From contig NZ_CP037895.1 of NCBI RefSeq assembly GCF_004634385.1, forward strand, positions 1,773,245 through 1,837,244: a DNA stretch of 64,000 nucleotides, in the 5' to 3' direction. Shown here one piece after another: positions 1 through 64,000 of the stretch (positions are counted from its first letter, which is position 1; every line of letters starts with the position of its first letter). The translations under genes were made by a program, and so were the position numbers. The notes beneath the pieces are model-generated. The model had not been told where the DNA came from. It saw only the letters and a list, made by a program, of their open reading frames with translations, and ran no database searches. The DNA comes from Thermaerobacter sp. FW80 (lineage in GTDB: Bacteria > Bacillota > Sulfobacillia > Thermaerobacterales > Thermaerobacteraceae).

Positions 1-381
1 GAGACCGCGGCCAAGGTGGCGGCGGCAGCAGGGCTCCAGCGTTGGCGGGTGGCCTACCAGAGCGCGGGCCGGACGGCCGACCCCTGGCTGGGCCCGGACG
101 TGACCGACGTGATCCGGGAACTGGCCCGGGAGGGGGCGCGGGCGGTGGTGGCCTGCCCGGTGGGCTTCGTGGCGGACCACCTCGAGGTGCTCTACGACCT
201 GGACATCGAGGCGCGGCAGGTGGCGGAGGAGGCGGGCGTGGGCTTCGCGCGCACGCCGTCGCTCAACGCCGATCGCGACTTCATCGAGGTGCTGGCCGAC
301 CTGGTCCTCGACCGCCTGGGCGCGACCCGGCACGAGGCCGCGGCGGCGGGAGCGCGCGCGGAAGACGGGGGGGAGCCGTGA
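1..381 (+). CDS. hemH: Ferrochelatase (coproporphyrin/protoporphyrin ferrochelatase), C-terminal part
   Basis: The reading frame is open from the first base, so the 5' part lies outside the window. The 126 visible residues match the C-terminal domain of ferrochelatase: WRVAYQSAGRTADPWLGPDV, then VVACPVGFVADHLEVLYDLD with the HxEVLYDLDIE stretch that carries the conserved active-site acidic residue of the family. The enzyme inserts Fe2+ into the porphyrin macrocycle; in Gram-positive bacteria the usual substrate is coproporphyrin III. The last codons are an Ala/Gly-rich tail. The stop codon overlaps the GTG start of the next gene by four bases (GTGA), the arrangement of a translationally coupled hem operon. 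A hemE gene would be expected just upstream of the window (inference). Confidence 0.93.
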   Translation, partial: ETAAKVAAAAGLQRWRVAYQSAGRTADPWLGPDVTDVIRELAREGARAVVACPVGFVADHLEVLYDLDIEARQVAEEAGVGFARTPSLNADRDFIEVLADLVLDRLGATRHEAAAAGARAEDGGEP

Positions 382-1931
382 CGCCCATGGCCTCGCCGCT
401 GCGACCAGGGACCGCGGCACTTCGCGTCGTCGTGGTGGGGGGCGGCATCGCCGGACTGGCGGCCGCCCTCCGCTTGTTGGAGCTCGCCCGGTCCCACGGC
501 GCGAGCCTGGACGTGCGGGTGATCGAGGCCGCGCGGCGGGTGGGCGGGAAGATCCAGACCGAGCGGGTCGGCGGCTTCGTCATCGAACAGGGGCCCGATT
601 CCCTGGTCACGTCCAAGCCCCACGGCCTCCAGCTGGTGCGCCACCTCGGGCTCGAGGACGACCTGGTGGCGCCCGGTCCGGCGGCTGGGCGCACCTTCAT
701 CGTCCACCGGGGACGGCTGCGGCCCATGCCGCAGGGGTTCTCCCTGGGCGTTCCCCAGAGCGTCCGGGCCCTCTGGGCGGCGTCGCTCTTCAGCCTGGGC
801 GGCAAGGTGCGGGCCAGCCTGGAGCCCTGGCTGCCCCCACGGCGAGACGGGGCCGACGAGTCCATCGCCGCGTTCCTCCGGCGGCGCCTGGGCCGGGAGA
901 TCGCGGATCGGCTGGCCGCTCCCCTCCTGGCCGGCGTGGCCAGCGGCGATCCGGAGTCTTTGAGCATCCAGGCGACGTTCCCGCAACTGGTCCGTCTGGA
1001 ACGCGAGTTCGGGAGCCTGATGCGGGGGATAGCCCGCCGGCAGCGCAGCGCGGGGACGAACGGGCCGGACCGGGACCCCGCGTCGCGCACGGCGCCGGAT
1101 GGGGAAGGGGGTCGTCGGCCTGCGGCTGCGCACCCTTCGCCGTTCGTCACCCTGCGCGGGGGACTCGGCCGGTTGCCCGTCGAGGTGGCGCGGCGCATCG
1201 TGGCGCTGGGGGGCCGGATCGTCCCCGCCACGCGCGTCGTCGCGATGGAAGCGGTGCCGGCCGGTGCGGCGGGCGGCCGTCCGGCCGCATACCGCGTGCA
1301 CGCCGCCGACGGCGGTCGGGAGACGGTGGACGGCGTCGTGCTGGCCGTCCCCGCCTGGGCGGCGGCCGCGCTGGTCGAGCCGTTCCTCCCCGCGGTGGCC
1401 GAGCGGCTGGCGGCGATCCCGTACAAGTCCACGGCGGTGGTGGCGCTGGCCTACCCGCAGGAGCGGGCCGGTCGGCTGGACGGAAGCGGCTTCATCGTGC
1501 CGCTGGACGAACAGCGGTTCGTCACGGCCTGCACCTGGGTCTCCAGCAAGTGGCCCGGCACGGCGCCGCCGGGGATGGCCTTGCTGCGGGCCTTCGTCGG
1601 CCGGCCGGGGGAGGACCCGCTGGTTCTTCCCGACGAGGAGCTGGTGGGGCGGGTGCGTGCCGACCTGGCCGAGCTGGCCGGGGTGGCGGGCGAGCCGGCG
1701 CTGGTGCGGGTCTACCGCTGGCCGCGGGCCATGCCGCAGTATCCCGTCGGGCACCTGGAGCGGATGGCGGCGGTGCGGGCGGCGCTGCAGGAGCACCCGC
1801 GGCTGGTCCTGGCCGGTGCGGGGTACTTCGGGGTCGGCGTCCCCGATTGCATCCGGCAGGGCGAGGCGGCGGCCGAGGCCTTGTGGCAGGCTCTCCAGGA
1901 CCGGTCCCGGGCGCCCCTCGCCGGGCGATGA
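378..1931 (+). CDS. hemY: Protoporphyrinogen/coproporphyrinogen III oxidase, FAD-dependent (HemY/CgoX type)
   Basis: The 517-residue protein begins with an FAD-binding Rossmann motif (VVVVGGGIAGLAAAL, about residues 17-31), followed by VGGKIQTERVGGFVIEQGPDS, which is typical of HemY/HemG2-type oxidases of the monoamine-oxidase fold. It ends with a second flavin-contact region (LVLAGAGYFGVGVPDCIRQG). Length fits the family. It oxidises coproporphyrinogen III or protoporphyrinogen IX to the porphyrin that the adjacent ferrochelatase then metallates. The GTG at 378 overlaps the hemH stop and has GGGGGGAG upstream; ATG at 387 is an alternative start nine bases later. A short Pro/Gly-rich insert lies around residues 215-255. 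The two-gene order hemH-hemY is the Gram-positive arrangement. Confidence 0.92.
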   Translation: MTPMASPLRPGTAALRVVVVGGGIAGLAAALRLLELARSHGASLDVRVIEAARRVGGKIQTERVGGFVIEQGPDSLVTSKPHGLQLVRHLGLEDDLVAPGPAAGRTFIVHRGRLRPMPQGFSLGVPQSVRALWAASLFSLGGKVRASLEPWLPPRRDGADESIAAFLRRRLGREIADRLAAPLLAGVASGDPESLSIQATFPQLVRLEREFGSLMRGIARRQRSAGTNGPDRDPASRTAPDGEGGRRPAAAHPSPFVTLRGGLGRLPVEVARRIVALGGRIVPATRVVAMEAVPAGAAGGRPAAYRVHAADGGRETVDGVVLAVPAWAAAALVEPFLPAVAERLAAIPYKSTAVVALAYPQERAGRLDGSGFIVPLDEQRFVTACTWVSSKWPGTAPPGMALLRAFVGRPGEDPLVLPDEELVGRVRADLAELAGVAGEPALVRVYRWPRAMPQYPVGHLERMAAVRAALQEHPRLVLAGAGYFGVGVPDCIRQGEAAAEALWQALQDRSRAPLAGR

Positions 1932-1999
1932 GCCGGCCCCCGAAGGGCGGGGCCCCGAGCCACGTCCCGCACGACGGGCCTGCGGGCGGCCTTGCGGCG

Positions 2000-2039
2000 G
2001 ACGAACCCGCCCGACGCAGGACGAACCCGCCCGACCCCC
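2000..2039 (+). repeat. Two tandem 20-bp units containing GACGAACCC
   Basis: Two adjacent 20-bp units starting GACGAACCCGCCCGAC (2000 and 2020) lie in the space between the convergent hemY and sugar dehydrogenase genes. They include two copies of GACGAACC, a word unusually frequent in this window (see findings). No gene or clear T-tract terminator was seen in 1932-2170. Confidence 0.7.
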
Positions 2040-2170
2040 GGTACCGATGGCGCACCCCCGGTGCCCATGGCGTGCGGCGGCGCCGTGGCCCGCTCCCCGA
2101 CGGCTGGGGGGTGGGGGCGGCGACGCGACACCCTGCGGGCGGAGCGCACCGGCGGATCCCGGCCCGACCC

Positions 2171-3625
2171 TCAACTGACCGGACACGCCCGGAGGATGCG
2201 GTCGTCCCGGGGGCCCGGCTCGCCGCGCCCGTCGCGGTTGCTGGTTCCGAAGTAGACGCAGCCGTCGGGGCCGATCTGCACGGCCCGGATGCGTCCGTAC
2301 CGTCCCTTGAAGAGTTCCTCCTCCTCGACCACCCGCACCCCCGACGAATCGAGGCGGACGCGCCGCAGGTGCCGCCCCGCGCTGTCGGGCGAGAATCCCA
2401 GGGTTCCGAAGAAGAGGCTGCCGTCCCACGCGCGGACGGGCCCGCGGTAGAAGGCGGCCCCCGCCGGGGCGATGATCGGGTCGTAGCTTCGCAGGGGCGG
2501 GGTGAAGCGGCCCCGGTGGCTCGCGGGGGCCACGGCATCGGGCCAGCCGTAGTTGGCGCCCGGTTCGATGCGGTTGATCTCGTCCCCCGCGTCGGGGCCG
2601 TGTTCGACCGCGAATAGGCGGCCCGTCACGGGGTCGAAGGCCAGCCCCTCCGGGTTGCGGTGCCCGTAGGAGTACACGGGGTTGTCGGGCCCCAGGGGGT
2701 TGTCGGGGGGAACGGAGCCGTCGGGGTTGAGGCGGAGGATCTTGCCGTGGAGCGAGCGCGGGTTCTGGGCCTGCGCCGCCGCGCGGGCATCGCCGGTGGT
2801 GACGTAGAGCTTGCCGTCGGGGCCGAACTCCAGCTGTCCGCCGTCATGGATGGACGAGGCGGGGATGCCGTCGAAGACCACCGTCCGGGCCACCAGCCGC
2901 GGGGACCGGGCGCCGGGGCCCGAAGCGCCGCCCGATGCCACGGCGCCAGGGTCGAACCGGAACCGCAGGACGCGGTTCACCGCGGCGCCGCGCCCGCGGG
3001 TCTGGTACGTCTGGTAGACGTAGACGTACGGCGGGTCCGGGAACCCGGGGTGGAGGGCGATGCCGAGGAGGCCGGCCTCCCCGATGGCCAGGGTATCGGG
3101 CAGGGAGGCCAGGCGGATCACCCGGTCGCCGTCCAGCAGGTTGATCCGGCCCGGCCGCTCGGTGAAGAACATCCGGCCCTCGGGGTCGAAGGCCATGTCC
3201 CAGGGGACCTCGAGGCCCGCGGCGACTTCCTCGACGCGCAGGACGACCCTGCCGCCCCCTGCGTCCCCCGTGCTCGGACCGGTGCCGTCGCCTCGCCCCG
3301 CGGGCGATCCCGGCTCGCCTTCCCCTCCCTGGGCGCCGCCGGCCGCCTGGGTGTCGTCGCCCGGCGGCGTGGCCGGTTCCTCCGCGGTCGGACCCGGCAC
3401 CGTCCCGGTGGCGCTGCCGCCCGGAGGGGAGGCCGGTCCCGCACCGCCGTCCTCGGGTGCCCCAGCCGTATGGGCAAGCCAGGCCAGCGCGCTGGCGGCC
3501 ACCAGTAGGATGGCCGCGACCGCCACCAGGCCCCACGGTCCGGGTTTCCCGGCGGGTGCCCCCGTGCTGCGCCACCGGCGCGGGTCGGGGACGCGCCGGC
3601 CGTCGGGTCCGCGGTGCGACGTCAT
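2171..3625 (-). CDS. PQQ-dependent sugar dehydrogenase (soluble aldose/sorbosone dehydrogenase family), membrane-anchored or secreted
   Basis: The 484-residue protein has an N-terminal hydrophobic segment (GLVAVAAILLVAASALAWLA, about residues 31-50), then a roughly 80-residue Gly/Pro/Thr-rich linker, then a six-bladed beta-propeller of the glucose/sorbosone dehydrogenase family. Family landmarks are EVPWDMAFDPEGRMFFTERP, IHDGGQLEFGPDGKLYVTTG, HRNPEGLAFDPVTGRLFAVE and DEINRIEPGANYGWP. These enzymes oxidise aldoses outside the membrane using PQQ. No PQQ biosynthesis gene is visible here. The ATG at 3625 is preceded by GAGGGGGT at a normal distance; the longer open frame upstream lacks family similarity. 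It is transcribed divergently from doxX. Confidence 0.88.
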   Translation of the reverse strand: MTSHRGPDGRRVPDPRRWRSTGAPAGKPGPWGLVAVAAILLVAASALAWLAHTAGAPEDGGAGPASPPGGSATGTVPGPTAEEPATPPGDDTQAAGGAQGGEGEPGSPAGRGDGTGPSTGDAGGGRVVLRVEEVAAGLEVPWDMAFDPEGRMFFTERPGRINLLDGDRVIRLASLPDTLAIGEAGLLGIALHPGFPDPPYVYVYQTYQTRGRGAAVNRVLRFRFDPGAVASGGASGPGARSPRLVARTVVFDGIPASSIHDGGQLEFGPDGKLYVTTGDARAAAQAQNPRSLHGKILRLNPDGSVPPDNPLGPDNPVYSYGHRNPEGLAFDPVTGRLFAVEHGPDAGDEINRIEPGANYGWPDAVAPASHRGRFTPPLRSYDPIIAPAGAAFYRGPVRAWDGSLFFGTLGFSPDSAGRHLRRVRLDSSGVRVVEEEELFKGRYGRIRAVQIGPDGCVYFGTSNRDGRGEPGPRDDRILRACPVS

Positions 3626-4114
3626 GGACGACCCCCTCGTTGGGAACTTCGGGGCCGGGAGGATGGTTCCTGGTGATCCTCCGACGAACGCCGGCGGCGG
3701 TGGACGTGGAATGACCCGCCGTGTCAGCCCCTCTTCGATCAGCAGCGCGGGGAAGTGCTGGAGGCGGCGGTCGACCCCAGGCGATGAGGTGTGGGGCGCA
3801 GGCCGGCGTCGGGCATGCAGCCGGGCAAGGTGGCCGTTCGGGCCTCGGGTGGACCGGTGGTTCTGCGCCAGACCTCGCCTTCCCGGCGGTGAGCGGCAGC
3901 CGGTTCGTCCGGCCGGTTCGTGCCTCCGCCTCCTGAGGGCGCTGGGGTGTCGTCGGCATTGTCGGATCCCTCCTCCTTCCCCTCTCACAGCACCGGCGCA
4001 GGCCGACGAGGCTCGTGCGTGCCGGCTGAGCGGACTTCTCAGCGACCGCTCAGATGGCGCTCATGTGGGCCTCAGCCTTGCCTCCCATCCTGGAACCGGA
4101 AGGAGGCGACGGCC
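3626..4114. other. Divergent intergenic region between the sugar dehydrogenase and DoxX genes
   Basis: Nothing protein-coding is supported here. The right third contains the phased CTCAG operator (separate entry). The left part holds only the ribosome binding site of the sugar dehydrogenase and GC-rich sequence, including a GGTTCGTC word at 3902. Confidence 0.6.
4038..4075 (+). promoter_or_regulatory. Four 11-bp-phased CTCAG direct repeats, probable response-regulator operator
   Basis: CTCAG occurs at 4038-4042, 4049-4053 and 4071-4075, and CTCAT at 4060-4064. The four start positions are exactly 11 bp apart, so all half-sites face the same side of the helix. This is the architecture of OmpR/PhoB-family operators. 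It lies 40 bp before the doxX start, and an OmpR-family regulator/kinase pair follows doxX, so that regulator is the obvious candidate (inference). Confidence 0.7.
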
Positions 4115-4729
4115 ATGGCGACGACGGGAAGCGTGGGCGCCGTGAGACCGGCGCGGACGGTGGAGGGCATCAAGCAGCAGCACGGCGTGTTCACCGAGCC
4201 GCCCGTGGTGCGGTGGCTCTTCAGCGACACCCGCTCCGCCTGGATCTGGTTGGTGCTGCGGGTGTGGCTGGGATGGCGGTGGCTCGAGGCGGGACTCGGC
4301 AAGGTGGGCAACCCGGCCTGGACGGGCGACCAGGCGGGGGCGGCGGTGGCCGGGTTCCTGAAGGGGGCGCTGGCCAAGACCGCCGGCGAGCACCCGGACG
4401 TGCCCGCCTGGTACGCCTGGTTCATCGAGCGGGTGGCCCTGCCCCATGCACCACTCTTCGGGCACCTGGTGGCGTACGGCGAGGTCCTGATCGGCGTGGC
4501 GCTGATCCTGGGCCTGTTCACCGGCATCGCGGCCTTCGCCGGAAGCTTCATGAACGCCAACTTCCTCTTCGCTGGCACCGTGAGCAGCAACCCCGTGATG
4601 TTCATCGTTGCCACGTGGCTCGTGCTCGCCTGGAGGGTGGCCGGCTGGTATGGGGCCGACCGCTGGGTGCTGCCGGCCCTGGGTACGCCCTGGCAGCCTG
4701 GTGCGGTGTTCGCGGGACGGCGGCGGTAG
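4115..4729 (+). CDS. DoxX-family membrane protein
   Basis: The 204-residue protein has four hydrophobic segments (about residues 41-60, 118-140, 143-160 and 163-180) with the DoxX pattern: [17 protein letters not shown] near the first helix, [17 protein letters not shown] in the middle and [16 protein letters not shown] before the last helix. DoxX proteins are small integral membrane proteins linked to quinone or thiosulfate redox chemistry and to oxidative-stress complexes; the exact reaction here is not shown. The ATG follows a very strong site (GGAAGGAGGCGACGGCC). The phased CTCAG repeats upstream and a GC hairpin downstream suggest a single-gene regulated transcript. Confidence 0.85.
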
Positions 4730-4750
4730 CGACCGATCGGCAGCGTCGAG

Positions 4751-4802
4751 GGAGCCCCGGCGCTCGCCGGCGGTGGCGCCGGGCGGCGGCAGCCGGGGCT
4801 CC
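4751..4802 (+). terminator. GC-rich hairpin after doxX
   Basis: An 11-bp perfect inverted repeat (GGAGCCCCGGC at 4751-4761, GCCGGGGCTCC at 4792-4802) with an internally structured loop follows the doxX stop by 21 bp and is followed by GCCCTTTCC. The T-tract is poor, so factor-independent termination is plausible but not certain. The rest of 4730-5114 holds nothing recognisable. Confidence 0.55.
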
Positions 4803-5114
4803 GCCCTTTCCGCCTGGGGGGTCAGGCGGGGAAGGCGGCGATGTCGCCATGCAGTCGGCGGTGGCGACGAAGTCCGCGACGGCGCCGGCCAGTGGCCGGC
4901 GCCGTCGCGCGGGCCGGGGACGGCCTGCCCGGCGTGCACCCGGCTGTGCAACGCACGGGCGCGGAGGCCACGGCGACCCCAGCGGCCGGAAGGGTGTCCG
5001 GATCATGCCCCCGCCGAGGCGCCCCGCCGCATTGACCGCCATCACGGCCCGCGGCGACAATGGGAGCCGGGGACTGCCGCGGCGGTACCGCTCCGAGGGG
5101 CGGAGGGAGAGCGC

Positions 5115-5789
5115 GTGGAGCGCATCCTGGTGGTGGACGACGACCCCGCCGTCACCAGCCTGCTCAAGCGGGGCCTGTCGTACGAGGGGTTCACCGTGGA
5201 CACCGCGGGCTCCGGCGAAGAGGCGTTGAAGATCGCCCGCGAGCAACCGCCGGACCTGGTCATCCTCGACATCATGATGCCCGGCATGGATGGGATGGAG
5301 GTCCTGCGCCGGTTGCGGGCGGCCGACCCCGAGTTGCCGGTGCTGTTCCTGACGGCCCGGGACGCGCCGGCCGATCAGGTGCGGGGGCTGGAGGCCGGCG
5401 CCGACGACTACGTGGTCAAGCCCTTCACCTTCGAGGTCCTCGTGGCCCGCGTGCGGGCCCTGCTGCGGCGACGCCAGGCGGAGCGGCCCCAGGTCCTGCG
5501 CTTCGCGGACCTGGTGCTCGACACCGGTACCTACACCGCCCGCCGCGGTGGGCGCGAGATCCACCTGACCGCCCTGGAGTTCAAGCTCCTGCACGAGTTC
5601 ATGCGCCACCCCCGGCAAGTGCTGCCCAAGGACCAGCTCCTGGAGCGGGTGTGGGGCTACGACTTCGGCGGCAACGCCAACGTCCTCGAGGTGTACGTCA
5701 GACAGCTCCGCCAGAAGCTGGAGGCGGAGGGGGAGCCCCGGTTGATCCACACGGTGCGGGGCGTGGGCTACGTGCTGCGGGAGGGATGA
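5115..5789 (+). CDS. OmpR/MprA-type DNA-binding response regulator
   Basis: The 224-residue protein has a receiver domain with the acidic pocket VVDDDP (residues 6-11), phospho-acceptor Asp52 in [10 protein letters not shown], Thr80 in FLTARD and Lys102 in VVKPF. The C-terminal winged helix (about residues 130-224) contains [20 protein letters not shown] and the terminal [11 protein letters not shown]. All residues needed for phosphotransfer are present. The GTG at 5115 has GGAGGGAGA upstream. Its stop codon lies 24 bp before the GTG used here for the sensor kinase, so the two form one operon. The four 11-bp-phased repeats before doxX are its likely target (inference). Confidence 0.93.
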
Positions 5790-5813
5790 GCGCTGCCCCT
5801 GCGCTGGCGCCTG

Positions 5814-7235
5814 GTGGTGTGGTTTGGCGCCGTGATGGCCGTGGTGGTGCTGGTGGGCTCCATGGCCAGCTACGCCTTCCACGCCCGCGCCCACTACGAG
5901 GCCATCGACCGCGCCCTCCTGGCCGCCACCGCCGCCGCCGTGGCGGACCCGGCTGCTCCCAGCCACCTCGGGCATCTGGCGGCCCAGCAGGGGGTGGCCA
6001 TGGCGCTGCGGCTGCATGCCGCGGACGGCCGGCTCCTGCAGCGCTCGCCCGACGACGCGGCGCCGGCGGTGGACCCGCGATCGGTGCTGGCTCGCCCATC
6101 CGGACCCGCCTACGGCTTCTTCCCAACCCTGGCGCGCTCCATCGTGGACATGCCGCCGGTGGCGAAGGGCGCCTTCGGCACCCTTCACGACGGCCGGCAG
6201 CGGTGGCGCGTGTTCGTCCGGCCTGTGGACGACGGTGGCGAGGGCGCGGGGGAGGGCCCCGGCTACGTGGTAGCCCTCTCGCCGCTGGGGGGCCTGGACG
6301 CGTCCATGGCCGACTTCCGCGTGCTCCTCACCGGGCTCGGGGCGCTGGGACTGGTGGTGGCCGGCGTCGGCAGCTGGGCGGTGGCGGGAAGCGCGTTGCG
6401 CCCCGTGGCGCGGCTGACGGAGACGGCCCGCGCCATCGCCGCCTCCCGCGACCTGTCCCGCCGCGTGCAGGCCGCCGGGCGTGACGAGCTGGCCATGCTG
6501 GCCGCCACCTTCAACCAGATGCTGGACAGCATCGAGACCGCCTACCGGCTGCAGCAGCGGTTCGTCGCCGATGCCTCCCACGAGCTGCGGGCGCCCCTGA
6601 CGGCGATCCTGGGCAACCTGGACCTGCTGCGACGGCGGCCCGACCTCCCCCCGGAGGAACAGGCCCAGGCCCTCGCCGAGGCGCGACGGGAGGCCGAGCG
6701 TCTGAGCCGGCTGGTGGCCGACCTGCTGGCGCTGGCGCGGGCCGACGCGGGGGTGCCCCTGGCGATCCAGCCCGTCGACGTGGACGCCGTCGTCCTGGAG
6801 GCCTTCCAGGAGGCACGCGGGCTCGCCCGCGGCCAGGAGCTGGTGCTGGACCCCTTGGAGCCCGTGCGGATCCGCGGCGACGCGGATCGGATCAAGCAAC
6901 TGCTGCTGATCCTGCTGGACAACGCCATCAAGTACACGCCCGCCGGCGGCCGGATCACCCTGGGGCTCCGCGCCGGTCCCGATGGCGGTGCCACCCTCAC
7001 CGTGGCCGACACCGGGGTCGGCATTCCTCCCGCCGATCTGCCCCACGTCTTCGAACGCTTCTACCGGGCCGATCCCGCCCGCAGCCGCGACCCCGGCGGC
7101 ACGGGGCTGGGACTGTCCATCGCCCGCTGGATCGTGGACCGCCACGGCGGCTCCATCGCCATCGACAGCGCGCCGGGCCGGGGCACGACGGTGACCGTCC
7201 GCCTTCCGGCCGAGGCGCCCTCCGCCGCGGGCTGA
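5814..7235 (+). CDS. Sensor histidine kinase of the HAMP/HisKA/HATPase class
   Basis: From the GTG at 5814 the 473-residue kinase has a first membrane helix (residues 2-20), an extracytoplasmic domain of about 145 residues, a second helix (about 170-190), a HAMP linker (about 191-245), a HisKA box ASHELRAPLTAI with His256, then HATPase motifs NAIKYTPAGG, ADTGVGIP, FERFYR and GTGLGLSI. The frame is open back to the TGA at 5787-5789 and reads LPLRWRLVVWFG, so a CTG start at 5793 or 5799 would give the usual basic residues before helix 1 and might be the real start. It should autophosphorylate and donate to the preceding regulator. Confidence 0.9.
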   Translation: MVWFGAVMAVVVLVGSMASYAFHARAHYEAIDRALLAATAAAVADPAAPSHLGHLAAQQGVAMALRLHAADGRLLQRSPDDAAPAVDPRSVLARPSGPAYGFFPTLARSIVDMPPVAKGAFGTLHDGRQRWRVFVRPVDDGGEGAGEGPGYVVALSPLGGLDASMADFRVLLTGLGALGLVVAGVGSWAVAGSALRPVARLTETARAIAASRDLSRRVQAAGRDELAMLAATFNQMLDSIETAYRLQQRFVADASHELRAPLTAILGNLDLLRRRPDLPPEEQAQALAEARREAERLSRLVADLLALARADAGVPLAIQPVDVDAVVLEAFQEARGLARGQELVLDPLEPVRIRGDADRIKQLLLILLDNAIKYTPAGGRITLGLRAGPDGGATLTVADTGVGIPPADLPHVFERFYRADPARSRDPGGTGLGLSIARWIVDRHGGSIAIDSAPGRGTTVTVRLPAEAPSAAG

Positions 7236-7303
7236 GGGCGACGGACCGCCCTCCGTGGACGGCGGGATGCCGCGACCGTCCCGCATCGATGACAGCCTTC
7301 AGC

Positions 7304-8377
7304 TCAGAGCAGGGCCGCCGCCACCAGCCCGCCGGCTACGCCTACCAGCGTCACGGCCAGGGTGACCACCCCCAGCGTTCGTGCGCGGAAGGACCGACCC
7401 AGGATCACCAAGCCGGGCAGGCTGACGGCCGGCAACGTCAGCAGCAGGGCTGCGGCGGGTCCCGTCGGGAGTCCGACGGCCATCAGCCCCTGCACGATGG
7501 GGATCTCGGCCATGGTCGGGATGACGAACAGGGTCCCCGCCAGGGCGATCAGCGGCAGGGCCAGGGGCGCATGGGCCCACTGCCCGATGCCGGCAGGAAA
7601 GAACACACCCCCCAGCAGGCCCGTGAGGAACACCATCACGAGGTATTCGGGCACGATCCACGCCGCCAGGCGCAGGGTGCTTCGAAGCCACCGGACCGGC
7701 CAGGACGCCGAAGCCGGGTGCGGCGTCCGGGTCGCCGGGTGTCCCGTGGTCGCAGCCTGGGGCGGGTGGCGCTCCTCGGGGAAGAGCCGATCGACCAGAA
7801 GGCCGATCCCGAACACCATCAGCACCCCGAAGATCAGGCGGACCAGGCCGAAGGGCCACCCCAGCACCATCACCAGGACGGCCAGGGTGGCGGGATTGAG
7901 GACGGGATTGGCCAACCAGAAGGCCACGGCCGCACCTGCCGAGGCGGACTGCCGCCGGAGCCCCGCCACCACGGGCGTGGCGCAACAGCTGCACATCATG
8001 CCGGGAAGGGCGAAGAGCCCTGCCAAGGCCACGGCCCGGGGACGTGCCCCCAGCAGTCGTTGAATCCACGTTGCGGGTAGGACAGCCTCCACGGCCCCGC
8101 CGAGGACGAGGCCCAGGAGAGCGGCCTGCCACACGCTCCGGAAGTACTCGACCGCATAGCTCCAGGCGACTCCCAGGTTTACTGCCGTGAAGTAGCCCTC
8201 CGGCCCGAACAGCGACGATCCGAGGGCGTGGGTGAGGGAGACGGCGAGGAGGCGATGGTAGTATGGTAGCCATTTGACGTAGGCCAGCCCGGCGACGGCG
8301 ACGAGACCGGCGGCGACGACGGCGGCCGCCGCAGCGCGTCGCGGGCTGGACCCCGGGGACCAGACGGGAGACGCCAT
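7304..8377 (-). CDS. ArsP/DUF318-type permease
   Basis: The 357-residue protein has about eight to ten membrane helices and the two-lobed layout of the PF03773 permease family. The first lobe carries a cysteine motif after a glycine-rich helix (ALPGMMCSCCATPVVAGL), followed by ASAGAAVAFWLANPVLNPAT; the second has LFVIPTMAEIPIVQGLMAVGL. Members include the organoarsenical exporter ArsP and many uncharacterised permeases, so arsenic export is only one possibility. A hydrophilic His/Pro-rich linker separates the lobes. The ATG at 8377 is preceded by GGAGGAGGG. It converges on the sensor kinase. Confidence 0.85.
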   Translation of the reverse strand: MASPVWSPGSSPRRAAAAAVVAAGLVAVAGLAYVKWLPYYHRLLAVSLTHALGSSLFGPEGYFTAVNLGVAWSYAVEYFRSVWQAALLGLVLGGAVEAVLPATWIQRLLGARPRAVALAGLFALPGMMCSCCATPVVAGLRRQSASAGAAVAFWLANPVLNPATLAVLVMVLGWPFGLVRLIFGVLMVFGIGLLVDRLFPEERHPPQAATTGHPATRTPHPASASWPVRWLRSTLRLAAWIVPEYLVMVFLTGLLGGVFFPAGIGQWAHAPLALPLIALAGTLFVIPTMAEIPIVQGLMAVGLPTGPAAALLLTLPAVSLPGLVILGRSFRARTLGVVTLAVTLVGVAGGLVAAALL

Positions 8378-8435
8378 GGGGGACCCTCCTCCGGTTGCGG
8401 CCAACCGCGGGACGCGCGGTGCGGGTCACGACCCC

Positions 8436-8483
8436 ATCTTAGACCAACCGAGCGCTTGCGGAGCACCCGAGCGCTCGTGCGGC
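8436..8483 (-). promoter_or_regulatory. Possible promoter/operator of the permease gene
   Basis: On the minus strand a TAAGAT hexamer (8441-8436) lies 60 bp before the permease start. Just upstream are two direct copies of CCGAGCGCTyG (8448 and 8468 on plus), each containing the palindromic AGCGCT. The -35 element is unclear. A metalloregulator site is possible but not shown. Confidence 0.35.
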
Positions 8484-8487
8484 CCGC

Positions 8488-9966
8488 TCACGGCGTCCCG
8501 GACCCCGGAGGACGCCACGACGGCGGCAGCCCCAGCATCCGGGCGGCCTCGGGGGTTCGGGCCACCAGGTCCGACCGGTCCACGGCCCGCAGGCTGTCCT
8601 TGCCCAGGGCCCGGGCTGCCTCGGCCATCTCCAGGGTGCATGCCTGAAGGAAGTTGGCGACGGTCCGTGCCCCGCGCTCGGGGTCGAACCGGCGTGCCCG
8701 CCGCCCCGTCGCCCACACCAGCTGGGTGATGGGCTCAAAGGGGATGGCCTTGCTGAGCTGGCCGTGGGTGGCCGCCATCAGCACGGCGGTCCCCAGGTAG
8801 ACGGCGTCAGCGCCCAGGGCGAGGGCTTTGAGAGCCTCACCCGGGGTGCGCAGCCCACCGCCGATGACCAGGCTGAGCCGCGGACGGAGGCCCGTGGCCT
8901 CGAGCAGGGCCGCCGCCCGCACCAACGCGTGGAGCGTGGGGATGCCGAAGTCGTCCGCCAGGACCGGGGGCGTCCCGTGGGTGCCCCCTTCGGACCCGTC
9001 CAGGACGACGACGTCGACCCCGGCGTCGACCACCGCCAGGAGCTCCCGCTCCAGGTCGTGGGTCGCCGCCAGCTTGACGGCCACCGGGGCCCCATCGGTC
9101 CACCGGCGCAGCCGGTCGACCAGCTGCCGGAAGGCCTGCGGGTCGAGGGATTCGGGCAGAGGGGCCTCGAGGACCGGGGGTGCATCAGCTCCCCTTCCCA
9201 GCAGGCGGCGCACCTCAGGGGGCAGGCGGGTCGCGTCGAAGCGCCGCCCCAGGGCACCCCGCGCCCCGTGGCCGAGGCGGATTTCGACCATGTCGGCCCG
9301 CGCCAGGACGGCGGGGTCGCGGGTCCACGCCCCGCCGGTGAACTGGAGGATCAGGGGACCGCGACCGTCCAGGAGCTCCGGAAGGATGGGGCCCGACCCG
9401 GCGTTGTACGCCGTCCCCACCTGATGGGCGCCCCGGGCGAGGGCCAACGCCACGGCCCTGCTGACGCCGACCCCGTACCCCATGGCACCGACCAGCAAGG
9501 GGGTCTCCAGGCGCAACGGGCGGCCCGCCTCGGGCCCGAGGACGACGGAGGTGTCCACCGGGGCGTCCGGTGGCAAGGGAGGGCGGACCAGCTGGGCCGG
9601 GTTGAAGGCGATGTCCTCCCACTGGCTGCGCCGCGTGACGCTGCCCAGGGGCCGCTCGAGGAGCGCACCCTTGTGCGCCCGGAGCTCGAGCTCGAGCAGG
9701 ACCGTGGGGGGCACGCGCTGCATCCCCACAGCCAGGTCCCAGAGGTTCTCCGGGTAGGGATCGCTGAGCAGCCGGCGGACGGCCCCATCCACCGTGCGGT
9801 CCAGCAGCCTCCGCCGCACCGCCCACAGGCTGAGGATGGCGCTGGCCAGGCCGACCAGCACCGCGGCCAAAGTGACCGCGAAGAGGGTGGCGAGACCGGA
9901 CGCACCGGTCACAGGTGTCTGCACCCACCCCGTCCTGCGCCGGCCAGCACCCCCCGGCGACGCCAT
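8488..9966 (-). CDS. FMN-binding glutamate synthase family protein, membrane-anchored
   Basis: The 492-residue protein starts with one hydrophobic helix (about residues 23-50) and continues into a TIM-barrel FMN domain like the central domain of glutamate synthase: GAMGYGVGVSRAVALALARGA, VGTAYNAGSGP, then GGLRTPGEALKALALGADAV, the FMN-phosphate loop, and YLGTAVLMAATHGQ. It lacks the amidotransferase domain of GltB and the cysteine ladder for 3Fe-4S clusters that normally follows the FMN loop, so it is not a complete glutamate synthase. Such stand-alone members are common and have no agreed substrate. The ATG at 9966 has GCGGAG upstream. Confidence 0.85.
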   Translation of the reverse strand: MASPGGAGRRRTGWVQTPVTGASGLATLFAVTLAAVLVGLASAILSLWAVRRRLLDRTVDGAVRRLLSDPYPENLWDLAVGMQRVPPTVLLELELRAHKGALLERPLGSVTRRSQWEDIAFNPAQLVRPPLPPDAPVDTSVVLGPEAGRPLRLETPLLVGAMGYGVGVSRAVALALARGAHQVGTAYNAGSGPILPELLDGRGPLILQFTGGAWTRDPAVLARADMVEIRLGHGARGALGRRFDATRLPPEVRRLLGRGADAPPVLEAPLPESLDPQAFRQLVDRLRRWTDGAPVAVKLAATHDLERELLAVVDAGVDVVVLDGSEGGTHGTPPVLADDFGIPTLHALVRAAALLEATGLRPRLSLVIGGGLRTPGEALKALALGADAVYLGTAVLMAATHGQLSKAIPFEPITQLVWATGRRARRFDPERGARTVANFLQACTLEMAEAARALGKDSLRAVDRSDLVARTPEAARMLGLPPSWRPPGSGTP

Positions 9967-10160
9967 CTCCGCGGGGGCCGAGCACGGCTCGTGCGCGTCT
10001 TATCGTTCCTCCCTGGTCCGTCGTCAAATCGCCGTCGGCCAATGCTTCGTACGGCCCTCCGGCCTCGGCCCGCTCGTTGCCCGAGAACGGACGCTCTGGT
10101 ACGGTGGCCTTGGATGATCTTGGAGCTTCCTGATGCGCGGGAACAGGCGACGGGTGGGCC

Positions 10161-10949
10161 GTGGGAACGCCCCTCGGGCACGACATGGCGAAGGGGGATC
10201 TGCCGGTGGCAGCGGAGGACCGGGATCGGATGTCCCCGCCGGACGAACGCGGCCAGGAAGAAGCCCGCCACGCCTTGGAAGCCGTCCGCCGCGGGGTGAC
10301 GCCGCCGGGGGGCTTCGACGCGTGGTTGCACCTGGTGGCGGTCCGGGTGGACTCCGCAAGGGAGCGGCGTGACGTGGCGATGGAGGACGGCGTGCGGGTG
10401 GCGACGGCCAGCTTGACGGCCCCCAACGACCCGCGGGATCCCCTGGCCCTCTTCTTCATTCCCCCGGCCCGGGTGGAAGCGGAGCTGCGCCGCTTGCTGG
10501 AGCCCCTGGCGACGGACTGCCGGAGCGGCCCGGGTCCTGCCGCCGGCACGGGAGGCGCGACCGCGACGCCGGGCGTCGAAGCCGGCGGGGCGGCACCGCC
10601 GCGCCTTGACCGAAGGCGGGGGCCGGCCGACGGCCACGGAGGCAACGGACCCGACGGCCCCTCGGCGGGTGCGGGAGAGTCGGGGTGGCTCCTGCAGGTG
10701 GGGGTCAGCGGGATGGCGTACCGCCGGTTGGCGGAGGCTCCGGCCGGGTTCGTCCCCCGCTATCGGCTGCCGCGCCGCACGGGGGCGGAGCCGGTGTGGG
10801 CTCCCGACGAGCCCTGGTGGTGCCCCTGCCGACGGCTTGCCGCCGATCCGGCCGGCATCGCCCGGGAGCTGGCGGAGACCCTGGTGCGGCGGCTGGACGA
10901 ACCGGCTCGGCCGTCCGCGGGGGGTCCGGGGGACGGGCCGGCGACGTAG
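10161..10949 (+). CDS. Hypothetical protein
   Basis: I do not recognise this 262-residue protein. The N-terminal half (about residues 30-120) is mixed helical and hydrophobic/acidic (DAWLHLVAVRVDSARERRDV, DPLALFFIPPARVEAELRRL). A Gly/Pro/Ala-rich stretch follows (about 120-175). The C-terminal part (WLLQVGVSGMAYRRL, EPWWCPCRRLAADPAGIA) has a compact look with a CxC pair. There is no signal peptide or membrane helix. GTG 10161, ATG 10185 and ATG 10230 are possible starts; none has a strong ribosome binding site. It is transcribed divergently from the FMN protein. A real gene is likely because codon third positions are almost all G/C. Confidence 0.6.
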   Translation: MGTPLGHDMAKGDLPVAAEDRDRMSPPDERGQEEARHALEAVRRGVTPPGGFDAWLHLVAVRVDSARERRDVAMEDGVRVATASLTAPNDPRDPLALFFIPPARVEAELRRLLEPLATDCRSGPGPAAGTGGATATPGVEAGGAAPPRLDRRRGPADGHGGNGPDGPSAGAGESGWLLQVGVSGMAYRRLAEAPAGFVPRYRLPRRTGAEPVWAPDEPWWCPCRRLAADPAGIARELAETLVRRLDEPARPSAGGPGDGPAT

Positions 10950-11045
10950 AACGGAGGCAGCGCCACCCCACCCCGCTGGTGCGGCACGCGACGCCACCCT
11001 ACCCCGCTAGCGCGACACGTGATAGGCTAGGCGCGGTGACGCGGA

Positions 11046-12182
11046 GTGCACAGCCCCGGAGACGGTCAGGACCCCCGGCGGGGATCCCAGCGGTCGAAGC
11101 CCACGCCGCTGCCCAAGGAAGCGGCCCGACGGCACCCCAGCGGGTCAGCCGGCGGGCTGCCAGCGCGCCCCGCCCGGGCAGGGACCCCGGCGACGGCGGC
11201 TCCGGTGACGGAGGGGAGCGCCCCGGCCACGAAGACCGACCGGGACGCCGAAGCGGCCCGCATCGCCCGCATCCGGGCGAAGCTGGTCCGCATGTACCCT
11301 GACGCCACCACCGCCCTCCACTGGCGCACGCCCTTCGAGCTGCTGGTGGCCACGATCCTCTCCGCGCAGACGACCGACGCGGCGGTGAACCAGGTCACCC
11401 CCGCCCTGTTCGCGCGCTGTCCCACGCCGGAGGCCATGCTGCAGCTGAGCGAGGACGAGCTGGGGTCCATGATCCGGACCATCGGCCTCTGGCGCAACAA
11501 GGCCCGCAACCTGCTGGCCGCCTGTCGCATCCTGGTGGAACGCCACGGCGGCCAGGTGCCGCGGACCCGGGAGGAGCTGATGCAGCTGCCCGGCGTCGGC
11601 CGCAAGACGGCCAACGTCGTCCTCAGCAATGCCTTCGGCATCCCGGCTATCGCCGTGGACACCCACGTCTTCCGCGTGGCCCGCCGACTGGGCCTGGCCT
11701 CGGGCAACACCCCCGAACGGGTCGAGGAGGAGCTGATGGCGAAGCTCCCCGAGGCCGAGTGGTCGCGGGCCCACCACTGGTTGATCTGGCACGGTCGCCG
11801 CATCTGCCATGCCCGCAACCCGCGCTGTGACCTCTGCGCCCTGCGGCCCGAATGCCCCACCGGGCAGGCGGGGGAGCCGGTGCGGCGGGCCGGGGGCGGC
11901 GGGGCGGCCCCCGAGGGGGCCGGCACGGGATCGGGCGCTCCGCGGGCGACCCCGGCGACGGCCCCTCCCTCCAGCGCATCGCGGGACGAACCGGCGGACG
12001 GTCCGCCGGACGGTCTCCCGGACGAGCGGGAGGACGGGCCGGCTGTCCGTGGGGACGACGGGCGGGGGGCGGTGGCCTCCCAGGGAGGGCGGCCGGATGC
12101 CCGGGGGCCCGGCGCCGGGGAGACCGCCGGCTCCCCGGCGCCGGGCCCCAGGCCAGGGCCCAAGGGCGGCGAAGGGCGGTAA
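11046..12182 (+). CDS. nth: Endonuclease III (DNA glycosylase/AP lyase) with low-complexity extensions
   Basis: The core (about residues 65-290) is a standard base-excision glycosylase for oxidised pyrimidines: helix-hairpin-helix LPGVGRKTANVV with the catalytic Lys, the catalytic Asp in AIAVDTHVFRV, and an iron-sulfur cluster with spacing C-x6-C-x2-C-x5-C (CHARNPRCDLCALRPEC). A Gly/Pro/Asp-rich tail of about 95 residues follows the cluster and has no counterpart in ordinary Nth. The open frame allows GTG at 11046, preceded by GCGGA, or GTG at 11205 (VTEGSAPATK), which would remove an unconserved N-terminal stretch; the start is therefore uncertain. Confidence 0.93.
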   Translation: MHSPGDGQDPRRGSQRSKPTPLPKEAARRHPSGSAGGLPARPARAGTPATAAPVTEGSAPATKTDRDAEAARIARIRAKLVRMYPDATTALHWRTPFELLVATILSAQTTDAAVNQVTPALFARCPTPEAMLQLSEDELGSMIRTIGLWRNKARNLLAACRILVERHGGQVPRTREELMQLPGVGRKTANVVLSNAFGIPAIAVDTHVFRVARRLGLASGNTPERVEEELMAKLPEAEWSRAHHWLIWHGRRICHARNPRCDLCALRPECPTGQAGEPVRRAGGGGAAPEGAGTGSGAPRATPATAPPSSASRDEPADGPPDGLPDEREDGPAVRGDDGRGAVASQGGRPDARGPGAGETAGSPAPGPRPGPKGGEGR

Positions 12183-12272
12183 CGGCAGCGGGCGCGCCCC
12201 GGTTCGACCAGGTCTTCGCTTCGGTCATCGGCGCCGCCCGCGGATGGGGCGACGCCGGCGGAGGGCGGTCGG

Positions 12273-13070
12273 CTACCGGCCGGACGGGCCGGGTTCGTCG
12301 GCCTCGGCCTCGCAGACGAAGCAGCGCACCCGGAAGGGGCGCGACCCGGCGGCCCTCACGAAGCCGGTGATCCCCTCGAGGTAGCTGGCCAACGTGGCGC
12401 CGCTGAACTCGCCCTCCAGGGTGAGGGCCAGGCGCGGGCGGCCGTCCCCGGACTCCAGCGCCTCCACGCCGTCGGCGACGTCGGCGCCCCGCAGCCGGAT
12501 GGGCTCGAGGTGCACGTTGCCGCCGCGGTCCTTCTTGATCCCCAACCGGTAGCGCAGGTTGCGCACCTGCCACTGGCTGAGGCCGAACAGCTCGCCGATC
12601 TCCTCGTCGTTGCGGCCGTCGCGGACCAGCTCCAAGAGCGCCTGCCGCTGCTGCTGCGGGCTCAGGCGGTGAAAGTCGATGCGCCGCGCCGCCCCGCCCG
12701 GGCTCGACCCGGTGGACGAGGCGCCGGCGGCGGCGCTGGCGGCGGGACCCGCGGGGGCGGCGGCGCCCACCCCCTGGCCGTAGCCGCTGGCACCGGCGTG
12801 GGTCATCGGCTCCTGCATCGGCATCCGTCCTCCTCCCAGGGATTGCATCGGGGAACCGGCGGCCGGGGATGGACCGGCGGCCGGTTGCGACCCCTCCGCG
12901 GGGGCGTCGGCTCGCGGCCGACCCCCCGCGGCGCGACGATCCGCGGCCGCTGCGGCCGGATCGTCCAGTCGGTAGTGGACCACCGGACCGGATCGGGGCC
13001 GGTTCGCGCCCCGAGGCCCGACCAGGTCCGACGGCATGATGACGCGCCGCGGCCTGACCTTGCCGACCAA
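12273..13070 (-). CDS. Helix-turn-helix domain protein of unknown function
   Basis: The 265-residue protein has a disordered Ala/Gly/Pro-rich N-terminal half, a helix-turn-helix (about residues 140-180: LSPQQQRQALLELVRDGRND, EEIGELFGLSQWQVRNLRYR, LGIKKDRGG) and a C-terminal alpha/beta domain (LALTLEGEFSGATLASYLEG, RPFRVRCFVCEAEA). The start is a TTG at 13070, chosen because AAGGAGG lies seven bases upstream; ATG codons further in lack such a site. The HTH resembles those that recognise DNA in sigma-factor-like or transposase-like proteins. I do not recognise the C-terminal domain. It is likely a sequence-specific regulator (inference). Confidence 0.7.
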   Translation of the reverse strand: MVGKVRPRRVIMPSDLVGPRGANRPRSGPVVHYRLDDPAAAAADRRAAGGRPRADAPAEGSQPAAGPSPAAGSPMQSLGGGRMPMQEPMTHAGASGYGQGVGAAAPAGPAASAAAGASSTGSSPGGAARRIDFHRLSPQQQRQALLELVRDGRNDEEIGELFGLSQWQVRNLRYRLGIKKDRGGNVHLEPIRLRGADVADGVEALESGDGRPRLALTLEGEFSGATLASYLEGITGFVRAAGSRPFRVRCFVCEAEADEPGPSGR

Positions 13071-13364
13071 CCTGCATCCTCCTTCTTGGTGCCCGGGCAG
13101 CCATCAGTATGGCCGCTGCGACGCCCGCTCATACCTGCGGAGGGCACGCCCGGTGCGTTGCGGCACCATCGCAGACCGTTGCTTTGCGTACGCAGCGGTG
13201 GACTGGCCCGGGACCCACTCCGCGCGGCGCCAGCCACGGCCCCACCGCGGACACCCGGGTGTGCTCTGAAGGGTGAGCGCAAGTGGCCAAGATGCGTCCC
13301 GGCCGCCCCGCGGCCCGACGGCGGACACACTAGGGACGGCCGAAGACCCGAAGGAGGGACCCGC

Positions 13365-14138
13365 ATGACCGGACGGACCCCGCCGAGCGGAAGCCTGCCC
13401 GACCAGACCGGACGAACCGGCCCCCGCGCCCTGCAGATCCTCGCGGATCGCCACCGGCGGCTGGGACGCCTGCTCGCCGACGCCCGCGAGGCGGGCGCGG
13501 CGCACCGCCCCGACCTGGTGGTGGAGCTGATGGACGAGCTCGATGCCCACCGCCGTCTGGAACAGGAGGTGTTCTACCCGGCGCTGCGGCGCACCGGCGA
13601 CGCCACGGTGTCGGACCGGCTGGCGGCTCGCCTGGCGGAGCACCAGCAGCTGGAGCGGTTGGCCGACCGCCTCGGGCGGGCGGTGACCGAGGGGCTCGCC
13701 GGCGAGGGCGGCCCGAGACCGGACCCCGCCGTGGCCCGGCCGGGAGGCGTGGCGGCCCGGCCAGCGGCGGCGCGATCGTCGGGAACGGCGGGCGCCGGCC
13801 TCCCGGTGGAGGGGAGCGGGGGCCCCAGCCACCCCGGTGGTCCGGGCGGCCGGGAGGACGGGACGCCGGAGCGGCTCCTGGACCGGCTGGCCGAGGCCCT
13901 GGCGGATCACGTCCAGCGGGAGGAAGAGGAGCTGTTCCCCCTCGCCCGCCGCCACCTGGAGGAGGGACTCGCCGGCCTGGGGGCCGAGCTGGAGCGAGGC
14001 CTCGAGGAATTCGCCTTCGACTACGACGACGTGGTCGAGGGCACGTTCCCGGCCAGCGACCCGCCGGCCACCATGGCCGCCCCCCGCGCCCGCACGCCGC
14101 GCCTCTACGCCCGCAGCCGCAAGGGCGCCCGGGCCTGA
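13365..14138 (+). CDS. Hemerythrin-like HHE protein with a split domain and FPASDPPA tail
   Basis: This 257-residue protein has the four-helix hemerythrin ligand pattern, but in two halves: His30, His62 with Glu66/68 (HRRLEQEVFYP) and His93 (AEHQQLERL) come first. A 60-residue Gly/Ala/Pro-rich insert follows (about 111-170), and then DHVQREEEELFPL with His182. The residues for a di-iron site are all present. The C-terminus has FDYDDVVEGTFPASDPPA, a short tail motif found on many small bacterial proteins. Likely roles are O2/NO/peroxide sensing or iron binding. The ATG has AAGGAGGGAC upstream. Confidence 0.8.
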   Translation: MTGRTPPSGSLPDQTGRTGPRALQILADRHRRLGRLLADAREAGAAHRPDLVVELMDELDAHRRLEQEVFYPALRRTGDATVSDRLAARLAEHQQLERLADRLGRAVTEGLAGEGGPRPDPAVARPGGVAARPAAARSSGTAGAGLPVEGSGGPSHPGGPGGREDGTPERLLDRLAEALADHVQREEEELFPLARRHLEEGLAGLGAELERGLEEFAFDYDDVVEGTFPASDPPATMAAPRARTPRLYARSRKGARA

Positions 14139-14636
14139 CGGCGCACCAACCCCCGCCCACGACCGGCGTCCGAGGCTTCATTGGGCTCGGGTCGAGGGGT
14201 AGCGGTCTTCGGGTGCGCGCCCCCGCCCACGGCCGCTGCCCGGTGGTTCGTCGGACCCCGCGGGGAGGGGCATCGGTCGTTGGGCGCACCCAACCCCACC
14301 GACGGCCGCTGCGGTCACCGCGGGGGGCGCGTGGCCGCCCCGCCGCCCCGCCGGCCCGGGGGCCGATGGGGACGTGGCCGTACCGCCCCGGGCGGCGCTC
14401 GGGCGGGGATCCCTTCCTACCTGGGCCGACGCGGGGGCACCCTCCGGCCCCGGCGGGCATAGAGTACGCCTAGCCCGGAAGGGATGGGTGCCCAGGGACG
14501 CTGGGTGCCGGCCCCACCCGCCTGGGTCGCGGCTCCCGGGCCCTGCGGGCGACCATCGCCACCGCGCACGGTCCGCCGACGGCCCCGCTAGCGGGGAGCG
14601 GCCGGCCCTGGGCGCCGGGCGGGGAGGGAACAGACC
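14139..14636. other. Intergenic region with imperfect repeats
   Basis: I see no gene here. Two imperfect copies of a roughly 45-bp unit ending ACGGCCGCTGC (about 14199-14240 and 14270-14315) lie next to a GGTTCGTC word (14245). Frames crossing it are low-complexity shadows. The ribosome binding site GGGGAGGGAA of the next gene ends the region. Confidence 0.5.
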
Positions 14637-15758
14637 ATGGACCACGGCGACCATCGGCACGGGGGGAGTCGCTCGGGGTGTCGGTGGCGGCGGGGACTCG
14701 CCCTGGTGGGCGTGGCGCTGCTGGTGCTGGCGGCGGCTGGGTGCGGCCCCGGCCCTGGGTCCCCCGACGCCTCGGCGGGGGGCGGCGCCGCGGCCGGTTC
14801 GTCCGGAGGAACCGGCCCCGCCGGCCCCCGGGAGGCGACGGCCCCGGGCGGCCCGTCCCCATCGGCCGCCGGCGGCACCGGATCGGCTGCGGCGCGGCCG
14901 CTGACCTACCTGGTCTGCTTCGACCCCGGCGGCCAGTCGGACATCGAGGCCCGCCGCCAGCAGCCCCGTCTCGAGCGGCTCCTGGGGCGCCAGGTGGTGA
15001 TCGAGTACAAGGTCGGCGGCGGCGGCGCCCTGTGCTGGAGCGAGCTGGTCCGCAGCCGGCCCGACGGCTCCGTGGTCGCGGGGATCAACGTGCCGCACAT
15101 CGTCCTGCAACCGCTGCAGCAGCAGACCGGGTACCGCACCGAGCAGATCGAGCCGGTGGTGCTCTTCCAGTCGACGCCGCTGGGCCTGGCGGTGCCGGCG
15201 TCCAGCCCCTACCGCACGCTGGCGGAGTTCATCGCGGCGGCCAAGGCCCGGCCGGGGGCCCTCACCGTGGGCGGGTCCGGGACCTTCTCCGGTCACCACG
15301 TGGCCACGGTGCGCCTGGAGAAGCTGGCCGGCATCGACCTGACCTACGTGCCCTTCAGCGGCGCGGCGCCCCAGATGACCGCCTTCCTGGGCGGCCACGT
15401 GGACGCGGTCTTCGCCAACTCCAACGACCTGGTCCGGTACCGCGACCGCATCCGGGTGCTGGGCATCGCCGCCGAGCAGCGGTTTCGCGGTCTGCCGGAC
15501 GCGCCCACCTTCAAGGAGCAGGGCATCCACCTGGTGGAGCGCATCGACCGGGGCGTGGGGGTGCCGGCCGGGACGCCGCCCGCCATCCTCGCCGAGCTGG
15601 AGCGGGCGTTCCTGGCCATCGCCGAGGACCCCGCCACCCGCGCCCAGATGGAGGAGCAGGGCTTCGTCCCCCTGGCCATGGGCCACCAGGAGAGCAAGGC
15701 CTACATCCGCCAGGTCACCGCGACCTACCGGAGCCTGTTGGACGATCTGCGCCGATGA
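14637..15758 (+). CDS. tctC: Tripartite tricarboxylate transporter substrate-binding lipoprotein (TctC/Bug family)
   Basis: The 373-residue protein has a lipoprotein signal peptide (hydrophobic core 20-34, lipobox LAAAGC with Cys36), a disordered linker of about 50 residues and then a Bug-family periplasmic-binding fold: YLVCFDPGGQSDIEARR, VVIEYKVGGGGALCWSELVR, DGSVVAGINVPH, GTFSGHHVATVRLEKLAGID, LTYVPFSGAAPQMTAFLGGH and PDAPTFKEQG. It captures carboxylates outside the membrane for the TctAB permease encoded immediately downstream. The His- and Arg-rich N-terminus before the hydrophobic core is longer than usual. The ATG has GGGGAGGGAA at good spacing. Confidence 0.92.
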   Translation: MDHGDHRHGGSRSGCRWRRGLALVGVALLVLAAAGCGPGPGSPDASAGGGAAAGSSGGTGPAGPREATAPGGPSPSAAGGTGSAAARPLTYLVCFDPGGQSDIEARRQQPRLERLLGRQVVIEYKVGGGGALCWSELVRSRPDGSVVAGINVPHIVLQPLQQQTGYRTEQIEPVVLFQSTPLGLAVPASSPYRTLAEFIAAAKARPGALTVGGSGTFSGHHVATVRLEKLAGIDLTYVPFSGAAPQMTAFLGGHVDAVFANSNDLVRYRDRIRVLGIAAEQRFRGLPDAPTFKEQGIHLVERIDRGVGVPAGTPPAILAELERAFLAIAEDPATRAQMEEQGFVPLAMGHQESKAYIRQVTATYRSLLDDLRR

Positions 15759-15908
15759 GGTCGATCCGCGCCGATGAAGTCGGTCCGCGCCGACCAGGGG
15801 GAGGGGCACGGGATCCCCATGGGTTCCCCGGACCCGACCAACGCGGGCGGCGGGCGGCGCGCGAAGCGAAGGCACGGGATCCCCATGGGCTCCCCGGATC
15901 CGACGAAG
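15759..15908 (+). repeat. Nested direct repeats between tctC and tctB
   Basis: Two tandem 19-bp units (GATGAGGTCGATCCGCGCC-like, from 15755) are followed by two copies of a roughly 35-bp unit starting GGCACGGGATCCCCATGGG (15805 and 15871, 66 bp apart). The copies differ at only a few positions. They lie in the space before the tctB ribosome binding site. Confidence 0.7.
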
Positions 15909-15922
15909 GGAGGGTACGGAAC

Positions 15923-16567
15923 GTGGACCGCGACGCCGTGGCAGGGGCCGCTCTCGCCGTGCTGGGGACGGTGGCGCTGGCCGGGGCGCCGCCCCGCGAT
16001 CCCGTCGCCGGCGTGATGGGACCCGGCGTGTTGCCCTCCTTGGTGGCATTGGGGCTGGTGCTCTGCGGTCTCGGCCTGGTGGCGTCGGCGCTGCGGCCGC
16101 CGACGGGCAGGCGCCGGAGGGGCCGAGGGGCTGGTGACGCGACCGCGGCGCGGGGCGCCGCCGCAGCAGCCGGGCCAGACCCGGCCTGCCGCGCCCGGGC
16201 GGCCGACGGACCGTCCGTGCCGGGACGCCCCGCGGCGATCCAGGCCGACCCGCGGCCCTCCGAGGCGGGGGCGACCGATCCGCCGGCGGCGGATCCGCCG
16301 GCGGCCAGGGCGGCCGGCGCGCCCCACCGGGGGCGGGTCCGCCTCCTGGTGACGGCCCTCGCCACCACGGCGTACGCGGCGGCCTTGCCCGACCTGGGCT
16401 TCCCCCTGGCCAGCGCGCTCTTCGTGGCCGGCTTGAGCTGGTACCTGGGCGAGCGCCGGGTGACGGTGGCGGTCCTGTGGGGCGGCCTGTTCGCCGCAGC
16501 CCTGTGGGCCGGGTTCGTCCGCGGGCTTGGCGTCCCGCTGCCGTTGGGGCCGCTGGGGCGCCCCTGA
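15923..16567 (+). CDS. tctB: Tripartite tricarboxylate transporter small membrane subunit (TctB)
   Basis: The 214-residue protein has two N-terminal helices (about 6-22 and 37-55), a strongly polar Ala/Gly/Pro/Arg-rich insert (about 58-135), and then two further helices (RVRLLVTALATTAYAAALPD, LASALFVAGLSWYLG, VLWGGLFAAALWAGFVRGLG). Four helices and the position between TctC and TctA identify TctB; sequence conservation in this family is low. The insert is unusual and makes the subunit longer than the typical 140-170 residues. The GTG at 15923 follows AAGGGAGGGTACGGAAC. Confidence 0.8.
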   Translation: MDRDAVAGAALAVLGTVALAGAPPRDPVAGVMGPGVLPSLVALGLVLCGLGLVASALRPPTGRRRRGRGAGDATAARGAAAAAGPDPACRARAADGPSVPGRPAAIQADPRPSEAGATDPPAADPPAARAAGAPHRGRVRLLVTALATTAYAAALPDLGFPLASALFVAGLSWYLGERRVTVAVLWGGLFAAALWAGFVRGLGVPLPLGPLGRP

Positions 16568-16972
16568 CCGCGCGGTCCCCGGCGCGGGGAGCCCCGGGGG
16601 TGGGGAGACCCGAGCCGCCCTGCGTCGTCCCTCGCCGCGGTCGCACCGGGCCGCGTGGCGGCCTGCGTCCCTCCGCTTCGGCCGCAGGCGGCTGCCTAGG
16701 CCATGGGGCGTCGCCCCCCGTGGCGTACCGGGGCCCGCGTCCTGAAGCTTCGGCCCCAGGCGGCCGCCCGGCACCAGGGGGCGTCCCCCGCCGCCGTCGC
16801 ATCGCGTCACCCGGCGGCCCGCGTCCCCCCGCCCGTAACGGGGCACCAGCCGGCCCTCCGCGGCACGGCATCGCGGCACCTCGCGGCGCCCGCCCGCGGG
16901 CGCCGCTCGTCCCCCGTGTCGCCGTCGCGGCGGGCGTGGCCCGGAGGGGCCGCCCGGAGAGGGGGTGCTGGG
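16568..16972. other. Intergenic stretch upstream of tctA
   Basis: About 400 bp of GC-rich sequence. The tctA frame stays open here, but the translated stretch is Arg/Pro/Gly low-complexity with no family similarity, and a good ribosome binding site lies just before 16973. Several short inverted repeats occur (for example GGGGCGTCGCCCC at 16703-16715). No gene is supported. Confidence 0.5.
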
Positions 16973-18478
16973 GTGTCGGCCTTCCACTGGCTGGGACACG
17001 GCCTGACGATGGCCCTGGAGCCGCAGACGCTGCTGTACGGGCTCACGGGGTGCCTCCTGGGCACCCTGGTCGGGGTGCTGCCCGGCATCGGGCCCACCTC
17101 GGCCATCGCCATGCTGCTCCCCTTGACGGCCGTCCTGCCGCCGGGGCCGGCGCTGGTGATGATGGCGGCGATCTACTACGGCGCCATGTACGGCGGGTCG
17201 ACCACGGCCATCGTGGTCAACATCCCGGGGGAGGCGTCGTCGGTGCCGACGGCCCTGGACGGCTACCCGCTGGCCCGGCAGGGACGGGCGGGCGCGGCCC
17301 TGGGCGTGGCGGCGGTGGCCTCCTTCGTGGCGGGCACCTTGGGCCTGGTGGGACTGACCTTCTTCGCCCCGACCCTGGCGACGGTGGCCCTGGCCTTCGG
17401 TCCGCCGGAGTACTTCGCCCTGACGGTGCTGGCGGCGGCGCTGGTGGCCAGCCTGTCCGGGGGGCACGGGCTGAAGGGGGCGGCGGCGGCGCTGCTGGGG
17501 CTGCTGGTGGCCATGGTCGGGCTCGACCCGGTGACCGGCGTCGCCCGCTGGACCTTCGGCTGGCTGCCCCTGACGGCCGGCTTCCCCTTCGTCGCGGTGA
17601 TCATCGGGCTCTTCGCGGTGAGCGAGGTGCTGATGGCGGCGGAGGAGCGGGTGCGCCACCTCTACGAGACCCGGGTCCGCGGCTGGCTTCCCACCCGGCG
17701 CGATCTGCGGCTCGCCACGCCGGCCATGCTGCGGGCGAGCCTGTTGGGGTTCCTGCTGGGCCTCTTGCCGGGCTGCAGCCCGTCGGTGACCACCTTCGTC
17801 GCCTACGATGCGGAGCGCCGGCTGAGCCGGCGGCCCGAGCGGTTCGGCCGGGGCGCCATCGAGGGCGTGGCCGCCGCGGAGGCGGCCAACAACGCCACGT
17901 CCACGGCCGGGTTCGTCCCGCTGTTCGCCCTGGGGCTGCCGGCCGGCCCGGTGCCCGCGGTGCTGCTCGGCGGCCTCATGATGTACGGCCTCGACCCCGG
18001 TCCCGAGCTGTTCCGGCAGCACCCCGACCTGGTGTGGACCGTCATCGCCAGCATGTACGTGGGCAACCTGATCCTCCTGCTGTTGAACCTGCCCCTGATC
18101 GGGCTCTGGGTGCGGGTGGCGCGGGTGCCCTTCGCGGTGCTCGGTCCGGCGATCCTGGTGCTCTCGGCCCTGGGGGCCTACAGCCTGCGGTACTCGCTGT
18201 TCGACGTCGGCGTCGCCCTGGCCTTCGGGGCCGTGGGGTACGGGCTCCGGAAGCTGGGGTTCCCCGTGGCGCCCCTGGTGCTGGCCAACGTGCTGGCCCC
18301 GCTGATGGAGGAGTCGTTCCGCCAGTCCCTGACCATGGCGGGCGGCTCGCCGGCCATCTTCGTGAGCCGCCCCCTGGCGGGGGCGTTCCTGGCCCTGGCC
18401 GTGGGGGTGCTGGTCGTGGGCCTGCGGCGCCGGGGGCGCAGCGAACCGGCCGCGCCGGGCGGGCCGGTGGCCGCGTAG
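16973..18478 (+). CDS. tctA: Tripartite tricarboxylate transporter large permease subunit (TctA)
   Basis: The 501-residue integral membrane protein matches TctA in length and in landmarks: GTLVGVLPGIGPTSAIAMLL (about 22-41), IYYGAMYGGSTTAIVVNIPG (about 64-83), GYPLARQGRAGAALGVAA, LGFLLGLLPGCSPSVTTFVA and AAEAANNATSTAGFVPLFAL. It forms the membrane channel of the Na+- or H+-driven carboxylate importer with TctB and the lipoprotein TctC. The GTG start is preceded by GGAGAGGGGG. The order C-B-A in one direction indicates one transport operon, although the gaps are long. Confidence 0.93.
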   Translation: MSAFHWLGHGLTMALEPQTLLYGLTGCLLGTLVGVLPGIGPTSAIAMLLPLTAVLPPGPALVMMAAIYYGAMYGGSTTAIVVNIPGEASSVPTALDGYPLARQGRAGAALGVAAVASFVAGTLGLVGLTFFAPTLATVALAFGPPEYFALTVLAAALVASLSGGHGLKGAAAALLGLLVAMVGLDPVTGVARWTFGWLPLTAGFPFVAVIIGLFAVSEVLMAAEERVRHLYETRVRGWLPTRRDLRLATPAMLRASLLGFLLGLLPGCSPSVTTFVAYDAERRLSRRPERFGRGAIEGVAAAEAANNATSTAGFVPLFALGLPAGPVPAVLLGGLMMYGLDPGPELFRQHPDLVWTVIASMYVGNLILLLLNLPLIGLWVRVARVPFAVLGPAILVLSALGAYSLRYSLFDVGVALAFGAVGYGLRKLGFPVAPLVLANVLAPLMEESFRQSLTMAGGSPAIFVSRPLAGAFLALAVGVLVVGLRRRGRSEPAAPGGPVAA

Positions 18479-18630
18479 CCGCGGGCCGGCGACCGGGGCG
18501 CGATCCGCCGCACCGACCGACGGTCAGGACGCGGCCGCGACGGGCCGGGGCGGGTCCGCCGGTGGCCGGCCCGCAGCCGGGAGCCTGCTCACGGCCGGCG
18601 GCCGGCCTCCGGCCGCGAGCTCCCACCGGC

Positions 18631-18659
18631 TTGGCCGCGGTTGCCCCATCTGCGACAAT
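18631..18659 (+). promoter_or_regulatory. Probable sigma-A type promoter
   Basis: TTGGCC (18631-18636) and GACAAT (18654-18659) are separated by 17 bp. Transcription would begin near 18666 and leave a leader of about 180 nt before the phosphatase start codon. Confidence 0.5.
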
Positions 18660-18708
18660 GGAGCCGGTGTCCCGGCGACCCGGGCCGCCGCTTGGGCTGC
18701 CCGCGTCG

Positions 18709-18735
18709 ACCCGCGCCCCAGGGCGCGGGTTCTTC
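18709..18735 (+). terminator. Terminator-like hairpin inside the phosphatase leader
   Basis: A perfect 10-bp stem (ACCCGCGCCC at 18709-18718, GGGCGCGGGT at 18721-18730) with a two-base spacer is followed by TCTTCG. Lying between the predicted promoter and the gene, it could act as an attenuator, or simply end upstream transcription. Confidence 0.4.
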
Positions 18736-18844
18736 GTGGTCGCGTCCGCGCGGCGGACGTGGGGCCGGCTGCGGCTGCACCGGTCCGGGATGCCGGCGGG
18801 GTGCCCCGGCGGCACGCCGCCCGGCGACGAGGAGGGAACGGTCG

Positions 18845-19696
18845 ATGGACCTGGACGTGGAGGCATTGCGGGATGCCGTGATCGACGTCGCCCTGCGCGG
18901 CGGCGAGATGCTGCGCCAGCGCTTCGGCTCGGCGAGCCGGGTGCGGACCAAGAGCTCGCGCTACGACCTGGTGACCGAGGCCGACGAGGCCATCGAGGCG
19001 GAGCTCACGGCCTACGTCCGGCGCCAGTTCCCGGACCATGCGGTGGTGGGGGAGGAGGACGTCTCCCGCCGCGTCCTCTCGGGGCAGGCCGCCTCCCGCC
19101 AGGGGGCCGTGGCCCAGGCCGCGGAGGGTCGGGAGTGGGAGTGGCTGATCGATCCCATCGACGGCACGACCAACTTCATCCACGGGCTGCCCATCGTGGC
19201 CACGTCGGTGGCCGTGATGTACCGCGACGAGGTGCTGGCGGGTGCGGTGTTCAACCCGATGCAGGACGAGCTCTTCGTCGCCGTCCGGCGTCACGGGGCC
19301 ACCCTCAACGGCCGGCCGCTGCGGGTCTCGACGGAGGAGGTCCTGGCCGAGAGCCTGCTGGCGACGGGCTTCCAGTACGACGCCGTCGAAGGTCGGCGGT
19401 TGAACGTGGAGCTGTTCCGGGTCGTGCTGAACGAGGCCCGCAACGTGCGGGCCATCGGCTCGGCGGCCCTGTCCCTGTGCTACGTGGGCGCCGGCCGCCT
19501 CTCCGGCTTCTGGGAGCTGCGCCTGGGGCCGTGGGACCTGGCCGCCGGCGCGCTGGTGGTGCGGGAGGCCGGCGGGCGGCTGAGCCGGCTGGACGGCGGC
19601 CCCTTCGACATCTGGCAGCCGTCGGTGGTGGCGACCAACGGCCGGATCCACGACCAGCTGGTGGCGCTGCTCCGGCAGGCGAGCGCCGGGGCGTGA
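18845..19696 (+). CDS. Inositol monophosphatase family protein
   Basis: The 283-residue protein carries the metal-binding motifs of the IMPase/FBPase superfamily: Glu in VVGEEDVSR (about residue 71), IDPIDGTTNFIHG (about 103-115), and the second signature WDLAAGALVVREAGG (about 229-243). These coordinate two or three Mg2+ ions for hydrolysis of a sugar or inositol phosphate (or 3'-phosphoadenosine phosphate); the exact substrate cannot be told. A hydrophilic insert follows the GEED motif. The ATG has GAGGAGGGAAC upstream. The adjacent Nudix gene is convergent. Confidence 0.9.
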   Translation: MDLDVEALRDAVIDVALRGGEMLRQRFGSASRVRTKSSRYDLVTEADEAIEAELTAYVRRQFPDHAVVGEEDVSRRVLSGQAASRQGAVAQAAEGREWEWLIDPIDGTTNFIHGLPIVATSVAVMYRDEVLAGAVFNPMQDELFVAVRRHGATLNGRPLRVSTEEVLAESLLATGFQYDAVEGRRLNVELFRVVLNEARNVRAIGSAALSLCYVGAGRLSGFWELRLGPWDLAAGALVVREAGGRLSRLDGGPFDIWQPSVVATNGRIHDQLVALLRQASAGA

Positions 19697-19710
19697 GGCG
19701 GGGGCGGGCC

Positions 19711-20160
19711 CTACCCCTCGCCCCGCGACCGGGCCCGGGCGGCCCGCCAGGCCGCCAGCACCTGCTGGGTCCCCGGCACCAGGCGGTAGCGGTCGACCTC
19801 GCTCCAGGGCACCCAGACCGCCTCGGCGGCGTCGTCGCTGGCCTGCAGCCGGCCTCCCACCGGCCGGGCGGCGAAGAACAGGATCACGTAGTGGAAGCGC
19901 ACCCGCTGCGCCTCGTCGCGGTTGACGGCGTCCTTGTAGGTCAGGAACCCCTCGACCTCCACCTCCAGGCCGGTCTCCTCCAGCACCTCGCGGCGCAGGG
20001 CCTCCTCCACCGTCTCGCCGAGCTCCACCGCCCCGCCCGGCAAGCCCCACCAGCCGCGGAAGGGCTCGCCCCCTCGCCGCACCAGGACGAGGCGCTCGCC
20101 GTCGCTCACCACCGCGTGGCAGGACGGCCGGGGATGGGTGGGGTACTGGAACCTCGCCAA
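19711..20160 (-). CDS. Nudix hydrolase
   Basis: The 149-residue protein has a complete Nudix box: GGAVELGETVEEALRREVLEETG-type spacing, that is G-x5-E-x7-R-E-V-x-E-E-T-G (about residues 42-64). These residues bind Mg2+ and hydrolyse a nucleoside diphosphate linked to another group. The short size and N-terminal YPTHPRPSCHAVV suggest a housecleaning or ADP-ribose-like pyrophosphatase, without certainty. The start is TTG at 20160, supported by GGGAGGTGA seven bases upstream and by full coverage of the first beta strand. Its stop lies only 14 bp from that of the phosphatase. Confidence 0.9.
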   Translation of the reverse strand: MARFQYPTHPRPSCHAVVSDGERLVLVRRGGEPFRGWWGLPGGAVELGETVEEALRREVLEETGLEVEVEGFLTYKDAVNRDEAQRVRFHYVILFFAARPVGGRLQASDDAAEAVWVPWSEVDRYRLVPGTQQVLAAWRAARARSRGEG

Positions 20161-20368
20161 GCGGCCTCACCTCCCGCATCCGGGTCCCCTGGGCGCGGCG
20201 CCCGCGGGTCCGGCGTGCCGGCGCCCTCGCCCGGATCGGTCACGCCCACCGTTCACCTCCGATTTTGGCCGGGGCCGCTATATTGGTGGAAGAACCGGTT
20301 CGACGAACCGCCGCATGGGGGTGCCGCGGGCATCGGCTCCGGTCGCGGCGGAGGGGGGACGACCCACG

Positions 20369-21784
20369 TTGGCCGAGGTGTTGCCGGAACTGGTCTGGAT
20401 CGCCGTCCTGGTGCTGCTCAACGCCTTCTTCGCCGCCAGCGAGATCGCCGTCATCGCCGCCCGGGACGCCCGCATCCACCAGCTGGCGGAGGACGGCCAA
20501 CGGGCGGCGCAGGTGGCCCTGCAGCTGATGCGGGACCCGAGCCGCTTCCTCGCCACCATCCAGGTGGGCATCACCCTGGCCGGGTTCCTGGCGAGCGCGT
20601 CGGCAGCGGTGACCCTGGCGCGCCCGCTGGCCGGGTGGCTCGAGGGGGCGGGCCTCGGTGCCCAGGTGGCGGGTCCGACGGCGGTGGCCGTCGTCACGCT
20701 GCTGATCTCCTACGTCAGCCTGGTGCTGGGCGAGCTGGTCCCCAAGCGCTTGGCCCTGCAGAACCCGGAGTCGCTCGCCCTGCGGGTGGCCCGCCCCATC
20801 GCGGCGCTGGCGCGCCTGGCCGGCCCCTTCACCGCGTTGCTCGCCCGCTCGACGAACCTGGTGGTGCGCGCCCTGGGGGGGCGGGTCGAGGAGGTCCAGG
20901 AGCGCGGTCTGACCGAGGAGGAGATCCGCTTCTACGTCGCCGAGCACCAGGACCTGCGCTCGGAGGAGAAGCAGCTGATCCAGGGGGTCTTCGACTTCGG
21001 CGACCGGGTAGTCCGCCAGCTCATGGTGCCGCGGCCCGAGATGAAGACCCTGCCGCGTCACCTGCCCCTGCGCCAGGCGGTGGAGCGGGCGGTGCAGCTC
21101 GGCCACGCCTTCTACCCCGTGACCGGCGAGGGGCCGGATGACATCGTCGGCCAGGTCAGCACCCGGGACCTGCTCCTGTCGGCGCTGGCAGGGGAGGGCG
21201 AGAAGACGGTCGAGGGCTGCATGCAGCCCGTCCGGTTCGTCCCCGAGTCCAAGCTGGCCCTCGATCTCCTGAAGGAGATGAAGCGCGACCACTTCCGGCT
21301 CGCGGTGGTGGTCGACGAGTACGGCGGCGTCGCGGGTCTGGTGACGCTGGACGACCTCCTGGAGGAGATCGTGGGCGAGGTGGGCGGAGGACCGGCCGCC
21401 ACCGGCCAGGTGGCGGCCACGGAGTGGGTGCTGGAGGGCGACACGCCCATCGAGGATGCCAACGAGCGGCTGAACCTGGGCATCCCGGCCAGTCCCCACT
21501 ACGAGACGCTGGCCGGGTTCGTCCTCTACACGCTGGGCCGGCTGCCGGAGGTCGGGGAGGGGTTCGAGCACCGCGGCTGGCACATCGCCGTCGAGCGCCG
21601 CGAGGGGTTGCGGGTGACCGCGGTACGGGTCCGGAAGATCGTGGCGACGGCCGCCGAGAAGGACGGGGGGCTCGCGGCCGGCGCCGCCCGACCTGCGTCG
21701 ATGCCGGCGGGGAGCGTGGTCGCGGCCGACGGCACCGCGGCGAAGGAGGCGGGCGACGATCCCGACGCAACCCGTCCCGGTTGA
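20369..21784 (+). CDS. CNNM/CorC-HlyC family membrane protein with CBS domains
   Basis: From the TTG at 20369 (GGAGGGGGG ten bases upstream) the 471-residue protein has a DUF21 transmembrane domain (about residues 1-180, with NAFFAASEIAVIAARDARI and LVLGELVPKRLALQNPE), a CBS pair (about 200-325, with MVPRPEMKTL and AVVVDEYGGVAGLVTLDDLL) and a CorC/HlyC transporter-associated domain (about 340-420). This family is linked to Mg2+/Co2+ export or resistance rather than true hemolysis. An in-frame ATG at 20315 lacks a ribosome binding site but would add 18 residues. The last 50 residues are low complexity. TATATT at 20279-20284 may be a -10 element. Confidence 0.88.
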   Translation: MAEVLPELVWIAVLVLLNAFFAASEIAVIAARDARIHQLAEDGQRAAQVALQLMRDPSRFLATIQVGITLAGFLASASAAVTLARPLAGWLEGAGLGAQVAGPTAVAVVTLLISYVSLVLGELVPKRLALQNPESLALRVARPIAALARLAGPFTALLARSTNLVVRALGGRVEEVQERGLTEEEIRFYVAEHQDLRSEEKQLIQGVFDFGDRVVRQLMVPRPEMKTLPRHLPLRQAVERAVQLGHAFYPVTGEGPDDIVGQVSTRDLLLSALAGEGEKTVEGCMQPVRFVPESKLALDLLKEMKRDHFRLAVVVDEYGGVAGLVTLDDLLEEIVGEVGGGPAATGQVAATEWVLEGDTPIEDANERLNLGIPASPHYETLAGFVLYTLGRLPEVGEGFEHRGWHIAVERREGLRVTAVRVRKIVATAAEKDGGLAAGAARPASMPAGSVVAADGTAAKEAGDDPDATRPG

Positions 21785-21866
21785 CGAGGCCGCGCCGTCC
21801 GAGGCCGGGACGGTCGCGGGTGCGGGTCCGGCCGCCTTCCATGGATCGGTCCCTCCTGGTAGCCCA

Positions 21867-21895
21867 TTGACAGGGAACACATGTTTGGGTAGGAT
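21867..21895 (+). promoter_or_regulatory. Consensus sigma-A promoter of the repair cluster
   Basis: TTGACA (21867-21872) and TAGGAT (21890-21895) are exactly 17 bp apart. This is one of the best promoter matches in the window. The spacer is occupied by a LexA-type palindrome, so repressor binding would directly exclude RNA polymerase. Confidence 0.85.
21875..21886. promoter_or_regulatory. LexA (Bacillus-type) SOS box
   Basis: GAACACATGTTT matches the Gram-positive LexA consensus GAAC-N4-GTTY. It sits between the -35 and -10 hexamers. The 13-base word GGGAACACATGTT is shared exactly with the site at the imuB-like gene 29 kb away. No other such pair of half-sites was noticed in the window. Confidence 0.85.
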
Positions 21896-22100
21896 GATCC
21901 TGCCTGCGGCCGGGGGGCGGGGCGACCGCGGGGGTGGCGTCTGCGGCGGTCTCCAGGCGCAACCGAACGAGGTCGGCCGGTGCATCGGGCGGGGCGGCCG
22001 CTGGGGTGGGGGTCCTGGGGCGCCCCTCGGTGCCGGCTGCACGGGTGCCCCGCGAGGCCTGCGGGCCGATGGTCAGTCTTTCGAGGATCGGAGGTCGTCC

Positions 22101-22670
22101 ATGGACGGGGTCGTGTTGCTGCCGGTGGCGGCCTATCTCCTCGGCGGCATCCTGCCGGGGGAGTACCTGGTGCGCTGGCGTCGCGGCGCCTCGCCGCGCG
22201 AGCTGGGGGACGAACCCGGCACGGCGGGCACCTGGCGTCAGGCGGGGGCCGCCGCCGGGCTTGCGGTCTTCGCCTTCGACTTCGCCAAGGGGCTGATCCC
22301 CATCTGGCTCGCCGACCGGCTGGGCGCCGGCGGCTGGCTGCTGGTGGCCACGGCGGTGGCTCCCGTCGCGGGACACAACTGGCCGTTGCAACGGGGGTTC
22401 CGTCCCGGCGGGCGAGGGCTGGCCAGCGCCATCGGGGTGACCGTCTACCTGGCCCCGACCGCCCTGATCCCCGCCCTGCTGGTCGGATGCGGGGTGGCGC
22501 TCTGGCGGCGGCGCACCCCGTGGGTGGGCATCGTCGGCTTTCCCCTCGGGCTCGTGCTGATGCTGCTGACCCACACGCCGGGGATCCGCGTGGCCGCCGC
22601 GGTGGCGGCGATGGTCACCGTCGGCTTGCGGTATCTGCAGTGGACCCGCCACCGCGGGCGGTGGATCTAG
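22101..22670 (+). CDS. PlsY-like membrane protein (glycerol-3-phosphate acyltransferase family), divergent
   Basis: The 189-residue protein has about five membrane helices and the layout of PlsY, the acyl-phosphate:glycerol-3-phosphate acyltransferase. The second loop keeps GHNWPLQRGFRPGGRGLASA, resembling the PlsY glycerol-phosphate/acyl-phosphate motif. However, the first loop reads LGDEPGTAGTWR instead of the conserved GSGN-x-GATN, so catalytic competence is doubtful. The ATG has GGAGGT six bases upstream. It is the first gene after the SOS-type promoter and lies 103 bp before the SbcD-like gene, so it may be co-regulated with DNA repair. Confidence 0.75.
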   Translation: MDGVVLLPVAAYLLGGILPGEYLVRWRRGASPRELGDEPGTAGTWRQAGAAAGLAVFAFDFAKGLIPIWLADRLGAGGWLLVATAVAPVAGHNWPLQRGFRPGGRGLASAIGVTVYLAPTALIPALLVGCGVALWRRRTPWVGIVGFPLGLVLMLLTHTPGIRVAAAVAAMVTVGLRYLQWTRHRGRWI

Positions 22671-22773
22671 GGCGGCCGTCGCCCCGCGGCCGGCGCACCG
22701 CCGGCCGTCGGCAGGCGGCGACGCGACACGGGACGGCGGCAGGGACCGCCCGCGCCCTCAGGAGGGACGAGCC

Positions 22774-23913
22774 TTGTTCCGCATCCTGCACCTGGCGGAC
22801 CTGCACCTGGGCTGGGAACCGGCCTTCATGCCGCCACCGCGGGCCGCCGAGCGGCGGCAGCGGCGGGACCGGTTGCTGGAGCGGGCCGTCGACTACGCCC
22901 TGGATCCCGAACACCGCGTCGCCCTGGTGGTGATCGCGGGCGACCTGTTCGAGACCCACCGCCCCGAAGCCGCGCTGGTGACGGCAGTCATCGGCCAGCT
23001 GCGTCGCCTGGAGGCCGCCGGCATCCCGGTGGTCACCGTGCCCGGCAACCACGACGAGATCACGTACCACGACTCGGTGTACCGCCTCTACGGCAGCTCG
23101 TGGCCGGGGGTCCTGGTGCGCAACGCCCTCCCCGACCGGGTCGCGACCCTGACGGTGGCGGGTACCCCCGTCCACCTGTACGGCCTCGCCTACACCGGCG
23201 GCATCACCCCGGCGGGGGTCCCGCTCGCGGACTTCCCCCGGGCGGACGAACCCGGCCTGCACGTGGCCGTCTTCCACGGCACGCTGGGCCGGTGGGGGGG
23301 CGACCGCAGCCTGCCCCTGGACCGCGAGGGCCTGCGACGGGCGGGGTACGACTACGTGGCCCTGGGGCACATCCACCAGGCCCACGAGGAGTGGCTGGGG
23401 CCAACGCTGGCCGCCTACGCCGGCGCCGTCGAGGGCAAGGGCTTCGACGACCCGGGGACCGGGGCGTGGACGCTGGTGGAGGTGGAGCCCGGCCGCGGCG
23501 TGGTGGGGTTGCGACGGGAGCCGGTGGAGGTCCAGCCCGTGGTGACCGTCACGGTGGACGCGGGGCGATTCCCCTCGGTGGAGCGCTTGCGGTCCCACCT
23601 GGAGGACGTGGCCCCGCCCGACGCCATCCTGCGGGTGCGCCTGGAGGGGGTGCCGGCGTTCCCCGTCGATGCCGAGGTGCTGGCCGTGGCGCTGGGCCAC
23701 CGGTTCTTCCACCTCGAGATCGAGGACGCCACGGATCCCGTCAGCCCGGAGCAGCTGGCGGCCTGGGCGGCGGAACCCACGATCCTGGGCCTGTTCGTCA
23801 AGCGGCTCCTGGGCGAGATCGACGCGGCAGCCGACCCCCGCCGGCGGCAGGTCGCCGAGCGGGCCCTGCGGGTGGGGGTCCGCGCCCTGCTGCGGGAGGG
23901 ACCCCGACCGTGA
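22774..23913 (+). CDS. SbcD/YhaO-like metallophosphoesterase (DNA repair exonuclease subunit)
   Basis: The 379-residue protein contains the five calcineurin-type metal motifs in order: LHLADLHLG (Asp8, His10), VIAGDLFE, VPGNHDE, VFHGT and LGHIHQ. They bind two Mn2+ for 3'-5' exonuclease and endonuclease activity in the Mre11/SbcD family. The C-terminal part matches the capping/ATPase-binding region of YhaO/SbcD proteins. The start is TTG at 22774 with AGGAGGGACG upstream. The stop overlaps the start of the large ATPase gene by four bases, as expected for two subunits of one complex. Confidence 0.9.
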   Translation: MFRILHLADLHLGWEPAFMPPPRAAERRQRRDRLLERAVDYALDPEHRVALVVIAGDLFETHRPEAALVTAVIGQLRRLEAAGIPVVTVPGNHDEITYHDSVYRLYGSSWPGVLVRNALPDRVATLTVAGTPVHLYGLAYTGGITPAGVPLADFPRADEPGLHVAVFHGTLGRWGGDRSLPLDREGLRRAGYDYVALGHIHQAHEEWLGPTLAAYAGAVEGKGFDDPGTGAWTLVEVEPGRGVVGLRREPVEVQPVVTVTVDAGRFPSVERLRSHLEDVAPPDAILRVRLEGVPAFPVDAEVLAVALGHRFFHLEIEDATDPVSPEQLAAWAAEPTILGLFVKRLLGEIDAAADPRRRQVAERALRVGVRALLREGPRP

Positions 23914-26900
23914 CGGGCGCAGGTGGTGCGAGGGACCGCCGCGCCCCGGTCCCCGCGGAGGGCGCCGGTGCCGGCGGTCCGGGGGGCGGGGCCGGCGGGG
24001 CGGGGGGGCGATCCCCGCTCCCGGGGGGCGGCCGGGTGCGCTGGCACCGGCTGCGGCTGCAGGGCTTCGGACCCTTCCGGGAGGCCGTCGAGTTCCGGTT
24101 CCCCGACGGCCTGGGGCACTGGGTGGCGCCCAACGAGAGCGGCAAGTCCACCCTGGTCGCCGGGCTCGTGGCGATCCTCTTCGGTCTGCCGGGTTCGTCC
24201 GACCCGTCGCGCTACGGCCAGGCCCGGTACCGGCACTGGGGCGGGGCTGCGCGCTTCGAGGGCGAGCTCGAGTTCACCGCCGTCGACGGGCGGCGCTACC
24301 GCATCCAGCGGGACTTCGCCACCCACCGCGTGCGGCTCGTGCGGCTCGACCCGCGCGGTCCGGTGGAGGAGTGGGCCGGGACCCACAACCCCGCCGCCAA
24401 CCGGCCCGCCCCCGGGTACGAGGAGGCGATCCGGCGGCTGGTGGGGATCGGCTCCCGGGCGGTGTTGCTCGAGACCTTCTGCCTCCAGCAGCCGTTGCCC
24501 GCGCCGGCGGCCGCCGACCGGCAACCCGGGCTGGCCCCCGAGGTGCAGGAGCTGTTGGCCGGTGCCGGCGCCCGCTCGCCCGCCCAGGCGCTGGCCGCCC
24601 TGGAGGAGGCCATCCGGGCGCTCACCCGCTGGACCCGCGAGCTCGGCGTCTCGGGGCAGAACCTGCGGCAGGATCGGGCGATCGAGCAGGTCGAGCAGCG
24701 GATCCGCCAACTGGAGGAGGCCATCGCCCGCGACCGGGAGGCGGCCGATGCCCTCGAGGGGGTGCGGCGGCGCCGGGCGGAGGTGGCGGCACAACGGCAG
24801 GCGCTGGAGCAGCGGCTGGAGCGGTGCCGGGAGCGCCACGACGCCTGGGCCGAGTGGCGTCGCCGCGTGGAACGGTACCGGGACCGGCTGGTCCAGCGGC
24901 GGCGCATCGAGCAGGCGGTGCAGCGGGCCGCCGTGCTGGAGGCGGAGGTCGCGGCCCTCCGGGAGGAGGAGCGCCGTCGCTGGCCGGGCTGGGAGGACTG
25001 GGCGGGCGACGACGAGAGCGGCCTGGCGGCCGCCCTGGACCGGCTGCTGCAGGTGAGCCAGGCGGCCGCGGCCTTGCGGGATCAGCTGGCGGTCCTGGAG
25101 CGCCGGCGGTGGCAGGCCGCCGCGCGGGTGCTGTGGGCGGCGTGGTGTCGCTACCGGTTCCTCGATCGGGCCCTGGCGACGCTGGACCGGCTGGGGCGGC
25201 GTGCCCCGCGGCTGGCGGCGGCGTCGGCGGACGAGCTCGAACGCTTGCGGGCGGCGCCGCGCCAGGAGGCCGAGCTGCAGCGCCAGGCGGCGGCCCTCGC
25301 TGGGGAGCTCCGGGCCCGGGAGCAGGCGCTCGAGGCCCTCGCCGAGGAGGGGCGGGCACTGGCGGCGACCTTTGCCGAGGTCCAACGGTGGACGCCGGAG
25401 ATCGCCGCTGCCGCCGCCGAGGCGGCGGCCCTGCAGGAGGAGATCCAGCGGAGGGAGCATGAGGCGGAGCGGCGACGGGCCGAGATGGTGCAGCGGCGCA
25501 GGCTGGGCCGCCGGGTCGCCCTGGCGGTGGCCGCCGCGGCCGGGGTGGCGGCGGCGACCCTGGGCCGCGCTGTGGAGGCCCCGGGGTGGATGCTCGCCCT
25601 GGCCGTGGGCCTCGCCGCGCTGGGGGTCGGGTGGCTGGCGTGGCGAGGGGTCGCAGGGGCCCAGCGCGTCGCTCCCGCCGTCGAGGAGGGGCTTCGCCAG
25701 CGCCTGGAGGCGGTGCGGGCGCGGCTCGGGCCCTGGGCGCACGAGGCGCCCGCGCGCCTCCGGGAGCTGGAAGGCCGCTTCCGGGAGTGGCAGGCGCGGC
25801 AGGCGAGCCTGGAGGAGCGCCGACGGCGCGAGACCGCGGCGCGTGACGACGTCCGGCGGCGGCTGGAGGCGGTGGAGGCGTCCATCGAAGATCTGCGCCG
25901 CTGGGTCGCCTCCTTCACCGGCGGGGCGGGGGCGGTGGATCGGGTCACGACCTGGTGGGACGCCGTCTGCAGCCTTCGGCGGCGGCTGGAGGAGGAGCGG
26001 ACCCGCTTGGCGGCCGAGCTCTGGGGCGTCCGCTCCGGCCCGCCCCCGTCTGCGGACGAGGTGGCGGAGCTGGTGCTGCCCGAGACCGGTCCGTCGTGGA
26101 GTGCCATGGCTCGCATCGTGGTGGCCGGCGACGCGGACCCTGGAGGGTCCGCGTCGCCGGCGGACCCCCGGGAGGCGCTGGGGGACGGCGCGCCCTCCGG
26201 CGCCTGGACGGTGGGGCGCCTGGTGGAGCAGCTCAGTCGGTGGGACGCCGCGTCCTGGGAGGAACCCGCCGCGGAGGCCGACCGGTGGCGGCGGCTCGAG
26301 GAGCGGGAGGCCGCGTGGCTGCAGGCGCTGGAGGCCAGCTGGTCCCCTGGCGGCGACCCCGAGCCGGCCGCCGTGCCCGATGGGCCGCCGGCCGTCTACG
26401 AACACCTGCAGCGGCTGGAGGTCGAGCAGGCCCAGGAGGCGGAGGCGACGGCTCGTCGCGCGGAGACCCTGGCGCAGGAGCTGGCGTCCCTCACGGCGCA
26501 GGAGGCCGCCCTGCGGGCGCGGTGCCGCGCCCTCCTCGAGGCTTGCGGGGGCGATCCGATCCAGGCCCGCGAGCAGTGGCAGGCCTACGCAGCCCACCGC
26601 CAGCGGCGGCGGGAGCGCGAGGGCGAGCTCAAGGGAGTCCTGGGCGCCTGGGAGACGCCCGACACGGAGGCGCTGGCGGTGCGGCTCGAGCAGTGGCGCG
26701 ATGCCTGCCTGGTCGAGCTGCGGGCCATCGAGGACCTGGCGAAGCGCTTCCCCGAGCTGCCGACGGGGGAGGACCTCGACCCGGCCCAGGCGGCGCACCC
26801 CCTGGCCGGTCTCGAGGAGGAGCGGCGCGGGATCGAGGCCGCGATCCGCCAGGCCGACGCGGAGCTCCAGCACCTGACGGCGCAGGAGGCGGCGCTCCTG

Positions 26901-27536
26901 CAGCAGGCGCCGTTGAACATCGCCCAGGCGGAGCTGGAGCTGGTCGCCTTGCAGGCACGGCGCGAAGCCCTGCGGGACGAGCTGGACGCCCTGGTGCTGG
27001 CCCACCGACACCTGCGGGAGGCGCTGGAGGAGTTCCACGCCACCTACCGGCAGCGGCTGGAGGACGCGGCGAGCCGCTACTTCGCCCGCATCACGGGCCA
27101 ACCGGGGCGGCGGGTGGTGCTGGATGCCCGGTTCCGCCTGTCGGTGCGCGAAGCCGACGGCACGCCGGTGGTGGCCGAGCAGCTCAGCCAGGGGACCCGG
27201 GACCAGCTGTTCTGGGCGCTGCGGGTGGCGGTGGCCGACCTGCTGGCCGGCGACGTCAACCTCCCCTTCGTGCTGGACGACCCCTTCGTCCACTGGGACG
27301 ACCGGCGTCTGGAGGAGGGGCGGCGGATCGTGACCGCCCTGGCCCAGGACCGCCAGGTGGTCGTCTTGTCGCACCGGCCGGCGCTGGCGGCGTGGGGGCA
27401 ACCGGTGGAGCTGGCCGGGGCGCTGCCGGCCACGGCGCAGGAGGTCGCCGTGGCGTCGGCGCCGTCTGCGCCGGCGGGGCCGACGGATGCGGCGGGTGGC
27501 GGGGCGACGCGGGAAGGGGAGGGCGAGGGCTCGTGA
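23910..27536 (+). CDS. SbcC/YhaN-like coiled-coil ATPase with two internal membrane helices
   Basis: The 1208-residue protein has an N-terminal Walker A (APNESGKSTLVAGL, about residues 72-85), a central coiled-coil region of about 800 residues, and a C-terminal ABC signature (LSQGTRDQLFWALR) and Walker B (LPFVLDDPFVHWDD). These form a Rad50/SbcC-type head. In the middle (about residues 531-585) two hydrophobic segments (VALAVAAAAGVAAATLGRAV, WMLALAVGLAALGVGWLAW) interrupt the coiled coil, as in YhaN-like proteins and unlike classical SbcC. I see no CxxC zinc hook. The GTG at 23910 overlaps the nuclease stop and has GGAGGGACC upstream. It probably works with the preceding nuclease on DNA ends, perhaps at the membrane (inference). 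Confidence 0.87.
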   Translation: MTGAGGARDRRAPVPAEGAGAGGPGGGAGGAGGRSPLPGGGRVRWHRLRLQGFGPFREAVEFRFPDGLGHWVAPNESGKSTLVAGLVAILFGLPGSSDPSRYGQARYRHWGGAARFEGELEFTAVDGRRYRIQRDFATHRVRLVRLDPRGPVEEWAGTHNPAANRPAPGYEEAIRRLVGIGSRAVLLETFCLQQPLPAPAAADRQPGLAPEVQELLAGAGARSPAQALAALEEAIRALTRWTRELGVSGQNLRQDRAIEQVEQRIRQLEEAIARDREAADALEGVRRRRAEVAAQRQALEQRLERCRERHDAWAEWRRRVERYRDRLVQRRRIEQAVQRAAVLEAEVAALREEERRRWPGWEDWAGDDESGLAAALDRLLQVSQAAAALRDQLAVLERRRWQAAARVLWAAWCRYRFLDRALATLDRLGRRAPRLAAASADELERLRAAPRQEAELQRQAAALAGELRAREQALEALAEEGRALAATFAEVQRWTPEIAAAAAEAAALQEEIQRREHEAERRRAEMVQRRRLGRRVALAVAAAAGVAAATLGRAVEAPGWMLALAVGLAALGVGWLAWRGVAGAQRVAPAVEEGLRQRLEAVRARLGPWAHEAPARLRELEGRFREWQARQASLEERRRRETAARDDVRRRLEAVEASIEDLRRWVASFTGGAGAVDRVTTWWDAVCSLRRRLEEERTRLAAELWGVRSGPPPSADEVAELVLPETGPSWSAMARIVVAGDADPGGSASPADPREALGDGAPSGAWTVGRLVEQLSRWDAASWEEPAAEADRWRRLEEREAAWLQALEASWSPGGDPEPAAVPDGPPAVYEHLQRLEVEQAQEAEATARRAETLAQELASLTAQEAALRARCRALLEACGGDPIQAREQWQAYAAHRQRRREREGELKGVLGAWETPDTEALAVRLEQWRDACLVELRAIEDLAKRFPELPTGEDLDPAQAAHPLAGLEEERRGIEAAIRQADAELQHLTAQEAALLQQAPLNIAQAELELVALQARREALRDELDALVLAHRHLREALEEFHATYRQRLEDAASRYFARITGQPGRRVVLDARFRLSVREADGTPVVAEQLSQGTRDQLFWALRVAVADLLAGDVNLPFVLDDPFVHWDDRRLEEGRRIVTALAQDRQVVVLSHRPALAAWGQPVELAGALPATAQEVAVASAPSAPAGPTDAAGGGATREGEGEGS

Positions 27537-30500
27537 GCCTGCGGCTGATTCTCGGCCGGGCGGGGGCCGGCAAGACCCATCACTGCCTGGAGGCGGTGGC
27601 GCGGGAGGAGGCGGCCCGTCCGGCCGGACCGCCCCTGATCCTCCTGGTGCCCGAGCAGGCCACGTTCCAGATGGAGCAGGCGCTGCTGGCCGCGGTCCAT
27701 CGCCATGGCCGGCGGGGGTTCGCCCGGGCGCGGGTGGCGAGCTTCCAGCGGTTGGCCTGGTGGGTGCAGCAGGAGGCCGGCGGGGCGGCGACGCCCACCG
27801 TCACCGAACTGGGCAAGCGGCTGATCCTGCGCGCGCTGGTCGCCCGCGAGGCCCCGCGGCTCGCCTTGTTCGGCCAGGTGGCCGACCGGCCCGGCTTCAT
27901 CGAGCGACTGGTCGCCACCCTCGGCGAGCTGGCGGCCTACGGGATCGACGCCGACGCCCTGCGGGCCCGCCATGCGGCCCTGGTGGGCGAGGGCCGCGAG
28001 GGCCTCCTCGCCGTCAAGCTGCACGATCTCGCCCTGATCCTGGAGGCGTACCAAGACTTTCTGGCCGAACACCACCTGTACGACCCCGTCCAGGTGCTGG
28101 AACGGGTGGCGCGGTGCATCCACGACGCCGCCTGGCTGCAGGGGGCCCGCGTCTGGGTCGACGGCTTCACCGGGTTCACCCCCGGCGAGCTGCGGGTCCT
28201 GGAGGCCCTCCTGCGGGTGGCGGACCGCGTCGAGGTCAGTCTCTGCCTGGACCCTCAGGAGGCGCCCTGGGCCGTGGGCGGCGCCGGCCAGGCGGGACAA
28301 GGGGACGACGAGTCGGCGCTCTTCCACCCCACGGCGGTGACGGCGCGGCAGTTGCTGGACATCGCACGGCGGGCGGGGGTGGCCGTCGCCCCCGCCCGGG
28401 TCCTCCCGGAAGCGGGCGGGGGCATGCCGCGCTTCCGCAACCCGGCCCTGGCCCACCTGGAGCGGGAGCTGTTCCAGTTCCCCGGCCGCCGCTTCGCCGG
28501 TCCGCCCGAGGGCATCACGCTGGTGGCCGCGCCCGACCGGCGGGCGGAGGTGGCCGCGGCCGCGCGGGAGATGCTGCGCCTGGCCCGGGAAGAGGGATAC
28601 CGGTTCCGGGACATGGTGGTCATCGTGCGGGATCTGGAGACCTACCACGACCTCTTGGCGACCGCCTGCGCGGAACACGGCATCCCCCTCTTCGTCGACC
28701 GCCGTCGCCCGGTGGCCCACCACCCCCTGCTGGAGCTGGTGCGGGCGGCGCTGGAGGTGGTGGCGGGCGACTGGCCCTACGAGGCGGTCTTCCGCTACCT
28801 CAAGACCGACCTGGTGCCCGTGCCGCGGGGGGAAGTGGACCGGCTGGAGAACTACGTGCTGGCCTTCGGCATCCGGGGCTCGCGGTGGTATCGAGGGGGC
28901 CCGTGGCGCTGGTGGCGCCGCGAGGCCCTGGAGGCGGACGTCGAGCCGACGCCGGTGCAGCAGGCGGAGCTCGAGGCCATCAACCGCATCCGCGACGAGG
29001 CCACCGGGCACCTGCGCCGGTTCTTCCAGCGGGTGGCGCCGGCCCGCCGGCAACCGGTGCCGGCGGCGGAGCTGGCGGCGGCCCTGTACCAGCTGCTGGT
29101 CGACCTCGACGTCCCCGCCCGGCTCCAGGGGTGGAGCGAGGAGGCCGAGGGGGCCGGCGACCTCGAGGCGGCCCAGGAGCACCTCCAGGTCTGGAACGGC
29201 GTCGCCGAGCTGCTGGAGCAGGTGGGAGCCAGCCTGCCCGGGATCGCCCTGACGGCGGCCGAGTTCCTGCGCGTGCTGGAGGCGGGCATGGAGGGCCTGC
29301 GGGTCGGCCTCATCCCGCCGGGCCTCGACCAGGTGGTGGCGGGCAGCGTGGAGCGCTCGCGGCACCCCAGCGCCCGGGCCGCGTTCGTCCTGGGCGCCAC
29401 CGACGACGCCTTCCCCCGCCGCGTCGAGGAGGATGCCATCTTCACCGATCAGGAGCGGGACGAACTGGCCGAGCGCGGCGTCGAGCTGGGGCCGCCCGGG
29501 CGGGTGCGGGCGCTGCACGAGCAGTACCACACCTATGTGGCGCTGACCCGGGCGCGGGACCGCCTCTGGGTGAGCTACCCGCTGGGCGACGAGGAGGGCC
29601 GGGCGGTGGCGCCGGCCTGGCTCACGCGGCGGCTTCGGGTCCTCCTGCCCGGCCTCGCCGTGAGTTCCGCGACGGCCGACGGGACGGACGACGTGGCGAC
29701 GCCGGCGCAGGGCATCGACCGGCTGGCCCGGCTGCTGGCCCGCCACCGGGATGCAATGGGGGTCTCCGCGGGGCCATGGGCTCCGCCCGCCCCGCGCCGC
29801 GGGGACCCGCCTCCCACCTGGGCGGTGCTCTATCAGTGGGCCGTCACCGACCCCGCCGTCCGGCCCCGGGCCTTGCACTCGCTGGCCGCCCTGGCCCATG
29901 CCAACCGGCCTCGTCCCCTGGGCCGCGAGCTGGGGCGGCAGCTCTATGCCCGCCCGGCCGCGGCCGGATGGCTGCTGCGGACCAGCGTCAGCCGGCTGGA
30001 GCGGTTCGCCGCCTGTCCGTTCCAGCACTTCGCGGCCCATGGGCTCGGGCTGCGGGAGCGCGTGGTCGGGCGGCTCGACGCGCCGCGCCTGGGCCGGATC
30101 CACCATGCCGCCCTCAGCCTCCTGGCGCGGAAGGTGTGGGAGGAGGGACTGGACTGGAAGGACCTTGATGAGTCCCGGCTCGAGGCGATGGTCGCCGCGT
30201 GCCTGGACGAGATCGGGCCCCGGCTGGCCCAGGAGCTGGCCGTGGAGACGGCGTACCACGCGCACCTGCTGGAGCGGACGCGGCGCATCCTCGGCCAGAC
30301 CGCCCGTCGCCTGGCGGAGCACGCCCGTCGCGGCGACTTCCGGCCGCTGGCGGTGGAGGTGGACTTCGGGCCCGATCCCGACGCGCCGCTGCTAGTCGAG
30401 CCGTGGCGGCTGCCCTCGGGCGAGCGCCTGGCCCTGCAAGGCCGGATCGACCGCATCGACGGGGCCCGGACCGCGTCGGGCCGCTGGCTCGTCCGCGTCG

Positions 30501-31354
30501 TCGACTACAAGAGCAGCGCCCACGACCTGCCGCTGGACCAGGTCTACCATGGGCTGGCCTTGCAACTGCCGCTGTACCTGCTGGTGGCCGTCCGGGCGGG
30601 CGCCGCCTTGGGGATCGACCCCGGGGGGGCGCCCGGGCGGCCGGGAGCCGGATCGCCGGTCCCGGCCCCGGACGGCGGCCCGCCCGGGAGCCCGGTCCCG
30701 GCGGCCGCGGTGGAGCCGGCGGCGCTGCTGTACTTCCCGGTCCACGACCCGTTCCTCGACACCGAGGGTCCGTTGCCGGCGGAGGAGGCCGCCCGGCGGC
30801 GGGCGCGCCGGCTCCTGCGGGCCCAGGGCTGGGTGGTCGACGACGCGGAGGTCATCCGGGCCCATGACCGCGAGCTCAAGCCCGAGACCCTGATCCCGGT
30901 GGAGCTCAGGAGGGATGGGACGCCCACGGCCTGGGCGCGGGTCCTCCAGCCGGGGGAGATGGAGGATCTCTTCCGGCTGGTGGAGGCGCGGGTCCAGGCG
31001 ATGGCGACGGCCATCCTGGCGGGGCGGGTGGAGGTGGCGCCGTACCGCCTCAAGGAACGCTCGCCCTGCGGCACCTGCGCCTTCCGCGCGCTCTGCCAGT
31101 TCGACCCGCGCCTGCCGGGCAACCGCTACCGGGTGATGCGGCCCCTGCGTCCCCAAGAGGTCTGGCAGCGGGTGCGGCAGGCCCACGCCCCGGACGGCGG
31201 CGGTGGGGCGTCCACCGGCCTGCCGGCCGGCCGGGCGGCCCCGCGGCCGCCGGACCGGCCCGCCCCGGCGGACGCCGACGGATCCCACGGGGGCGGACCC
31301 GCCGGGCCCGTCCCCGCTGCCGCGGAGGGAGGGGCGGACGATGACCGTCGGTGA
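27533..31354 (+). CDS. addB: ATP-dependent helicase/nuclease subunit B (AddB)
   Basis: The 1273-residue protein starts with a Walker A (ILGRAGAGKTHHC, residues 6-18) and the AddB pattern LILLVPEQATFQMEQALL. The C-terminal nuclease domain has VVDYKSSAHDLPLDQVYHGL, with the RecB-family Asp and Lys. An iron-sulfur cluster is indicated by one cysteine in ERFAACPFQHF and three more in CGTCAFRALCQFDP. AddB is the Chi-scanning and 5'-strand nuclease partner in double-strand break processing. The GTG overlaps the stop of the preceding ATPase by four bases and its end overlaps addA by 14 bp. The overlap chain indicates tight co-expression. Confidence 0.94.
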   Translation: MSLRLILGRAGAGKTHHCLEAVAREEAARPAGPPLILLVPEQATFQMEQALLAAVHRHGRRGFARARVASFQRLAWWVQQEAGGAATPTVTELGKRLILRALVAREAPRLALFGQVADRPGFIERLVATLGELAAYGIDADALRARHAALVGEGREGLLAVKLHDLALILEAYQDFLAEHHLYDPVQVLERVARCIHDAAWLQGARVWVDGFTGFTPGELRVLEALLRVADRVEVSLCLDPQEAPWAVGGAGQAGQGDDESALFHPTAVTARQLLDIARRAGVAVAPARVLPEAGGGMPRFRNPALAHLERELFQFPGRRFAGPPEGITLVAAPDRRAEVAAAAREMLRLAREEGYRFRDMVVIVRDLETYHDLLATACAEHGIPLFVDRRRPVAHHPLLELVRAALEVVAGDWPYEAVFRYLKTDLVPVPRGEVDRLENYVLAFGIRGSRWYRGGPWRWWRREALEADVEPTPVQQAELEAINRIRDEATGHLRRFFQRVAPARRQPVPAAELAAALYQLLVDLDVPARLQGWSEEAEGAGDLEAAQEHLQVWNGVAELLEQVGASLPGIALTAAEFLRVLEAGMEGLRVGLIPPGLDQVVAGSVERSRHPSARAAFVLGATDDAFPRRVEEDAIFTDQERDELAERGVELGPPGRVRALHEQYHTYVALTRARDRLWVSYPLGDEEGRAVAPAWLTRRLRVLLPGLAVSSATADGTDDVATPAQGIDRLARLLARHRDAMGVSAGPWAPPAPRRGDPPPTWAVLYQWAVTDPAVRPRALHSLAALAHANRPRPLGRELGRQLYARPAAAGWLLRTSVSRLERFAACPFQHFAAHGLGLRERVVGRLDAPRLGRIHHAALSLLARKVWEEGLDWKDLDESRLEAMVAACLDEIGPRLAQELAVETAYHAHLLERTRRILGQTARRLAEHARRGDFRPLAVEVDFGPDPDAPLLVEPWRLPSGERLALQGRIDRIDGARTASGRWLVRVVDYKSSAHDLPLDQVYHGLALQLPLYLLVAVRAGAALGIDPGGAPGRPGAGSPVPAPDGGPPGSPVPAAAVEPAALLYFPVHDPFLDTEGPLPAEEAARRRARRLLRAQGWVVDDAEVIRAHDRELKPETLIPVELRRDGTPTAWARVLQPGEMEDLFRLVEARVQAMATAILAGRVEVAPYRLKERSPCGTCAFRALCQFDPRLPGNRYRVMRPLRPQEVWQRVRQAHAPDGGGGASTGLPAGRAAPRPPDRPAPADADGSHGGGPAGPVPAAAEGGADDDRR

Positions 31355-34300
31355 ACCCGCAGGCGGCCGAGGGGGGCCGGCCCGGGCCGCAGCCACCGGC
31401 GGCGCGGCGTCGCGCCCGGTGGCGGCCGAGGGCGGCGCGCGAACGGGCACGCGGTGGACCGAGGAACAGTGGCAGGCCATCGCCCTGCGCGGTGCGAACC
31501 TGCTGGTCAGCGCCGCCGCGGGTGCCGGCAAGACCTCGGTGCTGGTGGAGCGCGTCGTGCGCCGGGTGCTGGACCCCGCGGATCCGCTGGACGTCGACCG
31601 GGTCTTGGTGGTGACGTTCACCGAGGCGGCCGCCGCGCAGATGAAGGAGCGGATCCGCGAGCGGCTGGAGGCGGCCCTGGCGCAGCACCCCGACGACCGG
31701 CGGCTGCGCCGCCAGCTGGCGCTGCTGGGACGGGCCAGCATCTCGACGGTGCACGCCTTCTGCCTGCGCATCATCCGACAGTACTTCTACCGCCTCGGCC
31801 TCGACCCGGCGACGAAGGTGGCCGGCGAGCACGAAGCCCAGCTGCTGCGCCACGAGGTGCTGGACGACCTCTTCGAACGGCGCTACGCGGCCGCCGCCGC
31901 CGACTTCTTGGCCCTGGTGGAGGCGTACGGCGGCCGCCGCGGCGACGAGGACCTGCGGCAGCTGGTCCTGGCCCTCTACGAGAGCGCCTATGCGCAGCCC
32001 TGGCCGGAGGCCTGGCTCGACGCGCTGGTGCGCATGTACCGGGAGGCCGGCGCCGACCTGGACGGCGCGCGGTGGCTGCAGGCGGCGCGGGAGGGGGTGG
32101 CCCGCCGCCTGCAGCGCCACGCCATGGCCCTGGCCGGCCTCGCCGCCCAGTGTCGCCGGCCGGGAGGACCCGCGGTCTGGGCCGATACGCTGGAAGGCGA
32201 CGCCCGTCGGCTGGCATCCTTGGCCGCCGAGGCCGCGGGAGTGGGGTGGGAGGGGCTGGGGCAGATCCTGGAGGCGGCCACCCAGTGGCCCCGCCTCCCC
32301 GGCAACCCCGAGGCCAAGGCGAACCCGTTCCACAAACGGATCCAACGGCGCCGGGAGGACATCAAGCGGGACCTCCGCGGGCTGCGCGAGGGCCTATGGG
32401 CCCGCCCGGCGGCCGACGTCGCCGCCGACCTCGAACGCCTCGCGCCCCACGTGGCCACCCTGGTCGATCTGGTCAAGGCGTACGCCGCCTCCCTCCAAGT
32501 CGCCAAGCGGGACCGCAGCCTGATGGACTTCACCGACATGGAGCACTACGCCCTGGCGCTCCTGGCCGACCCCGCCCATCCCGGTGCCCTGGTGCCGTCC
32601 GCCGTGGCCCGCGAGCTCCGCCGCCACTACCAGGAGGTCCTGGTGGACGAGTACCAGGACATCAATCCGCTGCAGGACGCCATCCTCCGCCTCGTGGCGC
32701 GGGACGGCGAGGACGGAGCGCCGAACCTCTTCCTGGTGGGCGACGTCAAGCAGAGCATCTATGCCTTCCGCCAGGCCGAACCCGCCCTGTTCCTCGGCCG
32801 CTACCGCGCCTACGAGCCGGCGCCCCCGGTGCCGGCGCCGGCGGACGCCGCGCCGGCACCGGGCTGGCGCATCGAGCTCAACGCCAACTTCCGCAGCCGG
32901 CCGGCCATCCTCACGGCGGTCAACGACCTCTTCGCGCGCCTCATGGTGCAGGACCTGGGGGGTCTCGCCTACGACGAGGCCGCCCGGCTCCGCCCGCGGG
33001 CCGCCTTCCCCGACCCGCCCGCGGGCACGGCGGCCGGCGAGGCCCCGGTGGAGGTCTACGTGCTGGAACGGAAGCCCGAGGCGCTGGACGACGACCTCCC
33101 CGACGCCCTGGCCGCCGGCTCCATCCCCGTCCCGGGCCTCGAGGCGGCGGACGGCGGGCCGGCCGCCGGACCGTCGCATCCCGAGGCGGAGGCTGGGCTC
33201 CGCCCAGGGGAACCCGGTGGGCGCGGTGCCGGGGAACCCGGACCGGAACTGCGCGACGGCGCGGAGGAGGGGGATGGGGAGGCGGGTCCGGGGTCCCACG
33301 GGACGGGGGACCAGGAGGGCAGCGAGGACGAGGAGGTCGACCCGACCGTCCTCGAGCGGGAGGCCCGGCTGGTGGCCTGGCGCATCCGGCGTCTGGTGGA
33401 GGGGGCACCGGGCCAGCCGCCGCTGCACGTCTGGGATCCCGACCTGGAGCGCTACCGGCCGGTGCGGTACCGGGACGTGGTGGTCCTGCTGCGCAGCGCC
33501 AAGGTGCGGGCGGCCACCTTCGTGGAGGTGATGTCCCGCCACGGGGTGCCGGTCTACACCCGCTCCCGGACCGGCTACCTCACCGCGCCGGAGGTGGAGA
33601 TGGTCCTCGCCCTGCTGCAGGTGCTGGACAACCCCCGCCAGGACATCCCGCTGGCCGCGGTGCTGCGCTCGCCGGTGGTGGGGCTGGACGCGGACGACCT
33701 GGCCCGGATCCGGGTGGCCGCCCGCGACGTCCCCTTCTACGAGGCGGTCTGCCGCGTCGCCGGCTGGGATCCCGACCGGGAGGAACCGGCTGCGCCGCGG
33801 GATCAGGCGTGCCAGGCGGCGGCCTCGGACGCCCGCCCGGGGCCGCCGGCCGCCGCTGTGGCGCCCGCCCTCCTGAGCCCCCGGGCGGCGGGCGGCCCCG
33901 GCGATGCCGCAGCGGCGGGGGGCACCGGCGATGCGGGACCGGCGGGGGGCGCAGGCAATGCCGGACCGGCGGGCGGCCTCGGTGATGCAGGAGCGGCGGG
34001 GGGCACTTCCGGCCCGGGCGACCCCAGGGCCGCAGGGGGCGACCCCGGGGGGCCGGCCGCCGGCGGCACCGGCTGGGCCGGTGCCGCCGGCGAGGGCTTG
34101 GCGGAGCGTCTGCGGGCGTTCCTGGCCGACCTGGCCCGCTGGCGGGGCCTGGCCCGCCGCTGGCCGCTCTCCCGGGTGATCCAGGCGATCTACGACGAGA
34201 CGGGCCTGCTGACCTTCGTCGCCGCCCTGCCGGCGGGCGAACAGCGCCGGGCCAACCTCGAGGCGCTGCGGGACCGGGCCCGCCAGTTCGACCGGTTCGC

Positions 34301-36038
34301 CCGGCAGGGGCTCTTCCGCTTCCTCCGGTTCATCGAGCGGCTGCGCGAGCGGGGTGACGACCTGGGCACCGCCCCGGCCCTGGGGGAGAACGAGGACGTG
34401 GTCCGGGTGATGACCATCCACCAGAGCAAGGGGCTGGAGTTCCCGGTGGTGGTGGTCGCGGACCTGGGGGCGCGATTCCCCGAGGAGAGGGGCCACGCCC
34501 TGCTGCACCGGGAGCTGGGGCTCGGGCTCAAGGTGGCGGACCCGGAACTGCGGATCCGCTATCCCAGCCTGGCCTACGAGGCGGTCCGGGCGCGGCAGCG
34601 CCTGGACACCCTGGCCGAGGAGCTGCGCATCCTCTACGTCGCCCTGACGCGGGCGCGGGAGCGGCTGATCCTGGTCGGATCCGTCCGCGACCTGCCCACC
34701 GCCGCGGCCGCGTGGTGGGCGGCGGCCGGCGGTTGGGCCGGCGACGGGCGGGGGCCCGAGCCCCTGCCGGCGGCGATCCTCGAGGGCGCCAGGAGCTTCC
34801 TGGACTGGATCGGGACCGCCCTCATCCACCATCCCGACGCCACCCCCTTGCGCCGGCTGGCCCTGGGCGGCCAGGGGCGCGGCCGGCCCCAGGACCCGGA
34901 CCCTCCCGGCGCGCCCTCCCCCGCTGGCCCGGGGCGCGGGGCGGTCGAGCCGCCGCCGGGCCCGGGGTGGACGTCCCGCTGGGCCTGGGCGCTGCTCCTG
35001 CGGCCGGCGATGCCGGCGGCGGCACCGGACGACCCCGCCGGGCCCGCGCCCCGGGAGGCGACGGGACCCGCGCCCGCACCGGCCGACGGCGGTCCCGGCG
35101 ACCGCTCCGCTGCACCGCCGGCGGACGGATCGTGTAGGTCGCAGCCGGCCGCCTCGGATGGGACCGGGGATCGGGAGGCGGAGGAGGCGACGCCGGGCGC
35201 GGTGGAAGGTGTCCCGGTCCCCGGGTGGCTGGAGCCCTTGCTGCGCGGGGAGCCGCTACCGCCGGGCGCCGTCGACCGCGAGGCGGTGGAGGCGCTGCGG
35301 CGGCGCCTGGCGTGGCGGTATCCCTTCGCTGCCCTGGCCAACCGCTTCGCCAAGCGGTCCGTCAGCGAACTCGAGGGCCGTGCCGACCCGGAGTGGCAGG
35401 CCTACCCGTTGCCGGCCGAGCTGCGCCGGGGGCTCCGGCAGCCGCGCCTGGACGCCGCGGCGGCGCCGGCTGTCGGGGCAGCCCTCCCGCTGAGCGGCGC
35501 CGAGCGGGGCACGGCGACCCACCGCGTCCTGCAGCACCTGGACCTGACGGGCCCGCTGGACGTCGACGACGTCGCCCGCCAGATCGAGGCCATGGTGGGA
35601 CGGGGCCTGCTGACGCCGGCGGAGGCGGAGGTCGTCGACCGGCAGGCGCTGGCCCGCTTCTTCGCCGGTCCCCTGGGGCGGCGGCTCCGCCGCGCGCCCG
35701 AGCGGGTGCGGCGGGAGTGGATGTTCACCCTGGGTGTGCCCGCCACGGAGCTCTACCCCGACCTGGCGGCCGGCGGGACGGAGGGGGGCACCGGCGCGGA
35801 TGCGGACGTGGTGGTCGTCCAGGGGGTCGTGGACTGCTTCGTGGAGGAGGACGACGGCCTGCTCCTGCTGGACTTCAAGACCGACGAGCCGCGGGGGCGG
35901 ACGCTGGAGGCGATGGCCGCCCTCTACGCGGGGCAGGTCCGCTTCTACCGCCGGGCGCTCAGGGAGATCACGGGCCGCCCCGTCAAGGAGGCCTACCTCG
36001 TCTTCCTGGCCGCAGGAGCCGCCGTGCCGGTGCCCTGA
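31341..36038 (+). CDS. addA: ATP-dependent helicase/nuclease subunit A (AddA)
   Basis: The 1565-residue UvrD-type helicase shows motif I SAAAGAGKTSVLVERVV (about residues 55-71), motif II VLVDEYQDINPLQDAIL, motif III LVGDVKQSIYAFRQAEP, motif V VMTIHQSKGLEFPVVVV and motif VI ILYVALTRARERLILVG. The C-terminal nuclease domain has LLLLDFKTDEPRG and GQVRFYRRAL. It is longer than the usual 1200-1250 residues because of low-complexity inserts, notably at 33170-33340, 33800-34085 (with four 27-bp repeats) and 34880-35215. These inserts fall between helicase motifs. The ATG has GGAGGGAGGGG upstream. With AddB it resects broken DNA ends for RecA. Confidence 0.94.
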   Translation: MTVGEPAGGRGGPARAAATGGAASRPVAAEGGARTGTRWTEEQWQAIALRGANLLVSAAAGAGKTSVLVERVVRRVLDPADPLDVDRVLVVTFTEAAAAQMKERIRERLEAALAQHPDDRRLRRQLALLGRASISTVHAFCLRIIRQYFYRLGLDPATKVAGEHEAQLLRHEVLDDLFERRYAAAAADFLALVEAYGGRRGDEDLRQLVLALYESAYAQPWPEAWLDALVRMYREAGADLDGARWLQAAREGVARRLQRHAMALAGLAAQCRRPGGPAVWADTLEGDARRLASLAAEAAGVGWEGLGQILEAATQWPRLPGNPEAKANPFHKRIQRRREDIKRDLRGLREGLWARPAADVAADLERLAPHVATLVDLVKAYAASLQVAKRDRSLMDFTDMEHYALALLADPAHPGALVPSAVARELRRHYQEVLVDEYQDINPLQDAILRLVARDGEDGAPNLFLVGDVKQSIYAFRQAEPALFLGRYRAYEPAPPVPAPADAAPAPGWRIELNANFRSRPAILTAVNDLFARLMVQDLGGLAYDEAARLRPRAAFPDPPAGTAAGEAPVEVYVLERKPEALDDDLPDALAAGSIPVPGLEAADGGPAAGPSHPEAEAGLRPGEPGGRGAGEPGPELRDGAEEGDGEAGPGSHGTGDQEGSEDEEVDPTVLEREARLVAWRIRRLVEGAPGQPPLHVWDPDLERYRPVRYRDVVVLLRSAKVRAATFVEVMSRHGVPVYTRSRTGYLTAPEVEMVLALLQVLDNPRQDIPLAAVLRSPVVGLDADDLARIRVAARDVPFYEAVCRVAGWDPDREEPAAPRDQACQAAASDARPGPPAAAVAPALLSPRAAGGPGDAAAAGGTGDAGPAGGAGNAGPAGGLGDAGAAGGTSGPGDPRAAGGDPGGPAAGGTGWAGAAGEGLAERLRAFLADLARWRGLARRWPLSRVIQAIYDETGLLTFVAALPAGEQRRANLEALRDRARQFDRFARQGLFRFLRFIERLRERGDDLGTAPALGENEDVVRVMTIHQSKGLEFPVVVVADLGARFPEERGHALLHRELGLGLKVADPELRIRYPSLAYEAVRARQRLDTLAEELRILYVALTRARERLILVGSVRDLPTAAAAWWAAAGGWAGDGRGPEPLPAAILEGARSFLDWIGTALIHHPDATPLRRLALGGQGRGRPQDPDPPGAPSPAGPGRGAVEPPPGPGWTSRWAWALLLRPAMPAAAPDDPAGPAPREATGPAPAPADGGPGDRSAAPPADGSCRSQPAASDGTGDREAEEATPGAVEGVPVPGWLEPLLRGEPLPPGAVDREAVEALRRRLAWRYPFAALANRFAKRSVSELEGRADPEWQAYPLPAELRRGLRQPRLDAAAAPAVGAALPLSGAERGTATHRVLQHLDLTGPLDVDDVARQIEAMVGRGLLTPAEAEVVDRQALARFFAGPLGRRLRRAPERVRREWMFTLGVPATELYPDLAAGGTEGGTGADADVVVVQGVVDCFVEEDDGLLLLDFKTDEPRGRTLEAMAALYAGQVRFYRRALREITGRPVKEAYLVFLAAGAAVPVP
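33900..34007 (+). repeat. Four in-frame 27-bp tandem repeats inside addA
   Basis: Four consecutive 27-bp units (starting 33900, 33927, 33954 and 33981), each beginning GGyrATGC, encode variants of the nonapeptide GDAGPAGGx. The unit length is a multiple of three, so expansion does not disturb the frame. Confidence 0.85.
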
Positions 36039-36259
36039 TCCCGGCCGACCGGGTCGCGCCGACGGGACCGACGGGCGACGGTGACGCGGAGCGGGTCGTT
36101 CGGCCCCGCCGGGATCCCTGAGCGGCTCCCCGGTTCGCCGGTGCCCGTCCCTCGGTCCCGTCGCGGTCCCATCGCGGCCGGGCCGATCCGGCCGCGGCCG
36201 CCGGCGGGACGGCGACGCAAGCCCCACGAGCCATACTAGCCGCCAAGGGGGTGACGGTC

Positions 36260-36634
36260 ATGGAGGGAGCGGATCGGGACGAACCGGCAGGACGCAGGGC
36301 CGAGGGACGAGCGGTGGCGAAGGCCGACGGGCGAGGGCGGGAGGGCGCGGGGGCAGCCCCCCACGGCAGCGTCCCCGGCCGGGTTCGTCGGGGGGCCGGT
36401 GGCCCCGTGGTGCCCGTGGACGGCGGCGTCCCGGGACCGCGGTCGCCCGAGGCCGCCCGGCTGTGGGGCGCCACCTACGGCGCCGATCCGGAGAGCGGGA
36501 CGGACTACGAGGCGACCCGGCAGTCCACGGAGTCGGTGCGGGCGGCCCACCGCATCGCCCGCGGCCCCGGCAACCCCCGCGGCGCGGGGGACGGCCGGCG
36601 CTCCGACGAAGGTGCGCCCACCGGCGGCGGGTGA
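36260..36634 (+). CDS. Small hypothetical protein
   Basis: I do not recognise this 124-residue protein. It is highly charged and Gly/Arg-rich in its first half. The second half (PEAARLWGATYGADPESGTD, YEATRQSTESVRAAHRIARG) looks more conserved and helical. AAGGGGG precedes the ATG at 36260 by nine bases, which favours it over the GTG at 36251. It ends six bases before the convergent exporter gene. Basic disordered proteins of this type often bind nucleic acid or coat spores, but nothing here shows which. Confidence 0.5.
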   Translation: MEGADRDEPAGRRAEGRAVAKADGRGREGAGAAPHGSVPGRVRRGAGGPVVPVDGGVPGPRSPEAARLWGATYGADPESGTDYEATRQSTESVRAAHRIARGPGNPRGAGDGRRSDEGAPTGGG

Positions 36635-36639
36635 CCCAA

Positions 36640-38235
36640 TCACCGCGCAGCCCACGCCTCGGACGGCGGTTGACGACGCACGCCGGGGCCATGGGGCAGG
36701 CGATGGGGACCGCGCAGGGTCCCGGCGGCCACCACCGCCCACTCGGCCAGATAGGCGGCGACCAGGGCCACCGCCGCGAGGCGCGTGCCCGGCCAGTGCG
36801 GTGCCAGGTGGCCCAGCAGCCCCGCGGTGACGCAGAGGACCGCCACGTTGGCCAGCGCCGAGCCGTGGATGAAGAGGGTGCGCCGCGCCCGCACCAGATG
36901 GCCGGCCTCGCACGAGGCCAGCGCCACCACCAGCGGCACGGGGACCATGGCCAGCAGACCGACCCGGGCCGCCTCGGCCACGCCCCCGCCGACGCCCATC
37001 ACCGCGGTGAGATACGCCCCGGCCAGCGGCGTGGCGGCCAGGAGCGCCAGGGCGGCGGCTCCCGCCAGGCCGATGCGCAGGGCGAAGGCCCGCACCAGCC
37101 GCTGGGCTTCCGCCTCGCCGTGAGCGATGGCCACCTGCTCGACGGTGCGCATGGGCAACAGGAACAGGAGCACGGTCCCCCAGACCACCGGCCATGCGGC
37201 CAGGGCGCGGGCGGCGTCGGCCGAGCGGGCCAGGAGGCCCGTCAGCACCGGCCGGGCGGCAAAGGTGGTGACGCTGGTCAGGGCCAGCGGAACGTAGAAC
37301 CCCAAGAGCCCCCGCCAGCTCAAGGGTTCCGGATTCGCCTCGGCAGGCCGTGGAGAGGCCTCACCCCGGGGTTCCCCGGCGGCGACCCCGGCCTGAGGCC
37401 ATCCCGCAGACGTCGCGGCGTGCGCCGCCGGCTGTCGCCATCCGGACCGGGCCAGCCAGCCCCGCGCGTACGCGTCGACGTAGGCGCACTCGGCCGTCAC
37501 GGCCGCGGCCAGTCCTGCACACCCGGCCACCGCCCCGGGCTGCCGTCCGAGGACCCCCGCCAGGGTCATGACCGCCGCCAGGGTGGTCAACCGGAGCAAG
37601 GTGCCGCGACTGGCCACGACGGTGTGTCCGTGCCGGATGAGGAGCCCCTGATGAACCCGGCGCCAGGCGATGGCGGCCGTCCAGGGCAGCATCAGGGCGA
37701 AGGCCGGCCGCACCAGGGCCAGCACCGACGGATCCAGTCCCAGCATCCGGCCGAAGTAGAGATCGAACAGCGGCGTGAAGGCCAGGGCGGCGTGCAGGCC
37801 GGTCAGCCCCCCGGCCAGCAGGAGGGTGAACCGCTGCAGGCGGCGGAGCGCCTGGGGATGCGTCGCCAGCGCGTTGCCCGCATGCAGCAACATGATGACG
37901 GGGCTCTCGATCAGCAGGCAGGTGGCGATCACCGCCCCGTACGCCGCCAGGGACAGGTCCGGCGCCGCCAGCCGGGCGATGCCGGCGCTAACCGCCATCT
38001 CGGAGGCGGCCATCAGGAGGTCGCTGGCGGCCAGCGGCCCATAGAACCGGGCCAGCCGCCGGAGGCCGCCCGCCGGGGGGCGCGGGCGTGACGTGGCGCC
38101 ACCCCCGGCCGGCGCGTCGCCGACCGACGCCGGTCGGACACCCGCGGCGTCGTCGCCGCCCCGGACGGCGGCGGGGGTCGTCTCCCCGGGCGACGATGGG
38201 TCGGCCTCGACCTGGACGGGACGTTGGGGATCCAT
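36640..38235 (-). CDS. MATE/progressive-ankylosis-like multi-spanning exporter
   Basis: The 531-residue protein has about 12 membrane helices in two homologous halves. The first opens with LARFYGPLAASDLLMAASEM (from about residue 60). The second opens with LLGFYVPLALTSVTTFAARP after a hydrophilic Ala/Pro/Glu linker (about 275-310). The paired FY-x-PLA starts are characteristic of the MOP superfamily, and the overall look is closest to bacterial ANK-like proteins. The substrate is unknown. The first 55 residues are disordered. The ATG at 38235 has only a weak upstream site (GGAAGGA, 16 bases away). The longer open frame to 39507 overlaps the SDR gene and is not used. Confidence 0.75.
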   Translation of the reverse strand: MDPQRPVQVEADPSSPGETTPAAVRGGDDAAGVRPASVGDAPAGGGATSRPRPPAGGLRRLARFYGPLAASDLLMAASEMAVSAGIARLAAPDLSLAAYGAVIATCLLIESPVIMLLHAGNALATHPQALRRLQRFTLLLAGGLTGLHAALAFTPLFDLYFGRMLGLDPSVLALVRPAFALMLPWTAAIAWRRVHQGLLIRHGHTVVASRGTLLRLTTLAAVMTLAGVLGRQPGAVAGCAGLAAAVTAECAYVDAYARGWLARSGWRQPAAHAATSAGWPQAGVAAGEPRGEASPRPAEANPEPLSWRGLLGFYVPLALTSVTTFAARPVLTGLLARSADAARALAAWPVVWGTVLLFLLPMRTVEQVAIAHGEAEAQRLVRAFALRIGLAGAAALALLAATPLAGAYLTAVMGVGGGVAEAARVGLLAMVPVPLVVALASCEAGHLVRARRTLFIHGSALANVAVLCVTAGLLGHLAPHWPGTRLAAVALVAAYLAEWAVVAAGTLRGPHRLPHGPGVRRQPPSEAWAAR

Positions 38236-38877
38236 GGAACCGATCGTCGTCCTTCCGTGGGATCGCCGCCCCGCGACCGGCGCCGGCCTCAGCCCGGCGC
38301 ACCGCCCGACTGCCGCCCCGGTGCACCGGGGCCCCAGAACGGCGCAGGCACCCGGAACTGCGCCGGGGTCCGGACCGCCGGCCCTCGCCGCCCGTCGGCC
38401 CGCGGGCGTCCGCTGCCGGATGGGCCGTGATCGGCCGGACGGGCCGGCGTCGCTCCGCCGCTGCGACCCCGCACCGTCCTGGCCCGCGGAGCTCGCGGCG
38501 GAGGGGGGCACGGCGGCTACCACGATAGCACCGGCGCCCTGCGACCGGCAAGCCGGCCGCCGCGACCACGCCGCCACCCCGCCCCACGGTGCAGGCGTTG
38601 GCCCTCCTCCGTAAGCCGGCTGGCCGGCCGCCGCGGCCATACCGCCACCCCGCCCCAGGATGCCGATGTGCGCAGGCGCCCGGCGGCGGGGATCCCGGCC
38701 CGCCATGCCGACCCACGGCGCCCGCCCGCACCGGTCGGCGCCCGCCGGTCCCCGCGGTCGCCGTGGCGCGGTGCTCCCGCGCCGCACCGCGGCGCTACCC
38801 ACGCTCGGGTCGAATCGGGTTAAAGTGGAAGGGTGCGAGCAACCCGCAACCCGACGCCAGACGAGGGAGGCAAGAGC
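38236..38877. other. Intergenic region with a duplicated 32-bp element
   Basis: No gene is supported in this 640-bp gap between divergent genes. A 32-bp element ending ACCGCCACCCCGCCCCA-like occurs twice (38555-38586 and 38626-38657) with few differences. TTAAAG at 38820-38825 could be a -10 element for the following SDR gene, but no -35 is convincing. Confidence 0.5.
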
Positions 38878-39594
38878 ATGGCAGGCCGGCTTCAGGACAA
38901 GGTGGCCATCGTCACCGGCGCCAGCCGCGGCATCGGCGCCGCCATCGTGCGCACCTTCGTGGCCGAGGGCGCCCAGGTGGTGGGCGTGGCCCGATCCGGC
39001 GACGCCCTGGAGACGTTGCGGGCGGCGCTGGACGAGGCCGCGAGCCGGTTCGTCCCGCGCGTCGCCGACGTGACCTCTGCGGCAGCGGCCCGCGACGTCG
39101 TCCGGGAGACGCTGGAGCGGTTCGGACGGATCGACATCCTGGTCAACAATGCCGGGGTCGGCCACTTCGCGCCCGTCACCGAGCTCTCGGAGGCGGCCTG
39201 GGACGAGATGATGGCGGTCAACCTCAAGGCGCCCTTCCTCTGGTCCCAGGCCGTGCTCCCCCATATGATGGAGCGGCGGGACGGCCACATCATCATGATC
39301 TCGTCCGTGGCCGGCACCACCACCTTCGTCAACGGGGCGGGCTACTGCGCCTCGAAGTGGGGCCTGATGGCGCTGGCGGACACCCTCCGGCAGGAGGTGC
39401 GTCCTTACGAGCTGCGGGTCACCGCCGTGTGCCCCGGCTCGGTCCAGACCCACTTCGGGGGGACGCCGCCGCGGGACTACGCGTTGCGGCCCGAGGACGT
39501 GGCCCACACCGTGCTGGAGGTGGCCGCGGCGCCGCGCCGGGTCATCTACGGCACGGTGATCATGCGCCCGTTGGTGCCGGCCGACCAGCAGTGA
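38878..39594 (+). CDS. Short-chain dehydrogenase/reductase
   Basis: The 238-residue protein is a classical SDR. It has the cofactor motif TGASRGIG (residues 13-20), NNAGVGHFAPV (about 89-99), catalytic Ser in IMISSVAG, and the YxxxK pair in GYCASKWG (Tyr and Lys about residues 155 and 159). Arg in VARSGDA after the second strand suggests NADP(H) preference. The substrate cannot be assigned; the closest general class is FabG-like ketoreductase. The ATG at 38878 has GAGGGAGG upstream; an in-frame GTG at 38833 would add 15 unconserved residues. Confidence 0.9.
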   Translation: MAGRLQDKVAIVTGASRGIGAAIVRTFVAEGAQVVGVARSGDALETLRAALDEAASRFVPRVADVTSAAAARDVVRETLERFGRIDILVNNAGVGHFAPVTELSEAAWDEMMAVNLKAPFLWSQAVLPHMMERRDGHIIMISSVAGTTTFVNGAGYCASKWGLMALADTLRQEVRPYELRVTAVCPGSVQTHFGGTPPRDYALRPEDVAHTVLEVAAAPRRVIYGTVIMRPLVPADQQ

Positions 39595-39864
39595 TGCGGC
39601 GCCGGCAGGGATCCGCCCCGCGGGCGCGGGAAGAGGCTGCGGAGCGACCCATGGCCCTCACCGGGAGCCGAGCCGGCGGCGGGGCGACGCCGGAGCGATG
39701 CCAGGGCCGCAGAGGCCGGGGACACCGTCTTGCGTCTTGACCGGACGAACCCGGCCCCCGCTGCCGGTCGCCGTCCGTTCGAGGGCTGGAGGGCCGCCGG
39801 TTGGCGGGTCGGAGGGAGGATCGCCCGTCGCGGGCGGAGCGGGTAGGGAGGTCCGACGCGCAGC

Positions 39865-41115
39865 ATGGCCACCGCAACCCACGAGACCCATGAGAGCCAT
39901 GAGATCCCCGAAGACCACGGAACCCAGGCAACGCCCCACGCGCCCACCGGCCGGGCGAGCCCGACCCGCGAGACCGGGCCGCGTCCTGTGGAGTCCGGGG
40001 GCGGGCCGGCGCACCCGGCGGAGGAGGCGCCCCTCGATCTGGTGATCGTGGGGGGCGGGCCCTGCGGCCTGGCCTGTGCCGCGGCGGCCCACCGGGCGGG
40101 GCTGCGCTACCGGGTCCTGGAGAAGGGGGCCATCGTCAACTCCCTGGTCCACTTCCCGCTGCAGATGAACTTCTTCAGCACGGCGGACAACCTGGCCATC
40201 GCGGGGATCCCCTTCGTCAGCGAGCGGCCCAACCCCACCCGGCGCGAGGCCCTGGACTACTACCGGGCGGTGGTCCAGCACCTCGGCCTGGCGGTGGAGA
40301 CGTACACGGAGGTCGTCGACATCCAGCGCGAGCCCGACGGGCCCTTTCGCGTGGTGGCGCGACGGGCGCCGCGCCTGGTGGCGGGGTGGCCGCCCCTGGG
40401 GCCGGAGGGGGCGCCACGGGCGGAACAAGACGAACCGGCGGCGCCTGTGGGCCGGCTGGATCGTCCCGTCGTCTATCGCGCGCACCACGTGGTGCTGGCC
40501 ACCGGCTACTACGACCGCCCCAATCGCCTGGGGGTGCCGGGGGAGGACCTGGCCCACGTGAGCCACTACTACCGCGAGGGCCACGCCTTCTACGGACGGC
40601 GCGTCCTGGTGGTGGGGGGACAGAACTCGGCCGTCGAGGCGGCCCTGGACCTGCACCGCTGCGGTGCACGGGTGACCCTGGCGTACCGCGGCCCCGCCCT
40701 CTCGGAGCGGATCAAGCCGTGGGTGCTGCCGCCCTTCCGCAGCCTGGTGGACAAGGGCCGGATCACGGTGCTCTACAACACCGAGGTCGAGGCCATCGAA
40801 CCTGAGGCCGTGCGGCTGAGGGTGGCGGGCGAGCCGCGCCGGCTGCCGGCCGACTTCGTCTTCCTCCTGGTGGGGTACCGCCCCGATCACCGCCTGGTGC
40901 GCAGGCTCGGCATCCCCATCGATCCCGCCACGGGGGAGCCCTGCCACGACCCGGAGACCATGGCGACACCGGTCCCGGGCGTCTATCTGGCCGGTGTCGC
41001 GGCCGCAGGGTACGACGCCAACAAGATCTTCATCGAGAACGGCCGTTGGCACGGCGAGCGGATCGTGCGCCACATCCTCAGCCGGCGACAGGCCGCCGGG
41101 TGGCCGCGGTCCTAG
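39865..41115 (+). CDS. ypdA: YpdA-like FAD/NAD(P)-dependent oxidoreductase (putative bacillithiol disulfide reductase)
   Basis: The 416-residue protein has an unusual His/Glu/Thr-rich N-terminal extension of about 50 residues. The FAD motif LVIVGGGPCGLACAAAAHRA follows, then FPLQMNFFSTADNLAIAGIP, which is characteristic of the YpdA family, a second nucleotide-binding motif RRVLVVGGQNSAVEAALDL, and the terminal FAD contact GVYLAGVAAAGYDANKIFIE. YpdA reduces oxidised bacillithiol using NADPH; the CxxC of thioredoxin reductase is absent, as expected for this family. Whether this organism makes bacillithiol is not shown in the window. The ATG is preceded by GTAGGGAGGT at a rather long spacing. 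Confidence 0.88.
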   Translation: MATATHETHESHEIPEDHGTQATPHAPTGRASPTRETGPRPVESGGGPAHPAEEAPLDLVIVGGGPCGLACAAAAHRAGLRYRVLEKGAIVNSLVHFPLQMNFFSTADNLAIAGIPFVSERPNPTRREALDYYRAVVQHLGLAVETYTEVVDIQREPDGPFRVVARRAPRLVAGWPPLGPEGAPRAEQDEPAAPVGRLDRPVVYRAHHVVLATGYYDRPNRLGVPGEDLAHVSHYYREGHAFYGRRVLVVGGQNSAVEAALDLHRCGARVTLAYRGPALSERIKPWVLPPFRSLVDKGRITVLYNTEVEAIEPEAVRLRVAGEPRRLPADFVFLLVGYRPDHRLVRRLGIPIDPATGEPCHDPETMATPVPGVYLAGVAAAGYDANKIFIENGRWHGERIVRHILSRRQAAGWPRS

Positions 41116-41219
41116 GCCATCGGCCCCTGGCAGGACCACGGGGCACGGCCTCGGGCCTCCGCGGGCCGAGGGGGTCGCGGCGGCGGCGCGGCTCGCGTCC
41201 CCGGGTCCGGCGGCGTGGG

Positions 41220-41567
41220 TCACTCCAGCACCCGGGAGAAGAAGATGGCGCTGACGGTCTCGTCCATCGCCACCGGACGGTCGTAGATCCGCTCCAGGAA
41301 CCGGGCCAGCTCCGCGGGGTCCTTCAGGTTGGCGTCCTCGGCCCGGAGCTCCTCGGTCGTGAGGTCGCCGAGCCGCTTGACCACCACGCGATCGATGACC
41401 GCGGTGAACAGCTTCTGGCGGGGTTCATACCGGTTGCCGTAGGTCACCCAGACCAGATCGCCCTCGCGATACTTGTCGCGCTTGTCGCCCAGGCGGATGG
41501 TGCAGCGCTTCTCCGCGGCCAGCAGGTTGGCCTGATAGACGGTGGAGTAGAAGTTGAGCGCCTTCAC
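41220..41567 (-). CDS. ASCH-domain protein
   Basis: The 115-residue protein begins with VKALNFYSTVYQANLLAAEK and has RCTIRLGDKRDKYREGDLVW, the beta-strand core of ASCH domains. This fold is related to the PUA domain and predicted to bind RNA or modified nucleotides. The start is GTG at 41567, with GGGAGGGG just upstream; GTG at 41573 is also possible. It is convergent with the ypdA-like gene. Its transcription unit is separated from the spore-protein gene by a strong terminator. Confidence 0.75.
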   Translation of the reverse strand: MKALNFYSTVYQANLLAAEKRCTIRLGDKRDKYREGDLVWVTYGNRYEPRQKLFTAVIDRVVVKRLGDLTTEELRAEDANLKDPAELARFLERIYDRPVAMDETVSAIFFSRVLE

Positions 41568-42133
41568 GGCCACCCCTCCCGAGAGGTGCGGGACGAACCG
41601 GCCACCGGCCGGATCCGCGCGGTCGAAGCCTTGCCGCCGCCCACCGCGGCGGGCGCGCCGACGGGAGGTCGGGGAGGCGCCGCGCCCGCCGTCCACGGCG
41701 CGGACGCCCCCCGGGCCGAGGGACGCGGGGGGCCGCCACCGGCGTGGCGGTGGCGGCGTCGCGCCGTGCGCCGGGCGCAGGCCGGTCGCCGACCGCGCAC
41801 GGTCGCCGGAATTCGGTCGGCAGGGCGTTTGATTACCCGCTATTCGTGCGGGCATCCCGCCATTCCTTCCGAAAAAAGCCACAAGGGGCCGGCGCCGACA
41901 TCGCGCCCGCGATGTCGGCGCCGGCCCCGTCCGCTGGCGCGTTGAGCATCCCGACCGTCCTGGACCCCTGATCCAGCAGGTGCTGCTGCAGGTGCTGACG
42001 CCGCTCTTCGACCCGGGGCCGCTGTCCCGCTCGGGCTGCGCCGGCGAGCGCTCGGGCGGCACGGGCGCTGCGACTGCGGAGCCCGCCGCGGCGTTCCCGC
42101 GACCCAGGCTCCGACCCGCGGCACCGACCCGCC
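41568..42133. other. Region between the ASCH and spore-protein genes
   Basis: This 566-bp stretch holds the spore-protein terminator (separate entry) next to an AT-richer patch (41830-41880) that may contain the ASCH promoter on the minus strand. The remaining sequence shows no supported gene. Confidence 0.5.
41871..41928 (-). terminator. Rho-independent terminator of the spore-protein gene
   Basis: A perfect 21-bp inverted repeat (41885-41905 and 41908-41928, only two bases between the arms) is followed on the minus strand by TTGTGGCTTTTTTC. The run of six T lies eight bases after the stem. It is about 200 bp downstream of the spore-protein stop codon. Confidence 0.85.
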
Positions 42134-42388
42134 CTAGCCCTGCGGCGCCTTGGGATCCGGGGGGAGCGCCTGGCCGCTGGCCAGCGCCTGCTCGGCCAGG
42201 GCGATCATCCGGCGCACCATGCGGCCGCCGACGGCGCCCGCCTGGCGCGCGGGGATCTCTCCCCAGTAGTCCTCGGATCCCTGATGGACCGGCAACCCCA
42301 GCTCCGCCGCGATCTCGTACTTCAGGTTGTCCAGCGCCGGGTGGGCTTCCTTCACCAGCAACCGGTTGGTCTTCTGTCCCAACGCCAT
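42134..42388 (-). CDS. Alpha/beta-type small acid-soluble spore protein
   Basis: The 84-residue protein has both conserved blocks of alpha/beta SASPs: ALDNLKYEIAAELGL (residues 18-32), with the EIA context cut by the germination protease GPR, and GAVGGRMVRRMIALAEQAL (residues 51-69). These proteins saturate spore DNA and protect it from UV and heat. The ATG at 42388 has GAGGTGATC upstream. The central loop (HQGSEDYWGEIPARQ) differs from Bacillus versions. Its presence indicates a spore-forming ancestry or ability. Confidence 0.88.
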   Translation of the reverse strand: MALGQKTNRLLVKEAHPALDNLKYEIAAELGLPVHQGSEDYWGEIPARQAGAVGGRMVRRMIALAEQALASGQALPPDPKAPQG

Positions 42389-43460
42389 GGGGATCACCTC
42401 AATGGGCCGACCTGGACCCGCGCGCCCGCGGCGCGTACCGCACCGCCCTTCCGCCTTCAGCCCGGTCGCCCGCTTCGCGGCGCGGATCGGGTGCCGTCCC
42501 GATGCGCCCTCGCGGCTCACCGCCCTGGGGCCCGATCCCACCCGGCTCGTCCGGCGCGCGGTGTGCGGCGCGGCGCGACCGTCCGGCTCGCGGTGCGTCG
42601 CGGCCCCACCGTGCGGCGCATCGCCACCGTTCCGCTCGCGGTGCGTCGCGGCCCCAACGCGGCGCGGCGCGACGCTGCCTGCCCGGGCTGCCGCCCTGAC
42701 CCGGCCTCTCTTCGACCCGGGAGCCGCCGGCCGCGCCGGACCCGCCGTCGGGGCCGGCCCTCGGCGCCCGGGCGGCGCCCAGGCCGCCGCTGCCGCCGCC
42801 TCGCGGTCCTGCGCGCCGCGACCCGTGCTGCCGATCCGCTGGCTCGGGACCGGTTCGTCCGGAACCCGTTCAGGTGGCGTTCCCACGGCCTAATGTGCGC
42901 GCCGGCGCCGGGGGGTAGGCTCGCAAATCCGGGGCCCACAGTGAATCCCCGGGCCGACGGCCGAGGTTCGACACGGCTGGGGCCGCCGCGGCTCCCCTGG
43001 GGGTCGTGCGGGACGGCGAACCACGCCGGCCGGCGGTCCGGTGCCCGGCCCGCCGGGGGCCGCAGGGCCGCGCGACGTCCGGGCCGCAACCCGACGGGGC
43101 GGGGCGGGTCCTGGCGGCTTGCACCACGTTTATCAAGAGCCAGGGCCGATCCGGCGCGGAAGGTCTTCGACCCGATCGATACTATCAGTTACCGAACGAT
43201 TAAGCCATATTAATATTCAACGTTTCAATAGGAGCAAACTTTCACCGTTGCTTGCCGGGCAATGCTGTGGTACGCCAGAGTTGACCGGCTCGACCGGCGG
43301 CACGGCGGCGCATTCCCGGGATCGGCCGGCGACCCGTCGGCCCATTCCACCGGGTCGCTCGCGGAAACCGCGGGATCAGCAGCGAAGCCGCGGGAGCGAC
43401 CACGGCGAACGGGCCGCCGGCGAGCCGCGCGGCTGCATCGCACCCAAGGGGGTCGACCAC
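42389..43460. other. Long intergenic region with repeats and an AT-rich promoter island
   Basis: Over one kilobase lacks a supported gene. A GCTCGCGGTGCGTCGCGG unit occurs twice (about 42585 and 42634). From 43165 to 43265 the sequence becomes markedly AT-rich and contains the predicted promoter and PurR-like box of the purine permease. About 240 nt of leader follow before 43461; no known purine riboswitch consensus was recognised in it. Confidence 0.6.
43188..43216 (+). promoter_or_regulatory. Promoter with PurBox-like element upstream of the purine permease
   Basis: TTACCG (43189-43194) and TAATAT (43211-43216) are 16 bp apart. The -35 is embedded in GTTACCGAACGAT (43188-43200), which matches 11 of 13 positions of the PurR box (AWWWCCGAACWWT). 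A weak inverted half-site (AACGTTTCAATA, from 43219) lies 18 bp downstream. Placement fits PurR repression of a purine transporter gene. Confidence 0.5.
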
Positions 43461-44873
43461 ATGTCGGTTGCGGTTCAGCCCCAGCCGGCGGGGGACGCAC
43501 CGGCGCCGCGCCGCGGCGGCTGGTTGGACCGGTTCTTCGCCATCCAGGCCAGTGGATCCGACCTGCGCACGGAGATCCTGGCCGGCCTGACCACCTTCGT
43601 CACCATGGCCTACATCCTGTTCGTCAATCCCCAGATCCTGGGGGCCGCCGGCCTGGATCCCAACGCGGTCCTCATGGCCACCGCCCTGTCCTCGGGGGTG
43701 GCCACGCTGATCATGGGACTGTTCGCGCGCATGCCCTTCGCGCTGGCGCCGGGCATGGGCCTCAACGCCTACTTCGCCTTCACCGTCGTCCTCGGGCAGG
43801 GCGTGCCCTGGCAGACGGTGCTGGGCGCCGTGTTCATGGACGGCGTGATCTTCCTGATCATCAGCCTGCTGCCCATCCGCGAGCGCATCCTGCGGGACAT
43901 CCCGCTGAACATCCGCCTGGCCACCAGCACGGCCATCGGACTCTTCATCGCCTTCATCGGCCTGAAGTCGGCGGGCCTGGTGGTGGCCAACGAATCCACC
44001 CTGGTGGCCCTGGGCGACGTGCGCTCCGGGCCGGCGGTGCTCTGCCTGCTGGGCCTGGTGATCACCGCGCTGCTCATGGCCCGCCAGGTCAAGGGGGCCA
44101 TCCTCTGGGGCGTGCTGATCACCACCGCCCTGGGCGCCTTCTTCCACGCACCCGACGCCAACGGCGTCATGCAGCCCCTGACCCACTTGCCGCGCAGCCT
44201 CGGCGACGTGGTGCGCGCGCCCGACCTCGGCGTGCTGGCCCAGGTGGCGGGCCAGCTCGACGTGCGCAGCGCGCTACAGCTCGGGTTGCTGACGGTGATC
44301 TTCACCTTCACCTTCGTCAACATGTTCGATACCGCCGGCACCCTGGTGGGCCTGGGGACCAAGATGGGCGTCATCGACGAGAAAACGGGCACCTTCCCGC
44401 GGGTCGGCCGCGTGCTGGTCAGCGACGCGCTGGCGACCATGATCGGCGCCGTGTTGGGCACCTCCACGGTGACCACCTACGTGGAGAGCGCGGCGGGCAT
44501 CGGCCAGGGCGGTCGAACCGGCCTGACGGCCGTGGTGACGGGCCTGCTGTTCCTGCTGGCCGTGTTCTTCTGGCCGCTGGCCGGCGTGATCCCGGCCGCG
44601 GCGACGGCGCCGGCGTTGATCATCGTCGGCCTGCTGATGATGGAGCCGATCCGCCGCCTGAACCTGGACGACATCACCGAGGCGCTGCCCGCCTTCCTGA
44701 CGGTGCTGGGCATCCCCCTGACCTTCAGCATCGCCACCGGCATGGTGCTGGGCATCGTCTCCTACGTGGTGCTGAAGCTGGTGACGGGCCGCATCCGCGA
44801 GGTCTCGGTGACCATGTGGATCCTGGCGGCCATCTTCATCGCCCACTACGCCTTCATGGGGTCCGGCGCCTGA
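43461..44873 (+). CDS. AzgA-family purine (guanine/hypoxanthine/adenine) permease
   Basis: The 470-residue membrane protein has the NCS2 AzgA subfamily signatures: TEILAGLTTFVTMAYILFVN (about residues 37-56), FALAPGMGLNAYFAFTVVLG, FTFTFVNMFDTAGTLVGLGT and LGTSTVTTYVESAAGIGQGG. It has about 12-14 helices and normal length. Such carriers import hypoxanthine, guanine or adenine with H+. The ATG has AAGGGGG upstream. Expression may be controlled by PurR through the box 270 bp upstream (inference). Confidence 0.9.
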   Translation: MSVAVQPQPAGDAPAPRRGGWLDRFFAIQASGSDLRTEILAGLTTFVTMAYILFVNPQILGAAGLDPNAVLMATALSSGVATLIMGLFARMPFALAPGMGLNAYFAFTVVLGQGVPWQTVLGAVFMDGVIFLIISLLPIRERILRDIPLNIRLATSTAIGLFIAFIGLKSAGLVVANESTLVALGDVRSGPAVLCLLGLVITALLMARQVKGAILWGVLITTALGAFFHAPDANGVMQPLTHLPRSLGDVVRAPDLGVLAQVAGQLDVRSALQLGLLTVIFTFTFVNMFDTAGTLVGLGTKMGVIDEKTGTFPRVGRVLVSDALATMIGAVLGTSTVTTYVESAAGIGQGGRTGLTAVVTGLLFLLAVFFWPLAGVIPAAATAPALIIVGLLMMEPIRRLNLDDITEALPAFLTVLGIPLTFSIATGMVLGIVSYVVLKLVTGRIREVSVTMWILAAIFIAHYAFMGSGA

Positions 44874-45211
44874 GGCGGGCGCCGGACCCGCACGCGCGGG
44901 CGCGGGCCGCGGGCCGATGCCCGGCCGCGAAGCCGCCGCGGGCGGCGGGCGGGTGCCTGGCCGCGAGCCAAGCCGCGGCGGGGCGCCGGGCGATGGCCTC
45001 GCGGTGGGTGAGTCTGCGAGCGGCGCGCATCCCTCGCCGTGGGTGAAGCCGCCAGCCGACGGCTGGGAGGCGAACGGAATCGGACCATCGCGAACCCGCA
45101 CGGACGAACACGCAGGTCCGGGGCCCCCGCACCGGCACCACGCCGGGCGGGGGCTCGATCGCTTCCGCGCGGCGTACGGGTGGTGGAGGGCGGAGGGTGC
45201 GTCGGCGTCGT
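44874..45211. other. Convergent intergenic region
   Basis: Between the purine permease and the convergent carbonic anhydrase gene I see only GC-rich sequence with short repeats such as GCCGCGGGC and a small palindrome CCAGCCGACGGCTGG near 45051. No gene and no convincing T-tract terminator were found. Confidence 0.4.
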
Positions 45212-45757
45212 CTACGAGTCGCCGCGGGGGTCGTCGCTCGCGAGGCCCAGCCCGCTGGCATACCGCCGCGCGTTCTCGCGGTACCGGGCAGCCGCGGCAC
45301 GGATCGCGGCCTGTTCGTCCGGCGTCAGCGATCGGATCACCCGCGCCGGCACGCCCAGCACCAGGCTTCCCGGCGGGATGACCTTGCCCTCGGGGACCAG
45401 GGCACCGGCGCCCACCAGGCTCCCCCGGCCGATGCGGGCGCGGCTGAGCACGATGGCGCCCATGCCGATCAGGCACTCGTCCTCGATCGTGCACCCGTGG
45501 ACGACGGCGGCGTGGCCGACGGTCACGTCGCGGCCGATGTGGCACGGCTCCCCGGCGTTGACGTGGATCACCGCGTTGTCCTGCACGTTGCTGCCGGCAC
45601 CGAGGTGGATCGCGTCCAGGTCCGCCCGCAGGACCGCGCCGAACCAGACGCTACTGTGTTCGTCCAGGGTCACCCGGCCGATCACGTGGGCCCCCGGCGC
45701 CACGTAGGCGGTGGCGGCGATGCGGGGGGTCACGGAGCCGAGGCGATAGACGGGCAT
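45212..45757 (-). CDS. Gamma carbonic anhydrase family protein (left-handed beta-helix)
   Basis: The 181-residue protein has hexapeptide repeats throughout and the three zinc-ligand histidines of the gamma class: VIHV, then VGHAAVVHG (two histidines). Landmarks are SSVWFGAVLRADLDAIHLGA, SNVQDNAVIHVN and LIGMGAIVLSRARIG. It hydrates CO2 or acts as a related acyltransferase-like binding protein. The ATG at 45757 is preceded by GGGAGGGTGG. Residues around the active site are intact. It is transcribed divergently from the GNAT gene. Confidence 0.9.
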   Translation of the reverse strand: MPVYRLGSVTPRIAATAYVAPGAHVIGRVTLDEHSSVWFGAVLRADLDAIHLGAGSNVQDNAVIHVNAGEPCHIGRDVTVGHAAVVHGCTIEDECLIGMGAIVLSRARIGRGSLVGAGALVPEGKVIPPGSLVLGVPARVIRSLTPDEQAAIRAAAARYRENARRYASGLGLASDDPRGDS

Positions 45758-46176
45758 GGGACCACCCTCCCGCGAGCGGCCATGGGCACGGTGACGGTCG
45801 TCGGCGCCTCCGCGCGGCCGCGCAGGGAAGCGCGCTCGCGCGGGCGGACGCCGCGCCGATGCGATGCCGTGCCTCTTCGCGCCGGCAGCGGGGGCGGGCA
45901 CCCGCCGCGACCGGGCTGCCGCCGAGGCGCTCGCCGCCCACGGCCCCACGGATCGCGGCACGCCGCCCCCCGAGGAGGGGGGCGAGCGGCTGCCGCCCAC
46001 GGCTCCACGGATCGCGGCACGCCGCACCCCGACGAGGGGCCGCGGCGGCCCGTCCCTGGGCATCCTTGGATTCGCCGCCGGCGATTCGATACAATCCAAT
46101 CGTACCGCCAATCGCACCGCGCCGCGACGCCGCGGGGCCCGCCCACGGGGCGCCCGCCGGGAGCCCGCGGGAAAGG
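45758..46176. other. Divergent intergenic region with a 59-bp tandem duplication
   Basis: A unit beginning GCCGCCCACGGCyCCACGGA occurs at 45933 and again at 45992, a period of 59 bp. A promoter for the GNAT gene lies at 46066-46095 (separate entry). No gene is supported. Confidence 0.6.
46066..46095 (+). promoter_or_regulatory. Probable sigma-A type promoter of the GNAT gene
   Basis: TTGGAT (46066-46071) and TACAAT (46090-46095) are separated by 18 bp. Transcription would start near 46102, about 75 nt before the GNAT start codon. Confidence 0.6.
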
Positions 46177-46665
46177 ATGGGTCATGCCGTGTGGAGCGTG
46201 GAGCCCGCCACCCCAGCCGACGCCGACCAGGTCTGGGCGGTGACGCAGAGGGCCTTCCGTCCCTATCAGGCCAAGTACCCCGTGGCGCCCGAGCCGCTCA
46301 AGGAGACGCTGGAACAGGTGCGCGACGACATCGCCCGCGGCCGCGTCTGGGTCGCCCGCAGCGGTCAGCGGGTGATCGGCGCGGTGCGGGCGCGGCCGCT
46401 GGGCGGCCGGAGCGACGCCTACGAGGTGTACGACCTGGCGGTGGATCCCGAGTTCTCGCAGCTCGACGTGGGCACCTCGCTGGTGCGGGCCCTCGAGGAC
46501 CGGTTGCGCCGGCAGGGCGTGCGGGCCGTTCACCTGCAGACCGGGCTGCGGGACGCACCGGCCATCGAGTTCTGGTACCGGGTGGGGTACCGTCCCTACC
46601 GCCTCGACCCCGATCCCGACCCCGCCGGCGGCTACGATCGCGTTTGGTTTTCCAAGGAATGGTAG
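46177..46665 (+). CDS. GNAT family N-acetyltransferase
   Basis: The 162-residue protein has the GNAT fold order: N-terminal strand VEPATPADADQVWAVTQRAF, central strands VWVARSGQRVIGAVRARPLG and YEVYDLAVDPEFSQLDVGTS (the acetyl-CoA pyrophosphate loop region, with the usual QGxG replaced by QLDVGTS) and C-terminal APAIEFWYRVGYRPYRL. The substrate is unknown. ATG 46177 and GTG 46189 are both possible starts; AAAGG overlaps the first, so the second could be the true one. Confidence 0.82.
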   Translation: MGHAVWSVEPATPADADQVWAVTQRAFRPYQAKYPVAPEPLKETLEQVRDDIARGRVWVARSGQRVIGAVRARPLGGRSDAYEVYDLAVDPEFSQLDVGTSLVRALEDRLRRQGVRAVHLQTGLRDAPAIEFWYRVGYRPYRLDPDPDPAGGYDRVWFSKEW

Positions 46666-47114
46666 GCGGGCGGCCGGGCCGCCGCCCGCGCCGTTCGCCC
46701 CTTCCCGCGTCGGCGCACGGTGCCCGTCCGCGCACGGGAAAGGAGCGGGGCGGCGCTGGCGCGGTCGAGGCGGACGAGCCCGCGGGCGCGGGACGCCTGC
46801 CCTTGGATCGGGGCGGGAGGGGGCGGCGCCCGTTGGGTGGGACCGGGGCGCGGCGCGCTTCCGAGCCACCGGGGCGGCGCCCCCGGCTCCCGGTGCGCCG
46901 GCCCATGGTGCGGGTCGTGAGCCGGTCCGCGCGAGCCGGTTCCTCGGACCGGCCGGACCGTGCCGGGTTCGCGCCAGGGACCGTCCTCGAAGGGCGGAGG
47001 CGTCGCTGCCGGTGGTGGGCGCTGCGCGCGGTGGGGACGGCTGCCGGCGGTGGGACGGCTCCTGGCGTGGGCTGGCTGCCGGCGGCGCGCTCCGGCAGGA
47101 GAGGGGGGATCGCC
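46666..47114. other. Intergenic region before selD
   Basis: No gene is supported in this 449-bp stretch. It is uniformly GC-rich, with no promoter I can defend. Its last bases carry AGGAGAGGGGGGATC, the ribosome binding site of selD. Confidence 0.45.
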
Positions 47115-48164
47115 GTGGATGCGCTGCGCCTGACGCAGCTGACCGGCAAGGGCGGCTGAGGGTGCAAGCTCGGCCCGGCCGAGCTGGCGCAGGTGCTGCG
47201 CCACCTACCCCCGCAAGGAGGAACCGATCCCCACCTGCTGGTGGGGCTGGAGAGCGGCGACGATGCCGGGGTGTACCGGCTGACGGACCGGCTGGCCCTG
47301 GTGCAGACGGTGGACTTCTTCACGCCCATCGTCGACGATCCCACCCTGTTCGGGGAGATCGCCGCGGCCAACGCCCTCAGCGACGTCTACGCCATGGGGG
47401 GGCGGCCGCTGACGGCGCTGAACCTGGTGGGCTTCTCCGTCTCCCGCTACGGGGCCGAGACCCTGGCGGCCATCCTGGCTGGGGGCGCCGCCAAGGTCCG
47501 GGAGGCGGGGGCGGTGATCGTCGGCGGGCACACCATCGACGACGCGGAGCCCAAGTACGGCCTCGCCGTGACGGGCGTGGTCGACCCGGACCGGATCTGG
47601 ACGAACCGGGGTGCGCGGCCCGGCGACGTGGTGATCCTGACGAAGCCCATCGGCACGGGCGTGGTGAGCACCGCCCTAAAGCGCGACCTGGCGCCCCCGG
47701 AGGCGGTGGCGGCCATGGTCGCGATGATGCGGACGCTGAACCGGGCCGCCGCCGAGGCCGGCCAGGCGGTGGGCGGGGTCCACGCGGCTACCGACGTGAC
47801 GGGGTTCGGCCTGGTGGGGCACGCCAGCCACATCGCCCGCGAGAGCGGGGTGGCGCTGGTCGTCGAGGCGGAGGCGGTGCCCGTCCTGCCGGGCGCCCGG
47901 GAGCTGGCGGAGAAGGACGTCTTCCCCGGCGGCAGCCGGGCCAACCGCCGCCACTACGGGCCGGTGGTGGTCTTCCGCCGCGCGCTGCCGGAGTGGCAGC
48001 AGGGCCTGCTGTTCGATGCCGTGACCTCGGGCGGGCTGCTCCTCGTGGTCGAACCGGCCCGAGCCGCGGCGCTGCTCGACGAGCTGCACGGCCGCGGGGT
48101 CCGCGAGGCGCGGGTCATCGGCCGGGTGGAGGAAGGGCCGGCGGGGCGCGTGCTGGTGGAGTAG
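47115..48164 (+). CDS. selD: Selenide, water dikinase (selenophosphate synthetase) with in-frame UGA-encoded selenocysteine
   Basis: The gene runs from GTG 47115 through an in-frame TGA at 47157-47159 to the stop at 48164. It gives 349 residues with selenocysteine at position 15: LTQLTGKGG-U-GCKLGPAEL. This aligns with the catalytic Cys-Gly-Cys-Lys of E. coli SelD, with U in the place of Cys17 and Lys18 as the second catalytic residue. Downstream motifs are SGDDAGVYRL, TVDFFTPIVDDP, IAAANALSDVYAMGG, VGGHTIDDAEPKYGLAVTG and HAATDVTGFGLVGH. SelD makes selenophosphate from selenide and ATP for selenoprotein and selenouridine synthesis. GGAGAGGGGGG precedes the GTG. A gene caller that treats TGA as stop would truncate it to 47193. 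Confidence 0.93.
47160..47200 (+). promoter_or_regulatory. Bacterial SECIS-like hairpin in selD mRNA
   Basis: Immediately after the TGA codon an inverted repeat, AGCTCGGCC (47167-47175) and GGCCGAGCT (47177-47185), can form an 8-bp stem with a short G/C loop. Bacterial SECIS elements sit in this position, inside the coding sequence within about 40 nt of the UGA, and recruit SelB. Confidence 0.65.
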
Positions 48165-48474
48165 GGGATCCGGCCGCCGGAGCCCGTCGGGGCGTCTGGC
48201 GCCGGCGATCTCGGAACGCACCTTCCGCTGCGAGGTTTACGGGCACGTGACGGGCACGTGGTCGACCGGGACGAAAACGCGGCCCGGCATCCCGCGACCT
48301 TGGTGGCCTTCCGTCGCCGGGCGTGGCCCGGCGACGGAAGGCGCCCGCGGACGGGGCGGACGACCTGCGACCCCACAGGCGGTCCCGGAGGCAGCGGGAA
48401 GCCGGCACCGGCTCACGGCCGGGTGAGACCGGCACCGCCACCCCGCGGGGATCGGCTACCTGGAGCCGATGACG
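48165..48474. other. Intergenic region with short repeats and a perfect hairpin
   Basis: After selD, the 11-bp unit ACGGGCACGTG occurs twice (48239 and 48250), followed by the perfect inverted repeat described separately. No gene was recognised in the gap and no tRNA-Sec could be folded by eye here. Confidence 0.5.
48306..48342. repeat. Perfect 17-bp inverted repeat
   Basis: The arms GCCTTCCGTCGCCGGGC (48306-48322) and its exact complement (48326-48342) are separated by GTG. No T-tract follows on either strand, so it may be a protein-binding or transcript-end structure rather than a classical terminator. Confidence 0.8.
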
Positions 48475-49545
48475 ATGTTCCCGCCAACGGCACGGGAGGC
48501 ACACGAGGGAGGCATGGCCGAGGACGCACGCCGCGCGGGGCACCGGCGGGGGCCGGTGCCCCGCGCGCTGGCCGCGCTGGCATGGCTTGGGCTGGCCGCA
48601 GGGCTTGCGCTGCCCCTGGCGGGCCTCCAGCGGCACGCCCCCCCGGTGGCCGCCACGGCGCAGGCCGTGGCGGCCACCGGGGGGCTGCTCGGCGCCTGGC
48701 AGGAGGGCTCGCCGGCGGCCGCCGGGGCCTGGGTGGCCCCGGCGGCCGCCGCGCCGGGCGGGGCGTGGCTGGCCGGGCTCGCCGGCCATCCGGCGGAACG
48801 GGTTCCTCCTCTGGCCCCTCCGGGCACACCGCCGGTCGGCGAAGCCGGGGGCGGGGACCCGACCCCGGCCGTCGCCCTGACCGGCTACGCCATCGGCACC
48901 GCCCGCCCCGATGCGGCGGGGCGGATCCACGTGGCGACCGTGCTCGACGTGGCGATCCCCGCGGCGGGCTATGCCGGCCGGTTCGTCCAGGACCTGGTCT
49001 GGCGTCCGACCCTGGCCCATCCGCGGCTGGTGGCGGCCTCGGGGCGCCGGGTCGTGGAGGTGACGGTCCGGGGCCATCGCCTGCTGTGGCGCGGACCGGC
49101 GGGCCCATGGCAGCCCGGCCTCGGCCTGGCGGATCTGCCCCGCCACGGCTCCCCGGCGGGCGGGCCGCCGGAGGTGCCGGTGGAGGTGAGCCGCGACGGC
49201 TTCGGCCCGGTGGCCCTGGCCGGCAGCCGCGGCATCCTCCTGACCACCCGCGGCCCACGCCCCCTGGTGGCCCTCTGGCCCTGGTCCCTGGACGACCCCG
49301 AGGTCCGCCCAGCCGGACGGGTGGTGGTCCTGGACGTGCTCTACCACGCCAGGCCGCTGGGGTGGCGGGTCGAAGCCCAGGGCGACCGCGCCGTCCTGAC
49401 CGTGGCGGTGGAGGACGGTTCCCGGGTCGAGGTCCCGTACGACCTGGACCGGGGCCGCCCCGTGTCCGATGCCGCGATCCCGGGCGGCCATGCCCTCGGC
49501 CGGGTCAGCCCGCTGCGTTCGACCGTGCCTGGGACCGGAGGCTGA
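48475..49545 (+). CDS. Hypothetical exported or membrane-anchored protein
   Basis: I do not recognise this 356-residue protein. One hydrophobic segment (ALAALAWLGLAAGLALPLAG, about residues 30-50) follows an Arg-rich stretch and could be a signal peptide or anchor. An Ala/Gly/Pro-rich region follows. The C-terminal 220 residues are rich in beta-strand-like patterns (RIHVATVLDVAIPAAGYAGR, DAAIPGGHALGRVSPLRS). There are no cysteines for a lipobox. GGAG lies nine bases before ATG 48475; an ATG at 48469 is in frame but too close to it. It is probably an extracytoplasmic protein of lineage-specific distribution. Confidence 0.6.
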   Translation: MFPPTAREAHEGGMAEDARRAGHRRGPVPRALAALAWLGLAAGLALPLAGLQRHAPPVAATAQAVAATGGLLGAWQEGSPAAAGAWVAPAAAAPGGAWLAGLAGHPAERVPPLAPPGTPPVGEAGGGDPTPAVALTGYAIGTARPDAAGRIHVATVLDVAIPAAGYAGRFVQDLVWRPTLAHPRLVAASGRRVVEVTVRGHRLLWRGPAGPWQPGLGLADLPRHGSPAGGPPEVPVEVSRDGFGPVALAGSRGILLTTRGPRPLVALWPWSLDDPEVRPAGRVVVLDVLYHARPLGWRVEAQGDRAVLTVAVEDGSRVEVPYDLDRGRPVSDAAIPGGHALGRVSPLRSTVPGTGG

Positions 49546-50463
49546 CCGGAGGCGGGGCGCCCCCGACCCTCGGCGCGGCCCCGCCCGCCTGAGCCCTCGC
49601 CTACGCCGGCTCCTCCGCCGCGGCCGTCCTGGCCGACCCCCGGGCTCGGCGAGCCGCACCGCTGCCCCGCCACCGCATCGTCGAGTCTCCCTCTGCGGTC
49701 GATGCGCCTCCCCCTGCGGTCGGTGGGTACGGGCGAGCGTGTCCCGCCACACCGCCGCCACACCGCCGCCACACCGCCGCCGCACCGCCGCAACGCCGCC
49801 CTGCCCCGCCACCGCCGCATCCGCCGGCCCGGTGGCGGGGCTTCCTCCGCGGCGCGTCGTGCCACCGTGGGGGCCTCGCGGCGTCCCCTCGTGGCCACCG
49901 TGCGACGCTGGCCCTGGCGCCCCTGGGGCCGTTTCAGGGTGCGGCGGGGCGCCTCGTCCGCGCTCCATGGACGGCCTTCGCGATCAGGGTTGCCCCCCTC
50001 CGATGCCTCGGCCGCGTCGCGCGCGCGGGGCCGGTCCTCGCACCGCGACGCCGCCATCGGATCTCCCGCCTGCGCCCCGCGCCTTGCGCCTCGCCCCGTG
50101 GCGGCGACCCTCACGGGCCCCGGATGCCATGGACCAACGGGCCCCGGGGTCACCGCGCGGCCCCCGCCCTTCGCGCCATCGAGCCGTCGCCTCCACGTGG
50201 TGCGACCCCGCCCTTTGCGCCGCGACGGCGCCATCGAGCCGCCTCCGCCGCGCCGCACCCCGTCCGCCTTCAGCGTGGGGGACTTGCCCCAGGACCCGGC
50301 CCTCGCACCGCCGTCTCGCCCTCGTCGGTTCCCGTCCGCCGCTTCCCGCCGTCTTGGGCGCCTGTCGCCGGTTCCCCCTGGGCCGCTCCTTCGTAGGATG
50401 GGATGACACCACCCGCGGCCGGGGGTTGCCGCCGGCCGGCGCCGGGACGCAGGGGAGAGGCCG
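49546..50463. other. Repeat-rich non-coding region
   Basis: This 918-bp stretch has no ORF with plausible codon use or similarity. It contains an 11-bp CCACACCGCCG tandem array (49747-49790, about four units), CTGCGGTCG repeats (about 49690-49720) and a duplicated GCGCCATCGAGCCG element (50175 and 50230). TAGGAT at 50394-50399 might be a -10 element for the regulator gene; no -35 is clear. Confidence 0.6.
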
Positions 50464-51132
50464 ATGGTGAAGATCGTGATCGCCACCGGGAGGCCGTTGA
50501 TCCGCGAGGGGCTGCAACGGGTGCTGGAGGGGGCTCCGGGGCTCCAGGTGGCGGGCCACGCGGCGACCGCCGGGGCGCTGCTGGAACGGGTGCGGGAGCT
50601 GGAGCCCGACGTGGTATTGCTGGACCTGGACCTGGTCGAGGACCGGGCGCGGGAGGTGGTGGGCCGGCTCGGCCGCATGCCCAACGCTCCGGTGGTGGTC
50701 GGCATCACCGACCGGGGTGATCCGGAGGCGCTGCTCGGGCTGGTCCAAGCGGGGCTCGGGGGCTACCTCTTGGCCCACCGCGAGGCCGCGGGGCTCGCCG
50801 AGGCGATCCGCGCCTGTACGGCGGGCATCTTCGTGATCGACGCGGAGATCATGTCGGAGCTGGCCCACGATTCGCCGCTCTACCGCTATGTCCCCGCCCC
50901 GGAGGAGGTGGAGCGGGCCCGGCTCTTGAGCCAGCGGGAGATCGAGGTGCTGAGCCGCATCGCCTGCGGGAAGACCACGGCCCAGGTGGCGCAGGAGCTC
51001 TACATCAGCCCGAAGACCGTGCGCAACCACCTGAGCCACGTCATGCAGAAGCTCGGGGTGCGGGACCGCACCCAGGCGGTGCTCTTCGCCCTGCGGGTGG
51101 GGCTGATCCGGCGCCAGGACCTGCTGGGGTAG
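50464..51132 (+). CDS. LuxR/NarL-type regulator with a degenerate receiver domain
   Basis: The 222-residue protein has a receiver-like domain (about 1-125) and a LuxR helix-turn-helix (about 155-215: LLSQREIEVLSRIACGKTTA, QVAQELYISPKTVRNHLSHV). The aspartate of the phosphorylation site is present (Asp54 in VVLLDLDL). However, the acidic pair after strand 1 is missing (IVIATGRPLIREG in place of the DDH pattern), and the conserved lysine near position 105 is Ala (GGYLLAHREA). It may therefore be controlled without Mg2+-dependent phosphorylation. No kinase gene is adjacent. The ATG has GGGGAGAGG upstream. Confidence 0.85.
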   Translation: MVKIVIATGRPLIREGLQRVLEGAPGLQVAGHAATAGALLERVRELEPDVVLLDLDLVEDRAREVVGRLGRMPNAPVVVGITDRGDPEALLGLVQAGLGGYLLAHREAAGLAEAIRACTAGIFVIDAEIMSELAHDSPLYRYVPAPEEVERARLLSQREIEVLSRIACGKTTAQVAQELYISPKTVRNHLSHVMQKLGVRDRTQAVLFALRVGLIRRQDLLG

Positions 51133-51160
51133 GACCTCCTGGGGTAGGACCTCCTGGGGT
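51116..51160 (+). repeat. Three 15-bp tandem repeats spanning the stop codon of the LuxR-type gene
   Basis: The unit AGGACCTsCTGGGGT occurs three times in a row (51116, 51131 and 51146). Each copy junction forms an in-frame TAG, so the frame reads DLLG-stop three times. Confidence 0.85.
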
Positions 51161-51217
51161 AGAGCGCCCCCGCCAGCCCCATCACCATTTAATTCTAAGA
51201 AAGGCGATTTGTCCCTC

Positions 51218-51247
51218 TTGACGCCCCGGCTCCGTCCTCCCTACAAT
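51218..51247 (+). promoter_or_regulatory. Promoter of the mutagenesis cassette
   Basis: TTGACG (51218-51223) and TACAAT (51242-51247) are 18 bp apart. An AT-rich stretch (51186-51203, CATTTAATTCTAAG) immediately upstream could be an UP element. The expected transcription start, about 51254, is just before ATG 51257 and the LexA box. Confidence 0.8.
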
Positions 51248-51256
51248 GGGCTCACC

Positions 51257-53017
51257 ATGGGGAACACATGTTCGATGTCGAGGCCGCCCCTGGCCTTCGT
51301 GCGGCTCGAGGGGGCATGGGTGACGGCGGCCGGCGTGGGGGATCGGCCGGCGGTGGTGGCCGCCGGGCCGGTGGTGGTCGACGTGGCGCCGCTCGCCCGG
51401 GCCGAGGGCGTGCGTCCCGGCATGCGGGTGCGGACCGCGCGGCGACTGCTCCCCGGCCTCGTGGTGGTGCCGCGGGATGCCATCGACCCCCTGGCGGCCC
51501 TGGAGCCCCTTTACGAGGCGCTGCTGGGCGTCTCCCCGCGGGTCGAGCCGGTGGTCGATCGCCTGGCGGCCCTCTGTGAGCTGGATGCCTCGACGACCGT
51601 CGAGGAGGTGGTCGCCGTCCTCCAGGCGGCGGGCCTGGGGCGACGGGGACACCGGCTGGTCCTGGGGATCGGCCACGGCCGGCTGGTGGCGCGCCTGGCG
51701 GCGCGGGTGGCGGCACGGTCCCGAGCCGCCATCGCCGGCGAGGAGGCCCTGGGTGGAGATCCGGGACCGCCGGCTCGCCGGGCGGTGGGCCGGCGGGGTC
51801 GAGGCCCGCAGCGGCACGAAGCGGCCGGGGGCGCCGCCTCGGCAGGCGGCCGGGCCGCTGCGCAGCGGAGCAGCGGGGTCGCCGGACCGGCCGGCGGTGC
51901 CGGTCCGGCCTCCCGAGGCGTCGCGCCGGCCGGGATGCGTGCCGGACCGGCCCATGAGAGCGGGACCGCCGCCCCGAGGGTCGCCATGCCGGCAGCCGAC
52001 GCCGGCGGATCCCCGGGGGTGGCGAGCTGCCGGGTTCCTCCCGGCCAGGAGGCGGCCTTCCTGGCCCCCATGCCCGTGACCGTCCTGGAGGAGGAGGTGC
52101 CGCCGGCGGCGCGCCGCCGGTTGCAACGCCTCGGCCTCATGACCCTGGGCGACGTGGCTGCGGCGCCCCAGCAGGTGGTGTCCCGGGCCGTGGGCGACCT
52201 GGCCCCCCTCCTGCAAGCCTGGTGCCGCGGCGACGACCGCCGGCCCGTGGTGCCGGGCTTCCCGCCGCCGGGCGTCACCGCCGCCCTCGCCGCGCCCCCG
52301 GAGCTCCCGGAAGATCGCCGGACCGGCTGGTGGCCGGGGCGCCTGCCGCACCTGGCCCGGGAAGTGGCGTCCCGCCTGGCGGCCGCCGGCCGAGGGGGAC
52401 GGCTCGTGGTCCTGCAGGGGGAGCGGGCCCGGGTCCGCCGCTACCTGCCCCAGGCCGTGGCCGACGGCGACGCGCTGGCTCGCACCGCCCTGGACCTGTA
52501 CCGCCGCCTGCTGGGGGACGAACCGGCCCCGGCGCGGCTGGCGCTGACGGTGACCGCCCTGGAGCCGGTCGCCCGCCAGCTCGCCCTGGGCGACCCGGCG
52601 GCCCTGGCCACCCAAGACCGCGCAACCCCTGCCATGGGAGGGCGGCCGCCGGCCGGGGAGCCAACGCAGCCGACGCGAGGGCACCGCGTCCGACAGGGGC
52701 GGGAGCCGGTCCCCGCCGCTCCCGGGGAGCGGACACCGGCGGCGCGGGCCCCGGCGGGTCGGGGCCCGGCAGAGCCGGCGTCGGCGGGTCGGGGCCCGGC
52801 AGAGCCGGCGTCGGCGGGCCGGGGGGCGGCAGGGCCGGCCCTGTCGGTGCCGGCCTTGCCGGTGCTGGTGGACGAGCTGGCCCGCCGCTACCCGGGGCGG
52901 GTCTTCTGGGGCCGCGAACGTCCCGCGACGCGGCGGGAGCGCCAGCTCGCCTACTGGGATCCCTGGCGCGGGGCGCCCGAAGGGCTGGGGCCTCGAGCCG
53001 ACGGGCTGGGGCCTTGA
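51257..53017 (+). CDS. imuB: ImuB-like Y-family polymerase homologue (probably catalytically inactive)
   Basis: The protein (586 residues from ATG 51257) has a Y-family palm/finger region (about 10-160) and a little-finger-like domain around residues 280-440. The catalytic carboxylates are absent: the first motif reads AFVRLEGAWVTAA instead of DMDxFFAxVE, and the SxDE motif is replaced by VVDRLAAL. This is the state of ImuB, an adaptor for DnaE2 in SOS mutagenesis. A 115-residue low-complexity insert (about 150-265) and 30-bp repeats near the 3' end are present. ATG 51257 would give an almost leaderless mRNA; ATG 51275 is the alternative. A DUF6504 gene and dnaE2 follow. Confidence 0.82.
   Translation: MGNTCSMSRPPLAFVRLEGAWVTAAGVGDRPAVVAAGPVVVDVAPLARAEGVRPGMRVRTARRLLPGLVVVPRDAIDPLAALEPLYEALLGVSPRVEPVVDRLAALCELDASTTVEEVVAVLQAAGLGRRGHRLVLGIGHGRLVARLAARVAARSRAAIAGEEALGGDPGPPARRAVGRRGRGPQRHEAAGGAASAGGRAAAQRSSGVAGPAGGAGPASRGVAPAGMRAGPAHESGTAAPRVAMPAADAGGSPGVASCRVPPGQEAAFLAPMPVTVLEEEVPPAARRRLQRLGLMTLGDVAAAPQQVVSRAVGDLAPLLQAWCRGDDRRPVVPGFPPPGVTAALAAPPELPEDRRTGWWPGRLPHLAREVASRLAAAGRGGRLVVLQGERARVRRYLPQAVADGDALARTALDLYRRLLGDEPAPARLALTVTALEPVARQLALGDPAALATQDRATPAMGGRPPAGEPTQPTRGHRVRQGREPVPAAPGERTPAARAPAGRGPAEPASAGRGPAEPASAGRGAAGPALSVPALPVLVDELARRYPGRVFWGRERPATRRERQLAYWDPWRGAPEGLGPRADGLGP
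51262..51273. promoter_or_regulatory. LexA (Bacillus-type) SOS box
   Basis: GAACACATGTTC is a perfect palindromic LexA operator (GAAC-N4-GTTC) lying across the predicted transcription start and the first codons of the imuB-like gene. Confidence 0.92.
52754..52830 (+). repeat. 30-bp in-frame tandem repeat in the imuB-like gene
   Basis: Two full units beginning GCGGGTCGGGGCCCGGCAGA (52754 and 52784) and a partial third encode AGRGPAEPAS repeats. Confidence 0.8.
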
Positions 53018-53160
53018 CCCGGCGGGCTGGGGCCTCGAGCCGGCGGGCCGACCTGGCGCCGGCGGGTGCCGCCGGCGCCGGTTGGCGGGCCCGTCGGCCC
53101 CGCCCCCGCGTCGCCCACCGGTTTCCGTCGGCCCCGCCCCCGCGTCGCCCACCGGTTCCC
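52982..53160 (+). repeat. 21-bp x3 and 34-bp x2 tandem repeats at and after the imuB stop
   Basis: Three 21-bp units beginning GGGCTGGGGCCT (52982, 53003 and 53024) span the stop codon, which arose from a base change in the second unit (TTGACCC). They are followed by two 34-bp units beginning GTCGGCCCCGCCCCCGCG (53093 and 53127). Confidence 0.85.
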
Positions 53161-53191
53161 TTGGGCCGCCTGCGGCGGGAGGCGCAGAGGC

Positions 53192-53434
53192 ATGGCGCTG
53201 ATCGGCAAGCCGGTTCCGGTGGAGACCGACGAACGCGGCCGCCCGCGCCAGTTCTTCTGGCGCCGCTGGCATCGCGTGCGCTGCGTGCTCGACGAGTGGC
53301 GGGAGGCGGGGGCGTGGTGGGAGGGGGAGGGGGAGCGCTGGGTGGTGCGGTTGCTGACGGAGGAGGGCGGGGTGTTCGAGCTGGAGCGGGCGGCGGGCAG
53401 CGCCCGCTGGGTGCTCTACAAGGTCTACGACTAG
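53192..53434 (+). CDS. DUF6504 family protein of the ImuB-DnaE2 cassette
   Basis: The 80-residue protein (PVPVETDERGRPRQFFWRRW, VVRLLTEEGGVFELERAAGS, WVLYKVYD) is the small conserved protein often encoded between an ImuB-type polymerase homologue and DnaE2. The function is unknown; the compact Trp/Arg-rich beta-type sequence suggests a nucleic-acid or protein-binding module. GGGAGG precedes the ATG by about 11 bases. Its position strengthens the identification of both neighbours. Confidence 0.78.
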   Translation: MALIGKPVPVETDERGRPRQFFWRRWHRVRCVLDEWREAGAWWEGEGERWVVRLLTEEGGVFELERAAGSARWVLYKVYD

Positions 53435-53543
53435 GCACGGGCGGCGAGGGACGGAGCCATGGTCCATGGTCGGACCGGGCGACGGTCCACCCCGGGCTTC
53501 CGCGGGAGGGCCCCGACCCAGCCTGGCGGAGGAGCGGTGCGCG

Positions 53544-56500
53544 ATGTTCGTCCACCTCCACTGCCATTCCGCCTACTCCTTCCTGGACGGCGCCAGCCCC
53601 GTCCAGGCGCTGGTGGAGCGGGCCGCCGACCTGGGCATGCCGGCCCTGGCCCTGACGGACCACGACAACGTGGCGGGCGCCGTCGAGTTCGACCGGGCCG
53701 CTCGCGCGGCGGGGATCAAGCCCATCCAGGGGGTCGAGCTCACCCTGCTCCTGGACGGGGACGAACCGGCCGCCGGCTCCGCGGCCGAGGCCGCCGGGGC
53801 TTCGCCGGCGCCGGGACCCGGCGGGGCGTCGGCCACCGCCCACCTGATCCTGCTGGCCACCGGGCCGGCGGGATATGCCCGCCTGTGCCGGTTGCTGACC
53901 CGTGCCCACCTGGAGCAGCCCCGCGGGCGGCCGGCCTTGCCCTGGTCCGCGCTGCTCGCAGAGGTGGCGCCGGACGGCGAGCCCCTCCCCGACCACGGGC
54001 TGATCGCCCTCTCCGGCTGTCGTCGAGGGCCCGTGCTGCAGGCCCTGCTTCAAGGCGACCGCCGGCTTGCCCTCCGGCGGGCGCGGCAGCTGCGGGACGC
54101 CTTCGGGCGGGATCACTTCTACGTCGAGCTGCAGGGCGGGTGGCTGCCCGGCAACCGCGCCCTCAACCGCACGCTGGCGGACCTGGCGGAACACCTGGGG
54201 GTCGGTGTGGTGGCGACCAACGACGTCCACTACGCCACCCGCGACCGCTTCGCCGTCCACGACCTCCTGACCTGCGTGCGCCTGGGCATCCCGGTGGACG
54301 AGCCCCATCCCCAGCGGCACCTGAACGCCCACAACGACCTCAAGGCGCCCCGGGCCATGGCGCGGATGTTCGCCGACCACCCCCGGGCCCTCGAGGCCAC
54401 CCTGGCCATCGCCGAGCGCTGCCGGCCCGTGCTGCCGGAGGGCGCCGTGCCCCGGCCGGCCTATCCCCTGCCGCCGGGGGTGAGCGCCGCGGCCTATTTG
54501 CGGGAGCAGGTGGAGCGAGGCGCCCTGTGGCGCTACGGCCGCATCACCCCCCGCATCCGGCAGCGGCTCGAGCACGAGCTGGCCATCATCGAGAAGCTCG
54601 AGCTGGCCGACTACTTCCTCTTGGTCTGGGACGTGGCGCGCTACGCCCGCCAGCGGGGCATCCGCTGCGCCGGTCGCGGATCGGCGGCCGACTCGGCGGT
54701 GGCCTACTGCCTGGGCATCACCGACGTGGACGCCATCGAGCGGGGGCTGCTCTTCGAGCGCTTCCTCAGCCTGGAGCGGGCGGAGCAGCCGGACATCGAC
54801 CTGGACCTGGACGCCCGCTACCGCGATCAGGTGGCCGACTACGTCGAGCGGCGCTACGGCCCGGCGCATGTGGCCACGGTGTGCACCTACCAGACCTACC
54901 ACGCCCGCGGCGCCCTGCGGGACTTCGGCAAGGCCCTGGGCTTCCCGCCGGAGGTCATCGACCGCATCGCCAAGCGGGTGCCGTACTACCTGTCCCGGCA
55001 CCTGGGCCGGGCGCTTCAGGAGGTGCCGGAGCTGCGGGACCTCGACCTGCCCCGCGAGCGGTTCCGCCGGCTGGTGGCCCTGTGCGAGGCCGCGGCGGGG
55101 CTGCCGCGGCACATGGGCACCCACCTGGGCGGCCTGGTGATCAGCCGCCGGCCGTTGGTCGAGCTGTCGCCGCTGCAGCGGGCGGCCAAGGGGTGCCGGA
55201 TCCTCCAGTTCGACAAGCGGGGCGTGGAGGAGCTGGGGCTGGTCAAGTTGGACCTCCTGCCGCTGCGCACCCTGGGGGCGGTGGAGGAGGCGGTCCGGGT
55301 CATCCGCCGCCGCGACCCCGGCTTCGACTACGACCACATCCCCCTGGACGACCGGGCCACCTATGCGCTGCTGGGCAGCGGCGAGACCGTCGGGGCCTTC
55401 CAGCTGGAATCGCCTGCCCAGCGCGCCCTGCAGCCGCGGCTCAAGCCCGAGAACCTGGAAGACGTGGTGGCCAGCGTGGCCCTCATCCGGCCGGGGCCCA
55501 TCAAGGGCGACATGGTGGAGCCCTTCCTGGCCCGGCGACGGGGCCGGGAGCCCGTCACCTACCTGCACCCGAAGCTGGAGCCCATCCTGCGCAAGACCTG
55601 GGGCGTGGTCCTCTTCCAGGAGCAGGTGATCGAGATCGCCACCGCCATCGCCGGTTTCACCCCGGGGGAGGCCGACCGCCTGCGCCGGGTGATGACCCAC
55701 GCCCGTTCCTCCGAGGAGATGGAGGACATCGGCCGGCACTTCTTGCACCGGGCCCGGCAGCAGGGCGTCGACGAGGCGGTGGCCCAGGCGATCTTCCGCA
55801 TGATCCAGGGCTACGCCAGCTACGGCTTCTGCGAGGCCCACGCCGCGGCCTTCGGCGTCACCGCCTACAAGACGGCCTATCTCCTGGCCCACTACCCGGC
55901 GGAGTGGTATGCCGCCCTGCTCAGCCTCCAGCCCATGGGCTACTACCCGCCCAACACCCTGTGCGTCGAGGCGGCGCGGCGGGGCATCCGCATCCTCCCC
56001 CTGGACGTCAACGCCAGCCAGGTGGGCTTCACCGCCACCCCCGGCGCCATCCGCATCGGCCTGCGGGCCGTCAAGGGGTTGGGGGACGAACCGGCCGCCG
56101 CCATCGTGGCGGAGCGGGAGCGGGGCGGTCCCTTCCGCCACTTCATGGACTTCCTGCTGCGGATGGCAGGGAGCAGCGCGGGCGGCGGAGACTGGGACGG
56201 GGCAGCGGAGACGACATCCGGCGAAGCGGCGGGCGGGCCGGCGGGCGGAGGGCCGGGCGCCGAGCCGGAGGGGGAGCCGGGCGCACCGAGGGGGGCGCTT
56301 GTCGCGCAGGCCGGCGGAAGGACGGGCCGGCCCGACGGCAGGGGGCACCGGCGGGGGAGGGGGTCGCCCCGCGGGCCGGTCCTCGACCGGGACCAGGTGG
56401 CCGCCTTGATCCGGGCCGGGGCGTTCGACAGCCTGCACCCCAACCGCCGCGCCCTGTTGTGGGGACTCGACGAAGCCCTGGCGGCCGCCCGCAGCGCCGC

Positions 56501-57143
56501 CGGCGACGGCGCGCTGGCCCGGGCCCTGGCCGCGAGCTGGTCGCCGCCCGTGGTGGCGGACTTCCCCGAGCTGGAGAAGTGGGCCATGGAGCGGGAGGTG
56601 CTGGGGATCGACGTCCACCGCCGCCACCTGCTGGCCATGCTGCGGGAGGTGCTGGACGCCCAGGGGTATCGGGCGGCCGCGGCCATCCGCCACCTGCCGG
56701 CGGGCGCGCCCGTGCGGGCGGCGGGGATCCCCGTCCGGCCCCATCGCCCCCCGACCCGCAGCGGCCGGGTCATCGTGTTCCTCAGCCTGGAGGACGAGAC
56801 CGGCCTGGTGGACGTGACCGTCTTCGAGGCGGTATACCAGCGTTACGGGCGGTGGATCTTTACCGACCCGCCGGTGCCCCTGGCCGTCGAGGGGGTCTTG
56901 CAGGACCGGGACGGCGCCCGGGCCGTGCTGGCCCACCGCGTGATCCCCCTGGCGGCGGCGCTTCGCCTTCAACTGGGGCCTCGCCCTGGTGAAGGAGCGC
57001 CTGGAAGCCCGTGCCCGGGGCGAGGACGTAACGGTTCGTTGGTAGAGGCCTGTAGAGGCCTCCAGAGAGGGCTTTGTTGTGGACGCGACCGTAGGCATCG
57101 CCGCCTGCCAAACGCCCGTCTACGGGCCAAATCGGGACCTTAG
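53544..57143 (+). CDS. dnaE2: Error-prone DNA polymerase III alpha subunit (DnaE2), 3' end altered
   Basis: The 1199-residue protein has an N-terminal PHP domain (VHLHCHSAYSFLDGASP, ALTDHDNV), palm motifs with catalytic aspartates (QPDIDLDLDARYRD, about residues 416-429, and VKLDLLPLRTL), a GxH helix-hairpin-helix region and a C-terminal OB fold (GRVIVFLSLEDETGLVDVTV). It performs translesion synthesis in the SOS response with ImuB. A low-complexity insert lies at 56165-56385. ATG 53544 (GGAGGAGCGG upstream) begins at the PHP domain. After VLAHRVIPL the frame runs into a TnpB remnant and about 60 unrelated residues follow, so the natural end has been replaced. Confidence 0.9.
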   Translation: MFVHLHCHSAYSFLDGASPVQALVERAADLGMPALALTDHDNVAGAVEFDRAARAAGIKPIQGVELTLLLDGDEPAAGSAAEAAGASPAPGPGGASATAHLILLATGPAGYARLCRLLTRAHLEQPRGRPALPWSALLAEVAPDGEPLPDHGLIALSGCRRGPVLQALLQGDRRLALRRARQLRDAFGRDHFYVELQGGWLPGNRALNRTLADLAEHLGVGVVATNDVHYATRDRFAVHDLLTCVRLGIPVDEPHPQRHLNAHNDLKAPRAMARMFADHPRALEATLAIAERCRPVLPEGAVPRPAYPLPPGVSAAAYLREQVERGALWRYGRITPRIRQRLEHELAIIEKLELADYFLLVWDVARYARQRGIRCAGRGSAADSAVAYCLGITDVDAIERGLLFERFLSLERAEQPDIDLDLDARYRDQVADYVERRYGPAHVATVCTYQTYHARGALRDFGKALGFPPEVIDRIAKRVPYYLSRHLGRALQEVPELRDLDLPRERFRRLVALCEAAAGLPRHMGTHLGGLVISRRPLVELSPLQRAAKGCRILQFDKRGVEELGLVKLDLLPLRTLGAVEEAVRVIRRRDPGFDYDHIPLDDRATYALLGSGETVGAFQLESPAQRALQPRLKPENLEDVVASVALIRPGPIKGDMVEPFLARRRGREPVTYLHPKLEPILRKTWGVVLFQEQVIEIATAIAGFTPGEADRLRRVMTHARSSEEMEDIGRHFLHRARQQGVDEAVAQAIFRMIQGYASYGFCEAHAAAFGVTAYKTAYLLAHYPAEWYAALLSLQPMGYYPPNTLCVEAARRGIRILPLDVNASQVGFTATPGAIRIGLRAVKGLGDEPAAAIVAERERGGPFRHFMDFLLRMAGSSAGGGDWDGAAETTSGEAAGGPAGGGPGAEPEGEPGAPRGALVAQAGGRTGRPDGRGHRRGRGSPRGPVLDRDQVAALIRAGAFDSLHPNRRALLWGLDEALAAARSAAGDGALARALAASWSPPVVADFPELEKWAMEREVLGIDVHRRHLLAMLREVLDAQGYRAAAAIRHLPAGAPVRAAGIPVRPHRPPTRSGRVIVFLSLEDETGLVDVTVFEAVYQRYGRWIFTDPPVPLAVEGVLQDRDGARAVLAHRVIPLAAALRLQLGPRPGEGAPGSPCPGRGRNGSLVEACRGLQRGLCCGRDRRHRRLPNARLRAKSGP
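56950..57045 (+). pseudogene. Remnant of a TnpB-type transposon gene fused to the 3' end of dnaE2
   Basis: In the frame shifted by one from dnaE2, the sequence reads RRRFAFNWGLALVKERLEAR followed by ARGEDVTVRW and a TAG at 57043. FxxNWxLAxVK is the N-terminal signature of TnpB proteins of IS200/IS605/IS607 elements. Only about 30 codons remain; no RuvC-like part follows. Confidence 0.65.
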
Positions 57144-57364
57144 AAGACCTGTGTCGCCTGCCGCTCCGGCTGTCCGTTTTTCGGAGGCTTGCAAGTGCGC
57201 GGCGAGCCCGCCGGTTCTGAGCGGTCCTGCGGAAAAAGCGAAGACCCTCGGGAAAGGACGGCCGCCGGAAGGCGGGTTGCAGCGGTCGCCGGCGCACGGT
57301 GCAGAGCCCTTTGTCTTCCTAATTGCTTCCCATGGCATCCTATGTGCAGGAGAAGGGAAGCGGG

Positions 57365-58063
57365 ATGAAGCCGGCCCGAGCCGTCGCCTATGTCCGGGTC
57401 TCCACCGCCGAGCAGACCAGCGAGGGCGTGTCGCTGGATGGGCAGGAGGAGCGCCTGCGGGCCTACTTCACCCTGCAGGGCCTGGAGCTCGTGGAGCAGA
57501 TCCGGGAGGCGGGCGTGTCGGCCTCCAAGCCGCTCGCAGAGCGGCCCGGCGGGAAGCGGCTGCTGGAACTGGTGGGCGGCCGGTGGGTGCAGCACCTCGT
57601 GGCGCTGAAGCGGGACCGCCTGTTTCGCGATGCCGAGGACGCCCTGCGCCAGACCAAGGCCTGGGACCGGGCCGGCGTGGCGTTGCATCGGGTAGACGTG
57701 GGCGGCCAGGCCGTCAACACCGCCACCGCCATGGGCCGGTTCTTCTTAAGCATGACGGCCGCCTTTGCGGAACTCAAGCGTAGCCTGATCGCCGAGCGGA
57801 CGCAGGCGACCCTCTCGCGCAAGAAGGCTGACCGCAAGGCCTACGCCCCGACCCCTTACGGCTTCGACCGCGACGACGAGGTGCTGGTCGAAAACCCCGC
57901 CGAACAGCGGGTGCTCATGATGGTGCGGACGTGGTGCGCGCAAGGGTGGAGCCTGCGCCGCATCGCCGAGGAGCTGAACCGGCGCCGCATTCCCGCGAAG
58001 AAGGGCAGGCGGTGGCACGCGTCCACCGTCCGCTACACCCCGAAGAACGACCTGTATGGGTAG
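57365..58063 (+). CDS. Serine recombinase/resolvase family protein, short
   Basis: The 232-residue protein starts with AVAYVRVSTAEQTSEGVSLD, with the nucleophilic Ser at about residue 11, and has LVALKRDRLFRDAEDALRQT and LKRSLIAERTQATLSRKKAD, as in resolvase catalytic domains. A shortened recombinase domain follows (YGFDRDDEVLVENPAEQRVL, RWHASTVRYTPKNDLYG). It ends where larger members continue (normally KNPLYxG), so it may be truncated or a compact class. AAGGGAAG upstream favours ATG 57365 over ATG 57332. It probably mobilised this island. Confidence 0.82.
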   Translation: MKPARAVAYVRVSTAEQTSEGVSLDGQEERLRAYFTLQGLELVEQIREAGVSASKPLAERPGGKRLLELVGGRWVQHLVALKRDRLFRDAEDALRQTKAWDRAGVALHRVDVGGQAVNTATAMGRFFLSMTAAFAELKRSLIAERTQATLSRKKADRKAYAPTPYGFDRDDEVLVENPAEQRVLMMVRTWCAQGWSLRRIAEELNRRRIPAKKGRRWHASTVRYTPKNDLYG

Positions 58064-58075
58064 GAGGTGGCCTAA

Positions 58076-58405
58076 GTGGAGCGACTGCTGACGCCGGAGG
58101 AAGTGGCCGACATCCTGCGCGTCACCCGGCGGACGGTGTACGAGTGGCTGCGCACCGGCCGGCTCCGGGGCCTGAAGGCTGGGCCCTTCTGGCGGATTCG
58201 CCCGGAGGACCTGGACCGCTTCCTGGCCGGCGAGCAGGACGCCCCGGCCTGGCGTCCGGGCGGCGTGGACCACGACGAGGACGACGAGCCCACGGCCGAG
58301 GAGCTGGAGGAATCCCGGCGCGCATGGCTCGAATACCTGGCGGGTCGGGACCCTGGCCGGTCGCTGGACGAGCTGCGCCGCGAACTCGAGGCGAGCCGTG
58401 AGTGA
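58076..58405 (+). CDS. Excisionase-type helix-turn-helix protein, probable antitoxin
   Basis: The 109-residue protein has an N-terminal MerR/excisionase-like DNA-binding domain (LTPEEVADILRVTRRTVYEW, LRTGRLRGLKAGPFWRIRPE) and an acidic helical C-terminus (DDEPTAEELEESRRAWLEYL). The GTG start at 58076 has GGAGGTGG nine bases upstream. It overlaps the RelE-like gene by eight bases, which is the usual antitoxin-toxin order. The acidic tail would neutralise the basic toxin (inference from family). An alternative role as excisionase for the adjacent recombinase is possible. Confidence 0.78.
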   Translation: MERLLTPEEVADILRVTRRTVYEWLRTGRLRGLKAGPFWRIRPEDLDRFLAGEQDAPAWRPGGVDHDEDDEPTAEELEESRRAWLEYLAGRDPGRSLDELRRELEASRE

Positions 58406-58658
58406 GTGGCGCGTCATCCTCCTGCGCCCCGCCGAGCGCTATCTGAAGCGCCTGCCACGGCCCGAGCAGGAGCGCATCCTGCGAGCGCTGGAGCGGCTGC
58501 AGGAGAACCCCGAACAGGCTCGCCCCGAGCCGCTGGCCGGTCGCCCGGAGTGGAAGCTGCGCGTGGGCGGGCGCCGCATCCTGTTCATCCCCGACCGGGA
58601 GCGCAAGCTGTTCATCGTGACGACCATCGGCCCGCGCGGCGACGTCTACAAGCGCTAG
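58398..58658 (+). CDS. RelE/ParE superfamily toxin
   Basis: The 86-residue basic protein has the RelE fold pattern: WRVILLRPAERYLKRLPRPE, LQENPEQARPEPLAG, EWKLRVGGRRILFIPDRERK, LFIVTTIGPRGDVYKR. RelE-type toxins cut mRNA in the ribosome, ParE types poison gyrase; sequence alone does not decide. The GTG start lies inside the antitoxin gene. It is the last gene before the CRISPR array. Confidence 0.85.
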   Translation: MSEWRVILLRPAERYLKRLPRPEQERILRALERLQENPEQARPEPLAGRPEWKLRVGGRRILFIPDRERKLFIVTTIGPRGDVYKR

Positions 58659-58884
58659 GTGGGCCGCTGCGGCTTAGGTTGCCCAACGAGAGGAATTCCC
58701 AGCCAACGCTCTCCAGTGGGGGTGTTCATGCTCCTTTTGTTTCACTCATCCTGTTGCCGGTCGCCCGCACTGCGAAGTAGTTGCGGAGATCCTCGATGAC
58801 GCGGTGCATCGGCGTGAAGCAGACGCCAAATCCCGGGTCGAGGGCGGCTAAGCCGAGCGACTCTCCGCCTGCTGACTGATGATC
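58659..58884. other. Left flank of the CRISPR array, with a possible gene remnant on the minus strand
   Basis: On the minus strand the frame 58726-58884 reads DPGFGVCFTPMHRVIEDLRN and YFAVRATGNRM before a stop. This is more protein-like than the neighbouring shadows, but it is cut by the first repeat. It may be the end of a gene interrupted by the array. No AT-rich leader was recognised. Confidence 0.35.
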
Positions 58885-60018
58885 CTTCAATGTAGCCACG
58901 GTTTTCACCGTGGATGCAACCCGGCACCATCGCCAACCATGAATTGGGGAACCGGCTGCAACGTAGCCACGGTGTTCACCATGGATGCAACCCTGCGGAG
59001 GCAGGTGGTGCCGATGGTGGCGGCGGATCCTGCAACGTAGCCACGGTGTTCACCATGGATGCAACCATCCGCCCATGCCAACAATGCCACCAGCACCGCC
59101 CTGCAACGTAGCCACGGTGTTCACCATGGATGCAACGTTCTCCAGGATGCGGTCACGGAGACGCTTGGCGAGGGCCCTGCAACGTAGCCACGGTGTTCAC
59201 CATGGATGCAACGGCCGGGTCGGTGACCGGCCGAGAAAAAGGAGGAGATGCTGCAACGTAGCCACGGTGTTCACCATGGATGCAACTCTCGACGGCAACA
59301 CCAAGATGGTTATGCGGACGCTGCTGCAACGTAGCCACGGTGTTCACCATGGATGCAACTGGCGGCTTCGATGGCCTCGTAGATGTTCATCGTGAGCTGC
59401 AACGTAGCCACGGTGTTCACCATGGATGCAACTAGCATTCTCGGCGGCATGGCCGGCTCGTGGCTCGGCACTGCAACGTAGCCACGGTGTTCACCATGGA
59501 TGCAACAAGGGATCCTTGGGCACCCGCACATGTGGCCAGGGGCTGCAACGTAGCCACGGTGTTCACCATGGATGCAACGCCCGTACAGGGAGACCGACCC
59601 GCCGGTGCAGTTCACGGCTGCAACGTAGCCACGGTGTTCACCATGGATGCAACCCGTGGTCGAGGGATGGGACGCGCCGTCGCAGCAGTGGCTGCAACGT
59701 AGCCACGGTGTTCACCATGGATGCAACAGCCCAGGTCCACGCCGTCGTAGCGAGCCCGGGCGGCGCTGCAACGTAGCCACGGTGTTCACCATGGATGCAA
59801 CATGGCCGGGTCGTTGCTGTCGACGGCCAGCACGGAGCTGCAACGTAGCCACGGTGTTCACCGTGGATGCAACCTGCAACAGCGAAACCACGCTGAAGCT
59901 GCGGCTGATGCTGCAACGTAGCCACGGTGTTCACCGTGGATGCAACCGTGACTACTGCGACATGGCCCGCCGGCGGCTGGAGCTGCAACGTAGCCACGGT
60001 GTTCACCGTGGATGCAAC
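58885..60018. CRISPR. CRISPR array: 16 repeats of 36 bp, 15 spacers
   Basis: Repeats start at 58885, 58956, 59030, 59101, 59177, 59251, 59324, 59397, 59471, 59543, 59618, 59692, 59766, 59838, 59911 and 59983. On plus the repeat begins CTGCAACGTAGCCACGGTG and ends CACCATGGATGCAAC, with an internal stem CCACGGTG-TT-CACCATGG. Spacers are 35-40 bp. The first repeat is degenerate (four changes, CTTCAATG at its start), suggesting it is the old, leader-distal end. The last three repeats carry CACCGTGG, which makes the stem perfectly paired. Because the degenerate end is on the left and the cas operon on the right runs leftwards, transcription on the minus strand is favoured, but the plus-strand terminus GATGCAAC also resembles usual repeat 3' ends, so strand is left open. 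Confidence 0.97.
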
Positions 60019-60248
60019 GGTTCACCCTACCAGCTTGCTTCCCACAAGGCTTTCCCAACCCTCGTGCGCGAACCGCGGCTGCGCGGTGGGCTCGGGGCGT
60101 CGATTGCCCGGACCGGCTGTCAAGGAACCCAGCATCCATGCGGTTTGCGCCACAGCGCGAACCCCCCAGGGACTTGATGTCCACTTGAGGTTCGCGCGCG
60201 GACCGCCGGACGGACGGCCCAGGGCGGAGACACCGCCAGGAGATCGCC
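60019..60248. other. Right flank of the array, candidate CRISPR leader
   Basis: This 230-bp gap separates the array from the end of the cas operon. It contains TTGACA on the minus strand (60123-60118) but no matching -10, and repeats of the word GTTCGCG/CGCGAAC. It is the likely leader if the array is transcribed leftwards. Confidence 0.4.

Positions 60249-64000
<3,752 letters not shown>

Follow-up and report, generated by a model that had tools for sequence, protein, structure and literature searches.

In the textbook SOS circuit, LexA does not control most of the end-resection enzymes by which the inducing signal is generated, and addAB is not known as a standard LexA target in Bacillus subtilis. 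The locus studied here lies in a window of 64,000 nucleotides from the high-GC Firmicute Thermaerobacter sp. FW80 (the whole stretch of DNA that was analysed, to which all coordinates refer). It raises the question of whether a SbcD-SbcC-like pair and AddAB can be held together behind a single LexA operator, as was claimed in an earlier note on this DNA. On the evidence given below, the cluster is probably (about 80%) a LexA-repressed operon for DNA-end processing.

A sigma70-type promoter precedes the cluster on the plus strand (21867-21895), with a -35 element TTGACA (21867-21872) and a -10 element TAGGAT (21890-21895) separated by a spacer of 17 nt. The spacer contains, on the same strand, the sequence GGAACACATGTTTG (21874-21887), which matches the Gram-positive LexA consensus CGAACRNRYGTTYG in 13/14 positions, the single mismatch being located in the second half-site (GTTT instead of GTTC), and which fits the strict pattern GAACRNRYGTTY. 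Both the promoter and the box in its spacer had been described in the earlier note and were found exactly where it had placed them. When the region 21500-36400 was scanned for sigma70-type promoters, exactly this one site was detected, compared to 0.0 +/- 0.2 in shuffled sequences. Neither T-tract terminators nor internal promoters were detected in the cluster by scanning this region; strong independent promoters there had been named in the note as grounds for abandoning its claim.

With up to two mismatches allowed, the window contained 10 box matches versus 12.0 expected, no excess over chance, so that little weight can be given to the box by itself; more weight attaches to its coincidence with the sole promoter of the scanned region. 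In the whole genome, GAACRNRYGTTY occurred 30 times on both strands versus 11 for the reversed pattern, used as the control for genome-wide counts, and the corresponding numbers in three sister species of the genus (G001, G002 and G003) were 27:2, 9:0 and 14:2. The sequence GGAACACATGTTTG is very probably a real LexA box.

Five genes follow on the plus strand, starting 206 bp after the -10 element with that of a PlsY-like membrane protein, a divergent paralogue of 189 aa (22101-22670; Pfam G3P_acyltransf, 2.9e-25). After a gap of 103 bp come a YhaO-like nuclease of the SbcD/Mre11 family (22774-23913; 379 aa, TTG start; Metallophos, 1.6e-15), a YhaN-like ATPase of the SbcC/Rad50 type (23910-27536; matches to AAA_27/AAA_23 and Rad50 profiles), addB (27533-31354; 1273 aa; ADDB_N, 1.2e-77) and addA (31341-36038; 1565 aa), and the overlaps of 4, 4 and 14 bp that had been reported among these last four genes are correct. 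The SbcC-like protein would have 1208 aa if translated from the GTG at 23910, or 1166 aa from the GTG at 24036, where its conserved core starts. A GTGA overlap between sbcD and sbcC is kept in this genome and in all three sister species, and the linker between both genes, of variable length in the four genomes, maintains an open frame through in-frame indels, which supports translation from 23910. The LexA box is located 887 bp before sbcD in this genome, a distance that, like its one mismatch, counts against the operon. As a strong GC hairpin that lacks a T-tract lies in the 103-bp gap (z -1.6, unremarkable for its composition), read-through from plsY to sbcD is an assumption, and it is in this sense that we infer co-transcription across the gap.

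The PlsY-like protein scored 66 bits with TIGR00023, below the cut-off of 137 bits, whereas all four genomes encode a true PlsY with 172-174 bits at another locus, so the former would not count as a full-score PlsY acyltransferase. The SbcD-like protein, besides which no SbcD-type nuclease was detected in the genome, also remained under the cut-off of its family (TIGR00619, 57 bits versus 77.65), with its motifs DLH, GDLFE, GNHD and GHIH intact. The AddAB proteins have the features expected of this helicase-nuclease, to which they can be assigned by sequence: AddA is over the cut-off of its family (addA_Gpos, 1007 bits) and shows the helicase motifs and the nuclease motif DFKT, while AddB is just under its own (addB_Gpos, 863 bits versus 904) and shows the nuclease motif VVDYK and the Fe-S cysteines. 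As recJ, recQ and recN are not among the genes of the cluster, the earlier description of the entire end-resection machinery behind one operator was too broad.

The label SbcC/YhaN-like proposed for the ATPase needed to be narrowed. Walker A, LSxG and Walker B motifs are present and the Rad50 heads are matched, but no CxxC zinc hook was found in this protein or in its 18 homologues, two of which are cut by contig ends. The protein, which matches AAA_27 (1.4e-7) and is encoded next to a Mre11-like gene, is not a canonical SbcC and may be a hook-less protein of the YhaN type, a placement made from domain matches and the absence of the hook rather than from a tree with the Bacillus YhaO and YhaN proteins. 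Near the middle of the coiled coil, residues 494-536 of its core form a pair of hydrophobic helices with a turn between them, and a hydrophobic stretch at these residues is present in 17/17 aligned sequences. An AlphaFold model places helices at 454-513 and 517-539, connected by a short turn, with low local confidence. This hydrophobic hairpin may anchor the protein in the membrane, close to where a hook would be expected.

The same five genes in identical order were found in the three sister species, all of them with a perfect GAACN4GTTC box inside the promoter of the cluster; box conservation in related genomes was the check that the earlier note had suggested, and it held on the orthologous block in 3/3 cases. 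The position of the operator relative to plsY differs, being before this gene in the present genome and after it in the sisters, where promoters of the form TTGAC(C/G)-17/18-TAAT(A/C)T are located 133-147 bp before sbcD. A sister-type operator promoter before sbcD is absent in the present genome, and no remnant of a LexA box was found in its plsY-sbcD gap. As the box follows plsY in the sisters, what is conserved is the control of sbcD-sbcC-addB-addA. Of the five genes that had been placed behind the operator, these four therefore stand in 4/4 genomes, whereas plsY is included here only and, judged by its position, is a passenger, located behind the operator in this species alone of the four. 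The trees of AddB and SbcD gave a fork of this genome (G000), G002 and G001 plus G003 without branching order, so that the shift of the operator is likely, though not certain, to have arisen in this species.

The genome encodes a LexA protein (256 bits) with the Ala-Gly cleavage site and the Ser/Lys residues. A second LexA box, GGAACACATGTTCG (51261-51274, plus strand), precedes imuB-dnaE2 (IMS, 2e-08, and DNA_pol3_alpha, 7e-79, respectively), at the same place as in all three sisters, and served as a positive control in the same window as the cluster. In all four genomes, the same type of box was also found before a LysM gene divergent from lexA, which by sequence resembles YneA, and between a radical-SAM gene and uvrC, the names uvrC and YneA being assigned by sequence and context and not by family search; recA has a weaker conserved box, CAAACTATTGTTCG. 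The cluster would thus fit a LexA regulon of the Gram-positive type, with a promoter box, a conserved operator, a cleavable LexA and co-targets. Because the operator is conserved in 4/4 genomes, lexA is present and the other targets are coherent, SOS control of sbcD-sbcC-addB-addA across the genus is strongly supported, as predicted from these genomes.

Other loci of the window were also noted. The region 51261-57143, with a LexA box, imuB, a small ORF (53219-53434) and dnaE2, forms a genus-conserved SOS mutagenesis cassette. Directly after dnaE2, a serine recombinase gene is followed by small helix-turn-helix/excisionase-like and RelE/ParE-like genes (57323-58658), the last two being assigned by sequence reading only, as are two ORFs on the minus strand (60249-63994) that resemble a Cas3-type helicase and a CRISPR subunit.

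Boxes of this type were also found at mobile genes. A perfect GAACN4GTTC box was present in the promoters of lone IS607-type TnpB genes, without TnpA in front, in 15/15 distinct copies (L194, L203, L209, L211 and L219 in the present genome; L195, L196, L201, L202, L204, L205, L207, L208, L210 and L214 in the sisters), with the central 4 bp varying among copies, and in 0/7 TnpB genes with an upstream IS607 TnpA (L197, L200, L206, L213, L215, L217 and L221). This distribution suggests that the RNA-guided nuclease TnpB may be under SOS control. A second multicopy TnpB-like family of about 490 aa, with a weak guided_TnpB match and no Pfam match, also carries a box in its promoter (L007, L008, L018, L019, L020 and L022 in the present genome; L124, L143, L148 and L155 in G001). 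No link between TnpB and a LexA operator was found in the literature searched, and this association is possibly more novel than that of the repair cluster.

Two other explanations of the cluster promoter have to be weighed against LexA control of the whole unit. The operator and plsY have swapped places relative to the sisters, and there is a GC hairpin in the 103-bp gap, as would be expected if the LexA promoter served mainly the PlsY-like gene, with sbcD to addA transcribed without SOS control from an unrecognised promoter in the gap. This arrangement is improbable: no promoter- or terminator-like site was found between plsY and sbcD, SOS control of the block is conserved in the genus and, as the sister-type operator promoter of sbcD is gone here, no promoter other than the upstream one can be seen for these four genes.

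It is still less probable that GGAACACATGTTTG matches by chance and that LexA does not control the cluster in this genome. Its coincidence with the sole promoter detected over 15 kb, its fit to the strict GAACRNRYGTTY, for which the control gave about one third as many matches genome-wide, and the perfect box on the orthologous block of three sister species argue against chance, in spite of a window count at two mismatches that is not above it and of the GTTT in the second half-site.

If the cluster is a LexA-repressed operon, LexA bound to 21874-21887 would lie over the spacer of the single strong promoter, holding down transcription of the plsY-like gene, sbcD, sbcC, addB and addA. When double-strand breaks occur, AddAB together with the Mre11-Rad50-like pair would generate single-stranded DNA, on which RecA would load, leading to self-cleavage of LexA and derepression of the operon. 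Since the products of the operon would make the inducing single-stranded DNA, the loop would be self-reinforcing, and the extra end-processing enzyme would feed back positively on the SOS signal as well as on repair. LexA binding, induction and feedback are put forward here as predictions, under which the alarm-raising machinery is probably made in larger amounts once the SOS response has begun.

The cluster sbcD-sbcC-addB-addA recurs in eight other Bacillota contigs and, from this distribution, can be taken to be older than the genus. A genome of the same family (G004) was outside the promoter comparison, its contig starting inside sbcC. In those relatives whose lexA was looked up, this box type was present near lexA too, but a clear box before the cluster was missing in most of them, which speaks against the operon reading, and in more distant Bacillota no strict LexA box was detected upstream of either the cluster or addB. 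Two weak candidates, CAAACGGATGTTTG located 46 bp before sbcD in L070 and CAAACGTGTGTTCT located 68 bp before addB in Paenibacillus L076, were not counted. In a genome from another family of the class (G047), a LexA-type box is followed by thpR, recA, recX, sbcD, sbcC, addB and addA, all co-directional (L112:2080-17431), and a relative of it (G068) has the same genes on a contig that ends before the box position. The case of G047 is weaker, with a single 13/14 box and a high background (14 matches versus 10 for the control in that genome), yet recA is an expected LexA target. From these arrangements, it would appear that LexA control of the cluster was acquired on two occasions and in different ways.

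In Bacillus, the pair YhaO-YhaN (SbcEF) consists of a Mre11-like nuclease gene and a gene for a SbcC-like ATPase of the AAA_27/YhaN type, a combination that the cluster resembles, and is not known to be linked to addAB. In B. subtilis, addBA and sbcDC are adjacent, in a different order from that found here, and SbcDC is canonical. The closest regulatory precedent is the LexA-controlled sbcDC operon of Staphylococcus aureus, with the box CGAACAAATGTTCT (PMC11442139), which resembles the present case in that a Mre11/Rad50-type pair forms one operon whose sbcD promoter carries a LexA box of the Gram-positive kind. However, rexBA (addBA) forms a separate two-gene operon in S. aureus (PMC7683395), whereas here addB-addA belongs to the same unit as sbcD-sbcC, and the SbcC-like protein lacks the zinc hook. 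In Lactobacillaceae, addBA was computationally predicted to be LexA-controlled (PMC3616900), a likeness that extends to addB-addA only, as no sbcDC is named in the predicted unit, and in a paper on the LexA regulon of C. difficile both sbcDC and addBA are unmentioned. The design is less unusual than the earlier note had claimed, each half having its own precedent in S. aureus or Lactobacillaceae. The new part is modest: one operator over both halves, conserved in the genus.

For the class as a whole, a tentative and rather doubtful proposal would be that LexA captured the cluster at least twice, through its own operator and through recA-recX as in G047, and that the resection ATPase is tethered to the membrane by the helical hairpin close to the zinc-hook position. 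If true, the SOS response would raise the level of an end-processing centre anchored in the membrane, which would itself supply the signal that induces it. If both resection systems share one LexA operator, there would be positive feedback at the input of the SOS circuit, and its threshold and duration should be altered as a result; the four genomes of the genus, with one relocated operator, offer a direct comparative test.
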